This document shows, piece after piece, positions 1-37,277 of a stretch of DNA of 37,277 nt. Numbering within the stretch: position 1 is the stretch's first letter; each line of letters begins with the position of its first letter. Below the pieces are notes generated by a model that was not told the DNA's origin, did not search any database, and saw only the letters and a program-made list of their open reading frames with translations. The position numbers were made by a program, and so were the translations under genes. This stretch comes from a virus, in the IMG/VR virus record IMGVR_UViG_3300025732_000118, positions 1 through 37,277 of that record; one strand, given 5' to 3'.

Positions 1-1244
1 ACTTCCGTATTATCGTCTGGGCTTGTACGAGAAATTAAAATAGTAAAATCTGTAAAAGGTTTAAACTGCTCAACCGAAAATTCAATATCATGAACAAAAG
101 GAGTTTGAATTCTTGCTTGCACAAGACCTGTAAATCTTTCTAAATAGTTTAACCAGTCTGCATGACGTTGTACTCCAGCCGGAACTCCTGCTGAAGTTGC
201 AGGGCCGAGTATAAGAGCGGTTTTTACTTGACCACCTTGTGTATATTGAAATTTTAACTGAAGCCCCAAAAAACTATCTCGAATTTGTTGTTGCTCACCG
301 TTATGCTTATAAAGTCCTCCTGGAAACTCTATGCCAATTTTAAGTTTGTCTACTTCTCCTGGAGAAGCTAATCCCAAAGCTGCAATGGCTTCATAATTTA
401 AAACACCAGCGTTTCCACCCCAGCCATTTGTCCATAAGAAAGGAGCCTCTACAGACGTTAAAAAACTTGCAGTAGGTATATTTGGATAAATAATTGGAGT
501 TTGCTCTCGAGTACCTGCTCGAAAGTTCATTGTTACATTTTTAAAATTCCAACTATCATCAGAAGTATAACTAGTAGCAGAAGAAGTAAGTGGAACTAAT
601 TGAAATCTTTTTCCAGATAAAGTAGGAGCTGCTGCAATTGTAATCGAAGTCGCAGACGCAGTAGTAACGTAAGATACATGATCTCGAGCACCTGTCTTGC
701 CGCTTCCTGTTGTAGATATAGGAGGCTCAACTACAACTGCTGTGTTACTAATAAATTGAGTAATAGTACCAATATATTCTGTTCCATTTGGCCCCAATCC
801 ATCAATTCGAATTTTTGGGTTTATAATAGGAAACTGTTGATTATTGACAGCCATCGTACTAGTAAAATACGCTGAAGTTGTAGTAAGCCGAGAACTTCCA
901 GAAGTTCCTGCAAAAGTAGAATTTGTATTTGCACCTCGCTCTAAAATTGCAAATCGTCCTACTGTATTTGCAAGACCTCCTGCGGCATGAGTAACCGTTG
1001 TAGACCCCGCAGTAAAAACTCCATTCGTAACAGCAATAGGAGTTATATTAGACTTTGTGCTTTGAGCAGTTAATGGAGTACCATTTAAATAAATACTTGC
1101 AGCTCCGTCTACTAAGCCTTGAATTTCGCCTTCAGATATTAAATCATACACAACAGCATATTGCGCTGATTGCATCGTATCGTTGCCAGTTGTCGCCGCA
1201 CTGGTGGTAGGATCTGTATCTACGGGTACATATGGGACTGCCAT
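1..1244 (-). CDS. J: Tail tip attachment / host specificity protein J (N-terminal part, runs off window)
   Basis: This is the N-terminal 414 codons of a lambda J-like central tip protein, which forms the distal tip of the tail and contacts the host receptor. The frame stays open from the ATG at 1242-1244 to the window edge, so the C-terminal receptor-binding part is missing. Near residue 30 the motif YDLISEGEIQGLVDG, followed by IYLNGTPL, matches what I recall of the conserved J N-terminus (LISEG.I.GLV.G...I.LD.TPL). The rest is Ser/Thr/Gly-rich beta-type sequence. It follows gene I by 9 bases and has an AGGAA ribosome site. The order M-L-K-I-J is the lambda order and supports the call. The specific host cannot be deduced from this part. 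Confidence 0.88.
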   Translation of the reverse strand, partial: MAVPYVPVDTDPTTSAATTGNDTMQSAQYAVVYDLISEGEIQGLVDGAASIYLNGTPLTAQSTKSNITPIAVTNGVFTAGSTTVTHAAGGLANTVGRFAILERGANTNSTFAGTSGSSRLTTTSAYFTSTMAVNNQQFPIINPKIRIDGLGPNGTEYIGTITQFISNTAVVVEPPISTTGSGKTGARDHVSYVTTASATSITIAAAPTLSGKRFQLVPLTSSATSYTSDDSWNFKNVTMNFRAGTREQTPIIYPNIPTASFLTSVEAPFLWTNGWGGNAGVLNYEAIAALGLASPGEVDKLKIGIEFPGGLYKHNGEQQQIRDSFLGLQLKFQYTQGGQVKTALILGPATSAGVPAGVQRHADWLNYLERFTGLVQARIQTPFVHDIEFSVEQFKPFTDFTILISRTSPDDNTE

Positions 1245-1253
1245 TATTTATTC

Positions 1254-2117
1254 CTATAGTAGTGGGCCGGCTACAACGGACCCATTTAAAGAAAGCTGAC
1301 CAGCTTGTCTTAAATATTTATCAATATCTGTGAATTGCGTAGGATCTGTATTTCCAGAGGGAGATCCTGGAGTAACTGGCATTTCTGGACTTCCACCTGA
1401 GTATAGCTGAGTTTGATCTGGTACGCTTACAACAGAATTATATACATAACCTGTAGAAGTAATCTTTGACTTAGTAAATGAAACAGAAATTGGTGCTCCA
1501 CCTACGATCAGTTCGCCATAAAGAAGAGGAACAGGTTGCCCTTGTTTAATGGTATTTACAGGACCGGAAAAAAATGCGCCTGCACTTTTTCCTTTATCTG
1601 GCTTAGGCATCATAAGTTCATTTACGCCTGCCATAATTAGATTTAAGCCAATTGAAGCAAGAGTCATAACCGCCATTTGAGCTAATGCCATACTGCCTAA
1701 AGTAGCCCAACCTGCGCTCATAGTTGCTGCAAATCCTGTCCCCACCATTTGACCTGCAGCAGCAGCTGCAGATAAAGCTGTGCCCCCCGTTGCAAATACA
1801 ATCGCAATTGCAGCAACTATAATTAATGCACCAACAATAATTTTACCCCACCCACCAGCACCCGCAGGAACTTCAGTAATGTAAACATCTTCTGCATTTA
1901 CATTCATATAAAGTTCTTCGCCAGTACCTATCAGTTCTTCGCCTGTTCGAACTGCAAAATTTGTACCTTGATTTGCAATATCAACTAAATATTTTTTAAA
2001 TCCATCTGCTTGGCATTCTATTAATCGCAAGCACTCAGATACAGTTGTACAGTGCACATTCCACACTGGCCCAAACTTTTCTCCTAGATTTCCAAGTAAA
2101 TGCACTTTTCTTATCAT
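1254..2117 (-). CDS. I: Tail tip assembly protein I
   Basis: The 287-residue product resembles lambda tail tip protein I, an assembly factor acting with K and J at the tail tip. Residues 1-80 look like the ubiquitin-like N-terminal domain (VHLLGNLGEKFG at the start). A hydrophobic Gly/Ala-rich stretch follows at roughly residues 90-165. After it comes FFSGPVNTIKQGQPVPLLYG, which parallels the lambda I segment (YFSSLDNMVAQGNVLPVLYGE) recalled for this family. The protein is longer than lambda I (about 223 residues), with an extra Ser/Pro/Thr-rich C-terminus. The start codon overlaps the stop of the upstream JAMM gene by ATGA, implying translational coupling. Confidence 0.85.
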   Translation of the reverse strand: MIRKVHLLGNLGEKFGPVWNVHCTTVSECLRLIECQADGFKKYLVDIANQGTNFAVRTGEELIGTGEELYMNVNAEDVYITEVPAGAGGWGKIIVGALIIVAAIAIVFATGGTALSAAAAAGQMVGTGFAATMSAGWATLGSMALAQMAVMTLASIGLNLIMAGVNELMMPKPDKGKSAGAFFSGPVNTIKQGQPVPLLYGELIVGGAPISVSFTKSKITSTGYVYNSVVSVPDQTQLYSGGSPEMPVTPGSPSGNTDPTQFTDIDKYLRQAGQLSLNGSVVAGPLL

Positions 2118-2461
2118 GAATAAATTTCCAGATCGCAGTTCTCTAAAGAGATAATTATAAAAGGTATATTAAAGTGCTTTTGTTGAACTAAGTCTAGCTC
2201 ACTTGCTTTTGCTGAACCAATAGGATGTGTATGTATAACTGCACTTGGTTTTCCTAACAATTGTACACCAATCCATACCTTGTCGTCAAGTATAAAATTT
2301 TCAGTTGGGTTTGGCGCAATATTTTTAGCTCTATACCACTTTCGATTTACAACGACTCCACAAATTTCTTCATTCCAGTTCATAAAACAATCACGAATTA
2401 CTTTAAGAATATGTTCGTGATCCAGGAAAGCCTCCAAAGGGAAGTACAACTGTTTGATCAT
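2114..2461 (-). CDS. Tail tip JAMM metallopeptidase, K-like but lacking the NlpC/P60 domain
   Basis: The product is a JAB/JAMM-type zinc peptidase corresponding to the N-terminal half of lambda K. It carries EEICG followed by HTHPIGSAKASELD, an exact HxHx7SxxD metal-binding motif with an upstream catalytic Glu. Lambda K continues into an NlpC/P60 peptidoglycan hydrolase domain, whereas this gene stops after the JAMM fold at about 115 residues. The frame is open back to 2617, but that extension lies inside gene L. I therefore chose the ATG at 2459-2461, which leaves a 59-base overlap with L; a TTG at 2437 is an alternative. It overlaps gene I by ATGA. The role is tail tip assembly or processing, inferred from lambda. 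Confidence 0.78.
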   Translation of the reverse strand: MIKQLYFPLEAFLDHEHILKVIRDCFMNWNEEICGVVVNRKWYRAKNIAPNPTENFILDDKVWIGVQLLGKPSAVIHTHPIGSAKASELDLVQQKHFNIPFIIISLENCDLEIYS

Positions 2462-3566
2462 AGACGGTACTTGGGACTGAAATTGAATTGGAAGTTGTTC
2501 GAATATATTGAAATCGTTTTGTGCAAGAATTAAGTCGTTTTCCACAGACATCTCCAATTTCCCAATGTTTGTTATATCCTGGTACAGAGCCTTGCGCTGT
2601 ACTTGCTTGAGTAGCATAAATTTTCTTAAATAGACGGGGAGAAGTTTCTCCAGCTAAAGTACTTGTAACATAATTACTGTAGCTTGGATCTGTAAATACT
2701 GTGTAAGTGCCGGAAGCACTGTAAGTTTGAAAAACACGAACTCGTCTCCACGCCACATTTACATCTGAAGGAGTCGATGTTGTACTAGTAACCATTTGCC
2801 AATAGTTTGTTCCGCTCACTCCAGTTGTAAAAGTTTTATCATTATTGATTCGCACTAAACCTGCTTGCGCAGTAGAATATATACCATTTACAACTCCAGT
2901 GCCGCTCCAAGCTCCAATTACTGCTGCAAGCGGTACTACAGGCTCATCATTTACGTTTACATAGTGAGTATAAGTTATTCCTGTAGTTGGAACTGTAATA
3001 GTACTAAATCGATTCCAAGAACATCCGCCATACTTTGCACTTTCAGCTAAATCTGTAGAAGCGCCTTGATACTGCCAACTGCATCCTCCTGCTAAAATAA
3101 CACGAGAAGGTAGCTTGATTCCTTCGATGTCGTAGGGGGATGCAAGTTCAAAAGAAACACTTATAATTGAACTACTTGCAATTCGATCTACATAAAAAAT
3201 ATCTTTTGGAAGCTCAACTGCTGGATTTGAATTTAAGTATGCCGATAAAGTTCGTCGTCGAGTAAACTTTTTTCCTAAAAGATCCTCGTATGTATAAGTA
3301 GCGCCTAGAGCATCCTTAAATACGCTAAGTACATTTCCGATTGTTAAAGTTGGACGACCTTCTGGTCCGTCTGTAGAAGTATCTACTCCGTCAAACTGTA
3401 CCGGTATACTTTCATAAGTATTTCCATCAAAAGTTACATCTGCAATTGCTGCAGATTTACCATCATGAAAGTACCAGGTGGTGCCGTCGGGCATTTCTAA
3501 TTCATAAAGAATTACAAGAGATGATCCTGGATTTTGTTTTTGTAAATCACGAACTACTTGTGTCAT
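2403..3566 (-). CDS. L: Tail tip protein L (minor tail protein with Fe-S type cysteines)
   Basis: The 387-residue protein matches lambda minor tail protein L, which sits between M and the J hub. Four cysteines, near residues 162 and 182 (both in a GGCSW context) and 341 and 348 (CGKRLNSC), are placed like the four that bind a 4Fe-4S cluster in lambda L. The C-terminal end FGGFPGSRTYS is typical of the family. A Thr/Ser-rich stretch of about 140 residues between the second and third cysteines makes it longer than lambda L (232 residues) and looks like an inserted domain. The gene overlaps M by 4 bases upstream and the JAMM gene downstream. Confidence 0.87.
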   Translation of the reverse strand: MTQVVRDLQKQNPGSSLVILYELEMPDGTTWYFHDGKSAAIADVTFDGNTYESIPVQFDGVDTSTDGPEGRPTLTIGNVLSVFKDALGATYTYEDLLGKKFTRRRTLSAYLNSNPAVELPKDIFYVDRIASSSIISVSFELASPYDIEGIKLPSRVILAGGCSWQYQGASTDLAESAKYGGCSWNRFSTITVPTTGITYTHYVNVNDEPVVPLAAVIGAWSGTGVVNGIYSTAQAGLVRINNDKTFTTGVSGTNYWQMVTSTTSTPSDVNVAWRRVRVFQTYSASGTYTVFTDPSYSNYVTSTLAGETSPRLFKKIYATQASTAQGSVPGYNKHWEIGDVCGKRLNSCTKRFQYIRTTSNSISVPSTVYDQTVVLPFGGFPGSRTYS

Positions 3567-3934
3567 GGCTCATATACTCGTCTAAAGGTTGCTTCTAAAG
3601 TGTAAAAATTATCGTACTCATACATCATAGAAAATTCAGAACAAACTACTTTAACTGTTGTTTCGTTACTTACTCCGTTTGTATCTGGAACAGTAAAGTT
3701 AAAATTATTTGCTCCTTTTGTATTTTGCAAAAATGTAACAATATCATCAATTTCTTCTTTAGGTCTTGTTTTAAAAGTTACAGCATATTCTTGTTGTAAA
3801 TTATTAATTCCTAATGGTAGTCTTTGTTCGTATCCATCTCCAAATTGTGCAAGTAATACTTTTGCACTACTACGTTTTTGCATAGCACGATCAGGTATTC
3901 GAGTTGCAACTCCATCACTAAATCCAATTGCCAT
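3563..3934 (-). CDS. M: Tail tip protein M
   Basis: The 123-residue product has the recognisable minor tail protein M pattern: a basic N-terminus, then QFGDGYEQRLPLGINN, then a beta-rich segment ending in TLEATFRRVY. M joins the tape measure/tail tube end to L in lambda-like tails. Its length is close to that of lambda M (109 residues). The start lies 4 bases after the tape measure stop, and the stop overlaps the start of L by ATGA, so the three are probably translated as a coupled unit. Confidence 0.87.
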   Translation of the reverse strand: MAIGFSDGVATRIPDRAMQKRSSAKVLLAQFGDGYEQRLPLGINNLQQEYAVTFKTRPKEEIDDIVTFLQNTKGANNFNFTVPDTNGVSNETTVKVVCSEFSMMYEYDNFYTLEATFRRVYEP

Positions 3935-3938
3935 AATA

Positions 3939-6900
3939 TTATGAGTAAGGGCTCAATAAGCCGCCGTGACGTTTTTGTCGTTTAATTTCTTGAATTACTA
4001 CAGCTGACATAGCTTGAGCCATTGCAACGCCTCGGTCGCCAGTTCCTTGATTTTGAGCTTCTGTCTGTCCATTGCTATTTACGGTTACGTTAATTGAAAC
4101 ATTGTTTTTATCTCCGCTTTGCTGAATCATAGTTGGGATAGACTCTGGAGCTTCTTGCTTCATAATTACTGGAATTGATTTGCCATCAGGTAGAGGAACT
4201 ACTGCTTCATTATACATTCCTTCGCCTACTAGACCAAGAGTTGGCTTGTTTACGACCCCGCCGCTGGCGAACTCTCGGAATCCACCTTTTAAGACCCCGC
4301 CGTTGGCCATTCCTATAGACCTTTGTAGTAATGACGTATTAAGACCCCAGCTATTATACGCAGCGGGGGTCGCAGATGCGGCCCTACTAAGAGCTGCTGA
4401 GTTGAGTCCTCCCGCCGTACTTCCTAGCCCGCCAAGCCAAGAGGAAAACCCCGCACTGGCTCCACTTATCAGACCTCCTACTATGGCATTCATCCATACG
4501 TTACCGCCTCCTCCTCCTCCAAGCCTAGACATTGCTAAGCTTCCTAAAGCGGTTGTAATTCCTCCTACTAAACCACGAATCCAAGGAGCATCCGCCATAA
4601 AAATACTACCTAACTTGTTAAGAAAAGGGGTATTTTCGTCTTTAAAAGTTTTTACTATATTTTGCCCATACTCTTTGACATCTCCTGCTAGACCTTTCAT
4701 TCGTTCACCGAAACCTACGGTAGGAGTTTCACTAGGTGCACCTGGCCCCGACCCTTGTTGGCTTAAAGGAGCTACTCCACTACTTGCACCTGCTATGGCT
4801 TGAGCGAAATAAGAAGATCCTTCTATAGAAGCTTCAACTATAGCAGAACGCATAATTTCAGCTTCGTCTTTTTCGCCTAATCCCATAACTGATAAAATAT
4901 TTTTTGTAGTAATATCAGCAAGTTGGTCCGCAGCCGCTTCTCCTACCGACTTTAATATATTTAAAAAGCTTTGTTCAACGTCTAATTGTCCCCCTTTTAA
5001 AAAGTTTGCAATTTCTGTTTTTAATCCTTCAGAGAATGTACTTTTAAGAGCTTGCCCCATTTTAAATACTTCGCTCGTTTGTTGTTGAAGCACATAAAGA
5101 CGAGCTTTTTCACTTTCAATTGTATTTAAAAGTTCTTGCCTACGAGTTCCTTGTGTTCCAATTAGCTTTTCTTGTAATTCATTAATTTTTTCTTGAGTTG
5201 AACGAATTTCAATACGAGCGCTTAACTCGTCTTGTAAAAAAGGATTTGCTAAACTTACAAGTTGTTTTTCAATATCTAAACTGTTTTGTATTAACTTATA
5301 CCTTTCTTCTATAAAATTATTTCTTGCTTCTAAAAGTTTTTGCTTTTCTAGAGCTGCGTTATAATCATATTGTAGATCATTTAATTCTCTTTGACGATCA
5401 TTTATTCGAGTTCTTTCTGCTAAACCAGCTCTAAGCCTATCAATTAAAGTTTGTTCAGATTCAATAATTTTTCCATCTTGATTTGCTATTTCAATATATT
5501 TTGTTAATGCTTCTTCTAAAGCTTTTATCTCTACTTTACCTGCTTCATCTTTTGCTGTATTTAATTTTTCTTGGGATTTTAATAAATTATTACTACCCTG
5601 TATTTGTAGAAAAAGTTGATCTAATGCAGTACCTTCAATACCGGCAATACTATTTTTTAGTTGTGCAATTTCAAGATTTATTTTTTCTTCTTGATCTAAG
5701 TATTGAATACCTGTCTGTTGAGCTTTATTTGAAGCTTGAACTCCACCCAAAATTTGTGCATAAATTTTTTGTTCTTTAAGAAGTGCTACTTCTCTCAACA
5801 TAGCATTTTCTTGAATTGAAGCTTGTGAAGCTTTAAGAGTGTCTAGCTCCTTTGAAGAAACGACTGTAGATGAAGTTGTATTTTCAGTTGTATTTTCAGT
5901 TGTAGTTGCGGCTGGAGGAGCACCAGCTCTTGAGGGGGTCCGTGAGGGTAAGTCTTCCATGCCCAGAGCTTCTCTCATTCTATTAGCATGATAATCTGCA
6001 CCATCTTTTATTGCAGTTTTTACAGCACTTGAGCCTTCGTCAAAAGAAGTAGAAATACTTTTTGCTGTAGATACACCTGCAGCAGCCAAAGCAGTACCTT
6101 CTACTGTGGTGGAAGCAGCTTTTATGAACTTTTGAATTTCAGGACTTTTACTATTAAAAAAGTCAAACAAAGTTTTCTTAGAGCCTAACAAAGATAATTG
6201 CTCGTCTATTTTTGCAATTTCTAGTTCATTTTCTTTGAGTGCTTGTTGATTGATTAACTCTACACCTACCTGTGTGTCTCTAAATACATCAATTTGTCTG
6301 CTTAATCCTGATAGTTGAACTTCTAAATTTTTAACTCGAAAAGCAGTGTTTAACTGGTTTTCTAACTCTGCAGCAATTTTTGTAAGATCAGCAAGCTCTG
6401 CTTTAAGGTTACTAGAGTCTACTCCCAAATCTTGTCCTGTTTGACTTGCAAATTTAAATGCGTCTGCTAAATTTATTACTAACCCCGCTACGTTTGAAAA
6501 AAGCTTTTCTGCTCCTGTTAAAGCAGCAGAATCTATTATTTCTTTTTGTAGTGTCTTGTATCCTTCTTCGTACTGCTTTAAAGAAGCAGCGGCTTGACTA
6601 AACGCAAGCGCATTACTGTCTACAGCTTTAATTGCCTGTAAAACTTCGTTTGCATTAACTTTTTGTCCTTTACTAGCTTTATCGAGTATGCTCACATATT
6701 TCGATAGTGTAGGAATTAATTTTGCATACGCTAAGGATTGTGTAGCAATAATTTTTGTTTGTTTTTGCAAACTGGCAGGAATACCGGGGCCTTCTCCTGC
6801 TGGTCTTAGATCCGGAGCTTCTTCATTAAGGGCTTTAATAGCTGCCTCGTTTCTTTTAATAGTATCCGCGAGATCTCTGGACTCTTTCTGTAATTTTAAT

Positions 6901-8945
6901 ATACGATCTGAAGTACCTTCAATTCCTGCATTTCTTGCTTCTGATAAAGTTTTTTCTATCTCTTTTTGTCTATTAGCACTTTTTAAAGCTTCAAAGCTAA
7001 GAGCTTTACGAGCGTCAGCAATTTTATTTTCTTCCTCAAATTGTCTTTGAAGTTCTGGAATAATATTTTGTAGCTGTGTTATATAGTCCTCCAAATCCGC
7101 TAATGGAAGATTACTAGCAACATTTCCTAAAATAGGAACAGACTTTGAAAATTCTGGTTTGGCTAAAATTTTTGATACTCTTTTTTGTAAACTTTCAAGC
7201 TCATCGACTCGTTTTTTAGCAACTTCAATATCTTCTCCAGTTCCTACAATTCTATCCGACAGTTTTTGTTCTTCTGCTTGAGAGCCACCTAAAAATGTAT
7301 CATTCATCCAAGAAAAAAATCTTTTTCCTAGAGACCATAAAGAAGTTAAAGCCATTAAGGCTGATTTAAATACTTTTACAATAAAATTATCTTCTGGATT
7401 TATTTTTGTTTTTTCTTCTATTGTCGAGAAGATAGAGTTTAAAAGTTGGCCTACTGTTACTAAAGTTCCAATAATTGCTAAAAATTTAAATGCACCCGTT
7501 ATTACTTGTCCTGTAAAAACAGCAATAGTTTGAATTCCTTTTGCAGCTTGAGCCCATCGTAATCGAATATAGTTAAATCTTTCTCCAACAAAAATAGAAG
7601 AACGAAAAAAAGATTCATTAATTCTAGAAGTTGTAACTTGCCCTTGAGTAACTAGTTCATTTAAAGCATCTCTTGCTTGATCTAATTGTTGATCTGTCAG
7701 TGCTCCAAAATCAACTCCAAATAGACCCTGTGCTCTACCCATTCTTTCAAGTTCTAAGTTTTGTAATTGACCACGAACACTTGAAAGATCTATAGGCCCC
7801 GCTGTTAACCGTGCAATATCTTCTAAAAATTTAGGTTGCTGAAGACCTCCTGCTGTAAATAAATCGGTCAATCCAGTTCTAAACTCTCGAAGTTTTGCAA
7901 TAGGAGCAGCTAATTTTGAAGTTAAAAAATCTTGTGAACGTGCATACTCATCTGAACGTATTTTTAAATCAGCAATTTTTTCTGAAAGAGCTGTAATATT
8001 TTCTTCGCCACGCTTTCGTATTTCATCTGTGCTTGGCAAAGTTTGACCTATAACAGATGCGACTAATCCTCCAAACGCTAAAATAGCAGAGCTGGGGCTG
8101 CCGGAAATTGCTTTCGCAATTCCTTCAGCTATAGAAGAGACTACAGGTAAAATGGTATTTGCTACTTCGGAAAACGCTACTCCTAACTTACGAATTTCAT
8201 TTTGAGTATTTACTGTTGCGTCACCTAAATCTCCGTACTTTTCTTCAGCTTGTCGTAAGGTAAAAAGAGCAACACCTTGAGTACGTTCGTATGCGGTTAA
8301 TTCGCTTGCGGTTTTTCCTAAAGTTCGAGCATATTCGGAACTTGCATCTGCAAGTCTTAATACAATACCAAGTTCATCTAATAATTCTGGCTCTGCTTTT
8401 GTTATACCACGAACGAGTCGATTGAATGTGTCTTCTAGATCTCTTCCTAATACTGCCGAAATTGTGGCAGAATATTTTGCAATGTCTTGAAGCATTCCCG
8501 CACCAAGACCTGACGCAGTACCAATTGCGGCAGCTTGAGCTGCTTGAGTATAGCTTAGCTGAGCACCCGTTGCGGCTTGAATTGATTTTGTAATTGACGC
8601 ATACCCAGTGCCAGTAGCTTGAGTGAGTGCCTTTTGACCTTCCAATAAAATACGAAAGTCTGCGGCTCGAAGTAAAAATTGATACGCTGCCGAAAGTGCA
8701 AATACTTGTGCAGCCAAAGTGGCATAGACTGAAACCAGACCGCCCATCCCTTGAGACATTTTGGAAAAGTTTTTTGTAGCGTTAGAAGAAGCCTGTGCAG
8801 CTCCTTTTATATTTCTATCGGCTTGAGCAGCTCCAATAGAAGTCCGCGCTAAGGACTCGGAAAGTCTATCGGAATTAACAGCAACTCTGCGAGTGGTGCC
8901 ATTATCGTCTACTACAAGATCAATATAAATAGTATTTCTTGCCAT
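3939..8945 (-). CDS. H: Tail tape measure protein
   Basis: This is the longest gene in the window (1668 residues). It encodes the tape measure protein, which sets tail length and is injected with the DNA. The N-terminal 250 residues are Ala/Gly/Ser-rich with hydrophobic helices. Roughly residues 300-1350 are long charged coiled-coil stretches interrupted by hydrophobic helices near 465-500 and 520-545. A Gly-rich hydrophobic part follows near 1510-1560. The C-terminal segment FASGGVVNKPTLGLVGEG...EAVVPLPDG is the usual end of lambda H-like proteins. At about 1.5 angstrom per residue, the family rule predicts a tail of roughly 250 nm. No lysozyme or peptidase motif was recognised inside. It follows the GT product stop by 5 bases. 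Confidence 0.93.
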   Translation of the reverse strand: MARNTIYIDLVVDDNGTTRRVAVNSDRLSESLARTSIGAAQADRNIKGAAQASSNATKNFSKMSQGMGGLVSVYATLAAQVFALSAAYQFLLRAADFRILLEGQKALTQATGTGYASITKSIQAATGAQLSYTQAAQAAAIGTASGLGAGMLQDIAKYSATISAVLGRDLEDTFNRLVRGITKAEPELLDELGIVLRLADASSEYARTLGKTASELTAYERTQGVALFTLRQAEEKYGDLGDATVNTQNEIRKLGVAFSEVANTILPVVSSIAEGIAKAISGSPSSAILAFGGLVASVIGQTLPSTDEIRKRGEENITALSEKIADLKIRSDEYARSQDFLTSKLAAPIAKLREFRTGLTDLFTAGGLQQPKFLEDIARLTAGPIDLSSVRGQLQNLELERMGRAQGLFGVDFGALTDQQLDQARDALNELVTQGQVTTSRINESFFRSSIFVGERFNYIRLRWAQAAKGIQTIAVFTGQVITGAFKFLAIIGTLVTVGQLLNSIFSTIEEKTKINPEDNFIVKVFKSALMALTSLWSLGKRFFSWMNDTFLGGSQAEEQKLSDRIVGTGEDIEVAKKRVDELESLQKRVSKILAKPEFSKSVPILGNVASNLPLADLEDYITQLQNIIPELQRQFEEENKIADARKALSFEALKSANRQKEIEKTLSEARNAGIEGTSDRILKLQKESRDLADTIKRNEAAIKALNEEAPDLRPAGEGPGIPASLQKQTKIIATQSLAYAKLIPTLSKYVSILDKASKGQKVNANEVLQAIKAVDSNALAFSQAAASLKQYEEGYKTLQKEIIDSAALTGAEKLFSNVAGLVINLADAFKFASQTGQDLGVDSSNLKAELADLTKIAAELENQLNTAFRVKNLEVQLSGLSRQIDVFRDTQVGVELINQQALKENELEIAKIDEQLSLLGSKKTLFDFFNSKSPEIQKFIKAASTTVEGTALAAAGVSTAKSISTSFDEGSSAVKTAIKDGADYHANRMREALGMEDLPSRTPSRAGAPPAATTTENTTENTTSSTVVSSKELDTLKASQASIQENAMLREVALLKEQKIYAQILGGVQASNKAQQTGIQYLDQEEKINLEIAQLKNSIAGIEGTALDQLFLQIQGSNNLLKSQEKLNTAKDEAGKVEIKALEEALTKYIEIANQDGKIIESEQTLIDRLRAGLAERTRINDRQRELNDLQYDYNAALEKQKLLEARNNFIEERYKLIQNSLDIEKQLVSLANPFLQDELSARIEIRSTQEKINELQEKLIGTQGTRRQELLNTIESEKARLYVLQQQTSEVFKMGQALKSTFSEGLKTEIANFLKGGQLDVEQSFLNILKSVGEAAADQLADITTKNILSVMGLGEKDEAEIMRSAIVEASIEGSSYFAQAIAGASSGVAPLSQQGSGPGAPSETPTVGFGERMKGLAGDVKEYGQNIVKTFKDENTPFLNKLGSIFMADAPWIRGLVGGITTALGSLAMSRLGGGGGGNVWMNAIVGGLISGASAGFSSWLGGLGSTAGGLNSAALSRAASATPAAYNSWGLNTSLLQRSIGMANGGVLKGGFREFASGGVVNKPTLGLVGEGMYNEAVVPLPDGKSIPVIMKQEAPESIPTMIQQSGDKNNVSINVTVNSNGQTEAQNQGTGDRGVAMAQAMSAVVIQEIKRQKRHGGLLSPYS

Positions 8946-8950
8946 GGGGG

Positions 8951-9756
8951 TTAAGATCTAGCTTTCGCTGCTCTCTCAGAAGCTTTTCGCTTTTGAGAAA
9001 TTTTATCATTTGTAACGTCAACCGTAACTGATTCAATTATTTTTAATAGTTGAAAAATAAATGCTTGGTCTTCAACCTGAAATAAATTAAAAATTATTTG
9101 CAAAGAGGACCAATCTTTGCCCATATAAGTTCCGCTAGCCCCGTCCCACTTATCTGGTAAATAGCTATAAATAAAAAATGCCACTTGAGCCTCTACCGGA
9201 AAATCGGCATCGGTCAGTGGCATTTTTTCAGGATCAGGCAGACGACCTAGCTGTTCGCAAATAGCTAAGTATTTTTCAACTGATATATCGCCTTCTTGTT
9301 TTATACGGCGTCGAATTAGTTTACTTACTTCTTCGACTTGTTCTTCGAAAAATTTGCTAAGTCACCTACAGTATCTACTACCCAAGTATCAAAATCTGGG
9401 CTATTTTTCATAAGTGTTGCAGCATTATCGCTAGTATAAACAAGTTCTTTCATATCTGCCGGAAGTGTTGATGTATCCACTAACAGAAGCTCTTCTAAGT
9501 AAGATACTTTTAAACCTTTCCAGCCTTTTACTACAGCTTCCGTATACTCAGCTGCGAACCTATCTTCATCTAGCTCTTCTTCGGGTTGTCTAGTGCGTCG
9601 ATTAAACTTTGTAGTAACACAACGCTTACGAAGTTTTAACATTTCTTCCCGTGACAAAAAGCACAAGTCTACCATAAAACCAGGAAATCCTGGGTACTCA
9701 AAACTGACTACTTTGCTTGGAGTCAGTAGAGTAGAAAGAGAAATTGAATCTGCCAT
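8951..9756 (-). CDS. GT: Tail assembly chaperone GT (-1 frameshift fusion product)
   Basis: The second chaperone is made by a -1 ribosomal frameshift near the end of G. After the slip at A AAT TTT (9355-9349), the new frame reads FEEQVEEVSKLIRRRIKQEG and stays open, without a stop, through the reading frame beginning MPLTDADFPVEAQ (ATG at 9223) to the stop at 8951. The join is 9756-9349 then 9349-8951, giving about 268 residues. The T part has LPDKWDGASGTYMGKDWS and ends in a basic tail. In lambda, G and GT coat the tape measure protein and recruit tail tube subunits. Independent start at the internal ATG is less likely, because the 126 bases before it are coding-like and in frame. Confidence 0.85.
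9325..9756 (-). CDS. G: Tail assembly chaperone G
   Basis: The 143-residue product of the unshifted frame is the abundant tail assembly chaperone. Its position between tail tube and tape measure and its acidic helical composition fit lambda G. A slippery heptamer lies 8 codons before its stop. The last residues, NFSKNKSKK, are replaced by the T domain in the frameshift product. The N-terminal MADSISLSTLLTPSK and the segment FPGFMVDLCFLSREEMLKLR resemble chaperones of other siphoviruses. A consensus promoter lies about 65-95 bases upstream, so G begins its own transcript. Confidence 0.85.
   Translation of the reverse strand: MADSISLSTLLTPSKVVSFEYPGFPGFMVDLCFLSREEMLKLRKRCVTTKFNRRTRQPEEELDEDRFAAEYTEAVVKGWKGLKVSYLEELLLVDTSTLPADMKELVYTSDNAATLMKNSPDFDTWVVDTVGDLANFSKNKSKK
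9349..9355 (-). other. Programmed -1 frameshift site (A AAT TTT slippery heptamer)
   Basis: On the coding strand the frame is GCA AAT TTT TCG, so the heptamer fits X XXY YYZ in the correct register for a -1 slip. Both the incoming and receiving frames are open. Frameshifting at this place is a conserved feature of long-tailed phages. I did not identify a clear downstream pseudoknot. Confidence 0.85.
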
Positions 9757-9787
9757 AATATCTTTTCCAATTATTATACTTATAAAC

Positions 9788-9811
9788 GTAGGGGAGTATA
9801 TACTCCCCTAC
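9788..9811 (-). repeat. Perfect 24-nt palindrome in the leader of the G transcript
   Basis: The sequence GTAGGGGAGTA followed by its exact complement forms a 24-nt perfect palindrome. It begins only about 4 bases after the predicted start point of the adjacent minus-strand promoter, so the G mRNA would carry a 5' stem-loop. No U-run follows it in the minus direction (GTTTATAAG), which argues against a normal terminator. It could be a stabilising 5' hairpin, an operator, or a weak terminator for tail tube transcripts. Confidence 0.6.
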
Positions 9812-9821
9812 TTTGTAACCT

Positions 9822-9850
9822 ATTATAGATTACTACTACTTAAAAGTCAA
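9822..9850 (-). promoter_or_regulatory. Sigma70-type promoter for the tail chaperone/tail genes
   Basis: On the minus strand TTGACT (9850-9845) and TATAAT (9827-9822) are separated by exactly 17 bases. It lies in the 103-base gap between the tail tube and G, so it would start a separate transcript for G/GT, tape measure and tail tip genes, with transcription starting near 9815. Confidence 0.8.
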
Positions 9851-9859
9851 CTACTTTTT

Positions 9860-11095
9860 TTATGCAGGTGTCAGTCCGTAGTATTTAACCGTCATCTCAT
9901 TTGTATTTGTAATATCTGACGGTAGACCCATAAAGTTTACTTCTACAGAAATTACATCTTCAATTGAATGAGTTGGAATTTCTAAGTGAGCGTCTGGAAT
10001 ATTAAATTCTACTTTCGGGCTGCTTGCTCCGCCAATAGAGAACACTAACGGGAACTCATTTCGATCTTTGGTAGTATTCGCAACCATGTTACGGAATAGC
10101 GCACCTGAACTATTTGCCGAAGTATCATCGTCCAAGTAAGCAGTAAAAGTTCCAGAAACACTACGAGTTCCAGTTACATGTCCTAAAGGAATGTTAACTT
10201 TTGCAAGTTCTTCTGGAGTTAAATATGTAATATTGTTTTCAACAGTGATCGAACCCCCCGTAAGAACTATATTGTAGTATTTAGGATTGCCTCCTACGGC
10301 CCCGAACTCTGCCATAGTAGTACTTACGTTTGCAGTGGTTAAACGATTTCGAATAAATGAATTAGTTGAGTTAATTGCTTCATTTACACTATTTGCAGTT
10401 GTTAGCACTGCAGGGAAAGTGTTAGAATGCGAAATATTTTTTGCAAAGCCAGACCATTGCAATTGAGCAATTCCTTCAATATCAAAATCAATTGTAACAG
10501 CATTAACGACTGCATCAGTTAACTTGTAAACGGTTTCAGGAGCTGAAGTGTTACCTGTGGAACTCATTGCAAAATACATTTCAAAGGTGCGCAATGCAGT
10601 TTTGTTTGATTTTGCAAAATCAATAGTTAAGTTTGAAGTAGTTGAGTATACTCCAGTTGAAGTAGAGCCCCAGTTATTTCCAGCAGCTCTAGCTGTTCCT
10701 ACGTTAGCGGCAAAAGTTTCGCCAGCTCCCATTACCATATAAGCCCATAAAGGCTCTTCTACGGCATGAACATACCCAACGGCATTATCTACGTACCCAC
10801 CAACTGATGTAGTTCTTCCTCCCGCGGACTTAAAAGGACGAACATAAGTTGTTAAGCTCCACTCTACTGGTGCGAGCGCAGTATTAAAGGCTAATTTGCC
10901 TCTTCTTGATCTATTATTCGAGTCTGCGGCTTCTGTAAGAGTAACTTCAACACTTTCTGTTGCTTGACTAAATGCATAGCCATCTAATACTGGAATATCC
11001 CACCAAGTATTAGAGTTATTACTGCCGGTCAAAGTTGAGTCGAAATCTCGAATATATACTTTAGCATTTCTACTAAGTTGTAATGTTTCAGCCAT
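9860..11095 (-). CDS. Major tail tube protein
   Basis: The 411-residue protein occupies the position of lambda V, between the tail terminator and the chaperones. Its N-terminus (MAETLQLSRNAKVYIRDFDS) and beta-rich, Ser/Thr/Asn-rich composition fit tail tube proteins of siphoviruses, which form hexameric rings around the tape measure. It is longer than most tube subunits (about 200-250 residues). The additional segment, roughly residues 230-330, may be a surface domain. It has a good CGGAG ribosome site and a hairpin in the leader about 30 bases upstream. No similarity beyond context and composition could be checked. Confidence 0.78.
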   Translation of the reverse strand: MAETLQLSRNAKVYIRDFDSTLTGSNNSNTWWDIPVLDGYAFSQATESVEVTLTEAADSNNRSRRGKLAFNTALAPVEWSLTTYVRPFKSAGGRTTSVGGYVDNAVGYVHAVEEPLWAYMVMGAGETFAANVGTARAAGNNWGSTSTGVYSTTSNLTIDFAKSNKTALRTFEMYFAMSSTGNTSAPETVYKLTDAVVNAVTIDFDIEGIAQLQWSGFAKNISHSNTFPAVLTTANSVNEAINSTNSFIRNRLTTANVSTTMAEFGAVGGNPKYYNIVLTGGSITVENNITYLTPEELAKVNIPLGHVTGTRSVSGTFTAYLDDDTSANSSGALFRNMVANTTKDRNEFPLVFSIGGASSPKVEFNIPDAHLEIPTHSIEDVISVEVNFMGLPSDITNTNEMTVKYYGLTPA

Positions 11096-11123
11096 TTTGG
11101 TCTCCGAAACTGATTTCTCAGCA

Positions 11124-11144
11124 TTGAGCTTGAAGCAAGCTCAA
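11124..11144 (-). repeat. Hairpin between tail terminator and tail tube genes
   Basis: TTGAGCTTG (11124-11132) and CAAGCTCAA (11136-11144) pair perfectly as a 9-bp stem with a 3-base loop, just upstream of the tail tube start. No U-run follows in the minus direction, so it is more likely an mRNA processing or stability element for the highly expressed tube gene than a terminator. Confidence 0.5.
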
Positions 11145-11146
11145 AA

Positions 11147-11602
11147 TTAATATCGAACCTCGCACAATATTTCGCCGATTCCTAAAGGAGCCATTACTCC
11201 TTCATCGGTATCTAGGCTTAATATTGTTATTGCCTGAGTATACCCTTCCTGCCCTGAGCGAGTGGTATACTTCAGTCTACTATTATTTTCCAAGGACGTT
11301 TCAACGTCTTCCATTAGAGCCTCTAGTGCTTCTACAGGATCTTCTTCGTTTACATAGCAAGTGATTTTGATGCTTAAAAATCTATCTTTATAGCCACCGC
11401 CTTGATACGTGCGATTTTCTAATCCTGCGTTTACACATAAACTTGGAAATTCTTCAATTTCATCCCAATACTTTAATCGTGGATGAACATTTTGCGATAC
11501 ATCACTAACAAAAGTTCCTGTACCATTTATAGTTTTTAATACTTCTACAATCGCTTCTACTATAGCCAGTCGTCGTGTAGTATATATTCTTGAGACTGAC
11601 AT
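11147..11602 (-). CDS. Tail terminator protein (lambda U position)
   Basis: The 151-residue protein lies directly before the tail tube, the usual position of the tail terminator that caps the tube and joins it to the head. Features typical of the family are an N-terminal helix (RRLAIVEAIVEVLKTING), a central FPSLCVNAG strand, and a segment on component values ending in LGIGEILCEVRY. The length fits this family (about 130-160 residues). It starts 2 bases after the stop of the upstream large gene. The call rests on position, size and pattern. Confidence 0.7.
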   Translation of the reverse strand: MSVSRIYTTRRLAIVEAIVEVLKTINGTGTFVSDVSQNVHPRLKYWDEIEEFPSLCVNAGLENRTYQGGGYKDRFLSIKITCYVNEEDPVEALEALMEDVETSLENNSRLKYTTRSGQEGYTQAITILSLDTDEGVMAPLGIGEILCEVRY

Positions 11603-11604
11603 AG

Positions 11605-13293
11605 TTATATTCTCCGAGTATAAATTCGAGCCTTTAGCATTTCTGCTGCAATATTACGTATAGCTCGATCAATTAGTGGGCGAGGATCACGCTCTCGAGT
11701 AGCCCAGGGAAATCTTCCTATGCCCATCTCAAATACTTGGTAAGGATCTCGCTGATAAGTATAATCTATGCTCGGAAATCCTTGTTTGGTTTGTGTAATA
11801 TTTCTAACTTGAACACTTTGAGCAAATCTTCCTGTGCGTGTTTCAAGTCTAGGAGCTACCATTAATTTATCTAATTCTACGGGCAATTCTTTATTAATAT
11901 ATGTAATCATTTCTAAAGGACTTGCTGACAGTTTAGTTGGAGGCTCAATTGGTGCAGTTATTCCACGAACTGACTTAGCTTTGATTGGCGTGCCTTTTTT
12001 AGCTTTTGAAGTTTGCCCAGACTTTATAATATTTTTAGTAGAAGATTCAACAATTTCACTTGCTTTAACTTGTATAGCTTTATTTTTAGGGCCTTTTACT
12101 CTCACTCCTTTTGTTTTTAAAAGTTTATGCGTAACTTTTTGAAATAAGGCAGTCTCGATAACTTGAACTAAATTTGGAGACCCCGTGATATATGCGTATA
12201 AACTAGTAATTTTGCTTTTAATAAATAAAGAAGTATCTCGCTCTAAAGATGACTGAGAAGCATTAAATGCTGTGCCTTGTGTAGACACTATTACAGTCAT
12301 TTCCGATCTAAGGTTTCCTGTTTTCATATTAACATCATGTTTTAAAAAAGTTTCAACTCTATTTTCAACTATATCATTTATATTAACAGGAATTTCATTA
12401 AAACCTAAAGGAACAAATTTTCTTATAGCTTGAATTGCCATACCTTCAAGATTTTGAGCAGCTACATTATATAATAATTTTGCTACTCCTTTCATTGATT
12501 TGGCTTGCTCTCTTAGAGCAGCTGCACCTTCCCCCAAACTTCTAGTGATATTGAAGAGTTGGGCTGATAGACCTATTGAACCTCCATGTGCAACATCCAG
12601 ACTTCTATCAACTTTTTTTTCTGAATCGTTTAATTTTATTACCTGATTAGCACTTAATTTAAATATTTTTTTTAAATCGTCAATAATTGGTTTTATAAAT
12701 ACTTCTTTAATTTTTGCTTCTAAAGAATTATGATAATCTCTGCAATCTTGATGATTTTTAAATATAAACAAAAATTTAGTGTTTGAATCTTTTAAATTAT
12801 ATAATGAATTAGCTATTAATGTTTCTTTAAGACTTATTAATTCACTTCCTCTTTTTGTGATTGGCCCAAGTTGTTCATTACTAAGATTGCCAGATATTAT
12901 ACTTAATGCTTTTAGTTCTCTATCTTTTGCTAAACTTTTCGCCTCGACTATAAGATCATTTAACTGAGTCTTATAACTAAAAGAACTATCGAATATATTA
13001 ATCTTTAAACTATCTTCATTCTTTGTTTTTAAGTCTACAAAAGTATTTGTTTTTAGATTATCGTAATTTTCAAGTACAGTTCCAAAAATTCCATAACTTG
13101 ATGTGGTTCCAATCGTTCTTGCAGCACCTTTTCCTCTCAGCATCAAATCTAAAGTAAATTTTAATTCTTCTATGTCTAATATATAAATAGTACCAAGTCT
13201 ATTTTGTAGTTCTTCTCTTCTGGACCTATTTTTTTCGTCCATATCTTTGACTATAGCTGCGTTTATTTGACGTAAAGTTGCTCTTATAGTCAT
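11605..13293 (-). CDS. Large neck / tail-completion candidate protein (562 aa)
   Basis: This gene sits where phages usually encode a small tail-completion or neck protein (lambda Z or HK97 gp10 position), but it is about three times longer. The C-terminal 90 residues (LETRTGRFAQSVQV...DYTYQRDPYQVFEMG...PRPLIDRAIRNIAAEM) look like that class of protein, which often ends in a similar PR-[LI]-I...A motif. The first 450 residues are Lys-rich, partly helical and unfamiliar. One reading is a tail-completion domain with a large N-terminal extension; another is a virion protein with an unrelated role. It overlaps the upstream connector gene by 4 bases. Function is inferred from position only. Confidence 0.5.
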   Translation of the reverse strand: MTIRATLRQINAAIVKDMDEKNRSRREELQNRLGTIYILDIEELKFTLDLMLRGKGAARTIGTTSSYGIFGTVLENYDNLKTNTFVDLKTKNEDSLKINIFDSSFSYKTQLNDLIVEAKSLAKDRELKALSIISGNLSNEQLGPITKRGSELISLKETLIANSLYNLKDSNTKFLFIFKNHQDCRDYHNSLEAKIKEVFIKPIIDDLKKIFKLSANQVIKLNDSEKKVDRSLDVAHGGSIGLSAQLFNITRSLGEGAAALREQAKSMKGVAKLLYNVAAQNLEGMAIQAIRKFVPLGFNEIPVNINDIVENRVETFLKHDVNMKTGNLRSEMTVIVSTQGTAFNASQSSLERDTSLFIKSKITSLYAYITGSPNLVQVIETALFQKVTHKLLKTKGVRVKGPKNKAIQVKASEIVESSTKNIIKSGQTSKAKKGTPIKAKSVRGITAPIEPPTKLSASPLEMITYINKELPVELDKLMVAPRLETRTGRFAQSVQVRNITQTKQGFPSIDYTYQRDPYQVFEMGIGRFPWATRERDPRPLIDRAIRNIAAEMLKARIYTRRI

Positions 13294-13865
13294 ATTTTAT
13301 ACATATCAAGTACTCTTTTAATGTAGTCCGGAAAACTACCATCTTCGGAGTTCTTGGCATAAGAAATAGTGGCTGCTCCAAGACTTCTACGCTCTTTTCT
13401 TTCGTCTTTTAAGTAATATGTAACTAAATCAGCAATAGCAAGTTTTAAGTCAACTGGAGTATTTGCGTAGCCGCAAGTATAAGTAACTTTTACTGCACCA
13501 GTACCTTTTGGATAATTACGATAACGACCCTCTGAAGTTGTGCGAAATACACTGTCGGATACTATATCGACCCAGTAATCAGAATTTGCTACTAAAAGAA
13601 CATAATCTGAAGATTGAGTTTCTCTTTCATAAACAGAAGAAATATTTACAATTGGGCTATACTTTAACTGAGCAGTATAAGTATCCCATTGTATATCAAA
13701 ATACTCAACAAAAGGAGTTGAGTAATAATCGATTATAGGATTGTCACAATAGTTTCTTACAAGTTGACTAATACTAGGGATAAGCATATTGATTTTTTCG
13801 TCATCTTTTACGCCTGTAATTCCCATCAAAGTTTTATAGTCATCAATTGTTATTAAGTCTGCCAT
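13290..13865 (-). CDS. Head-tail connector (HK97 gp6-like adaptor)
   Basis: The 191-residue product fits the DNA-packaging/head-tail connector family that binds below the portal. The N-terminus MADLITIDDYKTLMGI, the early helices (LIPSISQLVRNYCDNPI), the beta strands LKYSPIVNISSVYE and the KVTYTCGYANTPVDLKLAIADLV motif are typical of gp6/gp15-type adaptors. It is the first gene after the capsid terminator and shares ATGA with the next gene. No separate promoter was recognised, so it may depend on read-through. Confidence 0.8.
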   Translation of the reverse strand: MADLITIDDYKTLMGITGVKDDEKINMLIPSISQLVRNYCDNPIIDYYSTPFVEYFDIQWDTYTAQLKYSPIVNISSVYERETQSSDYVLLVANSDYWVDIVSDSVFRTTSEGRYRNYPKGTGAVKVTYTCGYANTPVDLKLAIADLVTYYLKDERKERRSLGAATISYAKNSEDGSFPDYIKRVLDMYKI

Positions 13866-13908
13866 ATAATCAACTTATAAAAAACTTGACTGAGTAAATC
13901 GATTTAGA

Positions 13909-13938
13909 AAAAGGAGAGGGGAAGGCCCCTCTCCTTTT
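13909..13938 (-). terminator. Intrinsic terminator after the capsid gene
   Basis: A 13-bp perfect stem (13909-13921 with 13926-13938, loop AAGG) lies 20 bases downstream of the capsid stop codon. In the minus direction the stem is followed by a short T-run, TTTTTC when counted from the stem end. It would limit transcription from the capsid gene into the connector and tail genes. Confidence 0.85.
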
Positions 13939-13958
13939 GTTGCAAGCTACTATGTAAC

Positions 13959-15365
13959 TTACGAGGAAGGATACTGAAGTGCCCACTTCGAAGTGGCGCC
14001 ATCGATAAGATCGATAAAGCCGATTCTCTGTGAAGCAACCAGAACACGACGCTGATTTTCAACATCATAATCTGACTCAACAGTGACCCCACGAAGCCGA
14101 GGAACAACGAAGTTACGAGCGTAAACAGCCACTGCAGCATACTTGTTAGCAGCAGGAGTTGCAAACTCATCGCACAGCAGTACACGGCTTCCATACACTT
14201 GTCCTACTTGACCCGAAACCTTTGTAGCCAAGTTTCCAACTAGGTTCATATCTTGGAATTCTGCGTCTTCGAGCAGTTCAAAATAGGTGCGCTGGTTAAC
14301 GATGTAAACAACGTCTTCCGGGCGAACACCATACTTGCCCATGTTCTTACGCAGCGTTAACAGATTTGCAGTTGTAACAGCTGCATTTGCAGTCGTTACG
14401 CCAGTGATTTGAGTCTTGTGGCTGTCTAAATCTGCCAGCTTGATAAGACCGTCGTAAGAAGCGCCTGAAGTATTAAAAGGACCATCAGCATGATTACCTA
14501 CCAGCAGCGAAGCTTCGATTGCACGAGCATGCGAACGAATCATCGACTCACGAATCAACGGAAGAATCGGCAGAATTGCATCTTCTTCAGTTTCGTTGCC
14601 AAGATAGCTCTTCGAAATCAGCTTCTTCGTGGTCAGCACGCGTTCGGTCATCGATACGCCAATGTAAGGCGAACCGTATGCATTCGAACGAGGATCTAAG
14701 TTACCTTTCGGTGACGATCCGCTTGCGCTCTGGTTTGAAGTAAATTCTGCATAACCTGCGTCTGGCAGAATTGGCAGAATCAGACTTGCTGCGGTCATCT
14801 GAATTTCACGGAACAGAGGAGCAAGAATCAGAGCATTTTGAATATCACGCTCGATGCTTGTAGAAACGATCTGCTCGAAGTCAGCCGAAGAAACTTCTAC
14901 GCCTGCCTGAGTGTTTACTTTCTGAATCAGTGAACGTCCCAGAGTCGTGTCCTGCCAGCCCTTACGAGTTACCAGGCCTAGTACATATGCATCGTCAGCA
15001 TCTTTTGCAAATGCCTTCTTCCAGTCTGAGTCTGTACGATCATTGAAAATACGCTTTGATTCGCGCATCTTCATGATTTCTTGTGACTTTTCCGAAATTT
15101 CACCGCGCAGTTCGTTTACGATCTTTTCCAGATCGGCGTTCTTGTCGGCAAAACGCTTCTCAATGTCAGCTACAAGGCGCTCAGCACCCGTGGTTACTGC
15201 TACCGAGATTTTATCGGAGAGTGCCTTTTCTTCCGATTGCTTGCGAGCAGCTTCTTCTGCAGCAACTCGAGCCTTTTCTTCACGCTCAATTTGCGCAGCA
15301 GCTAACGTCTGTGCAGTCTTTTCTGCGACAGAAGCTACCAATGCTTCTAAATCTTTTGGATCCAT
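13959..15365 (-). CDS. Candidate nested in-frame product: scaffold-capsid made from internal start Met286
   Basis: Codon 286 of the fusion is an ATG (15365-15363) preceded by AAGGAG with 9 bases between, a stronger ribosome site than most in this genome. Starting there gives a 468-residue protein with the coiled-coil scaffold and the capsid fold, but no protease. Capsid subunits could thus be made in excess of protease, as lambda does with the nested C/Nu3 genes. The ribosome site and frame are seen; use of this start is inference. Confidence 0.6.
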   Translation of the reverse strand: MDPKDLEALVASVAEKTAQTLAAAQIEREEKARVAAEEAARKQSEEKALSDKISVAVTTGAERLVADIEKRFADKNADLEKIVNELRGEISEKSQEIMKMRESKRIFNDRTDSDWKKAFAKDADDAYVLGLVTRKGWQDTTLGRSLIQKVNTQAGVEVSSADFEQIVSTSIERDIQNALILAPLFREIQMTAASLILPILPDAGYAEFTSNQSASGSSPKGNLDPRSNAYGSPYIGVSMTERVLTTKKLISKSYLGNETEEDAILPILPLIRESMIRSHARAIEASLLVGNHADGPFNTSGASYDGLIKLADLDSHKTQITGVTTANAAVTTANLLTLRKNMGKYGVRPEDVVYIVNQRTYFELLEDAEFQDMNLVGNLATKVSGQVGQVYGSRVLLCDEFATPAANKYAAVAVYARNFVVPRLRGVTVESDYDVENQRRVLVASQRIGFIDLIDGATSKWALQYPSS

Positions 15366-16220
15366 GTGTTTAATCTCCTTAGTTGCGACTTTAGTCGCTT
15401 CTCCCGGCGCAGTGGCGCTCGAAGATTCAGCATTTACTTTTTCTTCAAGTCCTTCTAGGCCGTCATTCATGAACGTTCTTTTAAATAATTGATAATCCTC
15501 GGACGAATCAAAGGACTTTGACAATGAAAAGACGGCAGATTGATTTGCCGGTACAGAAACAACCGAAATCTCAAACAGTTCTGCGTCCTTAACTCTAAAT
15601 CCGTCGGTTTCCGGCATATAATCGGCATCCTTGATTCGAAAACCTACGGAAAAAGCGCCAAGGACTCCGTCTTTGATTAAGTCTAAAATCTCGCCAGCGG
15701 CTTTTGAGATTTTAGCCTTGATTCGTAAACCATCTGGATCTGGGTGAATTTCTACCGCTTTTCCAATTGGTTTTGCATACGAGTGATTGAAAAGAATTAC
15801 TGGATTTTTACGATAGTTATCCAGACCTCCTTTCATCCAAGCATTTGTTTCGATGATATCGCCAGTGCGATCAACATCTGGAGTGCTGGCAAGACCTGTA
15901 ATATAGGTATCACCATCTTCTGAAACAAGAGCTTTAAATTCTGTGCTTAAAAAGAAATTTTTATTCATAGCAATATCTACTCCCTTCGTAGCTTCTTCTT
16001 TACTAATTTTAGTAAGAGTAGAAACTTTGTGCCCTACAAGAGTTTCAGTTTCTTTTCCATCACGATAAATACGAATAAGTGCAGCAGGATCATCTTTACT
16101 AGCATTAATAGAAAAACTACTACCAGGAACTCCTAGAACACCTTCTGTCATTATATGTTCAATTCTTCCTTTGGCTGTGCCTCCAGAAGAATTCCACTTT
16201 ACATAATCTCCTACTTTCAT
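13959..16220 (-). CDS. Fused Tudor-like / S78 prohead protease / scaffold / HK97-fold major capsid protein
   Basis: One 753-codon frame holds the whole head-assembly set. Residues 1-75 (KVGDYVKWNSSGGTAKGRIE..., SKDDPAALIR) resemble the HVA1/DUF2945 Tudor-like domain. Residues about 105-232 are an HK97-type prohead protease with likely catalytic His146 (FNHSY), Ser191 (AFSVGF) and an acidic residue near 214-217 (ELFEISVVSVPANQSA). Residues about 285-390 are a charged Ala/Glu coiled coil expected to act as scaffold (delta domain). Residues about 400-753 are the HK97-fold capsid (ILPILPDAGYAEF..., QRRVLVASQRIGFIDL). Protease-capsid fusions are known; the N-terminal Tudor-like domain is less usual. 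Its start overlaps the upstream gene by ATGA. Confidence 0.92.
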   Translation of the reverse strand: MKVGDYVKWNSSGGTAKGRIEHIMTEGVLGVPGSSFSINASKDDPAALIRIYRDGKETETLVGHKVSTLTKISKEEATKGVDIAMNKNFFLSTEFKALVSEDGDTYITGLASTPDVDRTGDIIETNAWMKGGLDNYRKNPVILFNHSYAKPIGKAVEIHPDPDGLRIKAKISKAAGEILDLIKDGVLGAFSVGFRIKDADYMPETDGFRVKDAELFEISVVSVPANQSAVFSLSKSFDSSEDYQLFKRTFMNDGLEGLEEKVNAESSSATAPGEATKVATKEIKHMDPKDLEALVASVAEKTAQTLAAAQIEREEKARVAAEEAARKQSEEKALSDKISVAVTTGAERLVADIEKRFADKNADLEKIVNELRGEISEKSQEIMKMRESKRIFNDRTDSDWKKAFAKDADDAYVLGLVTRKGWQDTTLGRSLIQKVNTQAGVEVSSADFEQIVSTSIERDIQNALILAPLFREIQMTAASLILPILPDAGYAEFTSNQSASGSSPKGNLDPRSNAYGSPYIGVSMTERVLTTKKLISKSYLGNETEEDAILPILPLIRESMIRSHARAIEASLLVGNHADGPFNTSGASYDGLIKLADLDSHKTQITGVTTANAAVTTANLLTLRKNMGKYGVRPEDVVYIVNQRTYFELLEDAEFQDMNLVGNLATKVSGQVGQVYGSRVLLCDEFATPAANKYAAVAVYARNFVVPRLRGVTVESDYDVENQRRVLVASQRIGFIDLIDGATSKWALQYPSS

Positions 16221-16489
16221 TCTTCGGCAGGTTTAGAAGCTCGACGAGGCTTTACAGGCTCTTCTTCCGCTTCTCTTGCCACAGCATGAATTCCATCAAT
16301 TTTTGCAGCCAGTTCAGGGTGATACTTACGAATCTTACCTGGAATTCTTCCCCAAGACCCAAAGCACCGTATAATTAAATTTGGGCTAACTGGAAAGTCA
16401 GCCTGTTGCTTATACTCTCGCATTGTCATAAATTTATTTTTTTCTGCGAAATATTTGGCAACAATTTCTAAAAGTTGTCCTTTTGTCAT
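16217..16489 (-). CDS. Small basic protein of unknown function between portal and capsid
   Basis: The 90-residue product is not recognised with certainty. The middle part (REYKQQADFPVSPNLIIRCFGSWGRIPGKIRKYHPEL) has the look of a short DNA-binding repeat sometimes found next to homing endonucleases (FGSW...). The C-terminus is charged and disordered (EAEEEPVKPRRASKPAEE). It is coupled to the capsid fusion by an ATGA overlap and lies 2 bases after the upstream gene, so it is co-expressed with head genes. A nucleic-acid-binding role is only a guess. Confidence 0.6.
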   Translation of the reverse strand: MTKGQLLEIVAKYFAEKNKFMTMREYKQQADFPVSPNLIIRCFGSWGRIPGKIRKYHPELAAKIDGIHAVAREAEEEPVKPRRASKPAEE

Positions 16490-16491
16490 AG

Positions 16492-16827
16492 TTATACCGT
16501 AGTTAAATTGAATTTGGGTGAAGTTACCATACCTAGCGTGCTGGTAGCAATCACATAAAATTCGTAAGTTGTAGCTCCATCATATACTGAAGAAGTATTT
16601 GCGATTCCAGTACTTGTATTCAAAGATAGATTACCTGTGTTACCACTTGTACTAAAACTTAAATTTGCTCCTGTAAAATAAGTAGCAAAGTTAAATTCAG
16701 TAGTTCCTCTATCTACAAGCGGCAAACTCAGGGATAAAACTGAGTTTGCTTTATAAGCAAATTTTACTCGTGGACGTCTACGACGCCGACGCATTGCTCC
16801 TTCAAAGCTTCCGTCGCCGTATTCCAT
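16492..16827 (-). CDS. Small Arg-rich / Ig-like domain protein, possible head decoration
   Basis: The 111-residue product starts with an unusual Arg cluster (AMRRRRRRPRVKF), followed by a Thr/Ser/Gly-rich beta-sandwich-like part (NFATYFTGANLSFSTSGNTG) ending in TTYEFYVIATSTLGMVTSPKF. The second part resembles putative Ig or cadherin-like folds common on phage surfaces. Its location between portal and capsid genes suggests a minor head or decoration role. Its start codon overlaps the portal stop by one base. No family was assigned. Confidence 0.55.
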   Translation of the reverse strand: MEYGDGSFEGAMRRRRRRPRVKFAYKANSVLSLSLPLVDRGTTEFNFATYFTGANLSFSTSGNTGNLSLNTSTGIANTSSVYDGATTYEFYVIATSTLGMVTSPKFNLTTV

Positions 16828-18047
16828 TATGCGCTTTCCGCTTCGTCGCTAGGGCGACCACCAATGTCAGGATTTACTGCAGACCCAGCGATGTTGGCAG
16901 GAACTCGAATCGCATCTAAACCTTCCATCGGCTCCTTACCAAGCTTTACTCGCGCTTCGTTCGGAGTTAAAATTCCACCGTTTACAAGCGTCGAGTAGTA
17001 TCTTGCTTGATCGCTCAACTCTGGCTGCAGTGCTGGAATATTTGTGACATCCTCAGTTAAATTAAATCCGAAGAATCTTTCAAAAGCAAACATATACTTA
17101 CGCAAAATCGGCATTACCGTCTCAAGATAGTAAAGCCGATGATTTGGGCGAATGTTTGCATTATTACCAGAGTCAAGCAGCAACGGAGGCACACCAATTG
17201 ATTTTAGAATAATATTTTCAAGAGCAACTACAGACGACTGAAAATCCATCTCTTTGAAGTTGATATTACTGATAGTATCAATTTCAAGACCGCCATCTAA
17301 AATAATTGGTCTACGTCCACCGCCATCTGGGCGGTAACGAGTTTGCCAAGCTTGTAACATACGCTCTTTTACTTTATCGCTTAACGTGCTGGGACTTTTA
17401 ATGATAAGTCCTGGCACTGCTCCATTGTCGAAGAAGTTATCTTGAAATCTTCGCATCTTGGAAAGGAGCTGCATAGTGCGATAAGCGGGTCGCAGCCGAG
17501 AAACTCCACGATAAATTGAGTAGAACGAATTCTCCTTAATATGAACGATTTCCCACGGCTTAAAGTCGAGCAGACCATCATAGACATATCCTGCAATATA
17601 GTTTTTCTTATCTGGTATAATTTCAACGAGATTTGCAGGCAAATGATATAGATACAAACCGTCAAAGTAAACAAATATGTTTCCGTCAATTACGTAGTCA
17701 ACGAAAAGATTTCTTCGAAAACTATTGATATCCTGATAAGGATTTGGCTGTAAATTTAACAAACTGTAAACTTGCTTTTGCCGAAACACTGGAACAATAG
17801 ATCCATTTTCTGTTGCAGGTCTTGCTCCAGGAATAATACCCGGCAGTTTATTGCCAACAGCAATTGGAATCTCAGCAATGTCATCTACGAGCATGTTTAC
17901 CGCTCGATTGACAACTTCCAAATTTTCATACTGTACGCGATAGTTATTTACAATTTCCCGCGATTCAATAAGCGACCCTTCAGACAGAGCTATACTCGGC
18001 TGAGCGGGGTTTTCTTTGGTTGTAGTCCAGAAATTATACCATGCCAT
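16827..18047 (-). CDS. Portal protein (HK97 family)
   Basis: The 406-residue protein forms the dodecameric portal through which DNA is packaged and ejected. Recognisable portal features are the N-terminal EVVNRAVNMLVDDIAEIPI helix, DINSFRRNLFVDYVIDGNIFVY, the FRDNFF-like segment RRFQDNFFDNGAVPG, the LPA/NANIRPNHRLYYLETV part, and the C-terminal LVNGGILTPNEARVKLGKEP. The length is normal for HK97-type portals. The gene starts inside the last 14 bases of the HNH gene, and its stop overlaps the next start by one base. The operon order HNH-portal-capsid is typical. Confidence 0.92.
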   Translation of the reverse strand: MAWYNFWTTTKENPAQPSIALSEGSLIESREIVNNYRVQYENLEVVNRAVNMLVDDIAEIPIAVGNKLPGIIPGARPATENGSIVPVFRQKQVYSLLNLQPNPYQDINSFRRNLFVDYVIDGNIFVYFDGLYLYHLPANLVEIIPDKKNYIAGYVYDGLLDFKPWEIVHIKENSFYSIYRGVSRLRPAYRTMQLLSKMRRFQDNFFDNGAVPGLIIKSPSTLSDKVKERMLQAWQTRYRPDGGGRRPIILDGGLEIDTISNINFKEMDFQSSVVALENIILKSIGVPPLLLDSGNNANIRPNHRLYYLETVMPILRKYMFAFERFFGFNLTEDVTNIPALQPELSDQARYYSTLVNGGILTPNEARVKLGKEPMEGLDAIRVPANIAGSAVNPDIGGRPSDEAESA

Positions 18048-18402
18048 TTCTTAGTTTTTCCAACCATCGCTTCTGTTTTTCAGCGGTTCCAAGTCCAGGG
18101 TTTTTTCCATAGACAGAATGTAATTGTAAGTGGTGCGTGTGGCAAAGCGTGACTGCTTCATCGTATAACTCTCGTGTATGCGTTTCTATGAATTTATCTC
18201 GAATATTTAGAATATCTTCTTCATTTTGAGGGTTGTGTCGATTTTTTCTCATCCACACATTAAGTAGTTCGGTTAAACTATAGAAGTGATGAAAATCTAA
18301 ATTATCTGACGATTCACAGACGTAACACTCATTTCCTTTAGCATATCGTCCTTTTGCTTTATCACGCACATACTTTACTAAATCGCGTGCAAGTTTTGTC
18401 AT
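18034..18402 (-). CDS. HNH endonuclease next to the terminase
   Basis: The 122-residue product has a zinc-type HNH nuclease layout: CYVC at residues 26-29, DFHHF (His38, His39), and LCHTHH with Cys87 and His90, then a further His. HNH proteins beside terminase genes help cleave DNA during cos packaging in HK97-like phages, so this one probably works with TerS/TerL. The frame is open to a TTG at 18435, but that lies inside the -35/-10 region of a consensus promoter, so the ATG at 18402 is chosen. The predicted transcript then has a leader of only about 5 bases. The end overlaps the portal start. Confidence 0.85.
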   Translation of the reverse strand: MTKLARDLVKYVRDKAKGRYAKGNECYVCESSDNLDFHHFYSLTELLNVWMRKNRHNPQNEEDILNIRDKFIETHTRELYDEAVTLCHTHHLQLHSVYGKNPGLGTAEKQKRWLEKLRNGMV

Positions 18403-18414
18403 ATTTTGAACTTC

Positions 18415-18443
18415 ATTATAGAGCGAAAACAACAAACTGTCAA
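18415..18443 (-). promoter_or_regulatory. Perfect consensus sigma70 promoter for HNH-portal-capsid
   Basis: Minus strand TTGACA (18443-18438) and TATAAT (18420-18415) are 17 bases apart, a full consensus match. The predicted start, near 18407, falls about 5 bases before the HNH start codon, implying a nearly leaderless message. It sits between terL and the HNH gene and would drive the head genes. Confidence 0.88.
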
Positions 18444-18463
18444 CTGCTAAATTTTTTTATGTG

Positions 18464-19747
18464 TTAAAAAATTGTAGACGAAGTTTTAAAGCTATAAAGT
18501 GCGTATCGTAACGCGTCCGCCATGTGGCTAGCATAGTTGTGTTTTGGCTTTTCTTTTAACAAATTTGGGTTTTCATCCCACTGGTATGCATCCAGTGCGA
18601 CAAGTGTATGCTTACAATTTCCAGATACAATGAGATTGTTATTTTCCACGATACTGGCAACATGCCCAATTCCACTTAACACATCTTTTTCTGCATTGGT
18701 AGTTGCAATTCCAAAGTTTTGTGCTAAATCGAAGCGAACCTGCTGAGCCGCAGAATCGATGAAAATAAAATCGGGGTTCCAGCGAGCTATCATTTCATTC
18801 AGCGCTTCCGCATGTTGTTCCGTAGTTCGCTCCGCTTGTAGATACTCGTCAAGCACATAATACTTTTGCGAGTCCCAATCGTAGGCAAGCATGCAAAGAG
18901 CTGTGGGATCTTTGAAGCCCCAGTCCAACCCCGCGATGATGTCCATGCGTTCTACGTTCAATTCTTCCAGATTTGATACGCAAGCCGCAGCATCAAACTT
19001 CCACACCTGTCCTTCGAACACGTTAAAGTCTGCTAGGTATTCCTGAGCAAACTCCGCAGCTGACATAGTTTTACGCGCTTCTGCAATGTTTTCTGAGTTT
19101 TCTCGTGGATTGTCTTTCCAAGTTGCACGAATCGAAGCCCACTGAGGATACTCGTCAGAAAATCCACGAGCCCAAAATCGGCTAAACCAGTTGTTTTTAC
19201 CGCGAGGAGTTGAGATGAAGATGGCTCGTGCGTTCGGTTTGTCCAGCGTCGGTCTTAAAGCCACGTTAAAAGCGTTTTCACCGTCTGCTAGTGCAGCTTC
19301 GTCGAAGATGATAAGATCGTAGGAGCGTCCAACGGCAGAGTCCACTTGGTTCACTGAACCCATTCGAATCGTAGACTTGTTGCTCAACTCGATTACACGA
19401 TCCTTCGCATTGTCACGTTCCACTTCAAGCGAAAAGTGATCAATAAGACTACGTTGTAAATCGAACGAGATTTGAGAGAGATTGTAATTCGGGGCCATGA
19501 TCAGCACGTTACAGCTAGGAACTAGAGTAATTAACTGACCAATAATATTTGCAATAAAAGTTTTACCCTGCCGTCGAGAAACTGCAGCGACGACAAAGCG
19601 ATATTTTTGAATTGCATTTAATATTGCAATCTGAGACGGAATTGGATCTACATTTAAAAGTTCGAGATAGGGAGCTATCGGAAGTTTAATAAAAGTTTTA
19701 CATTCTTCTACAAATTCACACTGTATATCCGATCTACTTATTTCCAT
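18464..19747 (-). CDS. terL: Terminase large subunit
   Basis: The 427-residue protein is the packaging ATPase and nuclease. Visible motifs are Walker A SRRQGKT (57-63), Walker B LIIFDE (145-150, Glu150 catalytic), the coupling motif STPRG (179-183), and the RNase H-like nuclease acids Asp275 (AGLDWG), Asp331 (FIDSAA) and Asp411 (SHMADALRY). The length is normal. It overlaps the upstream membrane protein gene by 14 bases. It acts at the portal with TerS and probably with the HNH protein. The absence of a terminator before the downstream HNH promoter suggests that both transcripts run on. Confidence 0.95.
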   Translation of the reverse strand: MEISRSDIQCEFVEECKTFIKLPIAPYLELLNVDPIPSQIAILNAIQKYRFVVAAVSRRQGKTFIANIIGQLITLVPSCNVLIMAPNYNLSQISFDLQRSLIDHFSLEVERDNAKDRVIELSNKSTIRMGSVNQVDSAVGRSYDLIIFDEAALADGENAFNVALRPTLDKPNARAIFISTPRGKNNWFSRFWARGFSDEYPQWASIRATWKDNPRENSENIAEARKTMSAAEFAQEYLADFNVFEGQVWKFDAAACVSNLEELNVERMDIIAGLDWGFKDPTALCMLAYDWDSQKYYVLDEYLQAERTTEQHAEALNEMIARWNPDFIFIDSAAQQVRFDLAQNFGIATTNAEKDVLSGIGHVASIVENNNLIVSGNCKHTLVALDAYQWDENPNLLKEKPKHNYASHMADALRYALYSFKTSSTIF

Positions 19748-20012
19748 TAAAATGATACCGATGAAAGTAAAAAGCCCATGTAAACAATCCAGCTAAAAAG
19801 AAGTTTAACACCGTTTCGCCGAGTGGAACGTTTGCTGTAAAGTTTACCGCGTTCCACGCGGAAGATGCAATCACTCCACAAACTGCGACGCGTAGTGTCC
19901 AGTGATTTACAGACTTCCATTTATTTATCACATTGTTTTCGTTTCCAAAAAGTACAATATAAAAAAGCACCATGGCTGTACATAGTGCTCCATTTGCAAT
20001 TGCGTTTATCAT
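19734..20012 (-). CDS. Small membrane protein, holin-like
   Basis: The 92-residue product has three likely membrane segments: about residues 8-23 (GALCTAMVLFYIVLF), 40-58 (LRVAVCGVIASSAWNAV) and 68-85 (VLNFFLAGLFTWAFYF), with a short basic C-terminal tail. Size and topology fit a class I type holin or a spanin-independent lysis membrane protein. It is placed, unusually, between terS and terL, overlapping terL by 14 bases and the next membrane gene by ATGA. Holin is inferred only from size, topology and the adjacent partner; no endolysin is in the window. Confidence 0.6.
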   Translation of the reverse strand: MINAIANGALCTAMVLFYIVLFGNENNVINKWKSVNHWTLRVAVCGVIASSAWNAVNFTANVPLGETVLNFFLAGLFTWAFYFHRYHFNGNK

Positions 20013-20293
20013 TTTTTAGTGTCCAGAATACGGCGAGCTAGAAAGTCAATGCCGTTAAGTCCTAAATATCCGAGAATAAACGCAATGCCAAACTCCATAT
20101 TTCGACTTTGTACGTGAATTAAATCCACTACTATCGGTGTAAGATAGTTGGCTGAGCCTACTCCGGTGCCTATGCTAATCAATGCGCTTCCCAATCTTTT
20201 GGAAGCTCCGCTTTTGAGTGTAAGTAATGAGCCAAATAAACCTGCAACGATAAGACCGGCGTTCATGCCGATCTCCGCTAGAAATTCTTTCAT
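20009..20293 (-). CDS. Small membrane protein, putative holin or antiholin
   Basis: The 94-residue product has three probable membrane segments: residues about 11-27 (AGLIVAGLFGSLLTL), 35-58 (GSALISIGTGVGSANYLTPIV) and 68-85 (FGIAFILGYLGLNGIDF), with a charged C-terminus RRILDTKK. The ANYLTP...GIAFILGYLGL pattern resembles putative phage holins I recall from other tailed phages. With its neighbour at 19734-20012 it could form a holin/antiholin pair. It shares 4-base overlaps with both terS and the neighbour, so all are translated from the terS transcript. Confidence 0.65.
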   Translation of the reverse strand: MKEFLAEIGMNAGLIVAGLFGSLLTLKSGASKRLGSALISIGTGVGSANYLTPIVVDLIHVQSRNMEFGIAFILGYLGLNGIDFLARRILDTKK

Positions 20294-20736
20294 GATTGCA
20301 GTAGCTTTTCCATCAACTTACCGTAATTACCAGCACCAAATGGAGTCTCATTTATCTGAACGTTGGTTTGATTTTGAATGCGAGTCTCACGACTTTTTTC
20401 GTATTCAGTCATTGCTCGAATTTCATCCATACGCATTTTATGAGCTAGTTGCAGTAAATCGGCTAAGTCCTTGTTAGTGTACATCTCTGTGCTTTCTGCT
20501 TCACGTAATTTTTCGTTAATCAGCAAATCCAAAGTTTCCGCTAACTTAAAACGATTTCGATATCCATAATCTAAATAAATAGAATCTATATATGCGCGAA
20601 CTTCTCGACGTGCCAGTATCTCGGTTACGTCATTTTCAGAAATTGCAAGCGAACGAGCAACTTGCTGTATGCTTCCGTTTTGCAGATAAGCATTTGCAAC
20701 TTCAAGATTTTCTGGAGAAATTTTTACCAAGTTCAT
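20290..20736 (-). CDS. terS: Terminase small subunit
   Basis: The 148-residue product has an N-terminal helix-turn-helix-like region (NAYLQNGSIQQVARSLAISENDVTEIL) and central helices (LAETLDLLINEKLREAE, DLADLLQLAHKMRMDEI) as in small terminase subunits that recognise the packaging site. It is located upstream of terL with two small membrane genes between. The frame is open back to 21000, but the upstream part is low-complexity repeat DNA. The ATG at 20736 lies exactly at the expected start point of a consensus promoter (7 bases after the -10), so the message is probably leaderless. Confidence 0.82.
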   Translation of the reverse strand: MNLVKISPENLEVANAYLQNGSIQQVARSLAISENDVTEILARREVRAYIDSIYLDYGYRNRFKLAETLDLLINEKLREAESTEMYTNKDLADLLQLAHKMRMDEIRAMTEYEKSRETRIQNQTNVQINETPFGAGNYGKLMEKLLQS

Positions 20737-20743
20737 GACAGCT

Positions 20744-20772
20744 ATTATACTTTGTGCATAAAGTTTTGTCAA
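20744..20772 (-). promoter_or_regulatory. Perfect consensus sigma70 promoter for terS-terL
   Basis: Minus strand TTGACA (20772-20767) and TATAAT (20749-20744) have a 17-base spacer. Only 7 bases separate the -10 from the terS ATG, so the start codon would be at or next to the 5' end of the RNA. Confidence 0.88.
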
Positions 20773-20774
20773 CA

Positions 20775-20882
20775 ACTTTTTTTGAAGGGGTATTGATACT
20801 TTTTTGGACTTTTTTGAAGTTTTTTTGAAATTACTGCACTTTTTGAAATTTACTGCTTTAAAATGAACTTTTTGAAATTTAC
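20775..20882. repeat. Six ACTTTTTTGAA-type direct repeats upstream of terS (candidate packaging / TerS-binding site)
   Basis: Copies of an A/G-C-T5-7-G-(A/G)-A core start at 20775, 20798, 20808, 20819, 20838 and 20867, all in the same orientation. The last three extend to GAAATT(T)AC. Distances of 23, 10, 11, 19 and 29 bases include near helical-turn spacing. The array is directly upstream of the terS promoter. Lambda has its cosB repeats just before its small terminase gene, so a role in TerS binding is plausible. A replication origin or a regulatory site are alternatives. From 20883 to 21007 the sequence is GC-richer, with no gene recognised. Confidence 0.55.
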
Positions 20883-21007
20883 CTAAAGTTGCGCGTGTGG
20901 GGGAGCGCAGCCGGCAAGCTACTTGACAGTCTAATAACCCCCCAGGCCCTAGGCCTCTATACCACACTCGAGTAGTGATTGCAAGAAAAAAATTTATCAT
21001 TGCTCTA

Positions 21008-21037
21008 TTGCATACTGTGCAATCGCTACCTTATAAT
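21008..21037 (+). promoter_or_regulatory. Rightward promoter with inverted repeat over the -35
   Basis: TTGCAT (21008-21013) and TATAAT (21032-21037) are 18 bases apart, upstream of the first rightward gene. The -35 lies inside the inverted repeat TTGCA-TACTG-TGCAA (21008-21022), which could be an operator for a repressor. The opposite-facing terS promoter is 235 bases away, so this interval is the divergent control region of the two genome arms. Confidence 0.7.
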
Positions 21038-21064
21038 GACTTCACATTGAAGGGAGCGCATAGC

Positions 21065-21310
21065 ATGGAATTCGAAACGATTCGGAAAGCACTAGAAGAG
21101 CATGTGTGCATCGTTGACTTCGTCAAGAAGAATGGCGAACATCGCACGATGTTCGCCACGCTTGCGGAAAGCGTGACAGGACACTTTGGTCCCGTTGTTC
21201 CTAACAAGCGGGTGCTCCCGGTGTGGAGCATGGAGGATCGCGGGTGGCGATCCTTCAGCCTCGATTCTGTGCTAGAATTCCGCACCTACTGCTATCCCGG
21301 CAACTACTAG
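21065..21310 (+). CDS. Small SH3-like fold phage protein (DUF2693-type), unknown function
   Basis: The 81-residue product begins at the ATG at 21065, which has an AGGGAG ribosome site; the longer open frame to 20975 has none. The pattern VDFVKKNGEHRTMFATL and, later, VLPVWSMEDRGWRSFSLDSVLEF matches what I recall of a common phage family with an SH3-like barrel (FTKKDGS.R.M.CTL ... WRSF..DSI). It is the first gene of the rightward transcript, expected early after infection. The molecular role is not known. Confidence 0.75.
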   Translation: MEFETIRKALEEHVCIVDFVKKNGEHRTMFATLAESVTGHFGPVVPNKRVLPVWSMEDRGWRSFSLDSVLEFRTYCYPGNY

Positions 21311-21342
21311 TCGCCGGTCATTCAACTACTGAGGAAAAAAAT

Positions 21343-21564
21343 ATGAGCATGGTTTATATTCCCTTTGCATACACTACCCGGCAGGGAGTGTACGATATTC
21401 TCGGCGTATACAATACGCTAGAAGCGGCAAAAGCCGCCGCTATTCCCGAGCGTTATTCGTATGCGTGGATCGACATTGAAGAAACGCCGATTAATTCGGC
21501 GTTTCAAGAATCCTCGAATGCCGTTTATCGTTTTGAAGATGACGAGGAATTTTATCTTGAATAA
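21343..21564 (+). CDS. Small hypothetical early protein (73 aa)
   Basis: The start ATG at 21343 follows GAGGAAAA. The product (VYIPFAYTTRQGVYDILGVYNTLEAAKAAA...) is acidic at its C-terminus (YRFEDDEEFYLE). The first part looks like a small alpha/beta domain of the kind seen in many short phage proteins that describe a time or value increment, but I assign no function. It overlaps the next gene by 8 bases. Confidence 0.7.
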   Translation: MSMVYIPFAYTTRQGVYDILGVYNTLEAAKAAAIPERYSYAWIDIEETPINSAFQESSNAVYRFEDDEEFYLE

Positions 21565-21742
21565 TATCTGGCGCAAATATTATATCGCCGTTGAGATGGG
21601 TAAACTTCATCGAGGTTTGCCAAACGAATACCACAGTATGCGAAACCCAGACTTTGACTGGGACGCATATTTAGATCGCGTGCAGAATATCGAATTTGTT
21701 TGCGCTCGATATAATAACATGAGAGAGGCATACTTCGAATGA
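21557..21742 (+). CDS. Small hypothetical protein with TTG start (61 aa)
   Basis: This frame is open from 21461, but upstream of 21557 it only shadows the previous gene. A TTG at 21557 with GAGGA eight bases before it gives a compact 61-residue protein (MNNIWRKYYIAVEMGKLHRG...). It is Tyr/Arg-rich and ends with NIEFVCARYNNMREAYFE, a pattern familiar from small conserved phage proteins of unknown function. Its stop overlaps the ATG of the next gene. Confidence 0.65.
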   Translation: MNNIWRKYYIAVEMGKLHRGLPNEYHSMRNPDFDWDAYLDRVQNIEFVCARYNNMREAYFE

Positions 21743-21849
21743 TTGAGGTTGCAATTGGTATTTTGATTTCGTCACTCGCATGTTTACATGCGGTAAACTG
21801 TTACAAAGAGCATATACTGTTTCTAAATGAGAACTCTAAAAAATTCTAA
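21739..21849 (+). CDS. Tiny membrane protein (36 aa)
   Basis: ATG at 21739 overlaps the previous stop (ATGA). The product MIEVAIGILISSLACLHAVN plus a charged C-terminus (CYKEHILFLNENSKKF) has one transmembrane helix at residues 2-20. Coupled start and position support it as real; function unknown. Confidence 0.6.
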   Translation: MIEVAIGILISSLACLHAVNCYKEHILFLNENSKKF

Positions 21850-21879
21850 TTGAATTGTTTTGTCGTCTTATGGTATAAT
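21850..21879 (+). promoter_or_regulatory. Rightward sigma70-type promoter
   Basis: TTGAAT (21850-21855) and TATAAT (21874-21879) are 18 bases apart, directly after the previous stop codon and 27 bases before the next ATG, with a TGGAG ribosome site between. Confidence 0.68.
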
Positions 21880-21905
21880 ATACGTCTCAACTGGAGATTT
21901 AATTC

Positions 21906-22070
21906 ATGAATCGAAACGATATACAGGAATTGTTTTATAAAATTCGCGATGTTCTGGTATGGCATGATATGGCGGATTATGCTAGGGAAACTCTTCGAGA
22001 TATTCTTATCGATTTACAGGATCGAATTGACTCCGCAGAATATAATGGCCCCGACATGGAGAATAACTAA
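21906..22070 (+). CDS. Small acidic hypothetical protein (54 aa)
   Basis: ATG at 21906 with GGAG nine bases upstream; first gene after the 21850 promoter. The product (NRNDIQELFYKIRDVLVWHDMADYARETLRDILIDL...) is predicted to be mostly helical and acidic. No family was recognised. Its stop is followed immediately by the ATG of the next gene, so the two are co-translated. Confidence 0.65.
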   Translation: MNRNDIQELFYKIRDVLVWHDMADYARETLRDILIDLQDRIDSAEYNGPDMENN

Positions 22071-22310
22071 ATGTCAAATGCTCAAAATCTTATAGATTAT
22101 ATTGACTGCGGTTTGCTAAGTAAGCAAGAAGTTATTCTAGCTTTTATTAAATGGCTTCCAGATGATGAAATTGGCGAAATGCTTCGCGCAAATGATTGGA
22201 TATCCAATCAAGAGCCGGACGATTCAATGGATGGCGACCATGATTCCGCTATGACATCTGCGGGATTTGGCACTGACGAAGATTATGGTTATTATGGAGA
22301 GAACGATTAA
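22071..22310 (+). CDS. Acidic hypothetical protein (79 aa)
   Basis: The product has a helical N-terminal half (LIDYIDCGLLSKQEVILAFIKWLPDDEIGEMLRAND) and an acidic, disordered tail (NQEPDDSMDGDHDSAMTSAG, then FGTDEDYGYYGEND). The first half resembles short conserved phage proteins that keep a 'LS.qEvi.a...wL.dDei.eml..N' pattern. Many phage-encoded acidic proteins are host inhibitors, but nothing here allows a specific role. It starts directly after the previous stop. Confidence 0.68.
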   Translation: MSNAQNLIDYIDCGLLSKQEVILAFIKWLPDDEIGEMLRANDWISNQEPDDSMDGDHDSAMTSAGFGTDEDYGYYGEND

Positions 22311-22435
22311 TGGACGCATGGTTTTGGGTTCAAGCTTTGGGGCTTTGGATATTATTGCTTTGTATTTATGCAATACTGGAGGACGCCTGGAATACTCGAA
22401 AAACTATTATTAAACGCTTTAAAAAATATTTTTAA
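22310..22435 (+). CDS. Small membrane protein (41 aa)
   Basis: ATG at 22310 overlaps the previous stop codon by one base. The product has one strong transmembrane helix (WFWVQALGLWILLLCIYAIL) followed by a basic tail (RKTIIKRFKKYF), a topology with the tail in the cytoplasm. Tight coupling supports it as a gene. Function unknown. Confidence 0.6.
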   Translation: MDAWFWVQALGLWILLLCIYAILEDAWNTRKTIIKRFKKYF

Positions 22436-22447
22436 AATGGTAGCAGC

Positions 22448-22521
22448 AAAAAAGCCAGCTAAATCAATGACTTAGCTGGCGGTGCACCGCCCCGTAAGTC
22501 ATTGATTTTATTGGCTTTTTT
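22448..22521. repeat. Large imperfect hairpin with 37-nt arms (bidirectional terminator or repeat element)
   Basis: Bases 22448-22484 pair with 22485-22521 over 37 positions, interrupted only by two 3-base mismatch bubbles. The outer ends are A6/T6, so RNA from either strand would form a terminator-like stem followed by U-rich sequence. The inner part GGCGGTGCACCGCC is a perfect palindrome. A 26-nt stretch of the right arm (22488-22513) recurs exactly, inverted, at 25089-25114 in another hairpin. The interval 22436-22777 holds no gene apart from this and the palindrome at 22534. Confidence 0.85.
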
Positions 22522-22533
22522 GAAAGGGCGGTA

Positions 22534-22554
22534 ATTGTCAATTAAATTGACAAT
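22534..22554. repeat. 21-nt palindrome (ATTGTCAATT-A-AATTGACAAT)
   Basis: The two 10-base arms are exact complements around one central base. Such a site is a typical operator shape. It also contains a TTGACA, but no matching -10 was found at 16-18 bases. It lies between the large hairpin and the GC-rich gene at 22778. Confidence 0.55.
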
Positions 22555-22703
22555 TTGCGCCGAAAACGCGGACGCGGATTTCCCATTATAGAATACCGCG
22601 CGCGGGAATGCTTGTCAATACCTGGACGAAAATATTTTTGGCATGAAATATGCATCGACAAGCGCCCGCACGCACTAACAAGCTCACTCGTGAAATTAAC
22701 AAG

Positions 22704-22733
22704 TTGACGCACACGGGTTGACACGACTACCAT
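22704..22733 (+). promoter_or_regulatory. Weak candidate promoter before the GC-rich HTH gene
   Basis: TTGACG (22704-22709) and TACCAT (22728-22733) are 18 bases apart. A second TTGACA at 22719-22724 repeats the motif. The -10 is poor, so this may need an activator or may be a direct-repeat operator only. Confidence 0.3.
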
Positions 22734-22777
22734 TCTCGAACCGCGGGCATTCCGTCCGCGATGTGGAGAATGTCAAG

Positions 22778-23110
22778 ATGACTGCTACTGCAAAAGCTCC
22801 CGCTGCTACTTTCGACGCTCGGCTGCTCGACGCTATGCGCGCCGCTTCGCCGTTGAATCTGGACAAATGCGAGGAACTGGCTGACCAGTTTGACGCAAAA
22901 GTCAAGTCCATCATCGCGAAAGCAATTCGCGAGGGCATCCCATACCAAAAAATGGAACGGGTCCGCAAGGATGGCAAGCCCGTAGCATCGAAGGATGCAA
23001 CGGTTTCCGTAATCGAAGCAAAGCTCGGGCTGGCCGACGATGCGCTTGTCGGTCTGGAAAAGGCAAGCAAGGCATCGCTGGAACGTCTGCGCGACGCTCT
23101 CGGCGCGTAA
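22778..23110 (+). CDS. HTH-like regulatory protein, paralogue 1 (GC-rich)
   Basis: The 110-residue product starts at the ATG at 22778, behind GTGGAG. The segment VKSIIAKAIREGIPYQKMERVRKDGKPVASKDATV is clearly related to the products at 27179 (KSIIAKLSREGVYLRKARLNKAGEPPVRKE) and 29145. The C-terminal half (IEAKLGL...LVGLEKASKASLERLRDAL) also matches them. The short, predicted helix-turn-helix core suggests nucleic acid binding, perhaps regulation. It is much richer in GC than its paralogues, and its N-terminus (TATAKAPAATFDARLLDAMR) differs, suggesting separate acquisition. A strong terminator follows, so it is expressed as a single gene. Confidence 0.75.
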   Translation: MTATAKAPAATFDARLLDAMRAASPLNLDKCEELADQFDAKVKSIIAKAIREGIPYQKMERVRKDGKPVASKDATVSVIEAKLGLADDALVGLEKASKASLERLRDALGA

Positions 23111-23142
23111 TTCTTTTTCGATTCATCTCCTTTTGCATATTC

Positions 23143-23167
23143 GGGGCGCAATTGCGCCCCGTTTTTT
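23143..23167 (+). terminator. Intrinsic terminator after HTH paralogue 1
   Basis: GGGGCGCAATTGCGCCCC is a perfect 18-nt inverted repeat followed by GTTTTTT. It ends 12 bases before the ATG of the HAD gene. Confidence 0.9.
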
Positions 23168-23179
23168 AAGGTAATATAA

Positions 23180-23638
23180 ATGCGAAATAAGCTTAATATA
23201 TTCGATCTTGATGGGACGGTAATCGATTCCTCTCATCGTCGGCAATATAATGCCGACGGTACGCTGAATATATCAGCATGGAGAAAATGCACGCGAGATA
23301 TGATTATGCGGGATTGCCTTTTGCCGCTTGCTAGTGTTATGCGGCAACTAATTGCGAAAAAGAAAATGGTCGCAATTTGTACCTCCCGAGTATTGGGCGA
23401 GGCAGATTGGGAATACTTATCCATGCATGGAATACTTCCGCGCATTATTATTTCCAGAGTCGAGGGCGATACTACCCCAGACGCGGAATTTAAAACTCGC
23501 GAATTGCAATGGTCATTCGGCGCGGGTTTGCTAATGCAATCTCAAATGTGGGAGGATATGCCGGACATTCGTGCCAGCGTATCCAAACTCGGTGTATATA
23601 CTCTCGATCCCGCTCCCTTTAATAAGGTAGGCGTATAA
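23180..23638 (+). CDS. HAD-superfamily phosphatase-like protein
   Basis: The 152-residue product begins with the HAD motif I IFDLDGTVID (Asp9 nucleophile, Asp11 acid/base). Motif II is probably ICTSR (near 66-70), and a later acidic patch (WEDMPD) could be motif IV. The small size and absence of a large cap resemble phage HAD proteins such as 5'-nucleotidases or the phosphatase half of polynucleotide kinase, acting on nucleotides or RNA/DNA ends. It starts after a terminator with an AAGGTAATATAA ribosome site and ends by an overlap with the metallopeptidase gene (ATG shares its TAATG). Exact substrate unknown. Confidence 0.75.
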   Translation: MRNKLNIFDLDGTVIDSSHRRQYNADGTLNISAWRKCTRDMIMRDCLLPLASVMRQLIAKKKMVAICTSRVLGEADWEYLSMHGILPRIIISRVEGDTTPDAEFKTRELQWSFGAGLLMQSQMWEDMPDIRASVSKLGVYTLDPAPFNKVGV

Positions 23639-24069
23639 TGGATAAAATCAAACTCGGCAATCGCAATCTGAATTCCGTGGCAAAACATATTGTAGCGCAC
23701 GCACGGGAATTGTTCGATATTCCGAAAACACATGATATTACCATTGTAGGCGAGGAAATGGGGTATTATGATGGCGCATGTTTTGCGTCAGAATTTGAAT
23801 CCCATATTCAAATAAACTCTGAGATAAAATGGAATGAGCCTGATTTAGCCGCTGTTGTCGGTCATGAATTGGTGCACGTTTATCAAACACTGCATTGTGG
23901 TTTAGATTTGGAAGAAAAACAGGGATGGTATAAAAACACTCTATATAGGCTTCGCTATGAAACTGAATACTGGCTATCGCCGTGGGAGATTGAAGCGCGA
24001 GGGTACGAGGAATACTTTCGCTGGTATTGGACCAAATCTCAAGCGCGCAATATGGAAAAAGCAGCATGA
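23638..24069 (+). CDS. HEXXH zinc metallopeptidase-like protein
   Basis: The 143-residue product carries VGHELVHVYQ (HELVH at about 76-80), the zinc and catalytic motif of gluzincin-type peptidases. A likely third ligand is a Glu in PWEIEARGYEE (117-120). The N-terminal part (SVAKHIVAHARELFDIP) resembles small SprT/ImmA-like domains. Phage proteins of this kind may cleave host regulators or act in anti-defence, but no substrate can be inferred. It is in a tight three-gene unit with HAD and DEDDh genes, overlapping both. Confidence 0.72.
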   Translation: MDKIKLGNRNLNSVAKHIVAHARELFDIPKTHDITIVGEEMGYYDGACFASEFESHIQINSEIKWNEPDLAAVVGHELVHVYQTLHCGLDLEEKQGWYKNTLYRLRYETEYWLSPWEIEARGYEEYFRWYWTKSQARNMEKAA

Positions 24070-24773
24070 AAACGCATTATCTAATTATCGACACCGAAAC
24101 GACGATGACCGATAAAGTAGCCGATTTTGGCGCGATTGTATGCGACCGAAAAGGTCGCATTCAAACTCAAGCGGCGGTATTGATTGGCGAGGTGTATTCC
24201 GACCGCAATCAGCATCCGCTATTTCATTTTAAAGGCAGCTCATTCTGGAATGCCGACCGATTGGAATCGCGCTATTCCGCATACGATAATATGGTGAATA
24301 GCGGGACGCGTATGCTGGCATCCGCTGCGGCGGTTAATCGTTGGCTAGAACGCGTGCGCGGGGAATATAATCCTATTCTCACCGCATACAATCTGGCATT
24401 CGATGCTAGTAAATGTGCCAATACCGGAATCGACCTGAATATATTCTCGGAACGATTCTGCCTTTGGCACGCCGCTGCAAATAAATGGGGGCGGTCGAAG
24501 GCATATCGGCAGGCTATTCTGGATTCCGTGGCATTTAATATCCCAACTGGAAAAGGCAATATGTCATACCAGACTAATGCGGACACAATGGCACGATATA
24601 TTGTCGGGCCAGAATTGCAGCCCGAGCCGCATACTGCACTGGAAGATATCATGGGTTATGAGTTGCCAATATTGCTGGCGCTGGTTAAAAATACTCCCAA
24701 GAAGAATTATATGAACCCGCCACCGTATAATTGGCGCGATTATCAGGTTCGCGACCACTTTAAACCGGCATGA
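24066..24773 (+). CDS. DEDDh 3'-5' exonuclease (RNase T/DnaQ-like)
   Basis: The 235-residue product has all DEDDh motifs: Exo I IIDTETT (Asp9, Glu11), Exo II AYNLAFDASKC (Asp113), and Exo III PHTALEDIM (His189, Asp194). Such enzymes degrade single-stranded DNA or RNA ends or act as proofreading or nucleotide-scavenging exonucleases. The start is the ATG at 24066, sharing ATGA with the previous gene; an in-frame TTG at 24027 lies inside that gene. The surrounding block is richer in GC than most of the rightward arm. A GNRA-loop terminator follows. Confidence 0.82.
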   Translation: MKTHYLIIDTETTMTDKVADFGAIVCDRKGRIQTQAAVLIGEVYSDRNQHPLFHFKGSSFWNADRLESRYSAYDNMVNSGTRMLASAAAVNRWLERVRGEYNPILTAYNLAFDASKCANTGIDLNIFSERFCLWHAAANKWGRSKAYRQAILDSVAFNIPTGKGNMSYQTNADTMARYIVGPELQPEPHTALEDIMGYELPILLALVKNTPKKNYMNPPPYNWRDYQVRDHFKPA

Positions 24774-24780
24774 TATATAC

Positions 24781-24803
24781 AGGCGGGGGAAACCCCGCCT
24801 TTT
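24781..24803 (+). terminator. Intrinsic terminator with GAAA tetraloop
   Basis: AGGCGGGG pairs with CCCCGCCT around a GAAA loop, followed by a short T-run. It closes the HAD-peptidase-exonuclease unit. Confidence 0.85.
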
Positions 24804-24815
24804 CGGAGATTCTAA

Positions 24816-24959
24816 ATGGGACCAATATTAACTATTGTCGTCGGTGTAATATATACTGCAATTGCCCTAGATTATGGGCTGCGATTAAATAATTGGCCGA
24901 TGGGTGGAGTATTCCTGGGGTATGCATTTTCAAATGCCTTTTTATATAAACTAGGGTAA
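24816..24959 (+). CDS. Small membrane protein (47 aa)
   Basis: ATG at 24816 with CGGAG 8 bases upstream; too short for standard ORF lists. The product has a first transmembrane helix (PILTIVVGVIYTAIALDYGL) and a second hydrophobic part (GGVFLGYAFSNAFLYKL). It is bracketed by two terminators, so it is either expressed by read-through or from an unseen promoter. Function unknown. Confidence 0.55.
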   Translation: MGPILTIVVGVIYTAIALDYGLRLNNWPMGGVFLGYAFSNAFLYKLG

Positions 24960-24962
24960 ATT

Positions 24963-24990
24963 AAAAAGCCGGGGTTTTCCCGGCTTTTTT
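24963..24990. terminator. Strong bidirectional terminator
   Basis: AAAAAGCCGGG pairs with CCCGGCTTTTT around a GTTTT loop, with a T-run on the right and A-run on the left. It insulates the coding block on its left from the repeat-rich non-coding region on its right. Confidence 0.9.
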
Positions 24991-25030
24991 ATAATATTAT
25001 TTTGCAATGTTATAACGTAACGTGGACGAG

Positions 25031-25080
25031 CTTGTTGCAGCGTGCGCTGGCTTGTTGCAGCGTGCGCTGGCTTGTTACAG
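25031..25080. repeat. 2.5 tandem copies of a 20-bp repeat
   Basis: The 20-base unit CTTGTTGCAGCGTGCGCTGG occurs at 25031-25050 and 25051-25070 without change, then a partial copy CTTGTTACAG. No interspersed spacers exist, so it is not CRISPR. Confidence 0.9.
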
Positions 25081-25088
25081 AAAAACTT

Positions 25089-25138
25089 CAATAAAATCAA
25101 TGACTTACGGGGCGATGCATCGCCCGGTAAGCTATTGA
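25089..25138. repeat. Hairpin sharing a 26-nt arm with the hairpin at 22.45 kb
   Basis: GGGCGATGCATCGCCC (25110-25125) is a perfect palindrome, extended outwards by imperfect pairing to about 25097 and 25138. Bases 25089-25114 are identical to the minus strand of 22488-22513. It lacks the terminal U-run of its relative. Confidence 0.85.
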
Positions 25139-25238
25139 ATTGCAAGAACTTTTTTTTGGATGCTCGGGCGGGGTTTGTCAAGTTTTTGCACAATTTGCCG
25201 CCGACCCCGCTGCAGGTTGCTTGACTGTCAATCTGCTT

Positions 25239-25259
25239 GCAGGACCGCCTCGGTCCTGC
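25239..25259. repeat. 9-bp perfect hairpin
   Basis: GCAGGACCG and CGGTCCTGC pair perfectly around CCT. No U-run follows, so it is not an obvious terminator. It sits directly before the 43-bp tandem repeat. Confidence 0.7.
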
Positions 25260-25343
25260 GCCAAAGTGCGAAATCAATGTCAAGTGCTATTTTTACGTGT
25301 GCGCCAAAGTGCGAAATCAATGTCAAGTGCTATTTTTACGTGT
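25258..25343. repeat. Perfect 43-bp tandem duplication
   Basis: Bases 25258-25300 and 25301-25343 are identical, beginning GCGCCAAAGTGCGAAATC and ending TTTTTACGTGT. Degenerate pieces recur near 25425 (GCGCCAAAGTGCAAACTC) and 25526 (GTGTCAAGTACTAATTTTAC), so the unit was copied more than once and decayed. Confidence 0.92.
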
Positions 25344-25726
25344 CTAAGTGCAAAATTTACCGATCGGGAAATTTTAATTCAAATTTGTGCAAAATTTGTC
25401 GAAATTTACCGATCGGGAAAGTTTGCGCCAAAGTGCAAACTCAATGCAAGTAATAAATTCGCCGCGCCAGGCCTCGCGCGGGGTTTGAAGTGCGCTTATT
25501 TAAATTATACCGCAATTGAGTGCGGGTGTCAAGTACTAATTTTACGCAAATTAAGCGCGAACCCCGCCCAAATTTTTTCCGGCCCCCGGAGCGGGGTTTG
25601 TAAATTTTGTGCAATTGGGTGGGAATTTTTGCAAAATTTGTCGAAATTAAAAAAAAGCAGTTGACATGGCTTGCTCGGCCCCCGGAAATTTTTTAAGTAT
25701 TTTTTCAACCATTCTAAATTTTATAT

Positions 25727-25756
25727 TTGACAACGCAACGGTATCCATAGTATAAT
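25727..25756 (+). promoter_or_regulatory. Rightward sigma70-type promoter
   Basis: TTGACA (25727-25732) and TATAAT (25751-25756) with an 18-base spacer. It ends the repeat region and would start the tRNA-containing operon; the first ATG is 31 bases downstream behind AAGGAG. Confidence 0.85.
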
Positions 25757-25786
25757 GGTTCCATAAAGTGGTAAGGAGCAAATATT

Positions 25787-25960
25787 ATGCGCGTTTGGAT
25801 TGATCCGCCTAGCGGCTGGCGCTATGGATTCCCAAAAGTGTGGGATTCTAACGAAGTAGAAAATGTTCAAGATTTTCTGCGAGAAAATGGATACCCAGAA
25901 AAAGATATTCCTTTTGCATGTAAATGGTTGCGTATGTGGGTGGCAGAAGAAAATGAATGA
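25787..25960 (+). CDS. Small conserved-type phage protein (57 aa)
   Basis: ATG at 25787 behind AAGGAG with 8 bases between; first gene after the 25727 promoter. The product starts MRVWIDPPSGWRYGFPKVWD and ends with a WLRMWVAEEN segment. The pattern WIDPPSGW.YGFPK.W...  ..L.ENGYP resembles a short protein I recall from several marine and other tailed phages, with no known function. It overlaps the next gene by 8 bases. Confidence 0.72.
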   Translation: MRVWIDPPSGWRYGFPKVWDSNEVENVQDFLRENGYPEKDIPFACKWLRMWVAEENE

Positions 25961-26120
25961 AACTCGAGAATATATGTTCAAGCTTGAGATAGAAAATCAA
26001 AAGTTGAAGAGTGAGATTCTGGAACTACGCCAGGAGCTTTCATTGATGGTTGATCTCAATCTTGATTTGCGTAAAAAACTTATTGATGCAACTCGTGTAT
26101 TTAATCGAGTAGCATCATAA
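25953..26120 (+). CDS. Short coiled-coil protein (55 aa)
   Basis: The ATG at 25953 lies inside the end of the previous gene, which implies coupled translation; the open frame further upstream shadows that gene. The product (MNETREYMFKLEIENQKLKS...) is one continuous charged helix with leucine heptads up to about residue 43, so it likely dimerises. No function was recognised. It ends 5 bases before tRNA-Leu. Confidence 0.68.
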   Translation: MNETREYMFKLEIENQKLKSEILELRQELSLMVDLNLDLRKKLIDATRVFNRVAS

Positions 26121-26125
26121 GATAA

Positions 26126-26210
26126 GCGGAAGTGGTGAAATTGGTAGACACGCAGGATTTAGGTTTCTGTGCTGCAAAGCGTGTGGGTTCGAGTCCCACC
26201 TTCCGCACCA
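26126..26210 (+). tRNA. tRNA-Leu (anticodon UAG)
   Basis: The 85-nt gene has a 7-bp acceptor stem GCGGAAG/CTTCCGC, a D arm with GGTAGAC, anticodon loop TTTAGGT (anticodon TAG), a long variable arm typical of tRNA-Leu, the T arm GTGGGTTCGAGTCCCAC, and an encoded CCA end. It closely parallels E. coli tRNA-Leu(UAG). It sits within the transcript of the 25727 promoter. It would read CUA and other CUN codons, which the AT-rich phage genes use. Confidence 0.96.
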
Positions 26211-26220
26211 AGGAGTGATA

Positions 26221-26544
26221 ATGAAAAAAGTAGTTCGAAATGGTAAAGTAGCAGTTATTCATAGTTTCGACTGGGGAGCTGGCTGGTATAGTTGGCACGG
26301 TGTGGAAGAGCTTCTTTATCTTCCTGAACTTGTGGAAAGCCTTGAAAAACCTTGGTCAGATACTTATAAAACTAGAACTCTTCCTATATTGGAAAAAGTT
26401 TTAAATGAGCACAATCTTCGAACTGACTTAATTCCAGATTTAAGTATAACATGGGTGCCTGTTGGTAGTAGATTTTATATTGCCGAATATGATGGCGTAG
26501 AGACAGTAATTAAAGAGGAAGACATGAAATGGATCACAGCGTAA
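26221..26544 (+). CDS. Hypothetical phage protein (107 aa)
   Basis: ATG at 26221 follows AAGGAG with 5 bases between and lies 10 bases after tRNA-Leu. The product (MKKVVRNGKVAVIHSFDWGA...) contains AVIHSFDWGAGWYSWHG and ELLYLPELVESLE, then a segment WVPVGSRFYIAEYDGVE. This arrangement recalls a family of about 100-residue proteins of unknown function in many phages. Soluble alpha/beta protein, no catalytic motif recognised. It overlaps the next gene by 16 bases. Confidence 0.75.
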   Translation: MKKVVRNGKVAVIHSFDWGAGWYSWHGVEELLYLPELVESLEKPWSDTYKTRTLPILEKVLNEHNLRTDLIPDLSITWVPVGSRFYIAEYDGVETVIKEEDMKWITA

Positions 26545-26729
26545 GGTTTGATCTTGAGCAAGGAATCATGAATGCTTGGAGCGTTGTAGAGGATCTTAAG
26601 CTTGCCGCCGAATTTGCAAATGAACCTAAAATTGTAGAGCTTTTAAACTCCATGGCATGCCTGTATCAAATGCGTTTTGAAAAAACTTTTAGTCTATTTG
26701 AAGAGTGTCTGAGAGAATCATGGCGGTAA
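26529..26729 (+). CDS. Small helical protein (66 aa)
   Basis: ATG at 26529 inside the end of the previous gene. The acidic all-helical product (DLEQGIMNAWSVVEDLKLAA..., QMRFEKTFSLFEECLRESW) resembles a common T4-type hypothetical family in which W.vveDL...  ..lY..RFE..F..FE is preserved. Its role is unknown. It overlaps the next gene by 10 bases, so three genes are translated as a coupled set. Confidence 0.75.
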   Translation: MDHSVRFDLEQGIMNAWSVVEDLKLAAEFANEPKIVELLNSMACLYQMRFEKTFSLFEECLRESWR

Positions 26730-26950
26730 TTCCCAAACAAAATTTAAAAGTTGGAGCATATTATACTGGGCATTGTCGAAACTCTGATATTGCAAGATGG
26801 ACAGGGGATCGATTTTTGTATTGGCGATACAAATTTGGGCTTAAATTTTTAGAAGAAATTTATCACCCAGATGACGATCACTTTTATGATGTATTTGAGC
26901 CTTATTTTGAAACTGTCGAGGTAGATAAAGAAATTCCACTGGGAGTATAG
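26720..26950 (+). CDS. Hypothetical protein (76 aa) ending inside tRNA-Arg
   Basis: ATG at 26720 with GAGAGA upstream; a GTG at 26705 is possible but lacks a better site. The product (VIPKQNLKVGAYYTGHCRNSDIARWTGDRFLYWRYKFG...) resembles small phage proteins that keep the pattern L..G.YY.G.CRN...A.W.G..F.YWR.KFG. Its last 3 codons and stop (GGA GTA TAG) are the first 10 bases of the tRNA-Arg acceptor stem. Function unknown. Confidence 0.78.
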   Translation: MAVIPKQNLKVGAYYTGHCRNSDIARWTGDRFLYWRYKFGLKFLEEIYHPDDDHFYDVFEPYFETVEVDKEIPLGV

Positions 26951-27015
26951 CTCAACGGATAGAGCATCCGCCTTCTAAGCGGGCGATGAGGGTTCGATTC
27001 CTTCTACTCCTACCA
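26941..27015 (+). tRNA. tRNA-Arg (anticodon UCU)
   Basis: The 75-nt gene has acceptor stem GGGAGTA/TACTCCT, D arm CTCAACGGATAGAG, anticodon loop CTTCTAA (anticodon TCT), T arm with GGTTCGATTCC, and an encoded CCA. It reads AGA/AGG codons, rare in many proteobacteria but used in AT-rich phage genes. Its 5' end overlaps the upstream gene by 10 bases. Confidence 0.95.
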
Positions 27016-27031
27016 AAATTGAGAAATTACC

Positions 27032-27118
27032 ATGTTTGAGTTTGCAATGTTAATGGTTGCTTGTTGTGCACTTATTGTTGTAGGTCTAATAGCTAAAAGC
27101 TTAGATAACAAAAAATAA
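27032..27118 (+). CDS. Tiny membrane protein (28 aa)
   Basis: ATG at 27032, 17 bases after tRNA-Arg. The product MFEFAMLMVACCALIVVGLI, followed by a short basic end, is a single transmembrane helix. Weak ribosome site (GAGA). It may be real because it fills the gap exactly between tRNA and the next promoter; function unknown. Confidence 0.45.
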   Translation: MFEFAMLMVACCALIVVGLIAKSLDNKK

Positions 27119-27121
27119 CAC

Positions 27122-27151
27122 TTGATTTTTAGGTATGTTTTCCCTTATAAT
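27122..27151 (+). promoter_or_regulatory. Rightward promoter for HTH paralogue 2
   Basis: TTGATT (27122-27127) and TATAAT (27146-27151) with an 18-base spacer. The -10 and start region (ATAATATCTTTC) is identical over 12 bases to that of the ncRNA promoter at 28283. Confidence 0.75.
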
Positions 27152-27178
27152 ATCTTTCGTAAAGTCGGAGAATGAAAG

Positions 27179-27517
27179 ATGAAAGAAGCAACGAACTATA
27201 CACCAGAAATGGTTGAGATTATGGTTCAGCGATACAAAGCCGAACCTACGATGGATACTGTGGAAGAGCTATCTGAAATGTATGGCAAGCCGACCAAATC
27301 GATCATTGCCAAACTTTCTCGTGAAGGTGTGTACCTTAGGAAGGCTCGCCTGAATAAGGCTGGTGAACCTCCTGTACGCAAAGAAATGCTTGTCTCTTTG
27401 ATTGAAAGTGAACTCGGTTTTCCGGTGGAATCTTTTACAAAGGCGAGCAAGATCGACCTGATTCGCTTGTTTCGAAAGCTCAACGAGCTTAAAGTTGCGG
27501 CAGGTGGTCAGGTCTGA
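27179..27517 (+). CDS. HTH-like regulatory protein, paralogue 2
   Basis: The 112-residue product has an N-terminal YTPEMVEIMVQRYKAEPTMD and TVEELSEMYGKPTKSIIAKL followed by SREGVYLRKARLNKAGEPPV. That is the look of a small Myb/SANT-like or homeodomain-like HTH family common in phages (YT.E....  ..L......KS.IAKL.REGVY). The C-terminal part (LIESELGFPVESFTKASKIDLIRLFRKL) parallels the products at 22778 and 29145. It has its own promoter and a good CGGAG site. Likely DNA or RNA binding; target unknown. Confidence 0.78.
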   Translation: MKEATNYTPEMVEIMVQRYKAEPTMDTVEELSEMYGKPTKSIIAKLSREGVYLRKARLNKAGEPPVRKEMLVSLIESELGFPVESFTKASKIDLIRLFRKLNELKVAAGGQV

Positions 27518-27536
27518 GGAAGTGCAATGCTTCCTC
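27516..27536 (+). terminator. Weak terminator-like hairpin after HTH paralogue 2
   Basis: GAGGAAG (27516-27522) and CTTCCTC (27530-27536) form a 7-bp stem starting at the stop codon. The following TTCTTACG is a poor U-run, so termination may be partial. Confidence 0.4.
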
Positions 27537-27645
27537 TTCTTACGGGCAACGCAATGTTGATCTCGCAGGAAGGGTGGTAAGACTTCAGCCCATGTGTGAA
27601 GTCAATGAAAGCGCGGGAGAGGGGCGACTTTCTAATGGAGATATT

Positions 27646-27864
27646 ATGGTAAATGGATGGCGAACAGCAGGACAAGCACTCTCTGTGCTTAAAGCAAGAG
27701 GATTTACGGCAGAAAATAATAAATTTTTTGCAGAAGCCTGGAAAGGCTCAATTCCAAAAGCTGGTAGTGCAGAGGACGATGCAATTTACTATCTTCGTGC
27801 TTGGTGGGGCTACGATTCTTATATAGAAGGTACGACTTATTACGTTGTCAGGAATCCGAAATGA
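27646..27864 (+). CDS. Hypothetical protein (72 aa)
   Basis: The ATG at 27646 has GGAG with 5 bases between and is preferred to the GTG at 27574, although the frame is open there as well. The product (VNGWRTAGQALSVLKARGFT..., then AIYYLRAWWGYDSYIEGTTY) looks like a small alpha/beta domain with no motif I recognise. It shares ATGA with the following gene. Expressed either from the 27122 promoter by read-through or independently. Confidence 0.6.
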   Translation: MVNGWRTAGQALSVLKARGFTAENNKFFAEAWKGSIPKAGSAEDDAIYYLRAWWGYDSYIEGTTYYVVRNPK

Positions 27865-28109
27865 ATAAAATTCGACAAAAGTGGCTAGAGCTTCAATCAT
27901 GGGAAGATCGATACGATTGTGTCGTATTCTCTACGATTGATATTGACTCTGTTCGAAAGGACAGAACATTTTCTGGTGAGTATACTGACTCTCAAATTCT
28001 GAATGCATTGCAAGATGCTATGCAGTGTTTTGAAGATGAGTTGTATGAACTTGAAGCTAAAGTTACTCAGCTCACGATTGACACACTTTTGAATAGTAGG
28101 AACAAGTAA
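27861..28109 (+). CDS. Acidic helical protein (82 aa)
   Basis: ATG at 27861 overlaps the previous stop. The product (MNKIRQKWLELQSWEDRYDC..., ALQDAMQCFEDELYELEAKV) is helical and acidic with heptad-like spacing near its C-terminus. No family was recognised. It overlaps the next start by one base (TAATG), in a run of three coupled genes before the ncRNA region. Confidence 0.62.
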   Translation: MNKIRQKWLELQSWEDRYDCVVFSTIDIDSVRKDRTFSGEYTDSQILNALQDAMQCFEDELYELEAKVTQLTIDTLLNSRNK

Positions 28110-28279
28110 TGAACTTTTCGAGCATTATGAAAAAACTAGGGATGCCGGAGCTTCGGCAAGAGGCAACCCCGCTTAATGCTCGTTGGTTCTTGCGTAATGA
28201 AGCAATCAAGCACAGAAATCATCCGTTATATATGCAGGCCATGAAAGTCGCGCAGGAAGTCGCAGGAGGTGAAAAATAG
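28109..28279 (+). CDS. Small basic protein (56 aa)
   Basis: ATG at 28109 overlaps the previous stop by one base. The product (MNFSSIMKKLGMPELRQEAT..., then ARWFLRNEAIKHRNHPLYMQ) is basic and helical. It resembles nothing I can name, though its pattern of short amphipathic helices would fit a nucleic-acid or membrane-surface binder. Its end reaches the promoter of the ncRNA candidate within 4 bases. Confidence 0.6.
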   Translation: MNFSSIMKKLGMPELRQEATPLNARWFLRNEAIKHRNHPLYMQAMKVAQEVAGGEK

Positions 28280-28282
28280 TTG

Positions 28283-28311
28283 TTGACTTTCATGGTCAAA
28301 TGCCTCATAAT
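28283..28311 (+). promoter_or_regulatory. Promoter of the large ncRNA candidate
   Basis: TTGACT (28283-28288) and CATAAT (28306-28311) are 17 bases apart. The predicted start is near 28318. No start codon with a ribosome site follows for over 500 bases. Confidence 0.75.
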
Positions 28312-28317
28312 ATCTTT

Positions 28318-28831
28318 CTAGAGTGATGAAAGCGAGCGGCGAAGTCGCCAAGTTTGTTCTTATCACTACTAGCGGTGAAACGATAATCACCCGACACTAA
28401 CAACGCGACAGATGTGAGTCGGAAAAACATCGGTACTTGCCGATACAAAGCGAGACTGTGTAAACTGCGTTAGTGTTTATACATATGCGAGGACGCGTAG
28501 GCAACGTGGTAAAAGGTTTAATGCCATTAACCTAAATTTGCAAGGTCAAGCAACCCCGCAAGCGGCAAATTAATAAATGAAGTCGCTAAATAAAAGCAAA
28601 ATTTACCTGAGACTGGTAAGTATTGCGTAAGACTAATAAAAGCAGGGAGTTCAACCCCTTATCCAATACTTTATGACCGAAGAACTGGACTGTCTTACGA
28701 AGTTAGGCATTCTTAGCAAAAATGCAAAGGCGAAGAGATCTAATAAATCTCCGATTAAGAGCGAGAGTGGGGCTACTTAATCATCCAAACCCTAAGCGGG
28801 GTCTGTAACAGGACCTTTCTTGGGGTTTTTT
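28318..28831 (+). ncRNA. Candidate large structured phage RNA (about 510 nt)
   Basis: Between its own promoter and terminator lies a stretch without any credible gene but full of complementary arms. Examples are AGTGAT/ATCACT (28322/28362), GGTGA/TCACC (28374/28387), ACACTAAC/GTTAGTGT (28394/28469), ATCGG/CCGAT (28429/28440), AATTTGC/GCAAATT (28535/28565), AAGTATTG/CAATACTT (28618/28664), CGTAAGAC/GTCTTACG (28626/28692), GAGAT/ATCTC (28735/28747) and GATTAA/TTAATC (28753/28777). The helices at 28618 and 28626 cross each other, which is a pseudoknot. Not tmRNA, RNase P or a group I intron by motif inspection. Size, complexity and nearness to phage tRNA genes recall the GOLLD and ROOL classes, but I see no sequence proof of membership. 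Confidence 0.7.
28787..28831 (+). terminator. Intrinsic terminator of the ncRNA candidate
   Basis: AAACCC (28787-28792) pairs with GGGTTT (28823-28828). An inner stem GGTC/GACC (28800/28812) lies between, and a T6 run follows. It ends the structured region 36 bases before the next gene. Confidence 0.78.
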
Positions 28832-28866
28832 ATTGGCTGAAAAATAAGCCTACAGCGGGGTCTATA

Positions 28867-29148
28867 GTGAATATAATAAAATTTCCTTCTTCTCACAATC
28901 TTTATAAAAGTTATGTAGCTCGATTAAATGAATATAACGAAACTATCGCCGAGTTACTGGAAAAAACGGAAGAAATGAATGAAACACTCAGTTTGCTAAT
29001 GCACGACTATTTGAGCGTATTGAGCAGCATGATGAGCGAGTTGAGCGAAGAGGATGTAAGAAAATTTTTAAAAGAAGAAGGGTCGAACCACTCATTAAGA
29101 CTAGTGGCGACTCCGCTATCCTTTCAATTATCAATGGAGTTCGAATGA
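28867..29148 (+). CDS. Acidic coiled-coil type protein (93 aa)
   Basis: The frame starts with GTG at 28867; no ATG gives an equally long product, and the ribosome site is weak. The product (NIIKFPSSHNLYKSYVARLN...) is mostly helical and acidic, with EYNETIAELLEKTEEMNETL looking like a coiled coil. The opening 'II.FP' is shared with the minus-strand gene at 30335. It overlaps the next gene by ATGA. Function unknown. Confidence 0.62.
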   Translation: MNIIKFPSSHNLYKSYVARLNEYNETIAELLEKTEEMNETLSLLMHDYLSVLSSMMSELSEEDVRKFLKEEGSNHSLRLVATPLSFQLSMEFE

Positions 29149-29489
29149 GCAATTATACAGCCGAAGAAACGGCAAAAATCATAAATACGTATCGAGTCGC
29201 AACAAATAAAAAATTAGCTATAGCCGAGCTGAGCGAAACACTCGTTCGAAGTGAAAAAAGCATTATCGGTAAGCTAGCACGTGAAGGTGTGTATGAAAAA
29301 AATCGTTATTTAAATAAGCGTGGAGAGGTGCCAGAAACGAAAAAAGAAATCATAGCTCGACTCGCGAATCTATGTAATTTAAACCCCGCTAGAATACAGG
29401 GTCTGGAAAAATCGCCCAAAAATGAGTTAAAACTGCTAGAACAAGCCCTTACAGACGCCCTAAATCCCGTAGAAATTACCCAAAATTAA
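29145..29489 (+). CDS. HTH-like regulatory protein, paralogue 3
   Basis: The 114-residue product (MSNYTAEETAKIINTYRVAT...) contains LSETLVRSEKSIIGKLAREG followed by VYEKNRYLNKRGEVPETKKE. It is plainly related to the proteins at 27179 and 22778, keeping the KSII.KL.REGVY core and the basic N-K-(R/A)-G-E-(V/P)-P element. The C-terminal LANLCNLNPARIQGLEKSPK and NELKLLEQAL match the 'GLEKAsK..L..L' half of the others. It is coupled to the preceding acidic gene by ATGA. Probably a nucleic-acid-binding regulator; target unknown. Confidence 0.76.
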   Translation: MSNYTAEETAKIINTYRVATNKKLAIAELSETLVRSEKSIIGKLAREGVYEKNRYLNKRGEVPETKKEIIARLANLCNLNPARIQGLEKSPKNELKLLEQALTDALNPVEITQN

Positions 29490-29534
29490 CCCTTAATTTT
29501 ATAACCACCTGCTTAAAAAAAAATATATAGACTT

Positions 29535-29881
29535 TTAAAAGACGGTATCTTGCGAGTATCGCGAATTGTCGCAACCCCGTCTTATATTTCGTACGTAATT
29601 ACATTGATTGAAACAAACAAATGATTCTTAAACCGTATTATTGCGCTTTGCGATCCCATACAACCGTAAAACGGTTAGTTAAAAACCGAATGCACAATCT
29701 TCGTTTGAATTCGTTTTAATAGCGTGTTCGGGCATGGAAAAACTTATAATAAAGATTGTAAATATGTCTAGAAGCTCTGTTCCCCGCTTACGCTTCCTTT
29801 CGAGCACACAGATTTTACAATCAATATAACTATTCCCAGACCCGAACACGAAACTGTTATGTAAGTTGTAATGAATTAATT
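29535..29881 (-). ncRNA. Second structured ncRNA candidate, minus strand (about 345 nt)
   Basis: From a minus-strand promoter to a hairpin near 29539-29583 there is no gene. Long-range complementary arms nest cleanly: CGTGTTCGGG/CCCGAACACG (29723/29841, 10 bp), enclosing GATTGTAAA/TTTACAATC (29754/29814, 9 bp), enclosing GCTC/GAGC (29774/29802). AACCG/CGGTT forms a local hairpin near 29663. The end hairpin pairs AAGACGG/CCGTCTT (29539/29577) over TTGCGA/TCGCAA and is followed by a short T-run in the minus direction. The only frame inside is an 18-codon one without a ribosome site. No known RNA family was recognised. Bases 29490-29534 and 29917-29963 carry nothing seen. Confidence 0.58.
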
Positions 29882-29887
29882 TCTATT

Positions 29888-29916
29888 ATTATACCACAAC
29901 TTTTGTAACAAGTCAA
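29888..29916 (-). promoter_or_regulatory. Minus-strand sigma70-type promoter of the second ncRNA candidate
   Basis: TTGACT (29916-29911) and TATAAT (29893-29888) with a 17-base spacer on the minus strand; predicted start near 29881. Confidence 0.8.
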
Positions 29917-29963
29917 GTGTTTTAGTTAACTTACTTATATATTATTTTTGAGTAGGTGAATAT

Positions 29964-29987
29964 AAAAAAGGGGAGCTACTGCTCCCC
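29964..29987 (-). terminator. Intrinsic terminator of the minus-strand cupin operon
   Basis: GGGGAGC (29970-29976) and GCTCCCC (29981-29987) form a 7-bp stem with loop TACT, followed in the minus direction by T6. The stop codon of the cupin gene (29976-29978) is inside the hairpin. Confidence 0.9.
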
Positions 29988-30239
29988 GTATATCATTTCA
30001 ATTATTTTGACTGGTTTATCGAAAGTTTTATAACTATGCCAGTTTCGAGGTGGAATTGTCATGCTTTCGAGCTTACATAACTTAAAACTACTGTTGTGCT
30101 CTCGTTGTACCGACAATACTCCACTCAATACAAAAATGTATTTGGCTTCATTCGGCCTTCGTTCTAGTGTAGTTTCAGTATTGCACTCCAGCTCTCGAAC
30201 AAATATTTTTACGCCATTTTCATGAAATATTGTTTGCAC
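29976..30239 (-). CDS. Small cupin-like protein
   Basis: The 87-residue product (GTG start at 30239) reads MQTIFHENGVKIFVRELECN..., with EAKYIFVLSGVLSVQREHNS, then SMTIPPRNWHSY. This order of strands and the P...W.H element fits a small single-domain cupin (beta-barrel), but the usual His/Glu metal set is incomplete. Small cupins in phages are of unknown role, sometimes modifying sugars or nucleotides. It ends inside a terminator and lies 95 bases after the previous gene, with a GC-rich hairpin (30257-30281) between. Confidence 0.65.
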   Translation of the reverse strand: MQTIFHENGVKIFVRELECNTETTLERRPNEAKYIFVLSGVLSVQREHNSSFKLCKLESMTIPPRNWHSYKTFDKPVKIIEMIYGEQ

Positions 30240-30256
30240 GTAAATACTCTCGCCTT

Positions 30257-30281
30257 CGCGCAGCTGCGCGCCTTCGGCGCG
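30257..30281 (-). repeat. GC-rich overlapping palindromes between two minus-strand genes
   Basis: CGCGCAGCTGCGCG (30257-30270) is a perfect palindrome. It overlaps a stem CGCGCC/GGCGCG with loop TTC (30267-30281). No U-run follows in the minus direction. It could act as a transcription pause or mRNA-end element between the acidic protein gene and the cupin gene. Confidence 0.5.
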
Positions 30282-30334
30282 AAATCACGCTGGGTTTTTC
30301 ATACTCGAGTTTGCTGCGATAGTCCAACAGTTTT

Positions 30335-30595
30335 TCACTGGAAATTCTCTTGAACTTCTTCATCGCTCTCTCGAAATCCTTCACTACAATTCTCATAATC
30401 TTCGAGTCCTAAATGTGAATTTACCAAATTTTCAATTGAAATTAATAACTCTGCACTTTCCTCTTCCAATTCATCAGAATTCATATGTAATTCGTCAAAC
30501 ATGGAAGCGAACGTGTAATAAAAATACTGCAATATATCCTCGCGACGCTGCAACAAATCGTATTGCTTATTCGGAAACGGTATTATAATCGCCAT
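30335..30595 (-). CDS. Very acidic hypothetical protein (86 aa)
   Basis: The ATG at 30595 lies within the end of the SANT-like gene, behind AAGGAAAAAAGG. The product (MAIIIPFPNKQYDLLQRRED...) begins with the same 'II.FP' pattern as the plus-strand product at 28867. It continues with helices and a strongly acidic C-terminus (ENCSEGFRESDEEVQENF). Acidic small phage proteins may mimic DNA, but no evidence beyond composition exists here. Confidence 0.65.
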   Translation of the reverse strand: MAIIIPFPNKQYDLLQRREDILQYFYYTFASMFDELHMNSDELEEESAELLISIENLVNSHLGLEDYENCSEGFRESDEEVQENFQ

Positions 30596-30732
30596 CCTTT
30601 TTTCCTTAATCGAGAAACTTGAGTACGAATACTACCCCAAGTTTTTCCTGGAAGCATTTCCAGCAGTTTTGCTGAAGATACTTGCCCGTAGTTTTGTTGC
30701 AATATTAGATTTTCTTTGTAAGACCACCGCAT
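30583..30732 (-). CDS. Small Myb/SANT-like DNA-binding protein (49 aa)
   Basis: The product (MRWSYKENLILQQNYGQVSS..., LLEMLPGKTWGSIRTQVSRL, RKKGWRL) has the W.....I..NY...S...L..LPG.T..SI...  ..R pattern of a Myb/SANT-like helix-turn-helix, one domain long. The ATG at 30732 is only 9 bases after the -10 of its promoter, so the message is almost leaderless. An inverted repeat ATAGTG...CACTAT surrounds that -10, consistent with self-regulation. It heads the minus-strand operon with the acidic and cupin genes. Confidence 0.72.
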   Translation of the reverse strand: MRWSYKENLILQQNYGQVSSAKLLEMLPGKTWGSIRTQVSRLRKKGWRL

Positions 30733-30741
30733 AGTGTATAC

Positions 30742-30770
30742 ATTATAGACCACTATACAACAAATGTCAA
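30742..30770 (-). promoter_or_regulatory. Consensus minus-strand promoter with operator-like repeat
   Basis: TTGACA (30770-30765) and TATAAT (30747-30742) with a 17-base spacer. ATAGTG (30731-30736) and CACTAT (30751-30756) form an inverted repeat across the -10 and start point. Confidence 0.88.
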
Positions 30771-30802
30771 GATATATTTTCGAAGAAGTCAAAATTTTTG
30801 CC

Positions 30803-30832
30803 TTGACTTATGCGTGCTATTTGCAGTATAAT
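30803..30832 (+). promoter_or_regulatory. Rightward sigma70-type promoter, divergent from the SANT operon
   Basis: TTGACT (30803-30808) and TATAAT (30827-30832) with an 18-base spacer; transcription would start about 17 bases before the CAGGAG-ATG of the next gene. Confidence 0.82.
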
Positions 30833-30855
30833 ATATAATCAGTTCAGGAGTATAC

Positions 30856-31107
30856 ATGAAAAGTATTGATGAAAGTGCTCTTATTTCTCGTGCAGAACGA
30901 ATTGCTCGACCAAAAGCCAATCCTTTTTACGAAAGAGAGCGCAAGTTTTATCCGAGTATAACTCCTCGTACTGCTTCTACGGCTGCCAAGCCCCGTATGC
31001 AGTATACCGGTACCTATGTTAAAGGCATTGGCACTATGCACAAGTCAAATGCTATTCCGATTACTTCGGATGAGCAGGCGCGCGATATTGCGCGTATGAG
31101 AAGATAA
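30856..31107 (+). CDS. Conserved-type phage protein (83 aa)
   Basis: ATG at 30856 behind CAGGAG with 5 bases between; first gene of the transcript. The basic product (MKSIDESALISRAERIARPK...) ends with the segment VKGIGTMHKSNAIPI and then ARDIARMRR. I recall the 'G.gtmHKSN.VPv...E.A.DIa.MRR' pattern from many phage proteins of unknown function. It overlaps the next gene by one base. Confidence 0.78.
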   Translation: MKSIDESALISRAERIARPKANPFYERERKFYPSITPRTASTAAKPRMQYTGTYVKGIGTMHKSNAIPITSDEQARDIARMRR

Positions 31108-31466
31108 TGAAAAAACTATTATTGCTAACACTTCTTACAGCTTCTTTTTCAGCGCAAGCGGCACGGGATGCGATCATAGAATTTGATGCTCCCATAGAAT
31201 ACGAAGATGGAAGTGCTCTCGATGCTACCACTGAAATTAGTGGTTATACGTTATACTACGGTAAAACAAGTGGATCGTATGATAACAGCATATCAGTTGG
31301 TGCAAACCAGCGAGAAGTTACAGTGTCAAATCTCAGCGGAACGTATTACTTTGTAATGACTTCGACAACTACAGAACTGGAAGAGTCATTGCCGAGTAAC
31401 GAAATCAGTGCTCGTTTTTCGAAAGGAAAAGCGAAAAAGTTTATTATTCGATTTCGCGGAAACTAA
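31107..31466 (+). CDS. Secreted fibronectin type III-like protein, paralogue 1
   Basis: The 119-residue product has a signal peptide (MKKLLLLTLLTASFSAQA, cleavage likely after AQA near 18) and then a single FN3-like beta-sandwich: DAPIEYEDGSALDATTEISG, YTLYYGKTSGSYDNS, and YYFVMTSTT, ending SLPSNEISARFS. A basic tail (GKAKKFIIRFR) closes it. It is related to the product at 35358. Export to the periplasm or outside is unusual for an early phage protein; roles could be superinfection exclusion or cell-envelope change. It overlaps both neighbours by one base. Confidence 0.8.
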   Translation: MKKLLLLTLLTASFSAQAARDAIIEFDAPIEYEDGSALDATTEISGYTLYYGKTSGSYDNSISVGANQREVTVSNLSGTYYFVMTSTTTELEESLPSNEISARFSKGKAKKFIIRFRGN

Positions 31467-31858
31467 TGATGTATTATAGGCAAAAGCCTGTCAGCGTGGA
31501 AGCCTACCAGCTTTCACGGGAGTCTTATAAGTTTATTATGGACTGGCTTCGAGTTCATGAAATTGACTTTGACGATCATGGCTGGGAAGGCAGTAGACGT
31601 TTTATCGTATTTTACCAGCATGAAGGACGCATGAAAGTATGCGAAAGCGACTGGATTGTGCGAGAAGTTACAGGCGAATTTACTGTTTACCAAAATGAAA
31701 CTTTTTGTCGATCCTACGAGTCCAGTGACTACATGAACTCGACAGCTAAACACTGTGCCGAACTGATCGATACTCTTTATATCAAAGGTGATCTATCAGA
31801 ACGAGCTGCTGGTATGCGTGCTGCACGAGATATCATACTTAAAAAGTACGGAGAATAA
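31466..31858 (+). CDS. Conserved-type phage protein (130 aa)
   Basis: The product begins MMYYRQKPVSVEAYQLSRES. A 'Y.KKPV.VEA.Q' opening followed by W.....  ..R.  ..D.I.R.V.GEF.V....  F...YE is a pattern I know from widespread phage proteins of unknown function; here it reads DWIVREVTGEFTVYQNETF. The rest (ELIDTLYIKGDLSERAAGMR) is helical. It starts with two Met codons at the end of the previous gene. Confidence 0.78.
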   Translation: MMYYRQKPVSVEAYQLSRESYKFIMDWLRVHEIDFDDHGWEGSRRFIVFYQHEGRMKVCESDWIVREVTGEFTVYQNETFCRSYESSDYMNSTAKHCAELIDTLYIKGDLSERAAGMRAARDIILKKYGE

Positions 31859-31859
31859 A

Positions 31860-32078
31860 TTGTTATATCGATCGCAAATATTGAAAGCACTTAAAAAGCA
31901 CTACGAAAGTTCGATTGAGTATCATACAGTAAATGTAAACATTTTACTTGACAATACCGTAGGCGTTGCCGAGCACCCAGATGTAATGAATACAATTGAC
32001 ACCGAGCTTAGTAAAATTGCGGAATGGGAAGAAAAACTTCAAATTTTAAATAAATATTTTTCCGGAATTGGCGTATAA
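31860..32078 (+). CDS. Small hypothetical protein with TTG start (72 aa)
   Basis: The TTG at 31860 has CGGAG six bases upstream and starts directly after the previous stop; the longer frame is a shadow of the previous gene. The product (MLYRSQILKALKKHYESSIE..., TVNVNILLDNTVGVAEHPDV) resembles short phage proteins with the pattern N..vyL.n.VGVgEH.d....i..EL.kiA. It overlaps the next start by one base. Confidence 0.68.
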   Translation: MLYRSQILKALKKHYESSIEYHTVNVNILLDNTVGVAEHPDVMNTIDTELSKIAEWEEKLQILNKYFSGIGV

Positions 32079-32623
32079 TGGCAGAGAGGCAACAACACGG
32101 ATTCAATTTTGAAACCGCGGTTAAATCTTTTTTAGGAGCACAGAACAATTCTTACACCGCAGAATGGGACGCAGAAAATAATATTAGCATAAAATTTATT
32201 GGCTCTGGAACTATTGATATGGGTTCAATTGTTCGTATATTTACACATCTTCAAAATCCTGGCTGGACAATGATTCTCGGTCGTCATAGCAATAAAGTCT
32301 GTCATTCAGTCTACGAACTGACATTTACAGAAGAAGTGTGCAAAGCTTTGCGGGGTCATCTCACTCTAGAGATGGTCACTGAATTTGATAATACTGTTAA
32401 ATCTTTTGTAGTTGGACAACATAAAGAAGCTCGAGCTTATGCCAAGATGTGGAAACTTGCCAATAAACTTCGTATGGGATTACTCACTGTTCAACCTAAA
32501 ATTGATAGTAAAAATCAGCGACGAGTTCAATGTGGTATAAACAATACTGCCTTTAAAAAGCTTTTTCCAAACGCTCAGCTTTCAAAAAGATTTGAGTCTT
32601 TGGTAGGAGTAAATTTTGCTTAA
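32078..32623 (+). CDS. Putative restriction-endonuclease-like protein
   Basis: The 181-residue product begins MAERQQHGFNFETAVKSFLG and continues with YTAEWDAENNISIKFIGSGT and IDMGSIVRIF. The 'GF.FE ... Y...WD....SIK' arrangement recalls type II restriction-enzyme-like (PD-(D/E)XK) domains, with Asp and Lys in place but Ser where Glu is usual, so activity is uncertain. The gene directly downstream is an adenine methyltransferase, the typical partner of a nuclease. They overlap by 8 bases. It could also be a phage modification accessory protein. Confidence 0.5.
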   Translation: MAERQQHGFNFETAVKSFLGAQNNSYTAEWDAENNISIKFIGSGTIDMGSIVRIFTHLQNPGWTMILGRHSNKVCHSVYELTFTEEVCKALRGHLTLEMVTEFDNTVKSFVVGQHKEARAYAKMWKLANKLRMGLLTVQPKIDSKNQRRVQCGINNTAFKKLFPNAQLSKRFESLVGVNFA

Positions 32624-33362
32624 TAAAGAACTAGATAAATTTTATACCAACTCAGATGTAGCAGCTTTTTGTGCTAATATATTTGCAAAATATAAACTTG
32701 ACGGGCCAACTGTAGAACCTTCAGCGGGGTCAGGTGCCTTCGCACCGTGGTCAAATATAATGTTCGATCTACTGCCCGAAGGACCAAATATTACGCAAGC
32801 AAACTTTTTAACAGTAAACTCAAAACAATATAAAAACTATCTTGGAAATCCTCCATTTGGAAAAAATTCTTCTTTAGCTAAAAAGTTTTTTAATCATGCT
32901 GCTTTGGGACAGGGAGTTATTGGATTTATTTTGCCACGCACTTTTCGCAAAGTATCCATACAAAATGCATTGAATATGAATTTTCATTTGGTAGAAGATG
33001 TGCTTCTTTCTCCCAACAGTTTTACACTCAATGGAAAACCATACGCAGTTCCTTGCGTATTTCAAGTGTGGGTATGGAAATCTCTCAAAAGAGAAAAGGT
33101 AGTGCTACCTACATCGCATTCAGACTTTAGTTTCGTTAAACCTTCAGAATGTGACTTTAGTATTCGACGAGTGGGTGTAAATGCTGGTGTAGTAAATGAC
33201 CACAATAATTATGCGGAAGCATCAAATTATTTTATTCGCGGACCAGTAAAAAATATTTTTATTGATCTCGAATCACAGTTTAGAGAAGCTGCTATAAATA
33301 CAGCAGGCAATCCTTCACTATCAAAATCAGAGCTTATTTATATTTATGAAAGACGAAGATGA
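32616..33362 (+). CDS. N6-adenine DNA methyltransferase
   Basis: The 248-residue product has the SAM-binding motif I EPSAGSGAF (near 36-44) and the catalytic motif IV NPPF (GNPPFGKNSSLAKKFF), typical of adenine-N6 methyltransferases. The start is a TTG at 32616, behind TAGGAGT; it opens with LNKELDKFYTNSDVA. Phage adenine methylation protects from host restriction or serves with its own nuclease. The C-terminal part probably recognises DNA. It overlaps the nuclease-like gene upstream and a tiny membrane gene downstream. Confidence 0.82.
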   Translation: MLNKELDKFYTNSDVAAFCANIFAKYKLDGPTVEPSAGSGAFAPWSNIMFDLLPEGPNITQANFLTVNSKQYKNYLGNPPFGKNSSLAKKFFNHAALGQGVIGFILPRTFRKVSIQNALNMNFHLVEDVLLSPNSFTLNGKPYAVPCVFQVWVWKSLKREKVVLPTSHSDFSFVKPSECDFSIRRVGVNAGVVNDHNNYAEASNYFIRGPVKNIFIDLESQFREAAINTAGNPSLSKSELIYIYERRR

Positions 33363-33444
33363 AATTTTAATGTATCTCAGCTATGGTTGGGGTCTTTTCT
33401 TTTTTGCTTTGTTTGCGAACTGGATTGCTGGGCTAATGGCTTAA
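33346..33444 (+). CDS. Tiny membrane protein (32 aa)
   Basis: The ATG at 33346 lies inside the end of the methyltransferase gene, and the stop (TAATG) gives the start of the next one. The product has an acidic start (MKDEDEIL) and one transmembrane helix (YGWGLFFFALFANWIAGLMA). Coupling on both sides supports it; role unknown. Confidence 0.55.
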   Translation: MKDEDEILMYLSYGWGLFFFALFANWIAGLMA

Positions 33445-34286
33445 TGGATTATTATAACGAAAACGATCCAAAAATAGCAAAGTGGCTAAAAAATCTTATA
33501 GCCGCTAATCTGCTTCCTCCCGGAGATGTAGATACTAGATCAATAGAAGAAGTGGCGCCTAGTGATTTAGCAGCATACACTAGATGTCACTTTTTTGCTG
33601 GTATAGGAGGTTGGCCTCTTGCTTTGCAGCTAGCAAATTGGCCTACTGATCGTCCGGTATGGACGGGATCCTGCCCCTGCCAGCCATTTAGTGTTGCAGG
33701 AAGTCAAAAAGGATATAATGATGAAAGACACCTCTGGCCTATCTGGGCTGACCTCATTGCCGCATGCGAGCCTCCAGCAATATTTGGAGAGCAGGTTGCA
33801 AGTCCTGCTGGGAGAGAGTGGCTCGGAGATGTACGCAATTCGCTCGAAGCACTGGGATATTCCGTGGGGGCCGCCGATCTTTGCGCTGCGGGCGTCAGCG
33901 CCCCGCACATCCGACAAAGACTCTACTGGGTGGGTTACTCCGAGCGCGCGAGACTGGAAGGATACAGCCGGTATGAGCGCTCAATCTGGGGATCGCAAGC
34001 GAGCAGATCAACTACCGAGACAGATGATTCACGCGGGCTGGCAGACACCGGTAGTGAACGACGCGAGAGGGAGCGATTACAGTTACTCGAATGGAAAGAA
34101 GTTCTACAAGCTCCATGGGCAGATAAAGAATACATCGAATGCGCCTTTGACGGAAAATACAGGCCAGCCAAACCCGGAATTCAGTTGTTGGTTGATGGGG
34201 TTTCCTCTAGAATGGCTAAATTACACGGAATAGGTAATGCAATTGTACCCCAATTAGCTGCAGCTTTTATTCTTGCTTCAACTTAA
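33444..34286 (+). CDS. C5-cytosine DNA methyltransferase
   Basis: The 280-residue product shows the C5-methyltransferase motifs in order: motif I HFFAGIGGW (49-57), motif IV GSCPCQPFSVAG with catalytic Cys79, motif VI-like GEQVAS (near 112-118; the usual ENV is changed to EQV), motif VIII APHIRQRLYWVG, and motif X HGIGNAIVPQLAAAFI. The target recognition region between VIII and X is short. The ATG at 33444 shares TAATG with the preceding small gene; an upstream in-frame start at 33387 shadows that gene. Phage versions protect DNA from host enzymes. Confidence 0.88.
   Translation: MDYYNENDPKIAKWLKNLIAANLLPPGDVDTRSIEEVAPSDLAAYTRCHFFAGIGGWPLALQLANWPTDRPVWTGSCPCQPFSVAGSQKGYNDERHLWPIWADLIAACEPPAIFGEQVASPAGREWLGDVRNSLEALGYSVGAADLCAAGVSAPHIRQRLYWVGYSERARLEGYSRYERSIWGSQASRSTTETDDSRGLADTGSERRERERLQLLEWKEVLQAPWADKEYIECAFDGKYRPAKPGIQLLVDGVSSRMAKLHGIGNAIVPQLAAAFILAST
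33718..34233 (+). CDS. Candidate overlapping gene within the C5 methyltransferase (171 aa)
   Basis: A second frame inside the methyltransferase gene is open for 171 codons from the ATG at 33718, which has AAAGGA with 5 bases between. Its product is not random-looking: SLQQYLESRLQVLLGESGSE, GPPIFALRASAPRTSD, GWVTPSARDWKDTAG and CWLMGFPLEWLN. I recall phage and prophage proteins with the same series (S.LY...W......  LRASA.RTSD.  ..GW.TP.ARDWKD ... WLMG.P..W). Whether the frame is expressed, or the likeness comes from the same DNA in other phages, is open. Confidence 0.4.
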   Translation: MMKDTSGLSGLTSLPHASLQQYLESRLQVLLGESGSEMYAIRSKHWDIPWGPPIFALRASAPRTSDKDSTGWVTPSARDWKDTAGMSAQSGDRKRADQLPRQMIHAGWQTPVVNDARGSDYSYSNGKKFYKLHGQIKNTSNAPLTENTGQPNPEFSCWLMGFPLEWLNYTE

Positions 34287-34303
34287 GATTGAAAAAATAC
34301 TTC

Positions 34304-34332
34304 TTGACTGAGTTGCCTTGAAGTTATATACT
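34304..34332 (+). promoter_or_regulatory. Rightward sigma70-type promoter
   Basis: TTGACT (34304-34309) and TATACT (34327-34332) with a 17-base spacer lie in the gap after the methyltransferase, 29 bases before the next ATG. Confidence 0.75.
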
Positions 34333-34360
34333 ATATAAGTAAAGTCGAAAGAGCGTAAGC

Positions 34361-34621
34361 ATGAATAATCGTTTTATTCGCGGAGTCGGTACTTATATTT
34401 GTGTTTCCTGCAACCGGCGCACTCGGCCGCACGGCGGCGACCTCAGCGCAGTATACGTTAAGCTCTGCGAAGAGTGCTATGAACTTGCAGGTATTGAAAA
34501 CTCTATTCTTGACGGGCATGCTCCTTCACGAGAAACGTGTGAGTATTACATTGAGCGGCTGGAATGTCGTGGAGTAAATGCAAAAATTATTTTCCCGGAA
34601 GTAAGGAAGTATCTACAATGA
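34361..34621 (+). CDS. Small zinc-ribbon protein (86 aa)
   Basis: ATG at 34361. The product has CVSC (CxxC) near residue 14 and CEEC near 36 with a TRPHGGD turn between, forming a four-Cys zinc ribbon. It continues ELAGIENSILDGHAP. A pattern F.R.VG.Y.C..C.R.TR.TG...  LC..CYELAG.EN....DG is common in small phage proteins of unknown role, perhaps nucleic acid binding. It heads the last transcript unit in the window and overlaps the next gene by 4 bases. Confidence 0.78.
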   Translation: MNNRFIRGVGTYICVSCNRRTRPHGGDLSAVYVKLCEECYELAGIENSILDGHAPSRETCEYYIERLECRGVNAKIIFPEVRKYLQ

Positions 34622-34872
34622 GTGGCGGACATTTTGACTATCGACAGTATCATATTCAAGAAATCGCAGAAACTCTAGATCTTGATTTGACTGAAAGTGA
34701 CTATGTAAGAGAAGAGCTTTCCATTGAAACAAAAGAGTTTATGAAAGAAACTTTGTATCTTCTGAGAGATGTAGCAGCACGAGTTCATGCACTTGACTAT
34801 CTGCTTGCGGGAGATATTGACGAAGATAGTCTTTTCGAGTATTACGAGCGAAGGAAAAATAACCATGATTGA
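34618..34872 (+). CDS. Conserved-type phage protein MSGGHFDY family (84 aa)
   Basis: ATG at 34618 overlaps the previous stop. The product starts MSGGHFDYRQYHIQEIAETL, a well-known opening for a family of small phage proteins, and continues with an acidic helical part (RDVAARVHALDYLLAGDIDE). It ends in a charged helix. The function of the family is not known to me. It overlaps the following gene by 8 bases. Confidence 0.8.
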   Translation: MSGGHFDYRQYHIQEIAETLDLDLTESDYVREELSIETKEFMKETLYLLRDVAARVHALDYLLAGDIDEDSLFEYYERRKNNHD

Positions 34873-35077
34873 GACATTTTGGTTTTATGCACGTCGCGCA
34901 GGTTTTACGTTCTGGGAAAAAGAATCTTGGAATCATAGAAATCGTCGAATTGATTGGTCATCAGACTATGATGATGAACTTCAAAGATACACTCGCGAAG
35001 TAGTTATTCATACTCTTCGTCGAATGCATTGCAATAAAAAAGTTGAAATTGAAATACTGAATGAGTTTAATTTGTGA
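34865..35077 (+). CDS. Small aromatic/charged protein (70 aa)
   Basis: ATG at 34865 inside the previous gene's end, behind AAGGA. The product (IETFWFYARRAGFTFWEKES..., REVVIHTLRRMHCNKKVEIE) has an aromatic N-terminus and a basic helical C-terminus. No family was recognised. Its stop overlaps a GTG start (GTGA) of the next small gene. Confidence 0.66.
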   Translation: MIETFWFYARRAGFTFWEKESWNHRNRRIDWSSDYDDELQRYTREVVIHTLRRMHCNKKVEIEILNEFNL

Positions 35078-35187
35078 TTAAACGTCTACTAGTTACACTC
35101 TTTTTCGGTGTGCTTATTGTAGAATTATTTATACTGTATTTTGTTTTGGGCTACATGCTTTATGCCAAACTATTCACCGAAGGATGA
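35074..35187 (+). CDS. Small membrane protein with GTG start (37 aa)
   Basis: The GTG at 35074 overlaps the previous stop. The product MIKRLLVTLFFGVLIVELFI, then LYFVLGYMLYAKLF, is a basic start followed by a transmembrane helix that could serve as an uncleaved anchor. It overlaps the next gene by 26 bases. Function unknown. Confidence 0.55.
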   Translation: MIKRLLVTLFFGVLIVELFILYFVLGYMLYAKLFTEG

Positions 35188-35371
35188 AATAAATCTAGCA
35201 TTCGTTGCTCTATGCAAGGGTGGCGACACTTATGGTATTCTCGAAAGTTTATATCATCAAGCGGTAACTGATGTAATAAACTTTATTTCGGAAGAGTATG
35301 TTCGAGACTTTGCTTACGATTATCGAGAGGATTTAATTCTCAGTCTTCGAGAAAAATTTGAAAAAACTTAA
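35162..35371 (+). CDS. Hypothetical protein (69 aa)
   Basis: ATG at 35162 within the end of the previous small gene. The product (MPNYSPKDEINLAFVALCKG..., then INFISEEYVRDFAYDYREDL) is acidic and helical. The upstream in-frame start at 35141 would run deeper into the membrane gene and lacks a ribosome site. It overlaps the secreted FN3 gene by 14 bases. No family was recognised. Confidence 0.62.
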   Translation: MPNYSPKDEINLAFVALCKGGDTYGILESLYHQAVTDVINFISEEYVRDFAYDYREDLILSLREKFEKT

Positions 35372-35738
35372 ATATGCAGCTCTTGGGTTTTTGCTAGTAG
35401 CAAGCACGGCTTCCAATATTGGAACAATACCCGCTGCATTTCTAGAATGGCAAGCTCCGACATTTTATGTCGATGGCACAGAACTTTCCGCAGAAAATAT
35501 CTCTCACTTTACAGTACACTACGGCCCTGTTACTCAATCTTACACAGATACGATGGATATTCCAGGAACTGAACGATCTGCATACATTACGGTTCGATAC
35601 GCAGGTACTTGGTATTTTGCAATGACTGCTACTGATATTTTTGGAGAAACTTCTGCGCTTTCAAATGAAGTTATGCGAACTCTCTCGGATGGTCGAAGAA
35701 AAGCAAAACCAATAAAGATAAGATTAGTTATATTATGA
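35358..35738 (+). CDS. Secreted fibronectin type III-like protein, paralogue 2
   Basis: The 126-residue product (TTG start at 35358, inside the previous gene) has a signal-peptide-like start (MKKLKYAALGFLLVASTAS) and an FN3-like domain: FLEWQAPTFYVDGTELSAEN, FTVHYGPVTQSYTDT, TWYFAMTATDIFGETSALSN. A basic tail follows (RRKAKPIKIRL). Domain order, the Y..  YG..  ..SY series and basic end match the product at 31107, so the genes are duplicates about 4 kb apart. Export beyond the inner membrane is inferred; role unknown. Confidence 0.75.
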   Translation: MKKLKYAALGFLLVASTASNIGTIPAAFLEWQAPTFYVDGTELSAENISHFTVHYGPVTQSYTDTMDIPGTERSAYITVRYAGTWYFAMTATDIFGETSALSNEVMRTLSDGRRKAKPIKIRLVIL

Positions 35739-35899
35739 AAGAATACGATGTCGCTTTGATCGAAGAAGATACAGAGACTGGAGAACATATTCTAACATTG
35801 TCGAACGAACTTTTAAAAGAACTAGGCTGGGAATCGAATAGTACATTTACTTGCAAAGATAATCAGGATGGAACATGGACTTTGAGTAAGAAAAAATGA
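35735..35899 (+). CDS. Small AbrB-like-type protein (54 aa)
   Basis: ATG at 35735 overlaps the previous stop by ATGA. The product (MKEYDVALIEEDTETGEHIL..., LSNELLKELGWESNSTFTCK) followed by DNQDGTWTLSKKK resembles the swapped-hairpin pattern 'l..P.eLL.eLGw..gD.....  ..dGt..L.k' seen in small phage proteins and antitoxin-type DNA-binding domains. A DNA-binding role is only a possibility. It overlaps the next gene by 4 bases. Confidence 0.65.
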   Translation: MKEYDVALIEEDTETGEHILTLSNELLKELGWESNSTFTCKDNQDGTWTLSKKK

Positions 35900-36117
35900 A
35901 CAAACGAATTGAAGAACTTGCTGTCCAGGCTGGATTTAAGTACATCAAAGAAGATGGCATTGGATGGGCAGGAAACTATAATTCTAGTCTAGACAAGTTC
36001 GCCGAGTTGATTGTGCGAGAATGCGCTGAAGTTGCTAGAGAAACAAGATGGGCTGCGCCACCTAGTCAAGAACAGATTGCTAGATGTATCTGTCAGTATT
36101 TCGGAGTTGAACTATGA
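35896..36117 (+). CDS. Conserved-type small phage protein (73 aa), paralogue 1
   Basis: ATG at 35896 overlaps the previous stop. The product (MNKRIEELAVQAGFKYIKED...) contains DKFAELIVRECAEVARETRW. The pattern MN.RI.eLA.qAG.....  ..fAELIv.ECa.v is a widespread family in phages of Gram-negative hosts, function unknown. The product at 36437 belongs to the same family. It overlaps the following gene by 4 bases. Confidence 0.8.
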   Translation: MNKRIEELAVQAGFKYIKEDGIGWAGNYNSSLDKFAELIVRECAEVARETRWAAPPSQEQIARCICQYFGVEL

Positions 36118-36440
36118 AACTAAGTGAACTAAAGGCATTGGTAGACCGAGCCGTGAAAACTTCACGGGACTATGAGGACCATGAAGTTGTGGTTGCTGTC
36201 AAGTTGCCCTATACTACTGTGGGTGCCATTCCAATGATTGCTGTGAAATCTGTCAACAAAGGGTTTGATTGGGAAAATGGTAAGTTCATCATTAGGACGG
36301 AAGAAGAACTAACACCTGCCGATCGAGACTTTACAACAAAGATGAAAGATATGCAGGAACAACTTGGATTTGCTGAAATGAAAATCCGAACACTCAAAAC
36401 GGAAAACAAACGATTGAAAAAGCAGATCGGAGTTAAATGA
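36114..36440 (+). CDS. Hypothetical protein with C-terminal coiled coil (108 aa)
   Basis: The product (MKLSELKALVDRAVKTSRDY...) has EDHEVVVAVKLPYTTVGAIP and then KSVNKGFDWENGKFIIRTEE. The 'V.V......VG..P...V....  GFDWE.GKF' pattern is familiar from small phage proteins of unknown function. The last 40 residues (MKDMQEQLGFAEMKIRTLKT...) form a charged coiled coil. It overlaps both neighbours by ATGA-type junctions. Confidence 0.76.
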   Translation: MKLSELKALVDRAVKTSRDYEDHEVVVAVKLPYTTVGAIPMIAVKSVNKGFDWENGKFIIRTEEELTPADRDFTTKMKDMQEQLGFAEMKIRTLKTENKRLKKQIGVK

Positions 36441-36664
36441 TGAACGAACGAATTCGAGAACTTGCCATGCAGGCTGCTAATGGCATGCTTTCATATGATG
36501 CCGAAGGCGACTGGCGATTGAGCGAGAAAGAAGTTGAATACTTCGCCGAGCTTGTCGCCGCCGCTGAGCGCGAGGCGTGTGCGAAGGTGGTAGAAAATTA
36601 CTGCGGAGCATGGGATGACGAAGGCTACGCTTTAACTCGAGCCATCCGCGCAAGGGGAGAGTAA
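36437..36664 (+). CDS. Conserved-type small phage protein (75 aa), paralogue 2
   Basis: The start (two Met codons at 36437) overlaps the previous stop. The product (MMNERIRELAMQAANGMLSY...) has EKEVEYFAELVAAAEREACA and KVVENYCGAW, the same family layout as the product at 35896 (N-terminal NERI.ELA.QA, then a FAEL helix and an ECA/EACA helix). Shorter helix spacing distinguishes them. Its stop overlaps the next ATG by one base. Confidence 0.78.
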   Translation: MMNERIRELAMQAANGMLSYDAEGDWRLSEKEVEYFAELVAAAEREACAKVVENYCGAWDDEGYALTRAIRARGE

Positions 36665-37277
36665 TGACGAACAAAAAATACGAGATTAATGCAGGGGGAC
36701 GTGTAGTTGCTCTGCGTGACTTTGGCTTCGTAAAGGCTGGAGATGTTGGCGGGTTCGTTGAATCAGAAACGAATCTCAGCCATGAGGGCAATTGCTGGGT
36801 CTCTGGAAATGCACAGATCTACGGAGATGCGTGGATCTACGGAGATGCGTGGATCTATGAAAATGCACAGATCTGCGGGGATGCGCAGGTCTCTGGAAAC
36901 GCGCAGGTCTCTGGAAACGCGCAGGTCTCTGGAAATGCGTGGATCTTCGGAAACGCGCAGGTCTCTGGAAATGCGGAGGTTTCTGGAAATGCGTGGATCT
37001 TCGGAAATGCGCAGGTCTTCGGAAATGCGCAGGTCTTCGGAAATGCGCGGGTCCGCGGAAATTCACAGATCTGTGGAGATGCGCGGGTCTTCGGAAATGC
37101 GGAGGTTTCTGGAGACGCGCGGGTCTCTGGAGACGCGCGGGTCTCTGGAATCACGAGAAGCGATGGCTTTTGCTTTTGCTATGTGCCATGTTCGGATGGA
37201 AACCATAGAGTAATCGCGGGGTGTAGATACTTTACGATTCCTGAAGCGAGAGAGCACTGGGGAACTGAACACCCGCG
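36664..37277 (+). CDS. Hexapeptide-repeat left-handed beta-helix protein (C-terminus cut by window end)
   Basis: The ATG at 36664 shares TAATG with the preceding stop, and the frame stays open to the window edge (204 codons). After about 43 residues with the domain RVVALRDFGFVKAGDVGGFV, about 20 copies follow of a six-residue unit A-(Q/W/R/E)-(V/I)-(S/F/Y)-G-(N/D), from GNAQIYG near 48 to DARVSG near 168. This is a left-handed beta-helix. A Cys-rich part (FCFCYVPCSDGNHRVIAGCR) and FTIPEAREHW follow, as in phage polymer-forming or hexapeptide 'transferase-like' proteins. Many DNA repeats are near-identical 18-base units, evidence of recent expansion. No acetyltransferase active site was recognised. 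Confidence 0.85.
   Translation, partial: MTNKKYEINAGGRVVALRDFGFVKAGDVGGFVESETNLSHEGNCWVSGNAQIYGDAWIYGDAWIYENAQICGDAQVSGNAQVSGNAQVSGNAWIFGNAQVSGNAEVSGNAWIFGNAQVFGNAQVFGNARVRGNSQICGDARVFGNAEVSGDARVSGDARVSGITRSDGFCFCYVPCSDGNHRVIAGCRYFTIPEAREHWGTEHP

Follow-up and report, generated by a model that had tools for sequence, protein, structure and literature searches.

In phage lambda, a second ribosome site within the open reading frame (ORF) of the protease C gives rise to Nu3, an abundant, in-frame and protease-free product that comprises the scaffold only, the capsid being encoded by the separate gene E. We know of no covarying hairpin before the internal Shine-Dalgarno (SD) sequence of lambda. 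In Gifsy-2, reportedly described by Effantin et al. in 2010 as having a "tripartite capsid gene", and in the family NCBIfam NF045541, protease, scaffold and capsid share one ORF, and the Gifsy-2 protease is ClpP-like. Nested in-frame genes and protease-scaffold-capsid fusions, the latter including that of PAJU2, are both already known. T5-like phages encode protease and capsid in two ORFs with an intervening stop codon, and in T7 the leader of gene 10, a major capsid gene, carries a stem-loop upstream of a strong SD in an untranslated region. The order of the protease-to-capsid ratio to be met is given by published copy numbers, which are about 415 for the capsid and about 60 for the protease in HK97, and about 90 for the protease in D3 (PMC12749128).

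In this study, we examine a stretch of viral DNA of 37,277 nucleotides (IMG/VR record IMGVR_UViG_3300025732_000118; hereafter the window), in which one long ORF of the minus strand encodes a protease, a scaffold and a capsid (Table 1). A sequence-only reading had proposed that an internal ribosome site makes a nested scaffold-capsid product from this ORF, and had argued that such a phage needs far fewer proteases than capsids. The HK97 and D3 copy numbers fit the stoichiometric argument, and the nested product gains support from the sequence, since the site is kept in relatives and the product matches the stand-alone capsid precursor of T5. With a probability of roughly 0.9, the comparisons below indicate that the gene is an in-frame nested pair, in which an SD-driven internal start would yield an abundant scaffold-capsid protein and a rarer upstream start the protease fusion.

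Table 1. Features of the fused ORF and its flanks, in window coordinates
Feature	Position	Strand	Basis or remark
Fused ORF	13959..16220	-	753 codons; TUDOR-like N-terminus, S78 prohead protease, scaffold, HK97-fold capsid
Hva1_TUDOR-like N-terminal domain, residues 4-57	16050..16211	-	PF11160, E 2e-8
Codon 85 ATG, probable start of the protease part	15966..15968	-	GGGAG 11 nt upstream (15980-15984)
Prohead protease part, S78	15465..15968	-	PF04586, TIGR01543; His146 and Ser191 invariant in alignment
Linker, residues 252-287, disordered, hypervariable, bears the RNA signals	15360..15467	-	pLDDT < 50; alignment
Upstream hairpin HP1, TCTTC-GA-GCGC-CACT-GCGC-CG-GGAGA	15400..15425	-	Second dip of the synonymous-codon profile
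Hairpin HP2, GCGAC-TAAA-GTCGC, 4 nt 5' of the SD	15385..15398	-	Equivalent in essentially all relatives
SD AAGGAG, 9 nt from the ATG	15375..15380	-	Sequence, duplex energy, conservation
Internal start ATG, codon 286	15363..15365	-	Invariant in 193/193 relatives
Scaffold (delta) domain, residues 286-434	14919..15365	-	T5 alignment, helices 288-393
HK97-fold major capsid domain, residues 435-753	13962..14918	-	Profile, structure model, T5 homology
Intrinsic-terminator-like hairpin right after the capsid stop	13914..13931	-	Sequence

The locus resembles lambda C/Nu3 in having an in-frame internal start with its own SD, placed at a domain boundary and under selection, and differs from it in that the nested product holds both scaffold and capsid. 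It shares the single ORF with Gifsy-2 and NF045541, but its protease is of the S78 type rather than ClpP-like, and its NF045541 score of 54.2 bits lies below that family's cut-off of 525. The nearest annotated or solved relatives by sequence are T5 and its kin (Demerecviridae), with the same gene order, although their two ORFs are here one frame. A stem-loop upstream of a strong SD at a major capsid gene recalls the T7 gene 10 leader, but in the window it lies within a translated ORF. A limited literature search found no fusion combined with a universal, covarying hairpin before an internal SD. Phages with a fused protease, scaffold and capsid face a ratio problem, and this locus suggests an answer encoded across a large and diverse group of aquatic and environmental viruses. 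An ORF annotated as "capsid" in this group very likely stands for two proteins, of which the abundant one is internally started and overlooked by gene callers, and the internal start would correct the predicted size of the capsid precursor. Delivery of the protease is suggested to be covalent and sub-stoichiometric, and the covarying hairpin inside a coding sequence offers a testable model of bacterial internal initiation.

The protease part scores above the cut-offs of both S78 profiles (PF04586, 54.4 bits against 21; TIGR01543, 66.3 against 59), and the capsid part, an HK97-fold protein with an N-terminal delta domain, is homologous to that of T5 (8ho3, E 2.8e-54; 5tjt, E 1.6e-46). In an AlphaFold2 model from a 51-sequence alignment, residues 252-287 are of low confidence, a long scaffold helix begins at residue 288, and the scaffold helices run to residue 393. 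Codon 286 lies two residues ahead of the scaffold helix and inside the disordered linker, so its placement at the protease/scaffold boundary in the sequence-only reading was right. A T5-like capsid precursor of 458 aa aligns over residues 294-735 of the fused protein, and the mature T5 capsid protein (5tjt) is alignable from residue 435; the 468-aa nested product would therefore consist of scaffold (286-434) followed by capsid (435-753). Cleavage is predicted after Lys434, which is invariant. The TUDOR-like domain is missing or swapped in most relatives, which can be aligned only from codon 85. At the other end of the ORF, the terminator-like hairpin sits between the capsid and head-completion genes, and strong GC-rich stems occupy the equivalent position in many relatives.

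The minus-strand context of the codon 286 ATG is CTAAGGAGATTAAACACATGGAT. Both the ATG and the upstream AAGGAG are where they had been reported, except that the upper limit then given to the feature, 15377, splits the SD. Only 1 of the 14 Met codons of the fused ORF, codon 286, is preceded by AAGGAG. Among 21 start sites of the window it has the best SD, with a predicted duplex energy of -9.1 kcal/mol. The structural genes of the minus strand (2117-21000) mostly start with a weak SD or none; apart from the internal capsid start, strong SDs among these starts belong to codon 85, to the gene at 11602 and to the major tail gene.

Relatives came from scans of IMG/VR in which the portal protein served as a query beside the fused protein and three divergent relatives; they comprise 193 distinct fused ORFs of about 40-98% identity, which form 60 clusters at 85% identity. 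Two of the search patterns were TKEIKHMD and QEKTMDNE, but nearly all loci were retrieved by different peptides and do not contain these strings. The internal ATG is kept in every one of the 193, while the neighboring linker residues vary. In one alignment (A2) the Met of the window stands one column off owing to a linker indel, and in a larger alignment all fall in a single column. AAGGAG, AGGAG, AAGGA or GGAG precedes the ATG in 102 of 105 distinct contexts, mostly at 6-9 nt, and the remaining three have merely GAG or GGA. Loss of the site from close relatives with the same fusion, which the sequence-only reading had named as evidence against itself, was thus looked for in this set and not seen. 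The comparison of homologues that it had suggested also indicates that the ATG and SD are kept beyond what the protein demands: 58 of 60 clusters have GGAG or AAGGA, whereas 11.4 would carry it if synonymous codons were drawn anew from the codon usage of each phage (maximum 25 in 20,000 simulations). The fusion frame is intact in the window and in all relatives that cover the junction, including loci fetched by the portal protein, a retrieval independent of the fusion; as the frame is never broken, both products appear to be selected. By these sequence comparisons the ATG, the SD, the hairpin described below and the unbroken frame are all under selection. The internal SD is stronger than the upstream one in 27 relatives and weaker in 18, and since it is not always the stronger, the predicted excess of the nested product rests on the window and on stoichiometry. 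One relative also occurs on a bacterial contig of a gammaproteobacterial MAG, which may be a binned phage contig.

The hairpins that precede the SD are an addition to the sequence-only reading. HP2 is replaced elsewhere by TGCGGC-ctcc-GCCGCA, GAGGA-gaaa-TCCTC, GAACTGA-aaag-TCAGTTC, ACAGAC-aatac-GTCTGT, GGAGAAACA-attac-TGTTTCTCC, GTGGG-ttcg-CCCAC and others, with the loop centered about 23.5 nt before the ATG. A stem whose 3' end lies 11-20 nt before the ATG is present in 100 of 105 contexts, and by eye the other five have weaker or wider-loop forms. When folding was compared with that of synonymous recodings, the profile for the most part stayed near zero in the 400 nt covered, showed less deep dips further upstream, and was lowest at -33..-7 (mean z -1.84; below -1 in 92% of the 60 clusters). 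In the ungapped alignment A1, compensatory changes occur at all six pairs, with a covariation of 0.511 as compared to 0.127 in shuffled and 0.04-0.122 in slid controls. Because A1 consists of sequences selected for a hairpin at -23.5, the fair test is the unselected one, in which the center at -23.5 ranked first of 149 possible, both for the 105 contexts and for the 60 clusters. Rfam at gathering score gave no match over the hairpin-SD region; its only matches in the window were two plus-strand tRNAs, tRNA-Leu at 26126-26210 and tRNA-Arg (tct) at 26941-27015. Two other candidates were rejected. An internal promoter was searched for as the sigma-70 type only, and the minus strand has no such site close to the element; frameshifting does not suit the order of hairpin, SD and ATG, and by eye no shared slippery heptamer lies upstream of the hairpins.

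We propose that upstream initiation, most likely at codon 85 or else at codon 1, would produce the protease-scaffold-capsid fusion, and that ribosomes at the hairpin-SD-ATG element would produce the 468-aa protein, the counterpart of the separate capsid precursor of T5 (458 aa). The nested product would be expected in excess, and the rare fusion would co-assemble through its own capsid domain, so that the protease would enter the prohead covalently attached and, once there, could cut off scaffold and linker. Initiation at codon 286, the ratio of the products, incorporation into the prohead and the job of the hairpin are what we infer from these data. The distance from the 3' end of the stem to the ATG has a median of 16 nt (5-95%, 13-19), and about 16 nt before the ATG is where ribosome footprints place the rear edge of an initiating ribosome; the hairpin would form a closed local fold at this edge. 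It probably insulates or stabilizes the internal ribosome site. Most likely it would keep upstream coding RNA off the SD and start codon, and it may also stabilize a processed mRNA, two roles that sequence alone does not separate. When the synonymous codons of the hairpin were redrawn in silico, opening the ribosome-binding site cost about 0.7 kcal/mol more (Wilcoxon P 5e-4), a small effect that took the expected direction in 39 of 60 clusters and the opposite one in 14. A tentative extension, to which we give clearly less than even odds, is that the hairpin or hairpins and the SD form a dedicated RNA element that enables internal initiation within a translated ORF, for example by refolding behind passing ribosomes and keeping the start open, and that thereby sets the protease-to-capsid ratio. 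Ordinary starts between genes would have no need of such control, and this would account for the hairpin being universal here and optional at the major tail gene.

That gene (start 11095) bears directly on a different account, in which the hairpins act mainly in mRNA processing or as 5'-end stabilizers, and a nuclease cut further upstream would yield a stable mRNA that encodes the capsid alone and has the hairpin as its 5' end, similar to the T7 gene 10 leader. In the window, two tandem hairpins, TTGAGCTTG-ctt-CAAGCTCAA and GCTGA-gaaa-TCAGT, likewise stand ahead of its SD (11109-11144, minus strand); the tail gene of some relatives has instead TTAAGTACTA-aaag-TAGTACTTAG, which extends into the SD. 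Many relatives also carry a second hairpin further upstream of HP2, and the T7 gene 10 stem-loop placed before an SD raised output 1.5- to 3-fold and stabilized mRNA in a Cupriavidus necator reporter (PMC6146998). However, the range of hairpin-ATG distances is narrower than one would expect if the hairpin served 5'-end protection alone, and the search of the minus strand near the element gave no promoter-like site. Moreover, the tail gene of the relatives has its SD in 49 of 49 cases but a hairpin in 20 of 49, which makes the universal hairpin a property of the internal capsid start. We consider a main role in processing unlikely, though a serious contender.

Another possibility is that the Met and the purine-rich codons before it serve the protein, for instance as a site at which the protease releases itself from the scaffold, with no initiation. 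A self-cutting protease requires a release site, and an invariant Met beside a disordered linker would suit one. But the residues flanking the Met are unconserved, the hairpin covaries whatever the amino acids, and the SD is kept at the nucleotide level through different residues and codon phases. It is supplied by TCAAGGAAA coding S-R-K in place of AAGGAG coding K-E; one clade uses TCA AGG AAA, and others use AAG GAG or ACG GAG. Where a Glu falls at the SD, its codon is GAG 44 times out of 54, the background being 25%. A feature of the protein alone is therefore improbable. Elongation can be slowed by hairpins and by SD-like sequences, and both might pause the ribosome and give the protease time to fold ahead of scaffold synthesis, with no second product. 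Pausing would leave unexplained both the invariant ATG at a fixed initiation spacing and its match to the point where the separate T5 capsid genes begin, and we hold it to be very improbable. Hardly any weight can be given to the ATG and SD being remnants from a time, not long ago, when two T5-like genes fused. In T5-like phages these genes are neighbors, and the few to about 18 nt between them contain an SD-ATG; yet the fusion spans about 40-98% identity, the ATG is undecayed within a decayed linker, and the synonymous-codon tests point to present selection.

Returning to the nested pair, its hairpin is not shared by a more distant family of S78-type fusions, which includes Pseudomonas phage PAJU2, prophages of the E. 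coli O157 type (E. coli matches number 1,246 among 5,426 genomes) and plasmid-prophage relatives in Ewingella, Salmonella, Citrobacter, Arsenophonus, Enterobacter and Bradyrhizobium. As in the window, an in-frame start with an SD lies at the junction, in 11 of 11 members sampled (ATG in 10, GTG in one), but their capsid belongs to another lineage, the HK97 type TIGR01554. None of those sampled has a hairpin before the SD at this position, so internal starts as such do not require one; judged by these sequences, the nested start looks general among protease-capsid fusions and the hairpin specific to the group of the window. An Acinetobacter relative is split at the junction, and its capsid gene starts at its own ATG. 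In split T5-like loci (L280-L287, L293-L310), stems of the form CTAGC-N6-GCTAG and TACCT-N6-AGGTA precede the capsid ATG by 20-30 nt, within the end of the protease gene, and are possibly an older form of HP2, as seen in few independent lineages.

As most relatives start at the equivalent of codon 85, upstream initiation probably takes place there (15968) and not at 16220. The predicted SD duplex energy is -7.9 kcal/mol at codon 85 as against +1.0 at codon 1, which amounts to no SD; codon 1 could be reached from the gene before it, with which the ORF overlaps in an ATGA. Codon 85 is itself a second probable internal start, with AAGGGAG 11 nt upstream (15966-15986), and since the TUDOR-like N-terminus is an additional fused part, the ORF may give three nested products. 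Four relatives (L104, L112, L205, L108) carry long N-terminal extensions of the protease, 280-370 aa of TUDOR-like or DUF3721 type, which bring the frame to as much as about 1030 codons, a polyprotein that is growing at its protease end.

Follow-up and report, generated by a model that had tools for sequence, protein, structure and literature searches.

A structured untranslated RNA ahead of a candidate regulator operon in a T5-like phage and two relatives

Genes and signals at the locus

The window analysed here is the whole of a 37 kb IMG/VR virus record (IMGVR_UViG_3300025732_000118; 37,277 nucleotides), in which the RNA tract under study lies at 28283-28831. The large terminase encoded in the record shares about 47% identity with its counterparts in T5-like phages, and by this similarity the phage itself appears to be T5-like. 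On the plus strand, the tract is preceded by a gene for a 56-residue protein (28109-28279) and followed by the 93-residue IKFP gene (28867-29148), whose stop is overlapped by a gene for a 114-residue protein (29145-29489). The latter matches a D5-like transcriptional regulator in PHROGs weakly (E = 0.028) and is thus a candidate regulator of that kind. Genes for tRNA-Arg (26941-27015) and tRNA-Leu (26126-26210) lie 1.3 and 2.1 kb upstream of the RNA with other genes between, at the distances given in the original prediction, which was made from the sequence alone.

The tract opens with a sigma-70-type promoter (28283-28311, plus strand), in which TTGACT (28283-28288) and CATAAT (28306-28311) are separated by a spacer of 17, and closes with an intrinsic terminator (28787-28834, plus strand), the arms of which (28787-28803 and 28812-28828) are followed by six T residues; both had been proposed and both are present. 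The proposal that about 510 nucleotides here hold no credible gene is borne out by ORF lengths and coding scores. We found no credible gene on either strand of 28280-28866, the longest ORFs starting with ATG, GTG or TTG having 35 residues on the plus strand and 54 on the minus strand, and the coding scores of ORFs within the tract are near null, two of the few short ones scoring near or above the 95% null. No promoter is recognisable between the terminator and the IKFP gene of the window. The untranslated structured RNA described below, assigned by its fold and its homologues, would span 514 nucleotides (28318-28831, plus strand), with a probable 5′ end at about 28318. A 13-nucleotide direct repeat (AGCGGGGTCTGTA and AGCGGGGTCTATA, at 28795-28807 and 28854-28866) has one copy in a terminator arm and the other directly before the GTG start of IKFP, both being complementary to ACCCCGC at 28553-28559.

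Using Rfam 15, cmscan of 28150-28950 up to an E-value of 10 gave no match to GOLLD, ROOL or any other relevant family, leaving the suggested comparison with these two classes unsupported, and scans of the two related loci described below gave no relevant match either. Neither Rfam nor ARAGORN matched tmRNA, RNase P or group I/II introns, in agreement with the earlier statement that no hallmark of these could be recognised.

Relatives and conserved gene order

Scans of IMG/VR with the neighbouring proteins yielded two independent homologous loci, one in IMGVR_UViG_3300042465_005632 (L002/L003) and one from two records of about 94 kb, identical over 12 kb (L005 and L006). The three phages share one order: 56-residue gene, promoter, non-coding RNA, terminator, IKFP gene and gene for the 114-residue (D5-like) protein. 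The promoters of L002 (TTGACT..GATAAT) and of L005 (TTGACA..TATAAT) match the window's in position, past the stop codon of the 56-residue gene, and the terminators (5666-5703 in L002; 6461-6498 in L005) are non-homologous to that of the window, but also equally placed. The RNAs of L002 (5272-5702, 431 nucleotides) and L005 (6210-6502, 293 nucleotides) fold with z-scores of -3.8 and -7.7 against shuffles. They have diverged much further than the neighbouring proteins (64-75% identical): the 56-residue proteins are 73-75% identical among the three phages (the window's being 73% identical to that of L002 and 75% to that of L005), and the 114-residue proteins 64-72%. Run against L005, a nucleotide profile of the window and L002 recovers nothing of the tract but its promoter and terminator ends, at E-values (0.035 and 0.009) that are marginal. 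The window and L002 have the blocks CAACCCCGCAAGCGGCAAAT, GCGAGGACG, AAATTTG and TAAATAAAA in common; length and 3′ half vary among the homologues, and the 5′ half is reorganised in one of them. We also looked for a reading frame conserved through the region, and no peptide is shared by the homologues beyond a block of identical DNA.

When the RNAs of the window, L002 and L005 were compared by blastn with sequenced phages, no homologue was recognisable, the matches of L005 being to its terminator or short and due to chance; the search for homologues that had been suggested thus failed among sequenced phages and succeeded in IMG/VR through the neighbouring proteins. Further IMG/VR searches, using exact blocks, neighbour proteins and degenerate patterns for the core and the promoter, returned only L002/L003 and L005/L006, and GTDB genome contigs searched via the 56-residue gene held no RNA homologue. 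An occurrence of GCGAGGACG in another locus, L076, lies inside a gene and is attributed to chance.

Fold strength and compensatory change

The minimum free energy of the window RNA is -155.4 kcal/mol, compared to -123.3 +/- 6.7 kcal/mol for shuffles (z -4.8). The fold is strong, yet not unique within its own genome, as the first plus-strand piece of the RNA ranks 10th of 140 when the window is scanned in 260-nucleotide pieces. The strongest signals in that scan are at 22361-22620 (z -9.4, minus strand), a piece containing long inverted repeats around 22455-22520, and at 17161-17420 (z -7.4, plus strand).

The exact stems counted in the original prediction do exist, but their number is similar to that in dinucleotide shuffles at every length, with 107 of at least 5 bp compared to 100 +/- 9, seven of at least 7 bp compared to 6.3, and three of 8 bp compared to 1.75. 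Its pseudoknot fares similarly: the two 8-bp helices on the plus strand (28618-28625/28664-28671 and 28626-28633/28692-28699, spanning 28618-28699) are exact and cross, but a crossing pair of this length is present in 22% of dinucleotide shuffles, and the region has no counterpart in the relatives, falling in an alignment gap in the L002 homologue. Since both are equally frequent in shuffled sequence, neither the stem count nor the pseudoknot carries weight. What stands above chance is the overall fold, together with the promoter, place, terminator and three-helix core that are conserved in the relatives.

This core domain (28549-28653, plus strand), which contains CAACCCCGCAAGCGGCAAAT identical in L002, consists of a bulged closing helix, C1 (28552-28559 with 28643-28653, the alternative partner being 28796-28802), and two hairpins, C2 (28561-28566/28582-28587) and C3 (28603-28607/28615-28619), with an A-rich linker between them. 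C2 reads AGCGGC/GUCGCU in the window and L002 and AGUAGC/GCUACU in L005, and in C1 and C3 both arms are altered between homologues with pairing retained. A covariance model, R1, derived solely from the core of L002 (5462-5580; C1, C2 and C3), scores 30.6 bits at the syntenic place in L005 (E = 9e-6 in 12 kb), compared to 14.3 bits for the same model stripped of its base pairs. Across other phage loci totalling 590 kb, no non-self match outscored the L005 site, the next reaching 15 bits, and an additional 497 kb gave the L005 contig again and nothing else (about 1.1 Mb overall). On the window, R1 finds 28549-28652 at 18.7 bits, its best match in the 37 kb. Vibrio phage phi 3 gave an R1 match of 18.8 bits that lies antisense inside a CDS and is noise. 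A search of genomes with R1 missed even the L005 locus already known, and the negatives of that search carry no meaning.

Upstream of the core is a second domain (28457-28533, plus strand) with the conserved GCGAGGACG (28487-28495) and three helices assigned by eye: HA (28457-28465/28475-28483), HB (28494-28498/28504-28508) and HC (28514-28518/28529-28533). Between the window and L002 their arms are altered yet still pair, with three double changes in HA, two in HB and several in HC. Shuffling segments between anchors gave p-values of 0.17/0.18 (segment 1) and 0.03/0.04 (segment 2), and the upstream domain is thus less well supported than the core. The RNA begins with a 5′-terminal hairpin (28318-28372, plus strand; in both MFE and centroid structures), as do those of L002 and L005, with arms different from the window's. 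The 5′ hairpin contains a second copy of the arms of a core hairpin, AGCGGC/GUCGC (28332-28351 and 28558-28589; direct repeats D5 and D6), an arrangement suggestive of hairpin duplication.

RNAalifold applied to MAFFT alignments gave a weak signal, owing to the fact that the alignment sets covarying arms out of register. Uncompensated change in the paired arms, named in the original prediction as what would speak against it, is not the pattern found: double compensatory changes occur in C1, C2, C3, HA, HB and HC. For three independent sequences, with helices partly chosen by eye, the case that base pairs are kept by compensatory change appears good but not final. Because all three folds beat shuffles, base pairs raise the R1 score as they do, and double compensatory changes are present, we consider the structured phage RNA to be real, without an Rfam family or a match in sequenced phages. 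Of what had been predicted, an RNA with its own promoter and terminator and outside Rfam therefore stands, now with two homologues showing compensation, while its stem and pseudoknot evidence and its likeness to GOLLD and ROOL do not. Read from the sequences, the RNA-coding architecture, its conserved place and its conserved core fold are evident.

Other elements around the RNA

A second conserved structured element lies between convergent genes (window 29916 to about 29480, minus strand; L005 7050-7640, minus strand). Its promoter, TTGACTT-17-TATAAT, is followed by a long irregular hairpin of 125 nucleotides (about 29850-29724 in the window), whose closing stem GUGUUCGGG/CCCGAACAC corresponds to GUGCUAGGG/CCCUAGCAC in L005, with two double compensatory pairs, and then by conserved blocks, with ACGGTTTGTA-like repeats in L005. 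It folds with z-scores of -5.0 and -4.8, has no match in Rfam, and is a candidate for an RNA that is 6S-like in outline, or for an origin or primer region.

The heptamer ACCCCGC/GCGGGGT occurs 21 times in the window, about 15-fold more often than the 1.4 copies expected from base composition, at places that include 25168-25597, 28166, 28553, 28796, 28855 and 29383; several GCGGGGT copies fall in a repeat-rich non-coding tract at 24990-25770. It also recurs in L002 and L005, within genes, terminators and non-coding tracts, and GCGGGGT clusters lie upstream of the RNA in L003 (9259-9750) and L005 (2577-3211).

Possible functions of the RNA

At the sequence level the arrangement is that of a leader: operon promoter, untranslated tract, intrinsic terminator and first gene. 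A more distant relative, L010, has a like promoter (TTGACA-GATAAT) 54 nucleotides before the IKFP start, with neither RNA nor terminator between the two, so the RNA fills the leader position of the IKFP operon. The IKFP start codon lies about 9-17 nucleotides past the terminator T-run in L005 and L002, too close for a second promoter to fit between, and about 33 nucleotides past it in the window. Our preferred reading, held tentatively and with slightly less than even confidence, is that the RNA is a structured untranslated leader terminating ahead of the IKFP/D5-like operon. The host sigma-70 polymerase would start at 28283-28311 and make a folded, untranslated RNA of about 510 nucleotides, halting mostly at the terminator just before the operon, which would be expressed through read-through; the RNA would thereby set the dose, and perhaps the timing, of the downstream proteins, and once released, capped by its hairpin, it may also act alone. 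We infer transcription, the efficiency of termination, control by read-through and any activity in trans.

Variation in length (293-514 nucleotides) and in the 3′ half counts against a leader, being unusual for a ligand-binding attenuator. Moreover, no conserved antiterminator was found in the three RNAs: upstream pairing with the terminator arms exceeds that in shuffles only in L005 (0/200 and 2/200 shuffles as good), while for the 5′ arm 11.5% (window) and 60.5% (L002) of shuffles do as well. Because such pairing is clear only in L005, a role in trans for the released RNA is nearly as likely as a role as leader. It could be a free-standing regulator of host or phage mRNAs, a protein sponge or a counter-defence decoy, with read-through incidental, a possibility we treat as doubtful but substantial: the strong terminator in each of the three, the 5′-terminal hairpin cap, the long folded body and a size beyond the need of a simple attenuator point this way, but the sequence is poorly conserved outside the core and the RNA invariably sits at the head of this one operon, as its leader would. 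That it represents a new trans-acting phage RNA family, for example one sequestering a host protein of defence or RNA metabolism and produced abundantly from the promoter it carries, with the operon tuned by read-through, seems unlikely. The tract might instead be the remains of a coding region, or a spacer without function, and its fold fortuitous; this would fit the rapid divergence and the two short ORFs with raised coding scores, but is improbable given the compensatory changes, the conserved promoter and terminator, the lack of a shared peptide and z-scores of -3.8 to -7.7. Still less probable is a translated leader peptide controlling the terminator; the ORF at 28326-28400 (MKASGEVAKFVLITTSGETIITRH) has its ATG 8 nucleotides past the inferred start and a 25-residue ORF is similarly placed in L005, but L002 has no corresponding ORF, the peptides are unrelated, and no antiterminator stands out from shuffles in the window or L002.

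Structured RNAs of lytic phages have been little explored, and this one has no Rfam relative and a compensated core. It lies between a promoter and a candidate D5-like regulator operon, where, given a cultured host and phage, roles as leader and in trans could be separable by simple deletions.

Comparison with known RNAs

GOLLD and ROOL are phage RNAs, often found near tRNA islands, and many GOLLD RNAs exceed 800 nucleotides (PMC12286853). Like them, the window RNA is phage-encoded, long, folded and non-coding, and some of the present RNAs have tRNAs nearby, 1.3-2.1 kb off in the window and about 1.2 kb upstream in L002. In contrast to them, the present RNAs match no Rfam model to an E-value of 10, measure only 293-514 nucleotides, sit in an operon-leader position and share no conserved pseudoknot, the one proposed being at chance level; the 293-nucleotide RNA of L005 has no tRNA in its 12 kb. 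Membership of, or kinship with, these large ornate RNAs that form multimers is the most improbable of the readings considered. As the L010 promoter abuts IKFP without an RNA and in two of the three phages IKFP begins 9-17 nucleotides past the terminator, this is probably not a free-standing gene of the GOLLD or ROOL type.

The mgtCBR and rplJL leaders are transcription-attenuating leaders of bacterial operons (PMC3641672, PMC4538822). They resemble the present RNA in having a promoter, a long untranslated structured leader and an intrinsic terminator immediately ahead of the first gene, and differ from it in that no conserved antiterminator or leader peptide was detected here. The put elements of HK022, of about 65-70 nucleotides, suppress termination. 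They too are promoter-proximal phage RNA structures able to affect downstream termination, but are far shorter than the present RNAs (293-514 nucleotides). Within the broad kind of structured phage leader or non-coding RNAs, we file the present RNA as new and unclassified.

Follow-up and report, generated by a model that had tools for sequence, protein, structure and literature searches.

Our analysis of a virus record of 37,277 bases (hereafter the window), part of a phage with long relatives of about 94 kb, points to a structured noncoding RNA on the minus strand at positions 29535..29882 (both ends approximate), which we call RNA2 and which is very probably a real RNA gene. Its promoter, its fold, compensating changes in its stems and its fixed place and strand in relatives could be established by sequence comparison. 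The best explanation as a whole, to which we give a rough probability of 0.45, is that RNA2 is a stand-alone structured phage ncRNA that acts in trans by its shape. For its transcription, its action in trans and the kind of partner we infer the following: RNA2 would have a strong promoter to itself, used by host RNA polymerase in the direction opposite to the neighbouring operon; a long, kinked stem-loop and further stems would be formed by the 5' two thirds of the transcript, with a conserved short block near the 3' end; and the RNA would bind a protein or ribonucleoprotein of the host or the phage, as a scaffold or a decoy, and would not act by long antisense pairing. Because the stems change their letters and keep their shape, a partner that reads shape is suggested, a mechanism that we put forward tentatively. 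Relatives retain a folded RNA at this place although hardly any of its letters stay the same, and RNA2 matches no catalogued family; it is therefore probably a tool of these bacteria-killing viruses that has yet to be described.

An initial annotation of the window had proposed a TTGACT-17-TATAAT promoter on the minus strand followed by about 345 nt without a gene, and both are borne out. The sigma-70-type promoter occupies 29888..29916 (minus strand; the -35 begins at 29916 and the -10 ends at 29888), agrees with the consensus at 11 of 12 letters and has a TG before the -10. Since 4.5 kb contain 17 promoter-like sites against 11.3 expected, this match alone is not proof, and the conservation of the promoter in the relative G002 and, with changes, in the relative G017 is better evidence than the match itself. 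The start of RNA2 would lie near 29881-29882 as judged from the -10, and its end is placed from a hairpin. No ORF of at least 60 aa lies inside 29535-29882, and the minus strand of this stretch folds with -94.7 kcal/mol, compared to -72.8 +/- 4.8 kcal/mol for shuffles (z -4.53), none of 100 shuffles being as good. The two minimum-energy structures, those of the window and G002 RNAs, contain 113 and 123 pairs.

The fold is built around a stem P1, whose 5' arm CGUGUUCGGGU (29840..29850, minus strand, as for all elements of RNA2) forms 11 pairs with the 3' arm GCCCGAACACG (29723..29733), and which continues after an unpaired C into an upper part of six pairs, identical in the window and G002, between UGGGAA (29833..29838) and UUUCCA (29735..29740). 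Above it, the P2 arms GAUUGUAAA (29814..29822) and UUUACAAUC (29754..29762) pair in the window fold and recur in the G002 fold with a bulged A, and an apical AGCGUAAGCG (29785..29794) sits inside a GCUC/GAGC stem. The 10-bp and 9-bp arm pairs of the initial annotation are exact: 29723-29732 (cgtgttcggg) matches 29841-29850 (cccgaacacg) at 10/10 positions, and 29754-29762 (gattgtaaa) matches 29814-29822 (tttacaatc) at 9/9. Its nested terminal hairpin (29539..29583), which carries in its loop the 3' element CAATTCGCGAT (29558..29568, a single copy in the window), exists in the window; in G002 the loop sequence is kept and the outer stem is not, and the hairpin is absent from the list of terminator-like structures.

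The nearest relatives of RNA2 were found by blastn of 29500-29950 against 32 related records. G002 and G003, which are the same in the stretch compared and are counted as one, were matched in two pieces, at 81% over the promoter and 5' 136 positions and at 80% over 63 3' positions. The promoter, the RNA and the convergent position are all kept in G002, relatives of the genes at 29145 and 28867 following on the other strand, and its RNA2 homologue folds with a z of -5.15. The minimum-energy folds of the two RNAs coincide by alignment column in 17 pairs, every one in P1, while the folds of 200 shuffled windows have on average 0.27 pairs, and at most 9, in common with the G002 fold. Two of these 17 pairs are changed on both sides, one is changed on one side and 14 are unchanged: P1 reads CGUGUUCGGGU-C-UGGGAA with the partner GCCCGAACACG in the window, and CGUGCUAGGGU-C-UGGGAA with the partner ACCCUAGCACG, altered to match, in G002. 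P2, which has one bulged base in G002, is shifted by one column in the alignment and hence falls outside the 17. A scan with the P1 junction GGTCTGGRAA..TTYCCATNCC gave 41 loci, of which only G002 and G003 are real as judged by the flanking stem. A further relative, L132 (a 98 kb contig, G033), has the promoter, an RNA-sized gap (fold z -4.37) and the 3' block with, as in the window, AAGACGGG..TGCGA ahead of it. MAFFT misplaces the stems of L132 when it is aligned with the window and G002, and that alignment did not enter the pair counts. Only two distinct sequences can be aligned with the window along the full length of the RNA; L132 and G017 have in common with it only the promoter, 3' block or apical motif.

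RNA2 was placed among more distant relatives through the gene that faces it. This anchor gene (29145..29489, plus strand), which is convergent to RNA2 and has 37 relatives, is predicted to encode a small all-helical HTH-like protein. Its AlphaFold model has five helices (pLDDT 86.6); the best match in the PDB is not significant (E 0.68), and the top-ranked non-significant matches are mostly DNA-binding proteins. The start of the anchor gene is overlapped, by ATGA, by a gene at 28867..29148 (plus strand) that is not part of RNA2. The window holds two paralogues of the anchor protein, encoded at 27179-27517 and 29145-29489 (both plus strand; 40% over 72 residues), and related records have up to four matches to it. 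A profile of the anchor protein gathered 37 loci, and 23 of them have a recognisable RNA of the RNA2 kind on the same strand, although several are near copies, so that these are not 23 independent cases. The RNAs belong to several structural types: window-like (L129-L132), A (L149, L154, L156, L160, L162 and L163), A3 (L137, L139 and L140) and M (L143-L146, L148, L150, L157-L159 and L164, two of them by the 10-mer described below alone). At the other 14 loci the RNA is absent or cannot be told, L133 being cut before the place. Another structured candidate lies downstream of the anchor gene in L134 (3820-4545, minus strand) and L138 (3600-4395, minus strand), with a tRNA-like sequence adjoining on the other strand and compensating changes between the two in its apical stem.

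Compensating changes among relatives, by which the initial annotation had proposed to judge the stems, were found in types A1 and A3 and in type M as well as in P1 of the window and G002. A promoter scan for type A yielded 14 contigs or loci, 13 with an alignable RNA and 11 long enough to include the 3' end; L183 was dropped as coding, and L178 and L181 are too short for the 3' block. In the common 5' domain of types A1 and A3 (7 sequences), 17 of 38 pairs show a double change against 5.8 in shuffles, and the covariation score is 0.310 against 0.161 in shuffles, with 0/500 shuffles reaching it and a best slid control of 0.147. Type A2 folds a separate long stem, and of the 12 pairs in its closing helix one is doubly changed. 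The folds of A1 and A2 are only mildly better than those of shuffles (z -1.98 and -1.99), and RNAalifold gives all 11 group A sequences together only -2.8 kcal/mol, since A1 and A2 cannot be aligned in the 5' domain. The seven type M sequences have 37 pairs, 8 of them with a double change, and a score of 0.260 against 0.159 (0/500 shuffles, best slid control 0.106); their plain double-change count is not unusual, being reached by 69/500 shuffles.

The links between types are looser. The type A tail profile finds A3 (L137, L139 and L140; E 2.5e-4 to 8.6e-4), two type M loci (L157 and L159) at E 0.076 and G002 at 9.3, and finds neither the window nor L132 at E up to 10; the type M profile does not find the window. 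Because both profiles miss the window, the unity of the RNA types rests on place, strand, promoter and the 11-letter 3' block. The apical AGCGUAAGCG recurs as the 10-mer AGCGTAAGCG on the minus strand in 10/37 loci, 318 to 400 nt past the matched anchor-gene end (305 nt past the gene's end in the window). Eight of these ten loci match one profile with E <1e-36, but they are its own members, and the 10-mer alone is weak evidence since it also occurs elsewhere, at another place in G002 and in G016/G017. Homology of the apical part across loci is only suggestive, given that the type M profile fails to find the window.

Larger RNAs occur at the same place. G016/G017 have the promoter TTGACTTTTCGCAAAAGTCATGATATTAT, much like those of the window and G002, followed by about 680 nt up to a hairpin with a T run (G017 fold z -2.60), and in G030 (L082 2330-3565, minus strand) a TTGAAT-17-TATAAT-like promoter leads into about 1.2 kb of noncoding sequence at the equivalent convergent position (fold z -3.16 over 961 nt, 20 shuffles). 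These sizes could mean that RNA2 belongs functionally with the large ornate phage RNAs such as GOLLD and ROOL and either assembles with other copies or builds up late, the RNAs of the locus spanning sizes between about 150 nt and about 1.2 kb. We consider this quite unlikely, even though the conserved 3' and variable 5' parts recall GOLLD as reported (PMC12286853), and tRNA genes lie 2.5 to 3.4 kb from RNA2 in the window. The window RNA has less than half the length of GOLLD, and self-assembly is purely conjectural here. The Rfam search suggested by the initial annotation was run: it gave nothing at gathering scores for RNA2, only tRNAs, with chance-level matches besides at permissive thresholds, and nothing at gathering for the G017 and G030 RNAs, whose permissive matches, as far as listed, fall below gathering. 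GOLLD and ROOL are absent from both sets of matches for all three, and the 6S RNA model does not match RNA2 in either set.

The best conserved sequence among the window, G002 and L132 is the 3' block, which recurs in type A. When CAATTCGCGAT was sought in 166 sequences (1.14 Mb in all, two places being free to vary by one letter, and duplicates of context omitted from the count), it was found outside the window and G002 only in L131 (L132 is identical there), L149, L154, L160 and L163, always on the minus strand and in the gap. The pattern CRATYCGCGAT occurs once in 9/20 phage records and not in the other 11, while the reversed control occurs in 0/20. A scan with TGCGNCAATTCGCGATNNTC gave 6 loci, 4 of them real, two of which are contigs already known from the anchor-protein search; L166 and L167 were judged by context to be chance.

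Such a block invites the view that RNA2 is an antisense regulator, in which an unpaired 3' stretch, the CAAUUCGCGAU block or in type A a pyrimidine-rich tail with UUCCUUU, blocks translation of phage or host mRNAs by pairing with their ribosome-binding sites. The conservation of the block and the G-poor (0.10 to 0.18), C/U-rich tails of type A speak for this, but we think it unlikely on several counts. Neither a second copy nor a complement of the 11-letter element is present in the 20 phage records, and 3 of the 11 full-length type A RNAs are without the block even within two mismatches (7 have it within one mismatch and 8 within two). The element is no more open than other parts of its RNA, its unpairedness ranging from percentile 7 to 81 in 14 RNAs. 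Duplex energies with the start of the neighbouring mRNA are inconsistent, with z from -2.66 to +1.41 in 9 RNAs and two below -2 (the L132 gene start was set by hand 12 bases upstream of the match). Alternatively, the block could be the start of a small protein, which in the window and G002 would read L/M-RQFAIL-A/G-RYRLL; most codon differences between the two are synonymous in this frame, and L132 has ATG CGA CAA TTC GCG. We rejected this extremely improbable coding reading, as homology in the frame ends after about 7 codons in L132, a start codon is missing at that point in the type A RNAs and no clear ribosome-binding site is seen; L163 and L175, moreover, alter residues of the frame.

The same block, intergenic and in single copy in each record that has it, together with the constant position in a convergent gap, would also fit a DNA or cis element where the two operons meet, be it a boundary of transcription or a replication origin whose RNA primer is transcribed, of which the RNA would be a mere product. 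Against this, compensating changes in the stems need a function at the level of the RNA (or of a hairpin), and the RNA of L132 is separated from the anchor gene by about 2.4 kb that include other genes. The cumulative GC skew of the window and of 40 kb each of G002 and G033 tracks gene direction, with no major switch at RNA2, and an origin was rejected on this basis; we regard a cis element as improbable. RNA2 is also not placed like a cis-regulatory leader, the next gene downstream being on the opposite strand, as it is in G002 and the loci examined.

A second RNA candidate, RNA1, faces RNA2 across the two protein genes (28300-28840, plus strand), with a promoter, about 540 nt and a terminator-like hairpin just before the gene at 28867. 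The initial annotation suggested that the two RNAs might form one locus and proposed to test whether they always occur together; our comparison does not support a single locus, and the two are not always found side by side. In blastn of RNA1 against 23 records (E up to 0.1), the only match outside the window at E <0.001 was in G009 (E 2.6e-7), where the relative (L002) has a common core around CAACCCCGCAAGCGGCAAAT and the contig ends before the RNA2 place. No real match was obtained in the four records G002, G003, G033 and G034, all of which have a W-type RNA2, and chance-level matches of 15 to 20 nt were seen only in G034 (15 nt) and G035. The RNA1 slot in G002 is taken by another promoter-led sequence; a distant RNA1 could be hidden by sequence divergence. 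Pairing between RNA2 and RNA1 through GCAACCCCG/CGGGGUUGC was rejected, as G002 does not retain it and these genomes have many copies of ACCCCGC. No 7-mer is more over-represented in the window's first 36.7 kb than GCGGGGT/ACCCCGC (20 against 1.2 expected from dinucleotides), which is common also in the G002 and G009 stretches.

The large terminase gene of the window (18464-19747, minus strand) has 42 relatives among viral contigs and shares 88% identity with those of G002 (94,402 b) and G003 (93,817 b). Its best matches in named phages, at about 47% identity, are those of Pectobacterium phage My1, Vibrio phage phi 3 and coliphages of 104-122 kb, all of which we take to be T5-like (Demerecviridae), and it is to these presumed T5-like phages that the window stands nearest among named phages by this gene. 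RNA2 and its locus had no match in named phages by blastn, nor did the anchor protein by tblastn, and a search of open-licence papers found none on ncRNAs of T5-like phages. Elsewhere in the window, a 753-aa protein (13959-16220, minus strand) matches head maturation protease at residues 67-370 and major head protein at 594-735, so that protease and capsid appear to be fused. There are long imperfect palindromes at 22447-22522, 25081-25154 and 25350-25426, two of them mutually related (61 nt, 84%), and a tandem array at 36798-37150, inside the ORF 36743-37213, with an 18-nt (54-nt) unit, 19.6 copies and 77% match.

Whatever its partner, the locus offers an undescribed set of RNAs with a fixed place, a handle gene for finding more and a diversity that makes the stems testable. 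Where measurements exist, phage ncRNAs under strong promoters rank among the most abundant transcripts made during infection, and almost none has a function assigned. One could go further than a stand-alone RNA acting by shape and suppose that the place opposite the HTH-like gene is a fixed slot for a folded RNA (between about 150 nt and 1.2 kb) that changes its sequence, and even its stem plan, more quickly than any of the neighbouring genes change. The occupant would then be an effector RNA that takes part in an arms race between phage and host, for example a decoy for a defence protein or a host RNA-processing machine, and the slot an RNA counterpart of anti-defence protein islands. This extension is rather doubtful; if true, it would mean that the weapons of phages against their hosts include structured RNA besides small proteins.

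The ToxI antitoxin RNA is made of repeat units, whereas no tandem repeats were found at RNA2's place in the window, which sets RNA2 apart from the ToxI mimic of phage PhiTE. That mimic is reported to be a phage RNA acting in trans on a host system (PMC3475682). The structured RNA candidates obtained by comparative genomics from bacteria and metagenomes resemble RNA2 in having compensating changes and no known function (PMC2864571, PMC8040213); no family in Rfam matches RNA2. Vibriophage ICP1 (a transcript of about 800 nt; PMC7567579) and staphylococcal phage K (lnc001 and others; PMC9241854) likewise have noncoding RNA genes in gene-free gaps, with abundant transcripts whose roles are given as unknown; these belong to other phages and are backed by RNA-seq, whereas RNA2 is known from its sequence. 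The nearest known kind to RNA2 is the phage structured ncRNAs. GOLLD and ROOL, described as large ornate noncoding RNAs of phages and prophages, often near tRNA genes and of unknown function (PMC12286853), are like RNA2 phage-encoded, structured and noncoding. They differ from it in sequence, in stems, in its lack of an Rfam match and in size: many GOLLD RNAs exceed 800 nt, with a conserved 3' and a less conserved 5' region (PMC12286853), whereas RNA2, at about 345 nt, stays below the size that marks GOLLD as large, which the G030 RNA would reach.
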